Shown piece by piece: positions 1 to 42,534 of a stretch of DNA of 42,534 bases (positions are counted from its first letter, which is position 1; each line of letters starts with the position of its first letter). Location: positions 1 to 42,534 of the forward strand of contig JAQXIQ010000083.1 in the NCBI GenBank assembly GCA_029007865.1, written 5' to 3'. Under the pieces are notes generated by a model. That model worked only from the letters and a program-made list of their open reading frames with translations. It ran no database searches and had not been told where the DNA came from. The stretch is from Bacillota bacterium (lineage in GTDB: Bacteria > Bacillota > Clostridia > Christensenellales > QALW01). Made by a program: the position numbers and the translations under genes.

Positions 1-891
1 CCCCGCCGCAACAATGTTTTTGGCAATATAGCGGGCCATATAAGCGGCGGAACGGTCCACCTTTGTCGGGTCTTTGCCGGAAAATGCTCCGCCGCCATGC
101 CGGGCATACCCGCCGTAGGTGTCTACGATTATCTTCCGTCCGGTAAGCCCGGTATCTCCGTGAGGGCCGCCCACTACAAAGCGCCCGGTGGGATTGACCA
201 GATATCTGGTGCTTTTAATAAGCTCTGCCGGCAGCGACGGCTTTATTACCCTCTCCACCACCGCCTCGGTAAGCTCCCGCTGCGATATTTCGGGGGAATG
301 CTGGGTGGACAGCACCACCGTGGGTATGGAAACGATATTGCCCTGCTCGTCATATTCCACCGTCACCATGCTTTTGCCGTCCGGCCGCAGAAAGGGCATT
401 TCTCCGCTCTTGCGCCTCAGTGCAAGGCAGCGCGTAAGCCTGTGAGCAAACTCGATGGGCGCCGGCATAAGGCTTTCGGTTTCGGTGCAGGCATACCCGA
501 ACATCATACCCTGGTCTCCGGCTCCTGTGCCCGCAAGCTCGTCCAGCTCACCGCCGCGCCTCTCCAGCGCCGCGTCCACGCCCATGGCAATATCCGGGGA
601 TTGCTCGTCTATGCTCAGCAGCACCGCGCAGGTATTGCCGTCAAAGCCGGCCTCGGCGCTGTCATACCCTATGCCTCTGAGCGCATTGCGCACCGTTTTT
701 GCATAGTCAATATTGCCGTTAAAACTGATTTCGCCCATAACGGTGACCATTCCGGTGGTGGCAAAGGTTTCGCAGGCTACACGCGCCATTGAATCCTGCC
801 TCAGTATTTCGTCCAGTATGCTGTCGCTTATAATGTCGCATACCTTGTCCGGATGACCTTCCGTAACGGATTCGCTGGAAAAAAGTCTCAT
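1..891 (-). CDS. metK: S-adenosylmethionine synthetase (5' part, cut by the window edge)
   Basis: MetK makes S-adenosylmethionine from methionine and ATP in the cytoplasm. Reading the minus strand from the ATG at 891 gives 297 residues without a stop, out of about 395 usual for the family; the C-terminal part lies left of the window. The start [19 protein letters not shown] is the family N-terminus with its ATP-site [17 protein letters not shown], the next conserved signature, follows near residue 115. The last visible stretch, around [19 protein letters not shown], is the conserved phosphate-binding loop. The start is preceded by a short AGGAAG-type ribosome site. The gene sits alone behind a long leader carrying a SAM riboswitch and terminator, so it is probably shut down by its own product. 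Identification is secure; only completeness is unknown. Confidence 0.97.
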
Positions 892-938
892 TATATTACA
901 CTTCCTTATGTGGATTTTACATAAAACCGCCCGTCAGA

Positions 939-967
939 CAAAAAACCGCCTGCGCAAACGCAGACGG
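939..967 (-). terminator. Intrinsic terminator, riboswitch expression platform for metK
   Basis: On the minus strand CCGTCTGCG, loop TTTG and CGCAGGCGG form a nine-pair stem with one G-U pair, followed at once by a T run. It lies between the SAM aptamer and the metK start, where the expression platform of a SAM-I riboswitch is expected. A later GACGGGC (about 929-935 on the plus strand) could pair with GCCCGTC of the 5' stem arm, but I did not prove an antiterminator. Confidence 0.85.
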
Positions 968-977
968 GCCGGAAAAA

Positions 978-1073
978 CCTCATCTGCCGGAATGCTCCGC
1001 AGGATTTAGCACAGTGCTCAAGCACCGCTGCTGCAGCGTCACAGGGCCTGTCCCTCGGCTGCTCTTGATAAGG
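978..1073 (-). promoter_or_regulatory. SAM-I (S-box) riboswitch aptamer upstream of metK
   Basis: The minus strand begins CTTATCAAGAGC, then GAGGGACAGGCCCTGTGACG, then a P3-like GTGCTTGAGCAC hairpin, then GCTAAATCCTGC, and closes with GGCAGATGAGG. These are the ordered conserved blocks of the S-box aptamer: P1 closed by CTTATC/GATGAG, the kink-turn region, and the GGCC core that contacts S-adenosylmethionine. A T-tailed hairpin follows and then metK, which fits SAM-triggered termination. A TATAAT-like -10 lies about 18 nt upstream (plus positions 1091-1096) but has no convincing -35. The aptamer family is known; the regulatory direction is inferred from the terminator. Confidence 0.92.
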
Positions 1074-1245
1074 CGATATTATTTTTGTATATTATATAAC
1101 ATATATCGGCGTTTGGCTAGCGGAAAATACAGGGCTTGTATTATCATGCCGCCTCCGGCTTTGCGGCCGCGCAAAACGGCATACCCCGGCCGGCCGCCTC
1201 AACCCCGCGCGGTCTCCTGCGGCATAGTCTGCCGCCCAAAACCCC

Positions 1246-2055
1246 TCAGAGTATGGATAAAAGATAATTCATATATGTGCAGAAATAAGCAAACACGATT
1301 CCGGGCTCCTCCAGGTCGGGATTCCAGCGCTTGACCCATTCCAGTGAAATAAACCCGTCATAGCCCGCCGCCGACAGCGCCTTGAGCGCATCCTGTGCGG
1401 GTATGTCACCGTAGCCCATCATCCGGTATTCCACGGCCCCGTTTTTCATAACCGAGTCCTTTATGTGCGCATGCCGTATATATTTGCCCAGCAGCTTAAC
1501 CGTGGTCTCCGGCGCTTCGCCGAAATAGCGCACCGTGTGATGAATGTCCCACAGGACCGCCGCATTGTCGCGGTTTGTAAGCTTCAGGAATTCCAGCATT
1601 GCCTCACCGGAGGCCAGCAAGCCGTTGGTTTCGATAAGCGGAGTTACCGTTGTCCCGCGGGCATAATCGCACACCTGAGCGTATTTTTCCGCCGCCAGGC
1701 GCAAATCGCCGCTGCCCGGCTCCGGAGTAGGCTCCGCCATGACCCTTATATAAGGTACGTTCAGCTTTTCGGCCAGGTCAATATAGGCGCACGCTTCGCC
1801 CACCGAATTGTCCGCCGCCCCGGCGTGAGCAAAGTAAGCCCCGGAGGTCAGTATGGGTATGCACAGCCCGGTTTCCGCCAGCCTTGCCGCCGTTGCGGAA
1901 ATATTCTTCGGGGAGAATATATCCATGTCGGGCGCATACATCGTCCGCCCCAGTCCGCGTATTTCTATACCGTCGATATGGAGATCCTTGGCTATCGTGA
2001 GCATTTCGTCAAATGACCAGCGGGGACATCCCAGTGTGGAAAATGACAGCTTCAT
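1246..2055 (-). CDS. Sugar phosphate isomerase/epimerase family TIM-barrel protein
   Basis: A 269-residue protein of the xylose-isomerase-like TIM barrel fold (AP endonuclease 2 family). It opens MKLSFSTLGCPRWSFDEML, typical of this group. Putative divalent-metal ligands are the Glu in PLIETNG, the Asp/His in LWDIHHTVRYFGE, the His in HAHIKD and the Glu in ISLEWVKRW. Family members interconvert ketoses and aldoses, epimerise sugars or act on inositol derivatives; the substrate cannot be read here. I chose the ATG at 2055, which has AAGGTG six bases upstream; a GTG three codons earlier is possible. It follows the acyl-CoA synthetase gene on the same strand with a 133-bp gap, so co-transcription is uncertain. 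Confidence 0.8.
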   Translation of the reverse strand: MKLSFSTLGCPRWSFDEMLTIAKDLHIDGIEIRGLGRTMYAPDMDIFSPKNISATAARLAETGLCIPILTSGAYFAHAGAADNSVGEACAYIDLAEKLNVPYIRVMAEPTPEPGSGDLRLAAEKYAQVCDYARGTTVTPLIETNGLLASGEAMLEFLKLTNRDNAAVLWDIHHTVRYFGEAPETTVKLLGKYIRHAHIKDSVMKNGAVEYRMMGYGDIPAQDALKALSAAGYDGFISLEWVKRWNPDLEEPGIVFAYFCTYMNYLLSIL

Positions 2056-2188
2056 GTTAAACACCTTGCCTTTGCGCGCAGCAAAGGGCTCCTTTCCTTT
2101 TTTGTCCCGATGGGGCGGTACCGCTCAAATACTCCCGCGGCCGCCCTTATATCTTATATTTCCGTATGCCTTGTATAATAACGCTGCG

Positions 2189-3859
2189 TCAGGCGGTCAC
2201 TATTGCGGCATCCTCCTGCAGGGAAAGCAGCTCTACCGCCTGCTCCCGGAGCACGAACTTCTGTATCTTTCCGCTTGCCGTCATGGGAAAAGTGTCCATA
2301 AACCGGACATACCGCGGCACCTTGTGCCTCGACATACTGGCGCGGAAGTAGTCCTTTACCTCCTCCTCGGTCATGCTTTCTCCGTCGCGCAATATCACGC
2401 AGGCCATGACCTCCTCGCCGTATTGCTTGCTGGGTACGCCGATAACCTGCACATCCTTAACCTTTGGGTTGGTATACAGGAAGTCCTCCAGCTCCTTGGG
2501 GTATATATTCTCGCCGCCTCGTATTATCATGTCCTTCATCCGGCCGGTAATCTTGTAGTAGCCCTCCTCGTCCACCACCGCAAGGTCTCCCAGATGCAGC
2601 CAGCCATCCTTGTCTATTGCCATAGCGGTAGCCTCGGGCATTTTGTAATAGCCCTTCATTATGTTATAGCCCCGCGCGCAGAATTCCCCTACAACGCCCG
2701 GGCCTACGGTCTCTCCGGTTTCCGGATTGATTATTTTGCATTCCACTCCGGGGAAGGCGCGTCCTACGGTGTTTACTCTGCGTTCCACGCTGTCCGTAGT
2801 GCTGGTAAGCGTGCAGCCCGGGCTCGCCTCCGTCTGACCGAACACAATTATGATCTCCTTCATGCCCATTTTATCAATAACATCCTGCATCACCTTTACC
2901 GGGCACGGAGATCCCGCCATAATGCCGGTGCGCAGACGCGGAAAGCTGTAGCTCTCAAAATCCGGATGCTCCAGCATGGCGATAAACATGGTGGGCACGC
3001 CGTGAACGGCAGTACATTGCTCCGTCATTATGGCGTGCATGACCTTTGTGGGCGAATATACCTCTACGGGCACTATGCTGGTGCCGTGAGTGATACAGGC
3101 CATCAGCCCCAGCACCATACCGAAGCAGTGGAAAAACGGCACGGTAATGCAGAGCTTATCCTGATCGGTAAAATTCATGCCGTCCCCTATGGCTTTACCG
3201 TTATTTAGAATATTATAATGCGTAAGCATTACCCCTTTGGGGAAGCCCGTCGTGCCGCTGGTATACTGCATATTTACCACCTCATGGCAGTCCAGGCTGT
3301 CGGTAAGCTCGCGGTACTGCCGCATGGGCGTTTTTTCCGCAAGGGCGTAAAGGCTGTCCCATGCCACCATGCCCGCCGGGCATTCGCCCTTTCCGGCATA
3401 TACCACGGTTTTAAGACAGGGCAGCATAGGGTTGTTAAGCTCCCCCGGCTTGCTGCCTGCCAGCATAGGGCAGAGCTTATTTATGGATTCGATATAGTCG
3501 TTGTTTTTTGTACCGTCTATCATTACCAGAAGGTTTGTGTCGCTTTGCCTCAGCAGATATTCCAGCTCAAAAACCTTATAGTTTGTGTTTACCGTCACCA
3601 GCACTCCGCCCATTTTTGCCGCGGCAAAAAAAGTCAGCAGCCACGCCGGCACATTTGTTGCCCATATTGCTATATGATCTCCCTTTTTCATCCCCAAGGC
3701 CATAAAGGCGCGGGCGATCGTATCGCACTCGTCATTGAACTCCCGCCAGGAACGGCGATAGTCACGGTCGGTATAGTTCACGGCGTTTTTATCCTCATAG
3801 CGACACGCCAGCTCCTCCATCACCTTGCCCAGAGTTTTATTGATAAATTCCTGCCCCAT
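2189..3859 (-). CDS. AMP-binding acyl-CoA synthetase (FadD/CaiC-like)
   Basis: A 556-residue adenylate-forming enzyme that would activate a carboxylic acid with ATP and transfer it to coenzyme A. The P-loop-like motif YTSGTTGFPKGVMLTHYN lies near residue 200. FGQTEASPG is the A5-type motif, GWLHLGDLAVVDEEGYYK the A7 motif with its ATP-ribose Asp, and GRMKDMIIRGGENIYPKELE the hinge (A8). PMTASGKIQK near the C-terminus holds the catalytic lysine. Full length for the family; no signal peptide. Chain-length preference cannot be deduced. An AAGGAG lies some 14 bases before the ATG, longer than usual, so initiation may be weak or the start slightly different. The gene is divergent from the hydrolase at 4070. 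A serine-palmitoyltransferase-like gene 2 kb away also uses acyl-CoA, but a link is only suggestive. Confidence 0.9.
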   Translation of the reverse strand: MGQEFINKTLGKVMEELACRYEDKNAVNYTDRDYRRSWREFNDECDTIARAFMALGMKKGDHIAIWATNVPAWLLTFFAAAKMGGVLVTVNTNYKVFELEYLLRQSDTNLLVMIDGTKNNDYIESINKLCPMLAGSKPGELNNPMLPCLKTVVYAGKGECPAGMVAWDSLYALAEKTPMRQYRELTDSLDCHEVVNMQYTSGTTGFPKGVMLTHYNILNNGKAIGDGMNFTDQDKLCITVPFFHCFGMVLGLMACITHGTSIVPVEVYSPTKVMHAIMTEQCTAVHGVPTMFIAMLEHPDFESYSFPRLRTGIMAGSPCPVKVMQDVIDKMGMKEIIIVFGQTEASPGCTLTSTTDSVERRVNTVGRAFPGVECKIINPETGETVGPGVVGEFCARGYNIMKGYYKMPEATAMAIDKDGWLHLGDLAVVDEEGYYKITGRMKDMIIRGGENIYPKELEDFLYTNPKVKDVQVIGVPSKQYGEEVMACVILRDGESMTEEEVKDYFRASMSRHKVPRYVRFMDTFPMTASGKIQKFVLREQAVELLSLQEDAAIVTA

Positions 3860-3985
3860 GTATTATGTATTAGCTCCTTAATAATAGCATTTGTTTTTCT
3901 GCTTTGTAACCGCAGTATCATTATACATGATAATACATAATTAAAAAACTGTAAATACCAAATTGCCTGAATTGCTGCCCGGAGC

Positions 3986-4014
3986 TTGAAAAAAGCTTCT
4001 TTTTGAGTTATAAT
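3986..4014 (+). promoter_or_regulatory. Sigma-A-type promoter for the hydrolase gene
   Basis: TTGAAA, 17 bases, then TATAAT, ending 55 bp before the ATG at 4070. The spacer contains an AAAGCTTCTTT inverted repeat. Several A+T-rich TATAAT-like boxes for the divergent acyl-CoA synthetase gene lie in 3900-3960 (for example 3920-3925 on the minus strand), none with a clear -35. Confidence 0.6.
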
Positions 4015-4069
4015 GCTATAAAATAATGGCGGAATATGCCGCCATACCGTACTGCTCGGGGAGAATCTT

Positions 4070-5065
4070 ATGGTTTTCGTCTGGATATTATGCGCTGCCC
4101 TTATATTGCTGTTGATAGCTTTTGCCGCGGCGGCGGTGTTTTTCTTCCGCATCGCCCTGTGCCGGCAAAAGCCGCATGATCAGGGAGTAATAACGACCTC
4201 GAGAATGGAAGGCCAGGATCCGTGGGTTCAGCACGCCGGCAAAATAAAGGCGGCCTGCGAATGGATGCGTGCTCAGAAGTTTAAGCGCGAAAGCATAGTT
4301 TCCTTTGACGGCCTGGAGCTTTCCGCGCGCTTTTTGCCCGCCCCCGACGCCGTAGGCACCGTTATCCTGATGCACGGCTTTCACAGCAGCTGCGATAACG
4401 ATTTTGCCTGCATACTGCCCTTTTACCACGAAAACGGCTACAATATCCTGCTGCCCGACCAGCGTGCGCACGGGCAAAGCGGTGGCAAATACATCACCTT
4501 CGGCGTAAAGGAAAGCCGGGACTGCCTCGAGTGGGCAAGGTTCATTGAGGGCAAATACGGCGGCGACATCTTTCTGCACGGAATAAGCATGGGAGGCTCT
4601 ACCGTGCTCTTTTGCGGCGGGCTTCCTCTGCCCGGCAGCGTCAGGGGCATAATAGACGACTGCGGCTTTACCTCGCCGGAGGAAATATTCCGCCATGTTC
4701 TCCGGACGGCTTTCCGGCTTCCCGCCTTTCCGCTTATGAATATAGAAGCATTTTTGATCAAAAGTATCGCCGGCTTTTCCCCTGATGAGGTATCCGGCCC
4801 CGAAATGATGGCTCGCTGCAAAGTCCCGGTGCTGTTTGTCCACGGCACGGAGGACAAATTCGTCCCCATAGAGATGGGCAAGCGCAATTATGACGCCTGC
4901 ACGGCATATAAAAGAGCGATCTGGACGGAGGGTGCAGGGCACGGTATGAGCTATCTGACCGACCCGGAGCGGTGCATAACGGAGCTGACCGCATTTCTGC
5001 GGCATTGCGGAAGCGTGCGCGCCGCCGAAAACGCCGGAGCCGCCGCTCCGCGCGAGGATAAATAA
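4070..5065 (+). CDS. Membrane-anchored alpha/beta hydrolase
   Basis: A 331-residue serine hydrolase. Residues 1-30 form one strongly hydrophobic helix, probably an uncleaved N-terminal anchor. The alpha/beta-hydrolase core follows: oxyanion region MHGFHSSC (101-108), nucleophile elbow GISMGGS with Ser173, acid Asp262 in HGTEDKFVP, and His291 in GAGHGMSY. The strand-loop DQRAHGQSGG (130-139) is typical of the BAAT/acyl-hydrolase-like branch found in Firmicutes. The substrate is unknown. GGGAG lies eight bases before the ATG, and a good promoter stands upstream. The lipoprotein gene 109 bp downstream is on the same strand and may be co-transcribed. Confidence 0.85.
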   Translation: MVFVWILCAALILLLIAFAAAAVFFFRIALCRQKPHDQGVITTSRMEGQDPWVQHAGKIKAACEWMRAQKFKRESIVSFDGLELSARFLPAPDAVGTVILMHGFHSSCDNDFACILPFYHENGYNILLPDQRAHGQSGGKYITFGVKESRDCLEWARFIEGKYGGDIFLHGISMGGSTVLFCGGLPLPGSVRGIIDDCGFTSPEEIFRHVLRTAFRLPAFPLMNIEAFLIKSIAGFSPDEVSGPEMMARCKVPVLFVHGTEDKFVPIEMGKRNYDACTAYKRAIWTEGAGHGMSYLTDPERCITELTAFLRHCGSVRAAENAGAAAPREDK

Positions 5066-5174
5066 CGCCCCGCCGTATGCCTGTTGACTTTTGCCGCTCC
5101 GGCATATATAATCTATGTATCGGGCCGTATGTCGCGGCGTTTTGCCGCCATAGCCCGCAGAAAGGTTGCCTGCA

Positions 5175-5627
5175 ATGAAAAAACTCAAACTGCTTTCCGT
5201 TGTTCTGATGCTGCTTATGCTCTTTGCCGCGTGTACCCAGGCTCAAAAGGGCGGCAATGTAACCGTGCTGGACAGTTACTGCTTTACCCTGCCCGACGAT
5301 TACACCGTTACAACCGACGAAAACGGTTTTGTGAGCATCTCGCTTCCCGGCAGCTCCGACCCCGCAATTGCGGAATACCGCGGCTCCAAGGGTACAAATC
5401 CGGCGTTTGCCTCCCTTGTGTTAAAAAAGACCCTGACCTATACCGCATATCAGAACGGCGCGGCCAAGGGCAGTTATGTGTTTTCCGGCAGCACCTTGGT
5501 AACATACCGCTTTCTTAGCTTTTTCGTCGGCCCCAACGGCACCGAATACCTTGTGCTGAGCGACAGCATCCCGGACAGCGTCCTGGAGCAGATTGCCGCC
5601 TCGTTCCGGCCTTCCGACGCCGGCTGA
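5175..5627 (+). CDS. Small predicted lipoprotein, function unknown
   Basis: A 150-residue protein starting MKKLKLLSVVLMLLMLFAAC: two lysines, a hydrophobic core and a lipobox (FAAC, Cys20), so it should be exported and lipid-anchored. The mature part is short, beta-rich and has phrases such as YCFTLPDDYTVTTDENGF and SDSIPDSVLEQIAASFRPS. These resemble small 'DUF4367/PsbP-like' surface lipoproteins, but I do not recognise a family. I preferred the ATG at 5175, which has AGAAAGG ten bases upstream, over a TTG three codons earlier. An intrinsic terminator follows the stop. Confidence 0.75.
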   Translation: MKKLKLLSVVLMLLMLFAACTQAQKGGNVTVLDSYCFTLPDDYTVTTDENGFVSISLPGSSDPAIAEYRGSKGTNPAFASLVLKKTLTYTAYQNGAAKGSYVFSGSTLVTYRFLSFFVGPNGTEYLVLSDSIPDSVLEQIAASFRPSDAG

Positions 5628-5664
5628 GCTTCAGGCGCCGCATTGCCATAGGTTATCGCTTTTT

Positions 5665-5687
5665 CAGCCCTTAACCGGGCTTTTTTT
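5665..5687 (+). terminator. Intrinsic terminator after the lipoprotein gene
   Basis: AGCCC, loop TTAACC, GGGCT, followed by a run of Ts on the plus strand, 38 bp after the stop codon. Confidence 0.75.
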
Positions 5688-5760
5688 ATGCGCCGCGCTC
5701 CAAAAGCACACAGCGTACACCGGCATCAAAGCGTATGCCGCCCTAAATCCGTTATAAGCA

Positions 5761-5782
5761 AAGGCTCGCTTCCGCGAGCCTT
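5761..5782 (-). terminator. Probable terminator of the oxoamine synthase gene
   Basis: A perfect nine-pair hairpin AAGGCTCGC / GCGAGCCTT with a four-base loop, 67 bp beyond the minus-strand stop at 5849. The tail on the minus strand is only moderately T-rich (TTTGCTTAT), so efficiency is uncertain. Confidence 0.5.
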
Positions 5783-5848
5783 TAGCCTTTAAGCAATAAT
5801 ACCGTTTACCTCAGCATTTTCTTCCGCCGGAACACCGGAAAAGCAAAA

Positions 5849-7033
5849 TCACCGTTCCGCCGGGTACAAATGATTAAGCACAAGGTCAAACTTCTCCAGG
5901 GAGAAATCCAGCTGCTCCTTTGTATGGGTAGCGGTATAGCTGGTTCTGAGTATGCTCTCCCCCTCCGGTACCGCCGGCGACACCACGGGATTGACATAAA
6001 CTCCGTTCTCCAGCAGCGCCCGTACCACCAGGAAGGTGCGCTCGTTGGTGTATGTACGCACGGGGATTATGGGCGCCATGCTGTCTCCGTGCGGTATCCC
6101 CAGGCGCGTAAATCCGGCGCGCATATAGTCGCCGTTTTCCCTCACCCTGCGCACACGCTCCGGCTCCGTGCGCAGTATCCGGAGCGCTTCCAGCACCGCA
6201 GCGGCATTAGCCGGCGGTATGGATGCGGAAAAGATATACGGCCTGGAGACATGCATGCAGTAATCCACCACTCTTGCCTTTGTGGCCATAAAGCCGCCCA
6301 GCGACGCAAAGCTCTTGGAAAAGGTGCCCATGACTATATCCACCTCATCCTCCAGCCCGAAATGCTCTGCGGTGCCTCTGCCGTGCTCCCCCATGACTCC
6401 TATGCCGTGCGAGTCGTCCACCATTATTCTGGCTCCGTATTTGCGGGCAAGACGCACAATGGACGGAAGATCGGCAAGATCTCCCTCCATGGAAAACACG
6501 CCGTCCACCACAATCAGCTTGCCTTTGTCGCCGCACATTTTAAGCTGCTCCTCCAGCTGGTCCATGTCATTGTGGTCGTACTTCATAAGTCTGGCAAAGG
6601 AAAGCCTTGCCGCGTCCACCAGGGAAGCATGATTTGCGCGGTCAAACAGTATGCAGTCGTGACGGCCGCAAAGCGCGCTTATTATTCCCAGGTTCGTCTG
6701 GAAGCCGGTAGACCAGGTCATCACCGCCTCCTTGCCCATAAAATCCGCAAGCTCTCTCTCCAGGCGGGTGTGCAGCGTAAGGGTGCCGTTGAGAAAGCGC
6801 GAACCGCTGCAGCCCGTTCCGAACTCGTCCAGCGCCCGCTTTGCGGCGTCTATTACCCTCTGGTCGCTGGTAAGCCCCAGATAATTGTTGCTGCCCAGCA
6901 TAATGGTGCGCCTGCCGTGCATGATGACCTCGGAATGCTGTTTCCCCTCTATCTGGTGAAAATACGGATAGAGTCCTGCCTCTCTGGCCGCGTCCGCGGC
7001 AGAGGGCTGCATACACTTTTCAAAAATGTCCAT
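5849..7033 (-). CDS. Alpha-oxoamine synthase, serine-palmitoyltransferase-like
   Basis: A 394-residue PLP enzyme of the family that condenses an amino acid with an acyl-CoA (serine palmitoyltransferase, 8-amino-7-oxononanoate synthase, glycine C-acetyltransferase). Visible features: LGSNNYLGLT (46-55), GCSGSRFLNGTLTLH (74-88), His135 in DRANHASLVD stacking on PLP, the cofactor-binding segment MVDDSHGIGVMGEHGRG (204-220), and the Schiff-base Lys240 in GTFSKSFASLGGF. The N-terminal AGLYPYFHQIEGKQ and the block SFARLMKYDHNDMDQLE look most like Bacteroides-type serine palmitoyltransferases as I recall them. No biotin genes or threonine dehydrogenase lie nearby. I chose the ATG at 7033, with GGAGG six bases upstream; a start 23 codons earlier has no such site. 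The exact acyl-CoA and amino acid remain inference. Confidence 0.85.
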   Translation of the reverse strand: MDIFEKCMQPSAADAAREAGLYPYFHQIEGKQHSEVIMHGRRTIMLGSNNYLGLTSDQRVIDAAKRALDEFGTGCSGSRFLNGTLTLHTRLERELADFMGKEAVMTWSTGFQTNLGIISALCGRHDCILFDRANHASLVDAARLSFARLMKYDHNDMDQLEEQLKMCGDKGKLIVVDGVFSMEGDLADLPSIVRLARKYGARIMVDDSHGIGVMGEHGRGTAEHFGLEDEVDIVMGTFSKSFASLGGFMATKARVVDYCMHVSRPYIFSASIPPANAAAVLEALRILRTEPERVRRVRENGDYMRAGFTRLGIPHGDSMAPIIPVRTYTNERTFLVVRALLENGVYVNPVVSPAVPEGESILRTSYTATHTKEQLDFSLEKFDLVLNHLYPAER

Positions 7034-7073
7034 ACTGTCCTCCATTATATAATGTATAAATAAATGCACTGTA

Positions 7074-7102
7074 ATTATATCATTTTTTATTCCGCAGCAC
7101 AA
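7074..7102 (-). promoter_or_regulatory. Promoter for the oxoamine synthase gene
   Basis: On the minus strand TTGTGC, 17 bases, TATAAT, with the -10 about 40 bp upstream of the ATG at 7033. The rest of the 403-bp divergent gap to atpB (7103-7345) is A+T-rich; I could not fix the atp promoter in it. Confidence 0.5.
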
Positions 7103-7345
7103 CCCCAGAATTCGCTGATTCTCTCTCAGGCGCTGCTTTTCCGCACCTCAGGCTCCGTAACCCCGCCGCGTAGCGCATAAAAACAGGATTTCGGTATCTT
7201 CCGTTTCTCTTTGGCAATGATAAAGGCATAAATAGTTTATTTTATTACAAAAACACTTTACTAAATTAAAAAACAGCAAACGGCGGACATATTGGGTTTG
7301 TTGAGGAGATAATCGCCGCATTTAAGCTAAAACCTTAAAAAAACT

Positions 7346-7380
7346 CCGATATTCGTCCAAAATCGGCTGTTTGTTTTTTT
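7346..7380 (+). terminator. Terminator-like hairpin in the atp operon leader
   Basis: CCGATATT / AAAATCGG (one mismatch) around a five-base loop, followed by CTGTTTG and seven Ts. No plus-strand gene lies upstream (the preceding gene is divergent), so a terminator here would act inside the leader of the atp operon, 57 bp before atpB. Confidence 0.45.
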
Positions 7381-7436
7381 GATTTGCGGTGATAAGATAA
7401 AGAGTCGAAATATATCCTTTGAGGAGGTGAGAGCTT

Positions 7437-8168
7437 GTGGAAATAGATGTTTTCCCAAAGGATATCACTCTGGAATTATTCGGCCGCTCCTTTGAAGTGC
7501 GCGAAACCTACCTGGGCGCGCTGGTGCTTCTGGCCTTTATACTCATTCTTGCCCTGATATTTCGGTTCATTATTTTTCCGCGCTTTACTCTGGAAGCCAG
7601 AAAAATGAAAAGTACGCAGATGCTGTTTGAGTATATGATAGACATGCTGGACAAATTCACCAAGGGTGCGGTAGGCAGCCTGGGTGAGCGCCTGTCTCCC
7701 TACATTCTGGCGGTAGGCGCCTATATAATAGGCAGCGGCGCTCTGGAGCTGATAGGTATGCGTTCCCCGCTGTCCGACCTTACCACCACTCTGTCCTTCG
7801 GTCTTTCCACATTCGTTCTTATCAACTATTACGCTCTTCGCGAAAAGGGCATTATCGGCAGGCTGAAGTTTTACGGCAAGCCCAAGCCCTATGTGGCGCC
7901 GTTTAAGCTCATAAGCGACCTTTCCACCCCGATAAGTCTGTCCTGCAGGCTTTTCGGCAACATGCTGGTTGGGTACATTGTAATGGATCTGCTGTACCTG
8001 GTGCTGATGAACTGGACCAAGGTTGCTTATATGTGGGTGATTCCGGATATAATCGCCGCAATAGTGCCGGGCGTGCTGAGTCTGTACTTTGTGCTGTTTC
8101 ATGTGGCCGTACAATTCTATGTGTTTTCCACCCTGTCCCTGACCTTTATAGGCGAGGCTACAGAGTAA
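7437..8168 (+). CDS. atpB: F1Fo ATP synthase subunit a
   Basis: The 243-residue membrane subunit that forms the ion half-channels against the c-ring. There are five or six hydrophobic helices. The conserved helix with the essential arginine reads SLSCRLFGNMLVGYIV, and the final helix ends HVAVQFYVFSTLSLTFIGEA. GTG start with a strong GAGGAGGTG ribosome site nine bases upstream. It opens the operon atpBEFHAGDC; no atpI-like gene precedes it. Confidence 0.96.
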   Translation: MEIDVFPKDITLELFGRSFEVRETYLGALVLLAFILILALIFRFIIFPRFTLEARKMKSTQMLFEYMIDMLDKFTKGAVGSLGERLSPYILAVGAYIIGSGALELIGMRSPLSDLTTTLSFGLSTFVLINYYALREKGIIGRLKFYGKPKPYVAPFKLISDLSTPISLSCRLFGNMLVGYIVMDLLYLVLMNWTKVAYMWVIPDIIAAIVPGVLSLYFVLFHVAVQFYVFSTLSLTFIGEATE

Positions 8169-8207
8169 CTTAACTGCAAATACAACTGACTAACGGAGGA
8201 ATTAAAA

Positions 8208-8423
8208 ATGGATCTGACTGCAATAGGAGCCGCTATAGCAATTTTCACCGGTTTGGGCTGCGGACTTGGAATGGGGCTTGCCACCGGCAAGGCCTGTGAA
8301 GCCGTTGCCCGCCAGCCCGAAGCTTCCGGAAAAATCCAGACCGTATTCATGCTGGGTCTGGTGTTTACCGAAAGTATCGCCATTTACGGCCTTCTGGTAG
8401 CAATTCTTATTCTGTTTGTATAA
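8208..8423 (+). CDS. atpE: F1Fo ATP synthase subunit c
   Basis: A 71-residue hairpin of two membrane helices joined by the polar loop ARQPEA (34-39) that contacts the rotor. The ion-carrying carboxylate is Glu55 in VFTESIAIY. Helix 1 has the glycine-rich packing motif GLGCGLGMGLATGKA. Around the ion site Ser56 and Tyr60 match residues of Na+-type rings, but the position equivalent to the Na+-binding glutamine of Ilyobacter is Met22 and that of Val63 is Phe53, so the site is mixed. GGAGG lies seven bases before the ATG. Confidence 0.97.
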   Translation: MDLTAIGAAIAIFTGLGCGLGMGLATGKACEAVARQPEASGKIQTVFMLGLVFTESIAIYGLLVAILILFV

Positions 8424-8458
8424 TTATAAGCGGAAAATAACTAAGGGGATTTCTTATT

Positions 8459-8953
8459 ATGGAGCAACTGCTTGACCCTTTATATGTAGGGCTGCACATA
8501 TTGAACCTGATAGCAATGGTTATCATACTCAGGCTGCTGGTATATAAGCCCATGAAAAAGTTCATGGCTAAGCGCCGCGAAGCCGTCGCGGAGGAGACCC
8601 GTGCCGCCGACGAAGCCCTGGCCGCTGCGGAAAACACCAACCTTCTGATCCAGCAGGAGAAAAAAGACCTTGAGCAAAAGACCAGGAACGACTGCTACAA
8701 CATTCTGACCCAGGCGCATTCCAAAGCCGAGGAGATAATCGCCGCCGCTCATCAGGACGCCGAGCAGATAACCGCCGAGGCTCGCAAACAGGCTCAGGAA
8801 ACCGTGGACGCCGCCGCCGAGCAGCAGCGTCAGGCCGCCGCCGTTCTGGCGGTGGATATCGCCTCTGCGGTGCTGCCCAAAAAGCTGACCGCTCAGGAGC
8901 AGCAGGACCTGCTGGAAGCCAGCCTCGAGGAGGCAAAGCGGCATGAACTTTGA
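8459..8953 (+). CDS. atpF: F1Fo ATP synthase subunit b
   Basis: A 164-residue peripheral stalk subunit. One N-terminal membrane helix (about residues 8-28) is followed by a long charged, alanine-rich coiled coil (about 35-150), normal for the family. The C-terminal part ADIASAVLPKKLTAQEQQDLL is the usual delta-contact end. Length is ordinary, so it has not absorbed the missing part of the short delta subunit. The last 11 bases overlap atpH. Confidence 0.95.
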   Translation: MEQLLDPLYVGLHILNLIAMVIILRLLVYKPMKKFMAKRREAVAEETRAADEALAAAENTNLLIQQEKKDLEQKTRNDCYNILTQAHSKAEEIIAAAHQDAEQITAEARKQAQETVDAAAEQQRQAAAVLAVDIASAVLPKKLTAQEQQDLLEASLEEAKRHEL

Positions 8954-9167
8954 GCTTATAGTTTATACCGCGGTGGCTCTGGAGCCGCAGCAGCAGCAAA
9001 GGCTGCAGCTTGAGCTGCAGGAAAAATACCAGACCGAAGGCGTAATTTTTTTGGTGGACCCTTCGCTTATAGGCGGCATGAAGCTGGTATTCCGCGACCG
9101 CATAGAGGATTACTCCCTGCAGGCCAAGCTTCGCGCCATGAAAAAGCATCTTACAAGCGAGGAATAG
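8943..9167 (+). CDS. atpH: F1Fo ATP synthase delta subunit, C-terminal domain only
   Basis: Only 74 residues, against about 175-180 for the family. The sequence VYTAVALEPQQQQRLQLELQ followed by LVDPSLIGGMKLVFRDRIED and SLQAKLRAMKKHL matches the C-terminal domain of delta, which binds subunit b. The N-terminal six-helix bundle, which in known enzymes caps the F1 head by binding alpha N-termini, is absent. The start is well supported: GAGGAGG lies eight to nine bases upstream of the ATG and the gene overlaps atpF by 11 bp, leaving no room for the missing part. Neighbouring subunits are intact. Either the protein is a natural minimal delta or its head-binding role is taken by another protein. 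Confidence 0.85.
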   Translation: MNFELIVYTAVALEPQQQQRLQLELQEKYQTEGVIFLVDPSLIGGMKLVFRDRIEDYSLQAKLRAMKKHLTSEE

Positions 9168-9219
9168 CCGCTTGCGGCGCATATCGGGTTAAAACCAAAC
9201 CTAAAAGGAACGAATTGTA

Positions 9220-10719
9220 ATGACAACACAGGATCTGACCGCCGCCCTCCGGGAGCGGCTGAGCCAATTCAAAAGCGAACCGGCCGTAAACGCCATAGGC
9301 AGCGTTATTTCCTCCGGAGACGGCATAGCCGAGGTCTCCGATATGACCGGCGTTAAAAACGGAGAGCTCATAAGCTTTGCAAGCGGTGCCTTCGGGCTGG
9401 CCATGAATCTTGCGCAGGACAGCGTCGGAGTGGCCGTCTTTTCCGGGCACGCCGACATACGCAGCGGAGAAACCGCAGCCGGCACGGGCCGGATAATGGA
9501 GATGCCCTGCGGCAAAGCAATGCTGGGCCGTGTGGTTAATCCTCTGGGCGCGCCCCTGGACGGCAGAGGGGAGATCAAATGCTCTGCATACCGCCCCATC
9601 GAATGTCCGGCTCCCGGCATAATCGACCGCGGCCCGGTCGCCCGTCCTTTGCAGACCGGAATTCTTTCCATCGACTCCATGATACCCATAGGCCGCGGAC
9701 AGCGTGAGCTCATTATAGGCGACCGCCAGATAGGCAAGACCGCCATCGCGGTGGATACCATCCTTAACCAGAAGGACAAGCAGGTGGTCTGCATATATGT
9801 CGCCATAGGCCAGAAGGCCGGCAAGGTGGCACAGCTGGAGCAGCTTCTGCGCCGGGAAGGTGCCATGGAATATACAACCATAGTATGCGCCACCGCCTCG
9901 GACAACGCCTCCATGCAGTATATCTGCCCGTATTCCGCCTGCGCGCTGGGCGAATACTTTATGTACAACGGCATGGATGCCCTCATAATATACGACGATC
10001 TTTCCAAGCACGCGGTATCCTACCGCACCCTGTCTCTGCTGCTGCGCAGACCGCCGGGCAGAGAGGCATATCCCGGCGACGTATTCTATCTGCATTCCCG
10101 CCTTCTTGAGCGGGCTGCACAGCTTACCCCGGAGCTGGGAGGCGGCTCCCTTACCGCCCTGCCCATCGTGGAAACCATGAGCGGCGATATAAGCGCCTAT
10201 ATCCCCACAAATGTCATAAGCATCACCGACGGTCAGATTTTTCTTGACTCGGAGCAGTTCCGCAGCGGAATGCGTCCGGCAATCAATACCGGCCTTTCGG
10301 TCTCCCGCGTAGGCGGTGCCGCGCAGGGCAAATGTGTGCGCAAATATTCCGGCAGTATGCGCCTGGAGCTGGCACAGTATAAAGAGCTTGTGGTCTTCTC
10401 TCAGTTCGGCAGCGATCTGGATGCCTCCACGGTAGCCTCCCTGAAGCGCGGCGAGCGTCTTACCGAGGCATTGAAGCAGGAACAGTACCTGCACTACACC
10501 TATGCACAGGAATCCCTGCTGCTTTATCTTTTGTCGCAGGATCTGCTCTCCGGCGTGGAGCCCTCCGCTCTGCACGGCTTTTTCCGCCGTTTTTTGGAAC
10601 ACATTTATAAATTCCATCCGGAGGTACCCTACGAAATAGTCCATGAGGATAAAATCAGCGACACCTCAGCGGAAATAATTGCCTCCGCCGTAGCGGAGCT
10701 GACGCAAAGCAATGAGTAA
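9220..10719 (+). CDS. atpA: F1Fo ATP synthase subunit alpha
   Basis: A 499-residue non-catalytic nucleotide-binding subunit of the F1 hexamer. The P-loop is GDRQIGKTAIA; the usual Thr after GDRQ is Ile. The arginine-finger motif is SVSRVGGAAQ, and the DALIIYDDLSKHA Walker B and LLRRPPGREAYPGDVFYLHSRLLERAA stretches are intact. The N-terminal helix TTQDLTAALRERLSQF that normally docks on delta is present although delta lacks its partner domain. AAAGGA lies about 10 bases before the ATG; the last 8 bases overlap atpG. Confidence 0.97.
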   Translation: MTTQDLTAALRERLSQFKSEPAVNAIGSVISSGDGIAEVSDMTGVKNGELISFASGAFGLAMNLAQDSVGVAVFSGHADIRSGETAAGTGRIMEMPCGKAMLGRVVNPLGAPLDGRGEIKCSAYRPIECPAPGIIDRGPVARPLQTGILSIDSMIPIGRGQRELIIGDRQIGKTAIAVDTILNQKDKQVVCIYVAIGQKAGKVAQLEQLLRREGAMEYTTIVCATASDNASMQYICPYSACALGEYFMYNGMDALIIYDDLSKHAVSYRTLSLLLRRPPGREAYPGDVFYLHSRLLERAAQLTPELGGGSLTALPIVETMSGDISAYIPTNVISITDGQIFLDSEQFRSGMRPAINTGLSVSRVGGAAQGKCVRKYSGSMRLELAQYKELVVFSQFGSDLDASTVASLKRGERLTEALKQEQYLHYTYAQESLLLYLLSQDLLSGVEPSALHGFFRRFLEHIYKFHPEVPYEIVHEDKISDTSAEIIASAVAELTQSNE

Positions 10720-11590
10720 TGTATACGATATCAAAAAAAGAATAAAGTCGGTCAACAGCACCGTGGAGCTTACCCGGGCCATGTACCTTATAAGCACCAG
10801 CCGCATACGCCGCGCAATGAAGATGTACCAGAGTAACCAGCTTTACTTTAATCATGCGCGTCAGGCCATAAAGCATATACTGTCCCACATGCCGGATTAT
10901 TCCCATAAGTATCTCAAGCATGAACACGAAAGCAATAAGGCCACCTGCTTTATAGTCATCGCTTCAAATAAAGGCATGGCGGGGGGCTACAACCACGATG
11001 TATGCACGGCAGCGCTGAATGCGATAAAGCAATGCCGGACCGGCATAGTGCTCATCACGGTAGGCTATATGGCGGCGGAATTCTTCCGGCGCGAGGGCTA
11101 CACCGTGGATTTTGAATACCGCGATATAATAGATTCCCCCACTATAAGCGCGGCCCGGCGCATGATGGAGAGTATTTCGGAGCGTATGGACAGCGGCATT
11201 ATCGACGAGGCCATCGTGGTATATACCCACATGATCAACTCGGTAAAGCAGGAGGTGCGCACCACCCGCCTGCTTCCCCTGCTGATACAGGATTTTCAGG
11301 ATGTCGTATACGACCCGGATTTCCGCGACGCGGATATAACCTATGAGCCCAGCCCGGAAGAGGTAATTACCGCGCTGGTACCGCAATACCTGCTGGGTAT
11401 GCTTTACGGAACCCTCGTACAGGCCTATGCCAGCGAGCACAGCAAGCGCATGCAGGCAATGGACGAGGCAACACGCAACGCAGACGAGCTTATAGACAAG
11501 CTGCAGCTGGAATACAACAGCGCAAGACAGGGCGCAATAACCCAGGAGATAACCGAAATCGTCTCGGGCGCAAGCGCTATTGACGGATAG
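10712..11590 (+). CDS. atpG: F1Fo ATP synthase subunit gamma
   Basis: The 292-residue central rotor shaft. The N-terminal helix DIKKRIKSVNSTVELTRAM and the C-terminal helix ending ARQGAITQEITEIVSGASA are the two arms of the coiled coil that turns inside the hexamer. The middle has the Rossmann-like domain with IASNKGMAGGYN. It starts inside the atpA stop region (overlap), so translation is probably coupled. Confidence 0.95.
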   Translation: MSNVYDIKKRIKSVNSTVELTRAMYLISTSRIRRAMKMYQSNQLYFNHARQAIKHILSHMPDYSHKYLKHEHESNKATCFIVIASNKGMAGGYNHDVCTAALNAIKQCRTGIVLITVGYMAAEFFRREGYTVDFEYRDIIDSPTISAARRMMESISERMDSGIIDEAIVVYTHMINSVKQEVRTTRLLPLLIQDFQDVVYDPDFRDADITYEPSPEEVITALVPQYLLGMLYGTLVQAYASEHSKRMQAMDEATRNADELIDKLQLEYNSARQGAITQEITEIVSGASAIDG

Positions 11591-11607
11591 CCGCGCACAA
11601 TACATGA

Positions 11608-13482
<1,875 letters not shown>

Positions 13483-13493
<11 letters not shown>

Positions 13494-15801
13494 GATCAGA
13501 ATATCCGTGCGCGAGCTGGCCGAATATGCCTGTGAGGGCGGCGACCTTATCGGCGCGCGGGCGTCCCTGCGCCGTGCGCTGGACGGTGCCGCGGCTCACC
13601 GCCGTCTCCAGCAGGCACAGCCCTCCGGCTATATAAAAGAGCTTCCCCTTTCGGTAAAAGCCGAGAGAGAGGAATACATTCTTGTAATAGAGGGCAGAGC
13701 CGACGGCGTCCTGCCCGATATTCCCCAGATACACGAGATCAAAACCACATATCTGCCCCTTGAAGAGCTTACATGGAATCACAATCCGGCATATCATGCC
13801 CAGCTTTGGATATACGGCTATATTTACGCTTCGGACAATTCCCTTGAGCAAGTCAGCCTGCGCCTTACCTATTACAATATGCAAAGCGGCAAAAGCCGCG
13901 ACTTTACCTGCTGCGTAGACTTTGAAGAGCTGCGTGCGCGCTTTAACGAGCTGGTGGACGACTACGGCCGTATAAGCGATAACATTTCCCTGCACCGCCG
14001 CCTGCGCGATAACGCCCTTGCCCGGCTGGAATTCCCGTTTGCCTCCTACCGTCCCAGCCAGCTTGAGTTTGCCCGCCAGGTTTATATGGCGATTAAAAAC
14101 AAAAACACGCTGTATGTCCAGGCGCCTACCGGCACAGGCAAGACCGCCGCGGCGCTTGTCCCCGGTCTCAAGGCGCTGGGCGCCGGACTGTGCAAGCGCA
14201 TTTTTTATCTTACCGCCAAGGCACAGACCGGAATGTCCGCGGTAAACACCCTTGATATCATCCGCAAAAGCGGCCTGCCGTTAAAGAGCGTTTTTATAAC
14301 CGCCAAGGACAAGGCCTGCCTGATGGAAAAGCGCGCCTGCGACCCGGAATCCTGCCCCTACTGCCGGGATTATCTTACAAAGCAGCATAAGTATCTCCCT
14401 GCAATACTGCGGGAAAACTCCTTTTCGCCGGAATATATAGCCAGTCTGGGACAGCGGTATGAGCTGTGCCCCTTTGAGCTGAGCCTGACATTGAGCCAGT
14501 ACTGCGACTGTATTATATGCGATTACAATTATGTTTTCCACCCCAATATCCGCTTAAAGCGCTATTTCCAAAACAGCAAAAAGGACAGCGTATTTCTTAT
14601 AGACGAAGCACATAACCTTGTGGAACGCACCCGCGACATTTTCTCCTGCACTCTGAGGCCCTCCGCTTTAAAAAAACTGCGCGCCGAGTGCAAGGAGCAG
14701 CCTCTGCTGCAGTCCGCCGTAAAAAAGCTGGAAAAAGAGCTTTTGCAGCTTACCCAGGGCCGCGAGGAGCAGGGCTTTTTGCTGGAGCAGCCCCCGGCGA
14801 GCGTCTACGCCGCCGCAGCGGCGGTGCTGGAACGCATAAATGCCCAAAGCGAGCAGGGGCACGCGCTCTCCGGCGCGGCCAACGAGCTCTCCCTGCTGCT
14901 GTCGGACTTTATAATGGTGTTTGACAGCTTTACTCCGCAGTATCATTGCTGCTACGTCCTTAATGACGGAGCCATGTCTTTAAGCCTTCTGTGCCTGTAT
15001 ACCGGAGGCTTTGTGCGCAAGGCGCTGTCCCTGGCGCGCAGCAGCGTGCTTTTCAGCGCCACCATATCTCCCCGCCGTTATTATATGCACATGCTGGGCG
15101 CTGACGAAAACAGCTATTGCTTTGAGCTTCCCTCCCCGTTTGACAGCGACAATCTGCTGGTTGTTATAGACGACGGCATAAATACCGCCTATTCCGCGCG
15201 GGAGGACGCCTACACCCCCATAGCCAAGCGCATACGCACCACGGTGCGGGCAAAAAAAGGCAACTATATCGCCTTTTTCCCCTCCTACGCCTTCCTTAAC
15301 CGGGTGCTGGCCGCATACCGCGGGCTTGCGGGCTGCCAGGAAAGCAGTCTTGTGGTGCACACCCCTAATATGTCCAAGCAGGAGCGCGACGCCTTTATAT
15401 ACCGCTTTGAGCACGAGGACGGCCTCCTGGGCTTTTCCGTTCTGGGCGGACATTTCGGCGAGGGCGTGGACCTTCCAGGCAAGCGGCTTATCGGCGCCAT
15501 AATAATCGGCGTCGGGCTTCCGCAGCTGTCTCCGGAGCGCAATCTTATCAAGTCCTATTTTGACCGGCTCGATATGGACGGCTACGGCTACGCCTATGTT
15601 TTTCCGGGGCTTAACCGCGTCCTGCAGGCAGCCGGCAGAGTCATCCGCACCGAAAACGACCGCGGCGTAGTGCTGCTGATTGACACAAGGTATGCCCGCC
15701 CGCCCTATATAGACCTGCTGCCCGATAACTGGCAGCCGCATTATCTGTCGCAGGAGGAGATCTCATACCGCAGCCTGCTGGCCGACTTCTGGGAGCAATG
15801 A
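13483..15801 (+). CDS. PD-(D/E)XK nuclease fused to a DinG/XPD-type Fe-S helicase
   Basis: A 772-residue fusion. Residues 1-150 carry a RecB/Cas4-like nuclease core: Asp74 in EGRADGV, Glu85 and Lys87 in HEIKTTY, and Gln107 in AQLWIYGY. From residue 190 the superfamily 2 XPD-like helicase follows: Q-like FASYRPSQLEF, Walker A APTGTGKT (214-221), and Cys279, 286, 291 and 294 (with Cys329 nearby) for a 4Fe-4S cluster. After these come DEAH (374-377), SATISPRRY, GGHFGEGVDLPG and QAAGRVIRTENDRG. Family members unwind DNA 5' to 3' in repair; the cut-and-unwind arrangement suggests DNA end processing. The start at 13483 has GGTGG just upstream and overlaps atpC by 11 bp. A longer frame reaching 13300 lies inside atpC and is unlikely. 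Confidence 0.9.
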
Positions 15802-15833
15802 GCATCAGCCGGCAGTATCCCAAAAATAAAAAA

Positions 15834-15858
15834 CAGCATAAAAAATGCTGATTTTTAT
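15834..15858 (+). terminator. Intrinsic terminator after the helicase gene
   Basis: CAGCAT, A-rich loop, ATGCTG, then ATTTTTATG and longer T runs, 33 bp after the helicase stop. It would end the atp-helicase transcript. Confidence 0.75.
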
Positions 15859-15859
15859 G

Positions 15860-16003
15860 CCGTTTTTTTGCTGTTTTTGACCGTTTTTTTGCTGTTTTTT
15901 AATGCTTTTTTGAGGGTTTTTAACTCTTTTTCAATGCTTTTTTAAGGTTTTTTTAACTCTTTTTCAATGCTTTTTTTCGCTTTTCAACGCTTTTCCCGCT
16001 GTT
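15860..16003 (+). repeat. T-rich tandem repeat tract between convergent genes
   Basis: Two kinds of direct repeat stand side by side. A 19-bp unit beginning CCGTTTTTTTGCTG occurs at 15860 and 15881. A unit of about 33 bp follows, built from AATGCTTTTTT and TAACTCTTTTTC, in two full and two decaying copies (15901-16003). The plus strand is almost pure T with periodic G/C interruptions. No open frame or stable hairpin is seen inside. It may act as a multi-T transcription stop for plus-strand RNA or be replication-slippage debris. Confidence 0.7.
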
Positions 16004-16822
16004 TTATCCGCGGAACAGCCGCATTTTTTGCTTTACGGCCTCTTTTACCGCCGCCACCTTGCGGTTGCGCATCTCCAGATAATCAACGCCCTCGGCGATG
16101 CATTTTGCTATCTCCGCCCGTCCTGCAAGCAGCAAATCGGTAAAAATATTCACCTTGCTTATTCCGCAGGCAATGCTTGTCCTGAAATCATCGTCGCTGA
16201 GCCCGGAGCCGCCGTGCAGCACAAGCGGAAGCGAGGTATTGGCGCGTATCGCCCTGAGCGAATCAAAGCTGAGCTTGGGCTTTTTCTTATATGCTCCGTG
16301 AGCCGTGCCTATTGCAACGGCCAGTGCGTCAACGCCGGTTCTTTCCGCAAAAAACGCGGCCTCCTCCGGAGTAGTGTAAGCCGCGGCGGTTTCTTCGTCG
16401 GACGCATTGCCCACATGGCCTATCTCGCCCTCCACCGTGGCCCCGAAGGCGTGCGCTATCCTGACCATCTGAGCCGTCTGTGCAAGGTTTTCCTCCTGGG
16501 GCAGCGCAGAACCGTCAAACATAACCGAGGTAAAGCCCAGCTTCAGGGCCTCCATGCACCTCTCAAAGGTCAGGCCGTGGTCATAGTGCACAACCACCGG
16601 CACGCTTGCACGCTGCGCCGCAGCTATAAGGGCCGGAGCAATAAGCTTTAACTCTCCGTAGGGCAGAAGCACCTCCGCGGTCCCCAGTATTACCGGCGAG
16701 TTCATCTCCTCCGCCGCCTCAATAACCGCCTGGAGCAAATCCGTATCGGTGGTATTGAACAATCCTACGGCATATCTGTTTTTCATGGCGTCCGTAAGCA
16801 CGTCGTTAAGATTACAAAGCAT
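16004..16822 (-). CDS. Class II ketose-(bis)phosphate aldolase
   Basis: A 272-residue zinc aldolase of the fructose/tagatose-bisphosphate type. Visible: VVVHYDHG with catalytic Asp81 and zinc ligand His82, Glu133 in VEGEIGHVG, His175 in AIGTAHGAYK, His203 in LVLHGGSGL, and the phosphate-binding ISKVNIFTD. Family members split a ketose phosphate into dihydroxyacetone phosphate and an aldehyde. The natural sugar here cannot be read; the lyxose-isomerase-like and kinase neighbours suggest a pentulose or hexulose phosphate. I start at 16822; the extra 18 upstream codons in frame lack similarity and contain a hairpin (16834-16850) covering a GGGAGG. It is the third gene of the sugar operon, 61 bp after the isomerase. 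Confidence 0.9.
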   Translation of the reverse strand: MLCNLNDVLTDAMKNRYAVGLFNTTDTDLLQAVIEAAEEMNSPVILGTAEVLLPYGELKLIAPALIAAAQRASVPVVVHYDHGLTFERCMEALKLGFTSVMFDGSALPQEENLAQTAQMVRIAHAFGATVEGEIGHVGNASDEETAAAYTTPEEAAFFAERTGVDALAVAIGTAHGAYKKKPKLSFDSLRAIRANTSLPLVLHGGSGLSDDDFRTSIACGISKVNIFTDLLLAGRAEIAKCIAEGVDYLEMRNRKVAAVKEAVKQKMRLFRG

Positions 16823-16833
16823 TTTTTGTACCC

Positions 16834-16850
16834 TGCCTCCCGGGGAGGCA
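16834..16850 (-). promoter_or_regulatory. Hairpin overlapping a possible ribosome site of the aldolase gene
   Basis: TGCCTCC and GGAGGCA form a perfect seven-pair stem with a three-base loop. On the minus strand its 3' arm contains GGGAGG, 12-18 bases before the aldolase ATG. It could hold the ribosome site closed or mark an RNA processing point within the operon. Confidence 0.4.
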
Positions 16851-16883
16851 TCCTTTCCGAATGCGCCGCCGCGCAAATATTTA

Positions 16884-17432
<549 letters not shown>

Positions 17433-17481
17433 TTATGTTTTTCGCCGCCGTGTGCGGCGAAATTCCTGTTTTATCGTTTTT

Positions 17482-18690
17482 TTATTTTTGCTTAGGATAT
17501 TTCCTTAGCATCTGTTCTATTTCGTCTCTGCTCTTAACGCCGTCCACCGAATTGTCGGCAAAAAGGCTGGATGCCGCCGCACCGGAAGCAAACTCCAGCA
17601 TCTCCTTTGTGTCCATGTCGTTGTAAAGCCCGTACAGGCAGCCTGCGCAAAACGCATCTCCGGCGCCTACGCTGCCCTTTATTTCGCCTGAGGGGAGCTT
17701 TAACGAATGCACCGACACAAACTCTCCGCGGCCGGTCATGCAAAAGCTTTGCTCCTTACTGTGGACGATAACCTTGTCCCGAACCCCGGCGTCTATCATC
17801 CCCTGCATGGCCCGCTGTATATTCTGCGGGATAAGCCGTCCCTCGCTGTCTCTGGGCATGATATTCCAGATAAGACAGCTTTCAATTTCGTTTACTATAA
17901 CATAATCGCAGTATTTAAGCGCCGGAAGCACAACCCGGGCAAAATTCCCGGTGCTGTTGCTGACTGCGTCCACCGAGGTTTTTATGCCGCGCTGCTGAAC
18001 ATCGTGCAAAAACCGTGCCATTACGGTGCCGTACTGCGGGTCGGGCTTGTCAAACTCGTCAAGCAGCAGCAGATATCCGATATGCAGTATGCGGCAGCTC
18101 AGCATATCCAGTGCTATATCGCGCGGCGAAAACTCGCTGTTTGCCCCTCTGCAATGGAATATTGTCCGCTCCCCTTCGCTGATGCTCATAACATCGCTGA
18201 AGCCGGTCTGACTGCGCGAGTTTACCTTTATCCCGCGCGTATCAATGCCGTAGCGGGCAAACTGATTGATTATGTACCGTCCGTGGTCATCATCCCCCAC
18301 CATGCCCAGCACGCTGATATTCATGGTGCTGTCAATGCGTGCAAGGTCTATCGCCGTATTTGGCGCGCACCCTCCCACCGCACGGGATACCTCGCTTATT
18401 CCTGCAAGCATTCCCCTTTGAGGGTAGCAGTCAACGGTTTTTACAAGGTCCACCAGCATGCTTCCCGCCACCGTTATGCCACGCATTTTTGCAGAGAGTA
18501 TATAATCCACCGATACACCGAAAATGCGTGCAAGCTCGGGCAGCTGAGTAATGCCGGGATATCCGGCGCCGCTTTCCCACTTGCTTACCGTCTTATCGCT
18601 CAGGTGCAGCTTTTCCGCAAGCTCCGCCTGAGTAAAGCCCTTTTTCTTCCTTAACTTAGCAATGGTTCTGCCTATGCCTTCCGCATCCAT
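17482..18690 (-). CDS. XRE-type HTH fused to a PfkB-family sugar kinase
   Basis: A 402-residue fusion. Residues 6-66 are a Cro/C1-type helix-turn-helix (IAKLRKKKGFTQAELAEKLH, then DKTVSKWESGAGYP). From about residue 70 a ribokinase-like PfkB domain begins (ITVAGSMLVDLV). It has the substrate-site GGCAPNTAIDLARI (106-120), GMVGDDDHGRY (129-139) and the signature KGSVGAGDAFCAG (338-350) with catalytic-base Asp345. Such kinases phosphorylate ketoses and nucleosides with ATP. The fusion suggests a regulator that senses its sugar through the kinase fold, or a kinase that controls its own operon. GAGGG lies seven bases before the ATG. It is the first gene of the operon, behind a promoter overlapped by an inverted repeat. 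Whether the kinase is active is not shown, but the key residues are present. Confidence 0.9.
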   Translation of the reverse strand: MDAEGIGRTIAKLRKKKGFTQAELAEKLHLSDKTVSKWESGAGYPGITQLPELARIFGVSVDYILSAKMRGITVAGSMLVDLVKTVDCYPQRGMLAGISEVSRAVGGCAPNTAIDLARIDSTMNISVLGMVGDDDHGRYIINQFARYGIDTRGIKVNSRSQTGFSDVMSISEGERTIFHCRGANSEFSPRDIALDMLSCRILHIGYLLLLDEFDKPDPQYGTVMARFLHDVQQRGIKTSVDAVSNSTGNFARVVLPALKYCDYVIVNEIESCLIWNIMPRDSEGRLIPQNIQRAMQGMIDAGVRDKVIVHSKEQSFCMTGRGEFVSVHSLKLPSGEIKGSVGAGDAFCAGCLYGLYNDMDTKEMLEFASGAAASSLFADNSVDGVKSRDEIEQMLRKYPKQK

Positions 18691-18767
18691 TTTATACCCT
18701 CACTCTTCGGAAAAGACCGTGCGCCGTTTGCCTAGCAAGCGCCGCCCCGCAACTTTATTTTAATAAT

Positions 18768-18804
18768 ATTATAACCTCAACCCTCCTGACAGTAAACCTA
18801 CTGT
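18768..18804 (-). promoter_or_regulatory. Promoter of the sugar operon with an overlapping operator-like repeat
   Basis: On the minus strand TTTACT (-35, plus 18791-18796), 17 bases, TATAAT (-10, plus 18768-18773). A perfect inverted repeat ACAGTA-N4-TACTGT at 18789-18804 covers the -35 box. Its size fits a dimeric XRE-type regulator, and the first gene of the operon encodes one. Confidence 0.65.
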
Positions 18805-19077
18805 TTGTATATTCTTTCGGGAGATAAAACATTGAATATACCCTGTTTATCTACTTTTGGTGTATATTTTGCTTTATCACGCGCTCTTGCCGTTTTCGGG
18901 CCGCCCGGCATTTGCACGCATACTCCCAAACACCGTTATTATAACAAAAAAACAGCCGTCCCGCAATAACATGACCGATGTGCCACCGCAATAATTAACT
19001 GATTACCGGCGCCCACGCCGCAGGCAATAAACTTCTGCAAAATTCATATAAAAAAGCCCGGATAGCTATAAAAATAC

Positions 19078-19105
19078 TTGACATTTGTACATGTTTTGAT
19101 ATAAT
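19078..19105 (+). promoter_or_regulatory. Promoter of the tRNA-Ala gene
   Basis: Consensus TTGACA, 16 bases, consensus TATAAT, ending 11 bp before the tRNA. The rest of the 18.8-19.08 kb gap shows no gene; it is A+T-rich with scattered short repeats. Confidence 0.85.
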
Positions 19106-19116
19106 AAAAAAGCCGT

Positions 19117-19192
19117 GGGGGTGTAGCTCAACTGGTAGAGCGCTTGAATGGCATTCAAGAGGTAAGGGGTTCGACCCCCCTCATCTCCACCA
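19117..19192 (+). tRNA. tRNA-Ala, anticodon GGC
   Basis: A 76-nt cloverleaf. The acceptor GGGGGTG pairs with CATCTCC and includes the alanine identity pair G3-U70. The D arm contains AGCTCAACTGGTAGAGC, the anticodon arm is CTTGA-ATGGCAT-TCAAG with anticodon GGC, and the T arm is GGGGTTCGACCCC. CCA is encoded. A consensus promoter stands directly upstream. The 3' end is the left border of the mobile island. Confidence 0.95.
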
Positions 19193-19193
19193 A
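19185..19193. other. Possible attL core at the tRNA-Ala 3' end
   Basis: CTCCACCAA at the tRNA 3' end recurs at 31061-31069, just past the conserved part of the serine recombinase. Nine bases is short; the pairing is inference from position at the two island borders. A hairpin CTTCA-GCGGCG / CGCCG-TGAAG flanked by CGAACAC / GTGTTCG lies directly downstream (about 19207-19254). Confidence 0.35.
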
Positions 19194-19268
19194 GCAGGTA
19201 TTGGACGAACACCTATTTCTTCAGCGGCGGCTTCGCCGTGAAGTGTTCGCTCTAAGCCACAACAGAAA

Positions 19269-19307
19269 AGCACCGTCTTGGGAGTGATCCCGAGACGGCG
19301 CTTTTTT
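19269..19307 (+). terminator. Intrinsic terminator downstream of the tRNA
   Basis: AGCACCGTCTTGGGA and TCCCGAGACGGCGCT pair with one mismatch and one G-U pair, followed by six Ts. It may be the original tRNA terminator or one brought in by the element. Confidence 0.8.
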
Positions 19308-19378
19308 ACTATCCGCACATTCGATTTCCGTTATTCCTCCTGCTACAATGATTGCAAAATGAACAGGAGGTTATGCCA

Positions 19379-19756
19379 ATGGAAAGATTTGTCACAGATG
19401 AACGCACAGGGCTGAAGTATGAGCTGGTTGGCGACTATTATCTGATTGCCGGAGATGATGAGCCGGAGGGAGATCCGCTAATCGGGGTATGGGGACAGTG
19501 GCATCTCCGCTATCTCAAGGAGCATCGCCGTGTGCGATATGCCAATCTGCTGACAAATGGCGAATTGAATGCCTATCTTGCGGATATTGACCGGCAGGCA
19601 GAGGAGCTTTTCCTTCGGCTGGTAAAGCAAATGGCAGATGCTGAGGGCATTACGGAAACGCTGAAAGCCAACGACCAAATTGAATGGGTCGGGCGGATAA
19701 ATAATGTCCGCAGCCGAGCATTTGAAATAGTTGAGGCAGATATTATCTATACATAA
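19379..19756 (+). CDS. tnpV: TnpV-like transposon-associated protein
   Basis: A 125-residue protein, no signal or membrane segment. It reads ERFVTDERTGLKYELVGDYY, then IGVWGQWHLRYLKEHRRVRY, and ends with a helical region ILETL/KANDQIEWVGRINN-like typical of TnpV of Tn4451-type elements and of many clostridial integrative elements. Its role in transposition is unknown. AGGAGG stands eight bases before the ATG at 19379, which I prefer over an ATG two codons upstream that is only two bases from it. It is followed directly by an antisense intron fragment, so its original neighbours are gone. Confidence 0.75.
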   Translation: MERFVTDERTGLKYELVGDYYLIAGDDEPEGDPLIGVWGQWHLRYLKEHRRVRYANLLTNGELNAYLADIDRQAEELFLRLVKQMADAEGITETLKANDQIEWVGRINNVRSRAFEIVEADIIYT

Positions 19757-20226
19757 GGCATAATCGAGTAGGAGGCTAACCATTAGTTGACCAGCCGACC
19801 TCCTTTAGTTTCTTACTCGGAACTTATGATTGTTCGGTCCTTACCGAAAAAAAATTTTTTCCCGGTACTATGACCTCTGCTGACTTCTTGCAGTTCGTTG
19901 TTACTACGGAATTTTTTTCCCGCCTGCAAGACCTCCTCGGGTAAGCGTAATCACCTTCACCTCATATATCTGCTGTATTTACACCTTGAAATTCGGGCAG
20001 TATTGGACTTCGTTTTGTGTTGGAAACTCGTCCGTTTCAAAATGCCTTATATGCAGTTTCTGTTCGTCAGACCGAGGTTTTGCCCGCAGAGACACTTTTA
20101 AGTCTCCGCATCCGACTTCTTTCAGACTCCGTCTCACGGCGGACGCCCTTGTCTTCGGCTAACAGTTCCTACTGCCAGGCCTGTAGCGGACTTTCACCGC
20201 CAAGTTATTACGCGTGCCGAGCACAC
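19757..20226 (-). mobile_element. Group II intron 5' fragment (intron protein missing)
   Basis: Read on the minus strand from 20226, the sequence starts GTGTGCTCGGCACGCG, fitting the GUGYG intron start. It continues with AACTTGGCGGTGAAAGTCC, CAGTAGGAACTGTTAGCC, GGGCGTCCGCCGTGAGACGG and TCTGAAAGAAGTCGGATGC, blocks I know from domain I of group II introns in clostridia. The stretch ends with AGGAGGTCGGCTGGTC and an ATG at 19783 where the reverse transcriptase/maturase should begin, but only a few codons remain before tnpV. Domains V and VI are absent, so it cannot splice. Recognition is from memory of intron families, without a covariance search. The short frames on the plus strand here are not credible genes. 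Confidence 0.6.
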
Positions 20227-20233
20227 AACACGG

Positions 20234-20259
20234 AGCCGGTAAGAGTATTCTTGCCGGCT
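20234..20259 (-). terminator. Hairpin just after the large helicase gene
   Basis: AGCCGG and CCGGCT with inner AAGA/TCTT pairs form a strong stem 23 bp after the helicase stop. The T tail expected of a terminator is missing; the group II intron fragment begins eight bases on. Class C introns are known to insert behind terminator stems, which would explain the lost tail. Confidence 0.5.
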
Positions 20260-20281
20260 TTGTACTACAATGCAAATGAAT

Positions 20282-23200
20282 TTACATGCGCTCATCCAAA
20301 ATTTGTTCTACGAACTCAATTACATGCTTTCGTTTAAGCAAATCATGGTATTTCTGATTTTTGTAGCTGCGCAAACACGAATAGCAGGAAGAATCTCCCA
20401 CCTCTCCGCCGCAAACGCAGCCTTTCATCATTTTTAAAGTGTGAGTCAGAATGTTATAAAGCGCATTTTCATTATCAAGTCTCTTGGCGTGACCTGCGCC
20501 ACCAGGTGTGTTGTCAAAAACGACAATCGAATAATTGGGTCGTCCATCAACAGGTTCATACTGCAAGCAACCGGAAATGTCATTTTCTTCGATATTCAAA
20601 TAAGAGCAAGCACCTCGAAGAAACCCATACAGAATGGAAAGCCCATGCTCCCAATCTTCGATAACATAATTGTCAAATCTAATTCTAACAACATCGGTAA
20701 GAAAACGATACCCAAGTGAAAAAAGCCGTAGGTGCTCATTTGAACACGGGTAACCACTACTTATTTTGTGCTTCTTTTTCTTTATGCCGATAAATTGATT
20801 TTCATCGACCTCAGAATATCCACAGTTCTCACATACATAAAAGGGGCTTTTATTCAAGACAGCCATTTCATCATTTTGGCTTGATCTGACACTTACGATG
20901 GCGTTACCAATGCTATAAGTGTTTTCTTGAACACTATTGTTGAATCCAACATAAGAGATTTCGCCTCTGTATGTACGCTCCGGTTTTTTGAGCCCCGGTT
21001 TTCGAATCATATTTCCATCTGCAATAAAACCCTGAGCCGGTATCAAAAATACTTTCGGAGATGATGTGAATTTCTTATGACATTGGCAACATTCCGTTAT
21101 ACCATCCTTTCCCGGTTCATCTTCGGCAAATGGCTTGATATTCAAAGTGCGGCACTCATCACACTGAATATAGCTGTACATTTTCCATCCGATTTTTGGT
21201 ATCTTTTTGATGTAACGGCTTGTTATCAGGTTGTTATTTGCAACTATTTGGGAACCAGGAGCATACTCCGAAATAGCCATAGACAGGTCGCGCTGAAGCT
21301 GAAGTCCGTAACCTCTTCCTTTTTTTGCATCGGTAACCGTCATCTCGACCGTATCGACGGGAAAACCGTATTTAGGAAGTACATTTTTTCGCGAAAGGAA
21401 CGAAAGGATATCCTCCCTTTCATATGCGGCGATTCGCTGAATAATACCGTCCACATAGGTCCCTTTTTCTATGCGTTGCTTCTTTACAGCTTCCAACAAG
21501 TCAATTTCATATCGATACATTTGAATTGCCTCAGTTAAAACGCCTTTTTCTCCTATAAGGGATGCTACCCAGCCAAAATGGGCAACATCAAATTTTTCTG
21601 TCAGCACCGCAGGCAAAAATGTGGTCAAATAGTCACGAAGGCTGCTTGGTTCAGAATATAAATAGTTTTTAAGGCACTCAAAACCGTCTTCCCCCATTTC
21701 GTTCTTGCGCAAGAATTGGCCAATCGTCTTGAACAATTCCGGATGAATTTTCCAAAAGAAACTCATAGCAGATGCGTATAGGTGCCGAATTGCGATCTTA
21801 TCGTTTTCAACAACATAATTGGGCGGAGCTATTTTGCCCTTGATCATTTTGGCCGGATCATGAAAATAGGAGAAATCGTGATTGCTTTTGTTGCAAAATG
21901 TCAGTGCGAACGCTGCTGACTGCTTGCTTCGACCTGCTCGTCCGGCTCTTTGGGCGTAATTAGAAGGCATCGGCGGCACATTACGCATGAAGACTGTTTC
22001 CAAGCTACCAACATCAACACCCATTTCAAAGGTGGTAGAACAGCTCAAAATATCGATTTCTTTCTGCTTGAATTTCTTCTGAAACTCATATGCCATATCC
22101 CGGTCAAGTTGGGCAGTGTGTTCCACAATACGAAGATCTCGGATCTCCATATCATTGAATAAGCGGTAGTAATGGTTCTCCTTAAACTCAATTGACGGAT
22201 CAATTGGTATCAGCTCACCATCACATTGGTATGTCGGACAAACATCTTCGATATTATGGCAGGTTAAGCGCCTGCATTTTTTACATATAAACCATGGCTT
22301 GGAATTTGTGATTCTGATTTTTGAGGTGTCTACCTTATATGATGTTCCGCTGTCACGAGCCACTATGCCTCTGAGTACAAAAACCTTGTCCCACAACAGC
22401 TTCAGGAAGTCCGTTGCATCATCTAAAGAAAGCTCAATCCCCTTCTTTTTTGTGATCTTTTGCAGATAATCGACCCGTTTATTAGATAGTCCTGCTTTAG
22501 ATGGAATGAAGGCCTTCTTCCGTTTTCCAGATTCTGAAACGGTATAAGAATACTCCGCTCCGCCATGAGTAAAATCTTCCAAATCGCTTTCGTTTAACGG
22601 AGCATCATATTTTAGAGCTGCATCCGTCATCATTGACGCGGCAAAAATGCTGCAGAGCGAACGGAATTCGTTTTCGTTGATGTGATATTTTTTATAGCTT
22701 CCCGAAACATCGGTCTCAATTCCGATAAGGCCAAAATGCGATAAAGAAGTATTTCCATTGCTGTCCACCAGTTCAGCGAGAATCGCTTTCCACGCCTCTT
22801 TTTGAATGCCAAAATCAGAATCAGCATCAAACGAAGTTCTCCCTTTGATATCGTTTTTTTCAAAAACTGTCTTCAACAGGTCGACAAAAGACGGAACCAT
22901 CAGACCGCCTGATGCCTCCCTCTTTTTGAGTGCTTCTACAATAAGCCTTTTATAGAGAATGTCATTATACGATATGTTCAGATAGCTTGCGTAAAAGGCG
23001 GCAGCCTGACGACTATCGGAGAACGCGATAAACTGCTTTGCTGTTTTCTCTTTGATTATTTCAGTAGAGCCGAAGTCGTCACCAAATTCATCATCGGCAT
23101 CATGTTTCTGAACTGTCATTTTGTAGGAGGGCAATTCCTGGAACAACGCCGTTCCGATAACGCTTGTGGATGCTTCCTGACCACTAAAAAACATTCTAAG

Positions 23201-24949
23201 GACTCCGGCGGTATTTACATTTTCACAATGCAAGCACTTTGTCAATGTATGTCTTTCCGTCGTGAATTTCACACGGTATACCTTTACATAGGATGTTGTG
23301 ATATGCTCGCAGTGCGTCTTCACACCATCCTTGTGAATGGATCCGCAGTATGGGCAAATACGATAGGCCTCGGCCGCTATTCCTTCGTCCTCCAATATGT
23401 GGTCGTTGTCCGTGTCGTTAACACTATCTGCAAGAAGGAATAACTCTTTTGTCGATATGTCGTCAGACATATTGTATTGCTCCAACTTACCATTTTCTAT
23501 TTTACCAACAAGATAAACAGCGGCGCAGAACGAGCATGTAGCTGCTTCAAACACCTTAAAGCTTGTGTTCGTAGCCATATCATATCTATTTGTGCTTCGA
23601 TGAAGCATGACATGACTGTCGGGCGGAAGCGTCACAAACACGCTCTCGGTGGCGCGCAAAAACATATGATATCTGGCATCAAACAGTTTCCCACCATTTT
23701 TCTCAGCCAATGATGCCACGGAAACAAAGTCCGACAATTGTTTCTGTGTCCAGTTCATGCTGTCCGCTACCTGTCTTACTGTTTCTGGAGAGGAAAGCAA
23801 CGAGCGTATTCTCCAATAATTTCGGTCGTGCACGATTAAATCGTACAGCTCGCTTTCAAGTACCCCTTCTTTGGCTTTGCCGATAATTTCCAAGATTTCT
23901 GAATCAGGACAATTCATATCAATTGCATCGGCAATCTTTTCGTAAAACTGAATCGGCAAGGCGGATATATCATGCCTTGTTGATGGGATGATTCGATCAG
24001 CCCTTACGATGTCACTGCTGTCAAACGGTGCGCTGCAGAGCTTTTCTGCAAATTCTGCAACCTGCTTATTATCCTCTTTTCCGCCCAAGGTTGCACTGGT
24101 TAGAATGTAAGTGATTTTTTGATTACCAAGCTTCGCTTTTAGCCTTCTGAAAAGCATGGACACTTCAATTCCCGTTGACCCGCTATATACATGGGCTTCG
24201 TCAAAAACAATAAACTTCCAGTGCGTTGCGAATTCCCCGTCAAAGAATATACTGTCTCTCGGACGTACCATTAGATATTCAAGCATCGCATAGTTTGTGA
24301 TGAGAATGTGTGGAGGACTCGCTATCATTTGATCTCTTGAGATAAACTCATTCTCACACGGTAGGTTCCCGTTATTTAGTGATTTGTAATCTTCAATTGC
24401 ATCGGCATCTTTTTGTTTTGTTTGGCCGGTATAAACACCAAATTTGATCTCCGGATAATTAGACAATAAAGAACGGAGTCTTTCCGTCTGATCGTTAGCA
24501 AGGGCATTCATCGGATAAATAAGTAATGCACGAACACCCGGGCAAAGCGTTCCTGCCTCGGCCTCCGTTGCAAGCTCCCGAAGTATGGGGATGAGAAAGC
24601 TTTCCGTTTTACCCGAACCGGTACCTGTTGAAACGACAAGATTTCTGTTTTCGGTTGCGACCTTTCTTATGGCCTTTTCCTGGTGTAGATACAGAGGTCT
24701 GGTCATGTTCATGTTGATTTTGGAAAAGCTTTTAGGGAGAATCCCTTCTTCTATTAGCTCTGTAATACACTTGCCTTTTTCGAAAGCATCCGTAACTTCA
24801 AGGTAGGGCCCTTTTGCAAATGCATCCTGATTTTCAAGCAGAGCTTCGTATTCTTTTTTATAGGGCTCCCCCATTTTGAATGATGTTTTTAAATATCGAT
24901 AGTATTTTTCCTTAATATGCTTAGATGCAGTAACAGGAGAAAAAGCCAC
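20282..24949 (-). CDS. Large DEAD/DEAH helicase with zinc clusters and DUF1998-like C-terminus (DruE-like)
   Basis: A 1555-residue SF2 ATPase. Near the N-terminus: Q-like LYLHQEKAI (86-94), Walker A STGTGSGKT (107-115), YPMNALANDQ (145-154), DEAH (250-253), SAT (285-287). The second RecA lobe has CSTTFEMGVDVGSLE and AQRAGRAGRSKQ. Between the lobes lie Cys pairs (CSFC, CPYC, CLHC, CKKC) and later CDEC, CCQC and CENC, probably zinc ribbons. The end carries FDNTPGGAGHAKRL and CVCGGEVGDSSCYSCLRSY, the four-cysteine DUF1998/MZB signature shared by MrfA, DrmB and Druantia DruE. It starts with GTG, 16 bp after the upstream 960-aa gene, so the two form an operon. A+T-rich codon use marks it as acquired. 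Size and layout fit DruE best; DISARM or Dpd relatives remain possible. Confidence 0.85.
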   Translation of the reverse strand: MAFSPVTASKHIKEKYYRYLKTSFKMGEPYKKEYEALLENQDAFAKGPYLEVTDAFEKGKCITELIEEGILPKSFSKINMNMTRPLYLHQEKAIRKVATENRNLVVSTGTGSGKTESFLIPILRELATEAEAGTLCPGVRALLIYPMNALANDQTERLRSLLSNYPEIKFGVYTGQTKQKDADAIEDYKSLNNGNLPCENEFISRDQMIASPPHILITNYAMLEYLMVRPRDSIFFDGEFATHWKFIVFDEAHVYSGSTGIEVSMLFRRLKAKLGNQKITYILTSATLGGKEDNKQVAEFAEKLCSAPFDSSDIVRADRIIPSTRHDISALPIQFYEKIADAIDMNCPDSEILEIIGKAKEGVLESELYDLIVHDRNYWRIRSLLSSPETVRQVADSMNWTQKQLSDFVSVASLAEKNGGKLFDARYHMFLRATESVFVTLPPDSHVMLHRSTNRYDMATNTSFKVFEAATCSFCAAVYLVGKIENGKLEQYNMSDDISTKELFLLADSVNDTDNDHILEDEGIAAEAYRICPYCGSIHKDGVKTHCEHITTSYVKVYRVKFTTERHTLTKCLHCENVNTAGVLRMFFSGQEASTSVIGTALFQELPSYKMTVQKHDADDEFGDDFGSTEIIKEKTAKQFIAFSDSRQAAAFYASYLNISYNDILYKRLIVEALKKREASGGLMVPSFVDLLKTVFEKNDIKGRTSFDADSDFGIQKEAWKAILAELVDSNGNTSLSHFGLIGIETDVSGSYKKYHINENEFRSLCSIFAASMMTDAALKYDAPLNESDLEDFTHGGAEYSYTVSESGKRKKAFIPSKAGLSNKRVDYLQKITKKKGIELSLDDATDFLKLLWDKVFVLRGIVARDSGTSYKVDTSKIRITNSKPWFICKKCRRLTCHNIEDVCPTYQCDGELIPIDPSIEFKENHYYRLFNDMEIRDLRIVEHTAQLDRDMAYEFQKKFKQKEIDILSCSTTFEMGVDVGSLETVFMRNVPPMPSNYAQRAGRAGRSKQSAAFALTFCNKSNHDFSYFHDPAKMIKGKIAPPNYVVENDKIAIRHLYASAMSFFWKIHPELFKTIGQFLRKNEMGEDGFECLKNYLYSEPSSLRDYLTTFLPAVLTEKFDVAHFGWVASLIGEKGVLTEAIQMYRYEIDLLEAVKKQRIEKGTYVDGIIQRIAAYEREDILSFLSRKNVLPKYGFPVDTVEMTVTDAKKGRGYGLQLQRDLSMAISEYAPGSQIVANNNLITSRYIKKIPKIGWKMYSYIQCDECRTLNIKPFAEDEPGKDGITECCQCHKKFTSSPKVFLIPAQGFIADGNMIRKPGLKKPERTYRGEISYVGFNNSVQENTYSIGNAIVSVRSSQNDEMAVLNKSPFYVCENCGYSEVDENQFIGIKKKKHKISSGYPCSNEHLRLFSLGYRFLTDVVRIRFDNYVIEDWEHGLSILYGFLRGACSYLNIEENDISGCLQYEPVDGRPNYSIVVFDNTPGGAGHAKRLDNENALYNILTHTLKMMKGCVCGGEVGDSSCYSCLRSYKNQKYHDLLKRKHVIEFVEQILDERM

Positions 24950-24965
24950 GACCTTACCCCTTTCT

Positions 24966-27848
24966 CTATTTAATACGGAAATTGTAATAGTAGCTATCTT
25001 CGTAGAGCACCAAATATCTGTTTTTAGCTTCCGATGAGCTGGTGTTTTCGTCTTCAGACAGCACCAGGATGCCCTCTATTTTGTCGTACATAAATTCAAT
25101 GTACCCATCTTCTTCATCACTCCAAAAATATAGTGTGCCCACTTTCGTATTATTTGGATTTTCAAAAGTGACTTTGACTTGGAGTAGTGTCAATGTATCG
25201 CACGAGAGAACACCAGTAAAGCTATCTATCTCATTGGGGATTGCCTGAATACTTGAAACTGTCACATTTCCCCGGAGGATATATTCCGGTGAAGAAAAAA
25301 TGGATCCTTTCTGCCTACGCTCAGTAACGCTTACAATCTGAATTATTTTACCGCTCAAATCTTTCGTGTTCTTATAATTACATTCTTTAGTGTCAAATAA
25401 CCTATAATCGGGTGCACCAAAATCATCTTCCTCGTCCGCTTCAAAGTATTCAATTCGGTATTTGCCGCTGGTGAATGGAATGCTGAGTTTAAAACCATTC
25501 GCTTTCACTTCAACTTTTTCAGCAATCAGGATACCATCTAAATAAAGATCGGCTACACAATCGGAAAACCCAATAATACTGCTCTTGAACCATAACTTTC
25601 GGTTGGGACGATCTTCAACAATTTGACATTCCGAGTTTGCCAAGAAACAGCGTGTGATAACCCGCAAAAACACGAACGATATCGATTCGAAGTGCAGGCT
25701 CAAGGGTCTGATAATATCCTCAAATCCAAACCACGATAACATCTTTCGCGTGTCGCAGACAAAAAGATGCTTTTCCTTGTTTTTTTCAACTTTTATGCTG
25801 TACTCCGCATCTTCGTTATCATCCGTCATCAGGGGAGGCATATCCAAGCAAACGGTATCATCCGGGAACTTCAGATAAATCATCTTGGGAAATTCCGCGT
25901 GCCATATTTCTTCTGGCTTTTCCGTATGCCAAGCCCCATCGTCAAATTTCCACTTAAAGGCCGGAAGATACACATGCAACGCCAGGTTCTCGTTAGCAGT
26001 CTTATAAGTGAAAGGTAAGTAATCAATATCGGGGTCAATTCTAAACACAAAGCTGTTGTTGGCTATATGCTCAGAGTGCTCATCGCCCAAGATCATGCCG
26101 GCGCCGGAGAATGTGATTTTTCCCTCCTTTTTGTAAATAAAGGGGGCGTCCTCATACTTGTAATCAAATTGATTAATTACTGCAAAAGAATAATCGTTAG
26201 CTTTTCTGGAGTTGGGAATATCTATATTCACATGGAAAATACCATCCGTTTTAATATAGTCGGACAGTTTAAGAATGTAGCCATATTCATCGGTTTTGTC
26301 TTGCGTATTACATTTTACTGCTTTTGCAATATCAAAGCGATATTTTTTCGCATTGATTCTAATCAGTGTTCCTCTCTCTTGAGTAGGTGACATGCGAAAA
26401 TAGATTGATGGAACGGCGGAAAAAACGGGGTATTTTACTCCTTCGCGCATGACATATACACCATTTTTCAGGTTGTTTTTCAAAAGGCCGTCTTCCAGCG
26501 CACTCCCCACCGGCAAAGCTCGTCCATCGGGAAGTCGAATAATATCCCCTTTAATCAGTTCCATACTGTACAGATTCAGCCCGTTTAGATATTCGCAGTT
26601 ATAAACAGCGTCAGAATCTGTATACAAAGCATCCTCTGTATGTGTAAATGCAAACGCATCCCCAATCGGCAGAGCGTCTGTATAATGGATCAACTCCCAA
26701 TTGTTATCAAAGAAACGAATACACGCTGCTCGGATATTGGTAAACTTATGGATTATCTCTGCGTCATTCTTGATAAGTTCAATTCGGATGCTGTCGAAAA
26801 TATTATCAGAAGGAATGTAAATATCGGAAATGATTTGCGTTTTGCAACCGGTTACACAGTTTTCCGGTTCGGCTTCAAGAGTTTTTTCAACATTGGAAAA
26901 GGCAATTTTCCAGTGTAGGTTTGGCAACTCCTCATTTGTTGCTAAGTGAATATACTGCGGCGGCAAGACAAGCTCAAAACGGTTTTGACTTCCATTGTAA
27001 CGCAAATACGGAGCACTGTATCTTTTTTCTCCTCTTTTGGTTAATCCCGCAATAGCTTTCTTTGCTTGATCGAATTTCTTTGATTCGTCAGCCCACCTGC
27101 AAAACAGTTGAGCAATCCGATTCTGTGATGTTCTCGGGAACAGTCCATAAAACAGAGCATTATCCATAAACCGCAGAATTTTGCCAACTCGAATTTTACA
27201 TCCTCTCGTATTGAATGCGACTGCATCAGATGTGTGCTTTTTGATTTTATATGCTCTGGCTGTATTCTCACCGCTCGCCATAGATTGCATCAAATAATCT
27301 CGCATTTCCTTACTATTACTCGTAAGGTCACGCTCTAAGTCTATTTGATAATATGCAAAAACGAAATCAAAGAGGTCGCTCGCATAGTAGTTTGTTATAA
27401 AGCAGTGCAGAAGAATATTGTTCATCATTTCATTCTCTGCTACTTTGTACTTGTTGTATTTTTCGAGTGTTTTATAGAAGCTGCGTCCAATCCATTTCTG
27501 GTATGAACCCGGCAATTCCATGCCAATTTCTCGCTCAACATGGGGCCAAAACCGACCATCATATTTATGAATACCGATTTGAACCAGCGCAACCGCAAAA
27601 ATTGGGCTAGTGATATATCTCTCGGATGTGTTCAGATATTTTCTGCAAATACTGCAAAGATATGCCTTAAGAAGGATATATTCGTCCTCACTTATTACAA
27701 TATCGCCAATATACCGGCATGTTTTGAACTGACGGTTGATCTTTGTATTCAAATGCTTTCGAAGTTTTTTGTCCTGAAGTACTTGAGCGATGTGATTTGT
27801 ATCCATTTCGACATTCTCTCCTAACAACAAGCTTTGTATTCTTTCCAT
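24966..27848 (-). CDS. Large protein of unknown function, partner of the DruE-like helicase (possible DruH analogue)
   Basis: About 960 residues, not assigned to a family. The first 250 or so are mostly helical and include the phrase KYDGRFWPHVEREIGMELPG and, further on, DLFDFVFAYYQIDLERDL. The remaining two thirds look beta-rich, with many aromatic and acidic residues and no recognisable nuclease, methylase, ATPase or membrane motif. An acidic, serine-rich stretch EDENTSSSEAKNR lies near the C-terminus. The start is uncertain: ATG at 27848 or TTG at 27860, neither with a clear ribosome site. The gene is transcribed first, from a promoter near 28.04 kb, and runs 16 bp from the helicase. Gene order and size match druH-druE of Druantia type III; similarity to DruH was not testable here. 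Confidence 0.75.
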   Translation of the reverse strand: MERIQSLLLGENVEMDTNHIAQVLQDKKLRKHLNTKINRQFKTCRYIGDIVISEDEYILLKAYLCSICRKYLNTSERYITSPIFAVALVQIGIHKYDGRFWPHVEREIGMELPGSYQKWIGRSFYKTLEKYNKYKVAENEMMNNILLHCFITNYYASDLFDFVFAYYQIDLERDLTSNSKEMRDYLMQSMASGENTARAYKIKKHTSDAVAFNTRGCKIRVGKILRFMDNALFYGLFPRTSQNRIAQLFCRWADESKKFDQAKKAIAGLTKRGEKRYSAPYLRYNGSQNRFELVLPPQYIHLATNEELPNLHWKIAFSNVEKTLEAEPENCVTGCKTQIISDIYIPSDNIFDSIRIELIKNDAEIIHKFTNIRAACIRFFDNNWELIHYTDALPIGDAFAFTHTEDALYTDSDAVYNCEYLNGLNLYSMELIKGDIIRLPDGRALPVGSALEDGLLKNNLKNGVYVMREGVKYPVFSAVPSIYFRMSPTQERGTLIRINAKKYRFDIAKAVKCNTQDKTDEYGYILKLSDYIKTDGIFHVNIDIPNSRKANDYSFAVINQFDYKYEDAPFIYKKEGKITFSGAGMILGDEHSEHIANNSFVFRIDPDIDYLPFTYKTANENLALHVYLPAFKWKFDDGAWHTEKPEEIWHAEFPKMIYLKFPDDTVCLDMPPLMTDDNEDAEYSIKVEKNKEKHLFVCDTRKMLSWFGFEDIIRPLSLHFESISFVFLRVITRCFLANSECQIVEDRPNRKLWFKSSIIGFSDCVADLYLDGILIAEKVEVKANGFKLSIPFTSGKYRIEYFEADEEDDFGAPDYRLFDTKECNYKNTKDLSGKIIQIVSVTERRQKGSIFSSPEYILRGNVTVSSIQAIPNEIDSFTGVLSCDTLTLLQVKVTFENPNNTKVGTLYFWSDEEDGYIEFMYDKIEGILVLSEDENTSSSEAKNRYLVLYEDSYYYNFRIK

Positions 27849-28039
27849 CGAGTCATTCAAATTGTATCCGTATTGCAGCAGTAAATTAGTAATTCTGCTT
27901 CTGCATAATCAGATATCGCGCTGGTCTTCCCGCAAGGAATATTGTTGAGCATTGTTATGTGGACTTTTTTCGTGTATTAACTGGTTTCGCAAACAACTAT
28001 AGTCGACAGGCACATATTTGCGCTCGATTTTACAAACAC

Positions 28040-28074
28040 ATTATATCACTTTTTGCCAATTATTCAATTGAATA
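28040..28074 (-). promoter_or_regulatory. Promoter of the two-gene helicase operon with an overlapping palindrome
   Basis: On the minus strand TTGAAT, 16 bases, TATAAT (-10 at plus 28040-28045). A perfect 14-bp palindrome TATTCAATTGAATA (28061-28074) covers the -35. The leader would be about 180 nt. The gap 27861-28177 is otherwise A+T-rich and shows no open frame. Confidence 0.6.
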
Positions 28075-28177
28075 TTGAGTTTTTCATCACTATATTTCTC
28101 TTTTCGCCGAGACTCGCCCATCAAACGGTAAAGAAAGTGCTAAATGAAGTTTACCATCAGTAAATCAAGGAAAAGCG

Positions 28178-28486
28178 TCACCTCTGTAGTTCCAAAATGT
28201 GCTCCTTCATTTTCTTCAACGCTCTGTTATATGTCCGCTCGGAAGCCTTATCGGACTTGCGGCTGGCGGAGTGAGAGATTTCTTCAAAGGTCATGGGGTT
28301 TATGGGTCTGTACTCGATTTCACCGTTTATCAGCACTGCTTTCCTGACCGACCAGCAGGTATCGCAGAAGCCCAGATGCTTGGTAACCGTGCGCTGATCC
28401 CGGTAGGTCAGGTTGTCGTAAGCCTCGTGCAGTGCGTCGTATAGCACCGCCCGAAAATACAGCTTGTCCGGCTGAGAGGCGGTGTC
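28178..28486 (-). pseudogene. Sigma-factor-like protein of mobile elements, 5'-truncated
   Basis: About 100 C-terminal residues remain: ALHEAYDNLTYRDQRTVTKH, LGFCDTCWSVRKAV, PMTFEEISHSASRKSDKASE and RTYNRALKKMKEHIL. This is the layout of small sigma-region-4-like helix-turn-helix proteins found in clostridial integrative elements. The open frame continues to 28765, but that part is only the antisense of the ParM-like gene. The 5' half was lost where the two genes now meet head to head near 28.48-28.50 kb. Family assignment is moderate. Confidence 0.5.
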
Positions 28487-28501
28487 CACAGCTATGGAAA
28501 T

Positions 28502-29371
28502 ATGAAAACCGCCAACTGCTGCTTTCCCACCGGCGTCACCACCTGTGACCACGAGCCGCTGTTCACCGGCGATATGCTGACCTACAACGGCAGGTATTAT
28601 CTCATCAGTGAGGGACATAAGGAGTTTGCGCCGGACAAGATCAAGGACGAGGACTACTATGTGCTGACCCTTGCGGCGATCGCCAAGGAGCTGAAAACGG
28701 AAAATCTCACCGAGGCGCACATTGTGGTTGCCGCCGGTCTGCCCCTGACTTGGACAAGCGTGCAAAAAGCAGATTTTAAGGCGTACCTCTCAAAAAATGC
28801 GGAGGTGGAATTTGTCTACAAGAAGACCGTTTATCACATCTATATCGACGATGTGCGCATCTACCCGCAGGGCTACGCCGCCATTGCAAGCTTTGCCACT
28901 ACGCTGAAAGGCGTTAATTTAATTGCCGACATCGGAAACGGCACAATGAATGTGCTGTATATGATAAACGGCAAGCCGCAGCAGGGCAAAATGTTCACCG
29001 AGAAGTTCGAGACTTACCAGTGTACCCTCAGCGTTCGGGAACAGTTTATGCGGAAAACCAACCGGGAGATCAACGACGCTATCATCGACGAAGTGCTGAT
29101 TACCGGTACGGCAAATATCGCTTCGGCAGACCTGAAAATCATCAAGGGCATTGCCGCCGAGTATGTGCGGGACATTTTCCGCAGGCTCCGTGATCACGGC
29201 TATGATGAAACCACGATGACCTTGTATGTGACCGGTGGCGGCGGCTGCCTTGTGAAGAACTTTTATAAGTTCAGCACCGACCAGGTGAAATTCGTTGAGG
29301 GCATCTGTGCTGCTGCAAAGGGATATGAATATCTGGCCGAGGCGCAGATGAAGGTTGAGGCGAAGGAATGA
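28502..29371 (+). CDS. ParM/StbA-like actin family protein, N-terminally truncated
   Basis: Actin-like ATPase of the kind that segregates plasmids and integrative elements. The 289 residues include TYNGRYYLISEGHKEFAPDK, the nucleotide-site segment LIADIGNGTMNVLYM, and TLYVTGGGGCLVKNFYKF. The frame is open upstream and reads SYGN just before the ATG, which resembles the end of the first ATP-phosphate strand (xDxGYGNxKT) of intact relatives. The first strand itself is missing, so the protein should not bind ATP normally. No ribosome site precedes the ATG. The stop overlaps the start of the ParR-like gene. Confidence 0.7.
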   Translation: MKTANCCFPTGVTTCDHEPLFTGDMLTYNGRYYLISEGHKEFAPDKIKDEDYYVLTLAAIAKELKTENLTEAHIVVAAGLPLTWTSVQKADFKAYLSKNAEVEFVYKKTVYHIYIDDVRIYPQGYAAIASFATTLKGVNLIADIGNGTMNVLYMINGKPQQGKMFTEKFETYQCTLSVREQFMRKTNREINDAIIDEVLITGTANIASADLKIIKGIAAEYVRDIFRRLRDHGYDETTMTLYVTGGGGCLVKNFYKFSTDQVKFVEGICAAAKGYEYLAEAQMKVEAKE

Positions 29372-29682
29372 GCAAATATCGGATCAATGTGCGGTTTGAT
29401 TTGGACAAGCCAAAAGAGGCAAAAACCGCACAGCATTTACAAATGCTGGACAAATCCCGCAACGCTTTTATGGTAACGGCGGCCTTAAATGAAATGCAGC
29501 GGCAGTCATCCGCAAGCAGCTTTTTACTGGATGATATTCGGCAGGTCGTACGGGAGGAATTGCATGAGGTGTCGTTTGTTGCGGCATCTTCTGTTTTTGA
29601 GTAGGTACAGCCAGAGTTGACCGAGGAGCAGCAAGCCGAAAATGAAAAGAGTGTGCTGGATGACCTTGAAATGTTCGGCTGA
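29368..29682 (+). pseudogene. ParR-like partner with an in-frame amber stop
   Basis: The gene overlaps the ParM stop by 4 bp (ATGA), as in ParM-ParR pairs. It begins SKYRINVRFDLDKPKEAKTA and runs 78 residues to TAG at 29602-29604. In the same frame a further 25 codons follow: VQPELTEEQQAENEKSVLDD LEMFG, then TGA at 29682. That acidic tail, DDLEMFG, is a normal end for the family, so the TAG is probably a nonsense mutation, unless amber is read through. Confidence 0.65.
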
Positions 29683-29973
29683 GCCAAAACGCCGATATGT
29701 GGCGCAAATTGCGGTATTTGCAGCAGAAGCAGAGCCATTTTGGCTCAGAAACAAGATGTATCCCCAGGGACAAGAAAGCGGCTTTCGGTATTGGGCAGCG
29801 CAGAAATACGCTGAAATCTCGGTATCTGACAGCCGCTTTTCTTTATGCCCTGTGGGGTGCGTCTCACGGTATAACAAGCAGGGAGTTTGTGTGCCGCAAA
29901 AGTCCCAATCACAGCCGAAATCGGCTGACTCTTTGGGGGCACAGCCCCCAATCCCCCGGAAGGGGAGATATGT
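29683..29973 (+). other. Non-coding stretch with inverted repeats before the recombinase
   Basis: CTGAGCCAAAA (29679-29689) returns inverted as TTTTGGCTCAG (29738-29748). GAAAGCGGCT and AGCCGCTTTTC form a second pair about 50 bp further on. Just before the recombinase GGGGGCACAGCCCCC makes a strong hairpin. I see no credible gene; the short frames overlap in all phases. Confidence 0.5.
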
Positions 29974-31060
29974 ATGGTGAAAGATGCACGAATTGCCGAA
30001 AAGTGCCTGTCTAACGGCAGCAATCCAGGCCTGGGATTCAAGGTCGATGCCGGGCGGCGGTTCTATGTGGATGAGGAGGAAGCCGCCATTGTCCGTGAGA
30101 TTTATGAGCGCTACGCCAGCGGCGAGACAAAAGCGGAGATCATCCGGAATCTGAAACGGCGCAGGGTCAAGACCTCTCTCGGCAAGGAATTCAGCCCCAA
30201 CAGCCTCAGTCATCTGCTCAGCAACAGGCGTTATATTGGCGTCTATCTTTACAAAGGAAAGGAAACCCCCGGCGGGATGCCTCGCATTCTGGACGATGAC
30301 TTGTTTTACCGGGTGCAATCGATGATGAACAAAAACAAAAATGCGCCGGCCCGAACTCACGGCGAAGGCGAATATCTGCTGACCACAAAGCTGTTCTGCG
30401 AGCAATGCAAGGAAATGATGGTGGGCTACGGCGGCACCAGCAAGACCGGCAGGCAATATCACTACTATATGTGCAAAAATGCCCGCAAGAAAAAGTGCGG
30501 CAAGAAGATAGTCAGCAAGTCCTATATCGAGGACCGCGTGGTCAACGAGTGTCTGAAAATGCTGACCGAGGAGAAGATATGTTTTATTGCTAAGAAAGTG
30601 GCTGAGGAGTGCGCTAAAAGCCCGGATAACCTGACCGCCAAGGCGCTGAAAAAGGCGATCCGCGAGACGGACACGGTCATTGAGAATCTCTGGAAGGCCA
30701 TTGAGCAGGGGCAGGCCGTGGAGATGCTGACGGATCGACTCAATAAGCGTATGACGGAAAAGGCGGAGTTGGAGGTACCGCTCGCCATCGAGGAAAACAA
30801 GAAGATCACGATGACTGAGGCACAGATTCTGGCGTTTCTGAACTATGTCTGCGAAATGCCCGCCGATGATGTGAACAAGCGCCGAGCCATCATCAACATC
30901 TTTGTTCATTCTATCTATCTCTATGACGACCACTTTACCCTCATCATCAACGCCAGCAAAAATCCGCTGAGCGTTAACAACATCCCGCTGGATGATATAG
31001 AATCTGTATTCGAAGGCAGTGGTGGTGCCTCGGAGCGGTGTTCATCCTTGAGCACCCCTG

Positions 31061-31069
31061 CTCCACCAA
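31061..31069. other. Possible attR core
   Basis: CTCCACCAA, identical to 19185-19193 at the tRNA-Ala end, within GAGCACCCCTGCTCCACCAA, which vaguely resembles a tRNA T-arm and acceptor end. Backbone-like sequence resumes after the following terminator. Confidence 0.35.
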
Positions 31070-31078
31070 CAGCAAAAA

Positions 31079-31114
31079 GTCTCTTTTGTATGACGGACAA
31101 AAGAGACTTTTTTT
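31079..31114 (+). terminator. Strong intrinsic terminator at the right island border
   Basis: GTCTCTTTTGT, seven-base loop, ACAAAAGAGAC, seven Ts: an 11-pair perfect stem. Confidence 0.9.
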
Positions 31115-31118
31115 GTGC

Positions 31119-31212
31119 GATGCGTTCCTTACGGAACGTGATGTGCACTGCATGCGTGATGCGCTCCTTCGGTGCGCGAAGCGGCTTCGCAGTGAAATGC
31201 CTGCGGGCGTGA
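31119..31212. repeat. Array of short hairpins separated by TGATG/TGAAA
   Basis: Four successive stem-loops: CGTTCC/GGAACG (31123-31138), a TGCACTGCATGC unit, GCGCTCC/GGTGCGC (one mismatch), and GCGAAGC/GCTTCGC. They are separated by TGATG or similar spacers and end in TGAAATGCC. The hairpin next to the tRNA (about 19228-19253) has a related core, GGCTTCGCCGTGAAG. No coding sense. Similar hairpin-plus-TGAAGT arrays are, as I recall, scattered in Ruminococcaceae genomes. Confidence 0.5.
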
Positions 31213-31306
31213 GCGCGGCACACTTAACTTAGCTTTGTTTCAAAGAAACAAAACTTCACTATGCTGCAAGCATAACTTCGCCCGGCGCAGCCGGGCGTCC
31301 GGATAT

Positions 31307-31786
31307 TTACCTGTCTTTGATTATTCCCACTATCTCCAACGCGCCTTCTGTAATAAGCAGAACGCCGGTTACTATAAATACCCAGGCAATTGTTCCGCCC
31401 TGATTAAACAGCAGGCAGGCTCCGGCAATTATCATTACCGCGGGCTTGATATAAAGCAGGACCTTATTACCCAGGGAAAGGTTTGCGGGGCAGAATCTAT
31501 GGATATTTACCATCCTCATCAGACCCATTGCTATTATTGCGGCAGCCAGGATATACAGCGCAAGGTTGATAAACAGCCAGCCGAATACTATGATAAACAC
31601 ACCGGCAACCGCTTTTATGATGCCCATGTTTATCAGCCTGTTTGCAAAATCAATCACTGCCATGACAATTACTGCGGCGCCCAGAACGGTTATCGCGATA
31701 CCTATGACATCGCCCTTGAGAATTATCAGCAGCAGTCCCAGCAGAATGGAAATCAGCGCCGAAATTATGCCTTCTTTTTTGTTCAT
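31307..31786 (-). CDS. DUF308/HdeD-like small membrane protein
   Basis: A 159-residue protein made almost wholly of hydrophobic helices (about six), such as GIISALISILLGLLLIIL and GIAITVLGAAVIVMAVIDFA, joined by short loops with Asn/Arg. The internal repeat-like pattern fits the DUF308 (HdeD-like) family of unknown role. AAGGAG lies eight bases before the ATG. It follows trkH on the same strand by 97 bp and could share its transcript. Confidence 0.75.
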   Translation of the reverse strand: MNKKEGIISALISILLGLLLIILKGDVIGIAITVLGAAVIVMAVIDFANRLINMGIIKAVAGVFIIVFGWLFINLALYILAAAIIAMGLMRMVNIHRFCPANLSLGNKVLLYIKPAVMIIAGACLLFNQGGTIAWVFIVTGVLLITEGALEIVGIIKDR

Positions 31787-31883
31787 TTGTTTATCTCCTT
31801 TTATACTTTTACTTTATATTTTATATTTTGTGTTTTTCCGCATTGCGGCGGAATAACCGCCGGACGCCCCGTGGCAGCCCGGT

Positions 31884-33326
31884 TTATTTTTTAATCCATG
31901 TGGCCGGCGACAGCGCCAGCAGGAGCGGGAATATCTCCAGGCGCCCAAGCAGCATGGCAAAGGACAGTACCAGCTTGGAAAACACCGAGTAATCCGCATA
32001 GCTGGCCATGGGCCCCACCAGTCCGAAGCCCGGACCTATGTTATTGAAGCAGGCCGCCGCCGCGCTGAAATTGGTTACAAAGCCGAAGGACTCCAGAGAC
32101 AGCAGCAGCACTATCACAACAAAGCATATAATATACAGCGAAAAATACGCGCTTACGCTGTTGAGAACTCCTTCATCCATCTGCTTGCCCTCAAATTTTA
32201 CCGTACCCACGGAGCGCGGATGCAGCATTTTTTTAAGTTCTCTGCCCACAAGCTTAAACAGCAGCATCACTCTGGAGACCTTTAACCCTCCCGCGGTTGA
32301 GCCGGCACAGCCTCCGATAAACATAAGCAGAAGCAGCACGCCTTTGGACAGCTCCGGCCAAAGGTTGAAGTCCGCAGTGGAAAAGCCCGTCGTTGTCAGT
32401 ATTGAGGAAACCTGGAAGGCTGAATTCCGGAAGGCTTCCCCCCAGCCGGAATACAGGTTGCGGATGTTTACCGTTATTATGCCGCAGGAAACAACCGCCA
32501 CGGCCAGATAGCACCACAGCTCCCGGCTTTTAAGTGCCGTACCTATGCGGCGTATAAGTATCATGTAAAAGAGATTGAAATTTATTCCGAACAGCAGCAT
32601 AAATATCGTTATTACCCATTGAATATACGGGCTGTAAGATGCTATGCTGTCGCTTTTTATACCGAAGCCGCCGGTGCCGGCCGTTCCGAAGGCATACACC
32701 GCGCTCTCGTAGAGTGACATGCCGCCGCACAAAAGGAATATTATCTGCAAAAGCGTAAGGGCTATATATATAATATACAGTATTCTGGCGGTTTCCTTGG
32801 CCCTGGGCACCAGCTTGCCTATGACCGGGCCCGGCATCTCGGCCCGGAGGATATGTATGGACCTGTCGGAAACATTGGGAACAACGGCCATAATAAAGAC
32901 CAGCACGCCCATGCCCCCTATCCAGTGGGTGAAGCTGCGCCAGAACAGTATTCCGCGGCTCATTCCCTCAATATCGCTAAGCACGGAAGCCCCGGTCGTG
33001 GTAAAGCCGCTCACGGTCTCAAAAAAAGCATCGATATATGATTTTACCTCTCCGCTTATTACAAACGGCAGAGCCCCTACGGCAGACATAAGCAGCCATA
33101 CAAGCGCTACAATGGCAAAGCCCTCTTTGGCATATATGATATGGTTTTTCGTCCTGCCGGCCAACATAAAAACCGCGCTCAGCAGCAGCGACAGCGCCGC
33201 GGTTATCAGAAATGCCCAGACGCATTTTTCCCCATAGCATACCGATACAATGGCCGGAAGCAAAAGCAGCCCGGCAAGCACGCCCGATACGCTCCCCAAC
33301 GTATTAAAAACCATTTTACGATTCAT
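31884..33326 (-). CDS. trkH: Trk/Ktr-type potassium uptake channel subunit
   Basis: A 480-residue polytopic protein with the four pore-loop repeats of the TrkH/KtrB family. Their selectivity-filter segments are TVSGFTTTGASVLSD, AFGTAGTGGFG, ILTTTGFSTADF and FNNIGPGFG, each keeping the filter glycine. It takes up K+ (or Na+) and is gated by the cytoplasmic TrkA ring. The trkA gene lies upstream on the same strand; the 104-bp gap contains the palindrome TTCGGCTAGCCGAA (33344-33357). No good ribosome site is seen before the ATG. Confidence 0.92.
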   Translation of the reverse strand: MNRKMVFNTLGSVSGVLAGLLLLPAIVSVCYGEKCVWAFLITAALSLLLSAVFMLAGRTKNHIIYAKEGFAIVALVWLLMSAVGALPFVISGEVKSYIDAFFETVSGFTTTGASVLSDIEGMSRGILFWRSFTHWIGGMGVLVFIMAVVPNVSDRSIHILRAEMPGPVIGKLVPRAKETARILYIIYIALTLLQIIFLLCGGMSLYESAVYAFGTAGTGGFGIKSDSIASYSPYIQWVITIFMLLFGINFNLFYMILIRRIGTALKSRELWCYLAVAVVSCGIITVNIRNLYSGWGEAFRNSAFQVSSILTTTGFSTADFNLWPELSKGVLLLLMFIGGCAGSTAGGLKVSRVMLLFKLVGRELKKMLHPRSVGTVKFEGKQMDEGVLNSVSAYFSLYIICFVVIVLLLSLESFGFVTNFSAAAACFNNIGPGFGLVGPMASYADYSVFSKLVLSFAMLLGRLEIFPLLLALSPATWIKK

Positions 33327-33430
33327 ATTTGTTGCAGATCATGCTTCGGCTAGCCGAAACAGCCTTTCCCCTCTTGTCTGTAATTGACCGGGTTTCCCGT
33401 GCCCCGGCCCGATCCCGATTGTTTGCGCAG

Positions 33431-34789
33431 CTATTGCAGGATATCGGACAGATCGTTCAGCCGCTGGCGCGCCGCGATCACGACTACTTTGTCGCCCTCC
33501 GCCATCATATCGTCGCCATTGGGTATTATCGGTTTTCTGCCGCGCAGAATACCCGCGATAAGTATGCCCGGCTTAAGCCGCAGTTCCTTCAGCGGCTTGC
33601 CTATGCATGCAAGTCCGGCCTGAACATTGAACTCCAGTGCCTCCGTCTCGCCGTCCATAAGCCTGTACAGCGTTTCAATACCGCTGCCCATGGAATTGGA
33701 GATGGCTCTGGCATAGCGCGATACCACATTTGCGGTTATGTTTCTGGGGGAAATAATGCATTCCATGCCCAGTCTTGACGCCATGGACGCCAGCTCCTGA
33801 CGGTTTATCTTTGCCATGACTTTGGATACGCTTTGCGTATAAGCAAAATACGACATGAGAATGTTTTCTTCGTCCATGCCGGTGAGCGCGACAAACGCGT
33901 CCATGGAGCGAATTCCTTCCTCAAGCAGCAGCTCCTGCGAGGCGCCGTCGCCATTTATAACGGTGACTTCGGGCAGAGCGCTGCTTATTATCCGACAGCG
34001 CTGCTCGTCTCTTTCCACGATTTTGACATCGCTGCCTTCCGCAATCAGCATTTTGGACAAATAAAACGCAGTGGTGCTGCCCCCCAGTATCATTATATTT
34101 CTTGCCTGCTTTTGCAGCAGCCCCAGCTTTCTGAGCAGCTTCTGAATCTCATTGGGCGCGGCTGTCAGCCCTATGCGGTCGCCGCCCCTGAGCTGGAATT
34201 TGCCGTCCGGGATATAAACCTCTTCTCCGCGCTGCACGACGCATATAAGGTAATTTCCGCTGTACTTTCTTCTGATATCTATAAGCCGCATGCCGTCCAG
34301 TACCGAATCCGGCTTAAGCTGAAGCTCCACCATCTCAAAGTTTCTGGCGGAAAAGGTCTCAATATTCACGGCGCTGGGCAATTTAAGAATATTGTTTATC
34401 TCACGCGCGGCCAGCATCTCCGGATTAAGCGCAAGGGATAAATTAAGCTGCTGCCGCATAAACACCAGGCTTTTATCGCTATATTCGGGATTTCTGATCC
34501 TTGCTATGGTATGCTTGGCACCCATGCGCCGGGCAAGGAAGCAGGCAAGCATGTTCAATTCGTCGGAGTCCGTGGTGGCCACCACCAGCTCGGCATTTTT
34601 TACTCCGGCTTCGTTGAGCGTATCGCAGTCCGTCCCATTGCCGCACAGACACATAACATCGTAGATGTTTCCTATCTGAGACACCACGGCGGCATTATCG
34701 TCCACCGCTACTATATCATAGCCCTCTCCGGCAAGTACCTCAACAAGGGCGGTGCCGATCTTTCCGCAGCCCACAACTATTATTTTCAT
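33431..34789 (-). CDS. trkA: Trk system NAD-binding regulatory protein
   Basis: A 452-residue cytoplasmic protein with two tandem RCK units. The first Rossmann start is MKIIVVGCGKIGTALVEVL; the second is ARNIMILGGSTTAFYLSKML near residue 220. Each is followed by a TrkA-C domain (SVLDGMRLIDIRRKYSGNYL and GKPLKELRLKPGILIAGILR). Each unit binds nucleotide and regulates TrkH. The start at 34789 has AAAGGA nine bases upstream; the frame runs five codons further up without support. Confidence 0.93.
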   Translation of the reverse strand: MKIIVVGCGKIGTALVEVLAGEGYDIVAVDDNAAVVSQIGNIYDVMCLCGNGTDCDTLNEAGVKNAELVVATTDSDELNMLACFLARRMGAKHTIARIRNPEYSDKSLVFMRQQLNLSLALNPEMLAAREINNILKLPSAVNIETFSARNFEMVELQLKPDSVLDGMRLIDIRRKYSGNYLICVVQRGEEVYIPDGKFQLRGGDRIGLTAAPNEIQKLLRKLGLLQKQARNIMILGGSTTAFYLSKMLIAEGSDVKIVERDEQRCRIISSALPEVTVINGDGASQELLLEEGIRSMDAFVALTGMDEENILMSYFAYTQSVSKVMAKINRQELASMASRLGMECIISPRNITANVVSRYARAISNSMGSGIETLYRLMDGETEALEFNVQAGLACIGKPLKELRLKPGILIAGILRGRKPIIPNGDDMMAEGDKVVVIAARQRLNDLSDILQ

Positions 34790-34804
34790 TTTCTGTCCTT
34801 TCAC

Positions 34805-35120
34805 AATAAGCCGCAGCTAATAATAAGCGGCAGCGCGCCGGGCAGCGCAAAGCGGCACGCCGGGCGGCATATATGATTCATATATTGTTCTTCAGCGGTA
34901 TTATACTACATACCATGCAATATTTCCACCACTATTTAATAATATATCCGCAATACAGTTTCCGCAAGTGCTTTATTGCGCCGTCCGCGGCAGGTAAACC
35001 GCGGCACAATATTATATTGTTTTGCCTGCGCGGTTCTAAAAATCCTGAAGCCGCATATAATTAGCTCAGAGCGTAAAAAGCTTGCAGCGGCAGCCGGCGC
35101 TGCAGAAAGGACATGATACG
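34805..35120. other. Divergent intergenic region, trkA / yabP
   Basis: A G+C-rich direct repeat (GCGGCA followed by CGCCGGGC, at about 34828-34843 and 34852-34865) stands near trkA, then an A+T-rich stretch that could hold both promoters. For yabP I looked for a sigma-E type promoter; CATACCAT around 34910 resembles its -10 box but the -35 is not convincing. No gene is seen. Confidence 0.5.
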
Positions 35121-35417
35121 ATGCAGAAAAATGAAGACCTGAGACTTCCCCGTCCTCCGGTGCAAAAGCCGCATTCGGTGCAGATTGAAAACCGCGAGAA
35201 GCTGTCATTAACCGGAGTGATCAGCGTTGAGAGCTTTAATGAAGTGGAAGTGGTTGCCTCAACCTCCGCAGGCACCGTCACCGTCTTCGGCGCTGGTCTG
35301 CACATAACCCGTCTTGACCTTGACGCGGGACATCTGTGGGTCGAGGGCACCGTCGGCGGACTGGAATATCACGAACAAAGCGCCAAAAAAGGGCTTTTTT
35401 CTTCCCTTTTCCGGTGA
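35121..35417 (+). CDS. yabP: Sporulation protein YabP
   Basis: A 98-residue protein of the YabP/YqfC family, made in the mother cell during spore formation. Characteristic text is HSVQIENREKLSLTGVISVE followed by SFNEVEVVASTSAG and the glycine-rich end VEGTVGGLEYHE. AAAGG lies upstream of the ATG; the open frame extends 13 codons further but without similarity. Order yabP-yabQ-divIC is conserved in endospore formers. Confidence 0.9.
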   Translation: MQKNEDLRLPRPPVQKPHSVQIENREKLSLTGVISVESFNEVEVVASTSAGTVTVFGAGLHITRLDLDAGHLWVEGTVGGLEYHEQSAKKGLFSSLFR

Positions 35418-35488
35418 TTTTTGCGTTGTTTTCGGATTAAGCTCCCGTGCGCGTTTTTGTACATTTATCCTGAGAAACGGGTGATTTC

Positions 35489-35827
35489 ATGCTGGCAAGC
35501 GCTTATCAGGCGACAGAGTTTCTTTTGATGCTGCAATGCGGCATCTGTATAGGTTTTATTTACAGCCTGTTCCTGCCTCTGCGCCTTATCGGCGCAAAGC
35601 ACCGGTTGATATATATTGCTGCGGATTTTATATTCGGTCTCATTGCCGGCGCTGTTTTTGTGCTGTTTCTATTGCTTTCTTCCTCCGGGGAGCTGCATTT
35701 TTATTCTCTTTTGAGTGTTTTTTGCGGTTTTTTGTTGCAATATGCCGCCATGCGTCCTATAATAAGATGGATAACATTGCGATGGGCAAAACATAAAAAG
35801 AAGGGAGCAAGCGATGCCGCGGTATAA
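35489..35827 (+). CDS. yabQ: Spore cortex protein YabQ
   Basis: A 112-residue membrane protein with three to four hydrophobic helices (ATEFLLMLQCGICIGFIYSL near the start, then two central ones) and a lysine-rich C-terminus, matching YabQ, which is needed for spore cortex formation. It lies between yabP and divIC. Its last 14 bases overlap divIC. Confidence 0.85.
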   Translation: MLASAYQATEFLLMLQCGICIGFIYSLFLPLRLIGAKHRLIYIAADFIFGLIAGAVFVLFLLLSSSGELHFYSLLSVFCGFLLQYAAMRPIIRWITLRWAKHKKKGASDAAV

Positions 35828-36185
35828 AAACGCAAGCCCTGCCGCCCGCAAAAAAAGCGCCGGCACTAAGGGCAAAAAGCAGAATAAGCGCCCGGGACGC
35901 CTGGGACGCACTGTATTGTTTCTGTGCTTTACAGTGTTATTTGCTTTGCTTTTAATGCAGTGGATAGAACAGGAAAAGATACTCCGGCGCCAGGAGGCGC
36001 GGCTTGCGGAGCTGGAGGAGCAATACCTGGGCATTGTTTCGCAAATCGACGATATCAACCGTGAGATTGAGCTTGCAGACTCACCGTCATACATAGAGCA
36101 TTATCTTCGCGAAAAGCTGGGCATGATTAAAAGAGGAGAAATAATGTACAAGGTAGAAATAAATGAGCCGGAGCAGGACGGTTAA
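35814..36185 (+). CDS. divIC: Septum formation initiator DivIC/FtsB-like
   Basis: A 123-residue bitopic protein. A basic N-terminus (about 1-35) is followed by one membrane helix (TVLFLCFTVLFALLLMQW), a short coiled coil (EKILRRQEARLAELEEQYLG) and the conserved end YIEHYLREKLGMIKRGEIMY. It bridges the division complex with FtsL. GGGAG lies seven to eight bases before the ATG, inside yabQ. Confidence 0.9.
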   Translation: MPRYKNASPAARKKSAGTKGKKQNKRPGRLGRTVLFLCFTVLFALLLMQWIEQEKILRRQEARLAELEEQYLGIVSQIDDINREIELADSPSYIEHYLREKLGMIKRGEIMYKVEINEPEQDG

Positions 36186-36381
36186 TGCCCCCGTTTCCGC
36201 TCATTATTTTTGCTTTTTTCCGTTTTTCTGCCCATTCCGGGAATCAGGAGCCGCCATTCCGCTCCGCATTTTGATTTTACTTGCTTATTTTCCTTTTATG
36301 AAGTACAATTATTCTGTATCAGTTTATTTATTATTAACTATATTAAATATGATGCAGAGCATCTTTTGAAAGAGAGAGACA

Positions 36382-37464
36382 ATGAATTTTTATATCCTTA
36401 TTCCTGCCTATAAACCGGAACAGAGCATGATTCCGTTTATAAAGGAGCTTAAAGAGCAGACCGACAGCATTCTGGTAGTAAACGACGGCAGCGGCGCGGA
36501 ATACTCCGACACCTTCCGCCGTATCGCCGATATGGGCATTACAGTCATAGACCACCCTGTAAACCGCGGTAAGGGCGTAGCGCTCCGTACCGGAATTTCC
36601 TATATTAAGGAAAATTTCCCTGATTGTGAGGGCATAATAACCGCCGATTGTGACGGGCAGCATACCGTCCGCGACATAATGCGCGTTGCCCAGGCCCTGA
36701 GCGACAATCCGGACAAGCTTATCGTGGGCGGACGGGCTCTGCGGGAAAACGTTCCGCTGCGCTCCAGATTCGGCAATTCTGCCATGCGCAATCTCTACCG
36801 TCTGGCCTCGGGCTATAAGCTCCGGGATACCCAGACCGGTCTGCGGGGCATTCCCTCCTCCCTGTTTGAAAAACTGCTTTCTCTCAAGGGCGACCGTTAC
36901 GAATACGAAATGAACATGCTTCTCTATCTCAAACAGTGGAATACCCAACCTTTGGAGATACGCATTGACACGATATATATTGATAACAATGCCGGTTCGC
37001 ACTTTGATACCCTCAAGGATTCTGCCCGGATAATGAAGCATATTTTTTTGTTCTTTTTCCGCAGAATGGCAGAGTTTTTTAAGTTTATCGGGTCTTCTTT
37101 GATTTCTTATCTGTTTGAATACGGAGTTTTTCAGCTTTTACTGCTCTGCTTTCCTGCCCTTACGGTATTGTTTTCAAATATTATATCCCGTGTCTGTTCC
37201 TCGGTACTTAATTATATTATCAACCGGAAGCTGGTTTTCAGGAATAAAGGCAAGCACAGCGTCATAAAGTATTATGGGCTTGTTCTGGCTGTAATGCTGC
37301 TTTCCTCGCTGGTGATTTCCGCTCTGAGCAACCTGCTGAGCCTTACCGGTTTGTCCCTGGACGCGTCGGCCAGCATTGTCAAGCCCGTTGTGGATCTTCT
37401 GTTTTTTGTTCTGAACTATTTTGTGCAGCGCAATTTTATTTTTAACGGCAATAAGGAGAAATAA
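36382..37464 (+). CDS. Family 2 glycosyltransferase fused to a GtrA-like membrane domain
   Basis: 360 residues. The first 220 form a GT2 domain of the dolichol-phosphate-mannose synthase type: ILIPAYKPEQ, VVNDGSG, HPVNRGKGVALRTG, TADCDGQH (metal-binding DxD) and DTQTGLRGI. Residues 225-355 form four hydrophobic helices with the GtrA signature (FFRRMAEFFKFIGSSLISYL and FVLNYFVQRNFIF). GtrA proteins are thought to flip lipid-linked sugars, so the fusion may load and flip an undecaprenyl-phosphate sugar. It lies 1 bp from uppP, which recycles that lipid. Confidence 0.88.
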   Translation: MNFYILIPAYKPEQSMIPFIKELKEQTDSILVVNDGSGAEYSDTFRRIADMGITVIDHPVNRGKGVALRTGISYIKENFPDCEGIITADCDGQHTVRDIMRVAQALSDNPDKLIVGGRALRENVPLRSRFGNSAMRNLYRLASGYKLRDTQTGLRGIPSSLFEKLLSLKGDRYEYEMNMLLYLKQWNTQPLEIRIDTIYIDNNAGSHFDTLKDSARIMKHIFLFFFRRMAEFFKFIGSSLISYLFEYGVFQLLLLCFPALTVLFSNIISRVCSSVLNYIINRKLVFRNKGKHSVIKYYGLVLAVMLLSSLVISALSNLLSLTGLSLDASASIVKPVVDLLFFVLNYFVQRNFIFNGNKEK

Positions 37465-37465
37465 T

Positions 37466-38260
37466 ATGTCGGTACTCGAAGCGATACTTTTGGGACTTAT
37501 ACAGGGCCTTGCCGAGTTTCTTCCGGTCAGCTCCTCCGGTCACCTTTTGCTTGCGCAGCAAATATTCGGGCTGCAGGATACTCCTCTGTTCTTTTCTGTA
37601 ATGCTGCACATAGGTACTCTTGCGGCAGTCTGCATAGTTCTCCGCAGAGAGCTTGCTGCGATTTTCCGCAAGCCCTTTTCAAAATTTACCCTGATGCTGG
37701 TGATTGCCACCGTGCCAACGGTTATTATTGCACTGATTTTTAAGCTGGTGCTCAATGACGCCTTTGAGGGCGCATATCTCGGCTTCGGCTTTATGGTAAC
37801 CGGCGTGGTTTTGTACTGCATGGATTTCTTTCCCGAAGGAACGCGCGAGCTCTATCAGATAAATGCCCGCGACGCCGTCACAATGGGCGTTGCACAGGGG
37901 CTTGGAACATTGCCCGGAATTTCGCGCAGCGGCATCACAATAGCGGGCGGCCGCGTTACCGGCCTTACCCGCGACGCGCTGGCCCGGTTTTCCTTTCTTA
38001 TGAGTATTCCTGCAATCCTGGGAGCGCTGGTGCTGGATTTATTTAATGTGGATTTTTCCGCGATTTCAGCCGGGACGGCCGGTATAACCTGGCCCACCAT
38101 TCTTATAGGAACTGCGGTAGCCGGAATCAGCGGTTTTTTTGCCGTCAAATGGCTTTTGAAGCTGATTACCACCAAATCCCTGCGTCCCTTTGCTTATTAC
38201 ACTTTTGTTCTGGGCTTTTTGTGTGTCGTTGATAAATTTATTACACATATTGTGTTTTGA
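37466..38260 (+). CDS. uppP: Undecaprenyl-diphosphatase
   Basis: A 264-residue integral membrane phosphatase that regenerates undecaprenyl phosphate for wall synthesis and gives bacitracin resistance. The two active-site motifs are QGLAEFLPVSSSGHLLL near the N-terminus and LPGISRSGITIAGGR near residue 150. AAGGAG precedes the ATG by seven bases. It is translationally tied to the glycosyltransferase gene and ends before a parS-containing terminator. Confidence 0.95.
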   Translation: MSVLEAILLGLIQGLAEFLPVSSSGHLLLAQQIFGLQDTPLFFSVMLHIGTLAAVCIVLRRELAAIFRKPFSKFTLMLVIATVPTVIIALIFKLVLNDAFEGAYLGFGFMVTGVVLYCMDFFPEGTRELYQINARDAVTMGVAQGLGTLPGISRSGITIAGGRVTGLTRDALARFSFLMSIPAILGALVLDLFNVDFSAISAGTAGITWPTILIGTAVAGISGFFAVKWLLKLITTKSLRPFAYYTFVLGFLCVVDKFITHIVF

Positions 38261-38337
38261 TTTTCAGAAATCCACAACATACTGTTTTTGCAGCATTCCG
38301 TATATATTCAGTTGGGTTTTACAGAGGCGTCGGTTAA

Positions 38338-38353
38338 TGTTTCACGTGAAACA
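38338..38353. other. parS site 1
   Basis: TGTTTCACGTGAAACA, the perfect 16-bp palindrome bound by Spo0J/ParB, 145 bp upstream of soj. Confidence 0.97.
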
Positions 38354-38377
38354 AAAATGTTTTTGATTATACTTTTC

Positions 38378-38415
38378 GCCGTGATGTTTCACGTGAAACA
38401 TTACGGCATTTTTTT
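38378..38415 (+). terminator. Terminator of uppP whose stem is a parS site
   Basis: The 30-bp palindrome GCCGTGATGTTTCAC / GTGAAACATTACGGC (one G-U pair) is followed by A and seven Ts. The centre is parS site 2. As RNA it is a strong hairpin with a T tail, 118 bp after uppP. Confidence 0.8.
38385..38400. other. parS site 2
   Basis: A second perfect TGTTTCACGTGAAACA, 47 bp from the first, embedded in the terminator stem. Confidence 0.97.
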
Positions 38416-38425
38416 ATAAAAACAC

Positions 38426-38454
38426 TTTTCATATCATACAAAATACATTATAAT
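38426..38454 (+). promoter_or_regulatory. Promoter of soj-spo0J
   Basis: TTTTCA, 17 bases, TATAAT; 28 bp before the soj start and directly after the parS terminator. The -35 is weak. Confidence 0.55.
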
Positions 38455-38482
38455 ACCCGTATAAAAGATGTGAGGAATTCAG

Positions 38483-39247
38483 ATGTCAGTAATAATAGCA
38501 GTTTCAAATCAAAAAGGCGGAGTGGGCAAAACAACCACCTCCGTTAACCTCTCCAGCGCAATTGCCGCAACGGGCTTGAAAACCCTGCTTGTGGATCTGG
38601 ATCCCCAAGGGAACGCCACAAGCGGTATGGGCATAAATAAAAAGCAAGTAAATCAAGGTACATACGAGGTTTTATGCGGCGATGTAAGCGCCGTGGACGC
38701 CATCACCCGGCCGCGCGTAAAAAATATGGATATGCTCCCTACCGGAATGGATCTGGCCGGCGCCGAAGTGGAGCTGCTATCCCGCAGCAAAAGAGAATAT
38801 GTGCTTAAAAACGCGCTGGAGCCGGTCAGGGACAATTATTCCTTTATTATAATAGACTGTCCCCCTTCTCTGACGGTTCTTACCCTTAATGCGCTGACCG
38901 CCGCCGACAAGGTTCTGGTTCCCATACAATGCGAGTTTTATGCTCTGGAAGGCCTGGGGCAGTTGCTTAACACCGTAAAGCTGGTCAAGCAGCATCTCAA
39001 TTCCGCTCTGGAAATAGACGGAGTTGTATGCACCATGTTTGACGGGCGCACAAATCTGTCCGCACAGGTGGTGGACGAAGTTAAAAAGTATTTCAGCGAC
39101 AAGGTTTACCGTACCGCCATTCCGCGCAATATCAGGCTGGCGGAGGCGCCCAGCTTCGGAGTTCCGATAGATGTTTTTGACCCCTCCTGTCCGGGAAGCG
39201 ATGCTTACAGGAGACTTGCGCAAGAGGTTATAAACAGAAATGCCTGA
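38483..39247 (+). CDS. soj: Chromosome partition ATPase Soj/ParA
   Basis: A 254-residue deviant Walker ATPase: NQKGGVGKTTTSVNL at the start, DLDPQGNATSGMG, IIIDCPPSLTVLTLNAL. ATP-bound dimers coat the nucleoid and are released by Spo0J; the pair separates origins and controls DnaA. GAGGA lies seven bases before the ATG. The spo0J gene follows by 43 bp. Confidence 0.96.
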   Translation: MSVIIAVSNQKGGVGKTTTSVNLSSAIAATGLKTLLVDLDPQGNATSGMGINKKQVNQGTYEVLCGDVSAVDAITRPRVKNMDMLPTGMDLAGAEVELLSRSKREYVLKNALEPVRDNYSFIIIDCPPSLTVLTLNALTAADKVLVPIQCEFYALEGLGQLLNTVKLVKQHLNSALEIDGVVCTMFDGRTNLSAQVVDEVKKYFSDKVYRTAIPRNIRLAEAPSFGVPIDVFDPSCPGSDAYRRLAQEVINRNA

Positions 39248-39290
39248 TTTGACAGGGCAACACAAATATAAACTGAAAAGGTGAAATAAA

Positions 39291-40169
39291 ATGGCAAACA
39301 AAAACAGAGGGCTCGGCAGAGGCCTGGACGCACTGTTTTCTCAGGGAGAAAGCGTGCTGGAAGCGACAGAAACCAAAAAAAGCGAGGACGGAAGCTATAT
39401 CATTGAGCTTCCTATATCTCAGATAGATATCAATAAAGAACAGCCCAGGAAAAGCTTTGACGATGAATCCATTGCAGAACTGGCCGCATCCATTAAAACA
39501 AACGGTCTTCTCCAGCCTATAGCGGTAACAAAGGAGAATAACCGTTATACCATTGTTGCGGGAGAGCGCAGATACAGGGCCTTCAGGCAGCTTGGTTATG
39601 AAACAATACCGGCAATAATAAAAAATCTTACCCGCCAACAGTCAATGGAGCTTGCGCTTGTTGAAAATATACAGCGCAAAGACCTTAATTCCATTGAAGA
39701 AGCCATGGCCATCAATTCCCTGCTGGAAGAGTTCGGATACACTCAACAGGAGCTTGCCCAGCGCCTTGGCAAAAGCAGGTCGGCTCTTGCCAACTCAATA
39801 CGGCTGCTCAGTTTGCCTGAAAGCATTAAAAAGATGGTCAAAAGCGGAGAACTGACCGAAGGGCATGCAAGATGTCTTATACCGCTTCCGGAAAAGCTTC
39901 AAAACGAGGCTGCAAAAAATATAATTGACAAACAGCTCAATGTCCGGCAGACAGAAGCCCTTGTAAAAAGTCTGCTTGCTCCCGCAAAGGAAAAGCCTGT
40001 AAAAAAGACCTATGCCGAATTAAATGAAGCACAGGACAGCATCCGCCGGTGTCTGGGAACAAAGGTTACTATTGCCGGGACACCGAAAAAAGGCAAAATT
40101 TTAATAGAATACTATTCAGAGGATGAACTGGAAAGTATTATTGATGTTTTGACCTATAATAATGACTAA
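39291..40169 (+). CDS. spo0J: Chromosome partition protein Spo0J/ParB
   Basis: 292 residues. The N-terminal NRGLGRGLDALF stimulates the ParA ATPase. The CTP-binding motif is GERRYRAF (91-98), with ENIQRKDLN further on, then a helix-turn-helix TQQELAQRLGKSRSALANSI that reads parS. A C-terminal dimer domain follows. It loads as a clamp at the two parS sites upstream of its own operon. Confidence 0.96.
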   Translation: MANKNRGLGRGLDALFSQGESVLEATETKKSEDGSYIIELPISQIDINKEQPRKSFDDESIAELAASIKTNGLLQPIAVTKENNRYTIVAGERRYRAFRQLGYETIPAIIKNLTRQQSMELALVENIQRKDLNSIEEAMAINSLLEEFGYTQQELAQRLGKSRSALANSIRLLSLPESIKKMVKSGELTEGHARCLIPLPEKLQNEAAKNIIDKQLNVRQTEALVKSLLAPAKEKPVKKTYAELNEAQDSIRRCLGTKVTIAGTPKKGKILIEYYSEDELESIIDVLTYNND

Positions 40170-40195
40170 AAAACTATATTTAGCAAAAAAACATT

Positions 40196-40226
40196 AAAAA
40201 AGGGCTTCGGGGAGAAGTCCTTTTTT
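40196..40226. terminator. Bidirectional terminator between spo0J and the GNAT gene
   Basis: AAAAAAGGGCTTC and GAAGTCCTTTTTT form a 13-pair stem with a five-base loop; A and T runs on either side allow termination in both directions. It touches the stop codon of the GNAT gene. Confidence 0.85.
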
Positions 40227-40740
40227 AATCCGTACTTAAACCGTTAACGCGATATACCTCGGCAAAAAGCGTGTTTTTAATAATTATAGGGTCATAATCA
40301 AGGCCACATGCCATAAGGGTTAATTTAACTTTTTCACTGCCCTGCAACGGAGGTTGGTCATAACAGATGCCGGTGTCTGTAAAACCGTTTCTTATATAAA
40401 AGTTATACCGCCGCAGTGAAAACTCATCCGTATCTTTTTCGGTTTCCAGAGCAACTGTGCCGTACTTATTAACAATGCTCTGTAATATTTTGCTTCCCAA
40501 ACCCTTTCCCCGACCGGATTTCTCCACCGCAAAATGCTCGATAAAGGCAAAATCGGTAAAATCCCAGACTGAAATCACTGCGCTCAGCTTTTCATCAAAA
40601 ACTCCCCATAAGATATATTTATCGTTATTAAGCAAGCTTTTCTGCTTATCATAGCTCCGTATTTCGCATTCGGCAAACGAATTTTTCAATAAAGCATACG
40701 CCTCATCAAAATCAAGAGCCGTAACTTTTCTTAAAAGCAT
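40225..40740 (-). CDS. GNAT-family N-acetyltransferase
   Basis: 171 residues of the GNAT fold. The acetyl-CoA loop is VEKSGRGKGLGSKILQ (about 72-87), preceded by the central strand FIEHFAVEKS. SLRRYNFYIRNGF is the following typical segment. The substrate is unknown. The gene begins 1 bp after the recF stop, so it is co-transcribed with recF, in the place where many Firmicutes have yaaB or gyrB. Confidence 0.85.
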   Translation of the reverse strand: MLLRKVTALDFDEAYALLKNSFAECEIRSYDKQKSLLNNDKYILWGVFDEKLSAVISVWDFTDFAFIEHFAVEKSGRGKGLGSKILQSIVNKYGTVALETEKDTDEFSLRRYNFYIRNGFTDTGICYDQPPLQGSEKVKLTLMACGLDYDPIIIKNTLFAEVYRVNGLSTD

Positions 40741-40741
40741 T

Positions 40742-41839
40742 TTATATTCCTCTATACGGCTTGACTTCGCCGTTGCTTACATTAAAAACCCTTGCACCTT
40801 TTACCGAAGCAAGCTCCGGCAACAGATGCGTTGTTGTTATTATGGACTGAAGGCCGCTTAGATAACCCAGTAAATGCTTTTGTCTTGCCGGATCCAGCTC
40901 ACTCATCACATCATCCAGCAAAAGCACGGGGTTCTCCCCTATATCCTGCTTCATAAGCTCGAGCTGCGCCAGTTTTAAGGAAAGAGCCGCAGTTCTCTGC
41001 TGTCCCTGAGAGCCATAAAAGCGCAAATCCACTCCGTCCAGCTTAAGAGCAATATCATCCTTATGCGGGCCTATATATGTAAGACCGCGCCTGATATCTC
41101 CTTCCCTTGTATCGTGCAGCGCTTTTAGCATATCCTCCTGACAAAGCGCATCGCAGCCCGGAACATAAATTGCTTCCAGCCCCTCGGTATTGCCGCTGAG
41201 AGAATAATGTACATCTCTGCAAACGGGAGATAAACGCTCTATAAATAACTTTCTTTGCTCAATAACCGGCATTGCGGCCTGGCTTAAAAGCTGATCAAAA
41301 ACCTCAAGACTTGCCGTATCGCCTCTGCCGCAGGAAAACGCTTTAAGCAGTTCGTTTCTTTGCTCGAGGACTTTAAGATATTTACTGATATTATAAAAAT
41401 AAACCGGCATGATCTGGGAAAGATCAATATCCATAAATCTGCGCCTGACAGCGGGCCCGTTTTTCACAATATCAAGGTCCTCCGGCGAAAAAATCACCGT
41501 TTTGACCTGTCCTATCATTTCGCCTATACGGCTGCATGGCAGACCGTTAACGCTGATGCGCTTTTTTTCGTTTCTGGATAAAATAATATCAACAGTATGC
41601 ACACCATCTCTTTCCACACATTCAACACGTGCCCTGGCGTGCTCACTGCCCAGCATTATCATATCCTTATCCCGGCTGGTTCTGTGACTCCTTGCAGTAG
41701 ACAAAAGCGAACAGGATTCCAGCAAATTTGTCTTTCCTTGCGCGTTTTTACCTACAAATATACAAATATCCTGCCCGAGCTCAAGCTCAAGCAGGCTATA
41801 ATTGCGGAAACTGTTTAGTTGAAGCCTTTTTATATACAT
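40742..41839 (-). CDS. recF: DNA replication and repair protein RecF
   Basis: A 365-residue SMC-like ATPase that helps load RecA at gaps. Walker A is VGKNAQGKTNLLES (29-42), the ABC signature is FYGSQGQQRTAALSLKLAQL, and Walker B is PVLLLDDVMSELD. The start ATG shares one base with the dnaN stop (TAATG), the usual coupling of dnaN and recF. Confidence 0.96.
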   Translation of the reverse strand: MYIKRLQLNSFRNYSLLELELGQDICIFVGKNAQGKTNLLESCSLLSTARSHRTSRDKDMIMLGSEHARARVECVERDGVHTVDIILSRNEKKRISVNGLPCSRIGEMIGQVKTVIFSPEDLDIVKNGPAVRRRFMDIDLSQIMPVYFYNISKYLKVLEQRNELLKAFSCGRGDTASLEVFDQLLSQAAMPVIEQRKLFIERLSPVCRDVHYSLSGNTEGLEAIYVPGCDALCQEDMLKALHDTREGDIRRGLTYIGPHKDDIALKLDGVDLRFYGSQGQQRTAALSLKLAQLELMKQDIGENPVLLLDDVMSELDPARQKHLLGYLSGLQSIITTTHLLPELASVKGARVFNVSNGEVKPYRGI

Positions 41840-42534
41840 TATATTTTTACCGGCAAAATCAAATACAGTTTTTTATCGTTATCAACAGGCCTTACTATAC
41901 ATGGAGAACGGTTGGTTGTCATGCTCAGCTTTATCATCTCGTCGTCAATATTTTTAAGACAGTCAACAAAATACTTTGCATTAAAGGCAATCTGCAGTTC
42001 TTTATTGCAGCCTATAATATTAACTACCTCGTAAACATTGCCGCTTTCGCTTTTTGAGGTGATTATAAGCTTATCCTTTGAGATGGAAAACAGAATGTAA
42101 TTATTCCTGACATTTTCCCGCGCCATAAGCCACGCGCGGTCGATGCTTTCCAAAAGCTCAATGCGGGAAACCGAAAACTCCAGGTCATGAGTTGTGGGTA
42201 TAAAGGACTGATATTTAAGATATTCGCCCTCATACAGGCGCGTAAATACACTGGTGTTTCCTATGGAAAACATGGCATTGCTCTGATTGAAGAATATCTC
42301 CGCTGCCGTATCGTCGTCGGACAGAATTTTGCTTATTTCGTTGAGCGCGCCCGCGGGAATAACCGCTCTTAAAGGCTCATTATCGCCTTCTATATATGCG
42401 CTTCTGACCGCCAGACGCACCGTATCAAGCGCCACTATGTTAAAGGAATTCTCTTGAATTTCAAACAAACAACCGGTAAGTATCTCTCTTATAAAGCCTT
42501 CGGGAGCCGTTGCAAAAATGGTTTGATTTATCAT
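41839..42534 (-). CDS. dnaN: DNA polymerase III beta clamp (C-terminal part, cut by the window edge)
   Basis: The 231 C-terminal residues of the sliding clamp. NQTIFATAPEGFIREILTGC matches the start of domain II, and the protein ends with the family tail YLILPVKI. About 130 N-terminal residues lie right of the window, so the Met at the edge is internal. dnaA and oriC are expected further right. Confidence 0.95.
   Translation of the reverse strand: MINQTIFATAPEGFIREILTGCLFEIQENSFNIVALDTVRLAVRSAYIEGDNEPLRAVIPAGALNEISKILSDDDTAAEIFFNQSNAMFSIGNTSVFTRLYEGEYLKYQSFIPTTHDLEFSVSRIELLESIDRAWLMARENVRNNYILFSISKDKLIITSKSESGNVYEVVNIIGCNKELQIAFNAKYFVDCLKNIDDEMIKLSMTTNRSPCIVRPVDNDKKLYLILPVKI

What the first reader, a model, noticed from the sequence alone, without database searches (positions are those of the whole stretch)
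20282..27860. Two-gene defence-like operon: about 960-aa unknown protein plus 1555-aa DUF1998-type helicase
Seen: two A+T-rich genes 16 bp apart, with their own promoter, inside a degraded island at a tRNA. The second has full SF2 helicase motifs, at least seven Cys pairs and a C-terminal CVCGG...SCYSCLRSY signature. Known: DUF1998 helicases mark DISARM (DrmB), Dpd and Druantia (DruE); Druantia type III is just druH-druE. Inference: this is a Druantia-III-like or new two-gene anti-phage system. The helicase is shorter than DruE as I recall it, and the partner shows no recognisable enzyme motif, so it may be a new subtype with a new effector or sensor.
Basis: partly seen in the sequence, partly recalled or inferred. 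Interest (0 to 1): 0.85.

Follow-up and report, generated by a model that had tools for sequence, protein, structure and literature searches.

The report
Druantia-III-like pair, unrecognised Ig-array partner
A gut Clostridia genome carries a two-gene module, very probably an anti-phage defence related to Druantia III, in which a nuclease-less DNA helicase is paired with a large, fast-evolving, probably phage-sensing protein that current defence databases do not recognise.

Summary
Two intact A+T-rich genes lie 16 bp apart on the minus strand: a 964-aa protein (24966-27860) and a 1555-aa SF2/MZB (DUF1998) helicase (20282-24949). The helicase scores on PADLOC DruE models (566 bits), far above MrfA, DISARM or Dpd models. 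It ends directly after the MZB domain and lacks the 358-384 C-terminal residues (PLD nuclease domains) of seven of eight Druantia III DruE compared. The partner hits no Pfam, PADLOC or NCBIfam family. It belongs to a large family encoded immediately upstream of this helicase clade. In the same 299 genomes of the phylum, 22 carry the partner, 28 the helicase and 19 both (2.1 expected, p 2e-20). AlphaFold gives an N-terminal helical module plus a tandem Ig-like beta-sandwich array. The conserved N-terminal core aligns colinearly, weakly but beyond 200 shuffles, with the DruH stretch (residues 63-137) essential for Druantia III. Best reading: a Druantia-III-like antiphage system with a DruH-like sensor and a nuclease-free DruE-type helicase. 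Bell et al. 2025 already noted a 'Druantia Type III-like' helicase branch that usually lacks nucleases; in the held text I found no description of the partner. New variant of a known kind. Antiphage activity is untested.

The parts
24966..27860 (-). Partner (DruH-like sensor candidate), 964 aa; TTG start at 27860 or ATG at 27848
   Evidence: Intact ORF; no Pfam/PADLOC/NCBIfam hit; homologues upstream of the same helicase clade
27051..27803 (-). N-terminal all-helical module of the partner (about aa 20-270), the most conserved part; conserved core about aa 50-160 with W105, N148, I149, H152
   Evidence: AlphaFold2 pLDDT 82, pTM 0.81; no PDB fold match, best E 0.68; colinear profile match to DruH N-terminus
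24969..27008 (-). Tandem Ig-like beta-sandwich array of the partner (about aa 285-964, some 6-7 domains)
   Evidence: AlphaFold2 model, whole-protein mean pLDDT 75.6; Foldseek matches to Ig/Fn3 arrays, E 4e-6 to 1e-3
20282..24949 (-). DruE-type SF2 helicase with MZB/DUF1998, 1555 aa, GTG start, no C-terminal nuclease
   Evidence: PADLOC DruE1 566 bits, DruE3 512 bits; Pfam DEAD, Helicase_C, MZB; ends 29 aa after the MZB Cys signature
24050..24697 (-). First helicase lobe (aa 85-300): Walker A 109-115, DEAH 250-253, SAT 285-287
20372..20623 (-). MZB (MrfA Zn-binding / DUF1998) domain, aa 1443-1526
   Evidence: Pfam PF09369, E 1.7e-10
28040..28067 (-). Candidate promoter TTGAAT-16-TATAAT with extended -10, about 180 nt upstream of the partner
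   Evidence: 10 of 12 consensus match; region not enriched over shuffles
19117..19192 (+). tRNA-Ala(GGC) at the island edge
   Evidence: ARAGORN
19352..19756 (+). TnpV-like transposon protein
   Evidence: 54% identity to annotated TnpV proteins
28502..29371 (+). ParM/StbA-like plasmid segregation protein
   Evidence: 42-49% identity to plasmid ParM/StbA proteins
29974..31212 (+). Large serine recombinase lacking its catalytic N-terminal domain
   Evidence: ORF sequence; similarity to recombinase family proteins

Best explanation
A Druantia-III-like antiphage operon. The upstream protein is a DruH-like infection sensor: its Ig-like array is proposed to bind a phage protein made late in infection (as DruH and its known triggers, tail or baseplate proteins, suggest), and its N-terminal helical module is proposed to carry the on/off switch to the helicase. 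The downstream protein is a DruE-type helicase that would load on 3' single-stranded ends of replicating phage DNA and block or unwind it. Unlike E. coli DruE it carries no nuclease, so cutting must come from the partner, from host nucleases (in a sister lineage, from a third-gene NERD nuclease), or is not needed. Shown here: helicase family, missing nuclease, strict pairing, fold class of the partner. Inferred: sensing, DNA target, antiphage outcome.
For: DruE-type helicase: PADLOC DruE1 566 bits, DruE3 512, against DrmA 77 and DpdJ 75; Druantia III DruE (six PDB entries) is the best solved-structure match by sequence, E 1.3e-74, with MrfA (6znp) at 1.5e-13. Conserved pairing: every partner homologue from the first searches with enough contig has the helicase directly downstream; 19 of 22 partner genomes also have the helicase, p 1.9e-20. 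The partner diverges faster than the helicase (22-34% against 39-54% identity over the same loci), as reported for DruH against DruE (PMC13192584). Fold: helical N-terminus then Ig-like array, matching the DruH layout (helical start, Ig-like from residue 257). N-terminal profile match colinear over about 100 columns, P 1.8e-4 to 0.006, 0 of 200 column shuffles as high, unrelated helicase profile scores 15.8 against 24.2; it covers DruH residues 63-137, whose mutation abolishes defence. A nuclease-less 1667-aa DruE with DruH defends M. smegmatis (PMC13316683). Mobile-island setting.
Against: Partner not recognised by any DruH model (window protein at E<=1; four relatives at E<=10), and BLAST clustering keeps the two families apart. 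Whole-length profile comparison is not significant, and a rebuilt N-terminal alignment gave only P 0.02, so homology to DruH is likely but unproven. The partner model is beta-rich to its end and shows no counterpart of the helical DruH C-terminal domain that holds the ATP/dimer site. No enzymatic output is identified. E. coli DruE needs its PLD nuclease for stand-alone defence. No experiment on this clade was found.
Confidence: 0.62

Rival explanations
1. The partner is not a DruH homologue but an independent Ig-array sensor family that took up a DruE-type helicase; the system works like Druantia III without being a member of it.
For: No DruH HMM hit; separate BLAST component; whole-length hhalign not significant; the partner lacks a DruH-type helical C-terminus in the model; the helicases with this partner form one side of a branch apart from the DruH-linked DruE clade.
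Against: Colinear N-terminal profile match over the functionally essential DruH surface, none of 200 shuffles as high; same gene order, similar size and helical-plus-Ig layout.
Confidence: 0.25
2. Decayed three-gene system: the ancestral operon was partner, helicase and NERD nuclease, and the window's lineage lost the nuclease and is non-functional or depends on host nucleases.
For: NERD gene directly downstream (gap -3 to 7 nt) in L008, L020, L022 and L081, with a related gene in L009, two of which branch early.
Against: Window genes are intact. Relatives L006, L007, L014, L018, L062 and others with the two-gene form also have full-length helicases, so the two-gene form has persisted over deep divergence.
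Confidence: 0.07
3. DNA-repair or housekeeping helicase operon of the MrfA/YprA kind.
For: MZB domain shared with MrfA; SftH, a YprA-family helicase, can replace DruE in M. smegmatis.
Against: DruE models and DruE structures score far above MrfA; patchy presence (28 of 299 genomes); fast-evolving partner; low-GC mobile island.
Confidence: 0.05

Closest known systems
Druantia type III (DruH-DruE)
   Same: Two genes, large unknown-type sensor then DruE-type MZB helicase; helical then Ig-like layout of the sensor; sensor diverges faster than helicase; mobile islands
   Different: DruH not detected by HMM; [quoted passage not shown] partner Ig array runs to the C-terminus; canonical DruH not found in the phylum sample searched (0 of 199 by sequence, 0 of 101 by one DruH model)
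'Druantia Type III-like' YprA branch (Bell et al. 2025, PMC12458937)
   Same: Phylogenetically distinct DruE branch described as most often without nuclease, sometimes Vsr or PLD; this clade is mostly nuclease-free, with extra tails in L008/L020/L022/L081
   Different: The text held does not describe the partner gene; whether these exact sequences are in their tree could not be checked
M. smegmatis DruH-DruE (PMC13316683)
   Same: Nuclease-less 1667-aa DruE with an adjacent sensor gene, shown to defend
   Different: Sensor is a recognised DruH
PADLOC candidate model C3a139 ('HKD+Snf2')
   Same: Matches coiled-coil members of the partner family (L071, L073, L076)
   Different: Does not recognise the window's partner; unnamed and uncharacterised
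TALON (Bell et al. 2025)
   Same: YprA helicase with a NERD nuclease, as in the sister lineage
   Different: No TPR-CSD or TBP genes were noticed; window has no NERD gene

Membership tests
Druantia (any type) | DruE-type SF2 helicase with MZB/DUF1998 | tested here: met
   PADLOC DruE1/2/3/4 models 356-566 bits, far above other families; Pfam DEAD, Helicase_C, MZB
Druantia type III | DruH partner (STY4851/ECs_5259 family) | tested here: inconclusive
   No DruH HMM hit; N-terminal profile match P 1.8e-4 to 0.02, 0/200 shuffles; whole-length not significant
Druantia type III | Two-gene operon, sensor upstream of helicase | tested here: met
   Window and relatives
Druantia type III | C-terminal PLD nuclease domains in DruE | tested here: not met
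   0 residues beyond the window helicase end against 358-384 in seven of eight DruE3; Azotobacter DruE3 also lacks them
Druantia type III | DruH helical C-terminal domain with ATP/dimer site | tested here: inconclusive
   Partner model is beta-rich to the end; last 130 residues of lower confidence; no direct superposition possible
Druantia type III | Protection against phages | not testable with these tools
   Needs plaque assays
MrfA/YprA repair helicases | Best similarity to MrfA and an adjacent mrfB exonuclease | tested here: not met
   DruE structures E 1e-74, MrfA 1e-13; the neighbouring ORFs do not resemble an exonuclease gene
DISARM | Separate drmA and drmB genes | tested here: not met
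   One fused helicase-MZB ORF; DrmA only 77 bits
Dpd | DpdJ helicase with other dpd genes | tested here: not met
   DpdJ model 75 bits against DruE 566; neighbouring ORFs resemble mobile-element genes

The most novel reading that the evidence does not exclude
A widespread, unnamed group of DruE-helicase systems, here seen in Bacillota and one Melainabacteria-type genome, that is not canonical Druantia III. It would be defined by a modular Ig-array sensor family with swappable extras (coiled coil with a hydrophobic hairpin, RNA polymerase alpha-CTD/HHH tail, N-terminal extensions) and by a helicase that carries no nuclease, so that defence depends on helicase action alone or on a separate, optional nuclease gene.
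Probability: 0.4. Interest if true: 0.65.

Novelty: new variant of a known kind. Interest (0 to 1): 0.5.

Why it matters
About 9% of sampled genomes in this phylum carry the helicase and most of these carry the partner, yet the two-gene form would not be called as a complete system from the PADLOC models used here, because none recognises the window's sensor. If the reading is right, DruH-type sensing is much older and more varied than the proteobacterial families suggest, and natural nuclease-free systems offer a direct test of whether the helicase itself stops phage replication.

Tried and rejected
The first genome scan with the single window protein found nothing; the alignment-based scan worked. 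Viral-contig scans with partner, DruH and helicase found no relatives, as did phage and plasmid searches with the partner. A DruH structure prediction for direct superposition was not made: DruH loci came from annotated records, which the tool does not accept, and the solved DruH (9TUD) did not appear among the Foldseek matches (library up to April 2026). The N-terminal module gave no PDB fold match. One N-terminal alignment was built on wrong motif starts and is disregarded; the first covered some rows only partly. HKD and Walker A motif scans of the partners were negative. An MrfA-type repair reading was considered and rejected. The empty integration site was not established: related genomes do not keep the flanking genes together. 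The ArmC outgroup has a very long branch, so the root of the helicase tree is unsure.

Full report
OBSERVATION. The two genes are present as described. The partner is 24966-27860 minus (964 aa) and the helicase 20282-24949 minus (1555 aa), 16 nt apart, both without interruption. The block has 41% G+C against 54% upstream. It lies between a tRNA-Ala and the trkH/trkA genes. A TnpV-like gene stands on one side; a ParM/StbA-like gene and a serine recombinase without its catalytic N-terminus stand on the other. The promoter claim is only a candidate site.

HELICASE. PADLOC DruE models score 356-566 bits, the next family below 100. Pfam gives DEAD, Helicase_C and MZB. The closest solved structures by sequence are those of Druantia III DruE (9tu7 and relatives, E 1e-74); MrfA is far behind. 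All SF2 motifs checked are intact, with eight CxxC pairs. In an alignment of 37 helicases the window protein ends with the MZB domain. Seven of eight canonical Druantia III DruE run 358-384 residues further, two helicases linked to druA genes 89-98, and four sister helicases (L008, L020, L022, L081) 126-150. I read the latter tails as Vsr-like from sequence resemblance and from the Bell et al. description; this was not tested. The Azotobacter DruE3 beside a recognised DruH also lacks the tail, so loss of the nuclease happens inside Druantia III as well. In the tree, the 25 helicases of this clade form one side of a branch (support 82), apart from the DruH-linked clade (100).

PARTNER. It has no hit in Pfam, PADLOC or NCBIfam. 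Relatives found by genome and contig searches stand directly upstream of the helicase wherever the contig allows. Starting instead from the helicase in 299 genomes of the phylum, most fetched loci with a readable upstream region again show a large upstream protein of 930-1660 aa; L065 has only a 464-aa remnant, and L068 has no such gene in the stretch fetched (its partner-like gene lies on another contig). The partners collected join one BLAST-connected family, separate from DruH. An independent profile search for the partner in the same 299 genomes found 22 positives, of which 19 are helicase-positive (2.06 expected, p 1.9e-20). The three exceptions are an apparently orphan copy (L096), a degraded copy at a contig end (L097) and a locus with a helicase C-terminal remnant (L098). 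Partner identity is 22-34% where helicase identity is 39-54%, the pattern expected of a sensor under arms-race pressure and reported for DruH against DruE.

STRUCTURE. AlphaFold2 (11-row alignment, mean pLDDT 75.6) gives helices to about residue 270 and beta-sandwiches from 285 to the end. Foldseek matches Ig and Fn3 arrays in the PDB and virion or Ig-domain proteins in the viral library; local scores are significant but global TM-scores are low, as expected for flexible arrays. The helical module modelled alone is confident (pLDDT 82, pTM 0.81) and matches no solved fold in the library. DruH is described as helical at its N-terminus with Ig-like domains from residue 257.

LINK TO DruH. Profile comparison of the N-terminal modules gives one colinear alignment spanning [D/E]E..L, the conserved W and the HG.[IV]P / EGGLP motif. 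P was 1.8e-4 with a first alignment in which some rows were only partly covered, 0.006 with a corrected one and 0.02 with a smaller one against full-length DruH. None of 200 column shuffles reached the score, and an unrelated helicase profile scored 15.8 against 24.2. Matched pairs include partner W105 with DruH W88, and N148/I149/H152 with T131/L132/E135. The stretch coincides with DruH residues 63-137, where W88A, T131A/L132A and G136A/G137A abolish defence (PMC13192584). I take homology as likely (about 70%) but not proven.

MECHANISM. By analogy with E. coli DruH-DruE (PMC13192584: DruH likely senses late structural proteins; DruE loads on 3' single-stranded ends and forms assemblies) and with M. 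smegmatis DruH-DruE (PMC13316683: nuclease-less DruE, trigger is a minor tail protein, blocks phage DNA circularisation and replication), the Ig array most likely binds a late phage protein, the N-terminal module passes the signal on, and the helicase acts on replicating phage DNA. The missing nuclease is the main departure: E. coli DruE needs its PLD site for stand-alone defence. A sister lineage may solve this with a third gene directly downstream encoding a NERD-type protein with a D...ExK motif; the window and its nearest relatives do not have it.

NOVELTY. Bell et al. (PMC12458937) already list a 'Druantia Type III-like' helicase branch that most often has no nuclease, so the helicase side is known. 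The partner family was not found described in the papers held, and PADLOC knows only some distant members as an unnamed candidate, C3a139. I rate this a new variant of a known kind, with a fair chance that it deserves its own type.

Noticed in passing
L067, L070, L071, L072, L076, L077, L078 (partner genes): Long partners carry an SMC-like coiled coil between the N-terminal module and the Ig part; in L067 and L077 it holds a hydrophobic hairpin that looks membrane-spanning.
   Followed up: partly
L062:5944-9018, L063:4107-7565: Partner C-terminus fused to RNA polymerase alpha-CTD / HHH-like domains, Pfam E down to 1.6e-28.
   Followed up: no
L008, L020, L022, L081, L009: Third gene for a NERD-type nuclease protein directly downstream of the helicase.
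   Followed up: partly
L101 (G746:C159), 1866-7656: A partner-family gene without the helicase but next to a gene whose start looks Hsp70-like: possible use of the same sensor module in another system.
   Followed up: no
L096 (G720:C11), 7204-10566: Orphan partner of 1120 aa among genes that look like housekeeping ones, no helicase nearby.
   Followed up: no
L018 (DVIU01000191.1): Close relative of the operon in Candidatus Scatousia, from memory a Melainabacteria-type genome outside Bacillota: suggests transfer between phyla.
   Followed up: no
L029:12349-17466 (Azotobacter chroococcum plasmid): DruE3 next to a recognised DruH but lacking the PLD tail.
   Followed up: no
L063:8755-9971: Transposase-like ORFs interrupt the helicase gene of this relative.
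   Followed up: no
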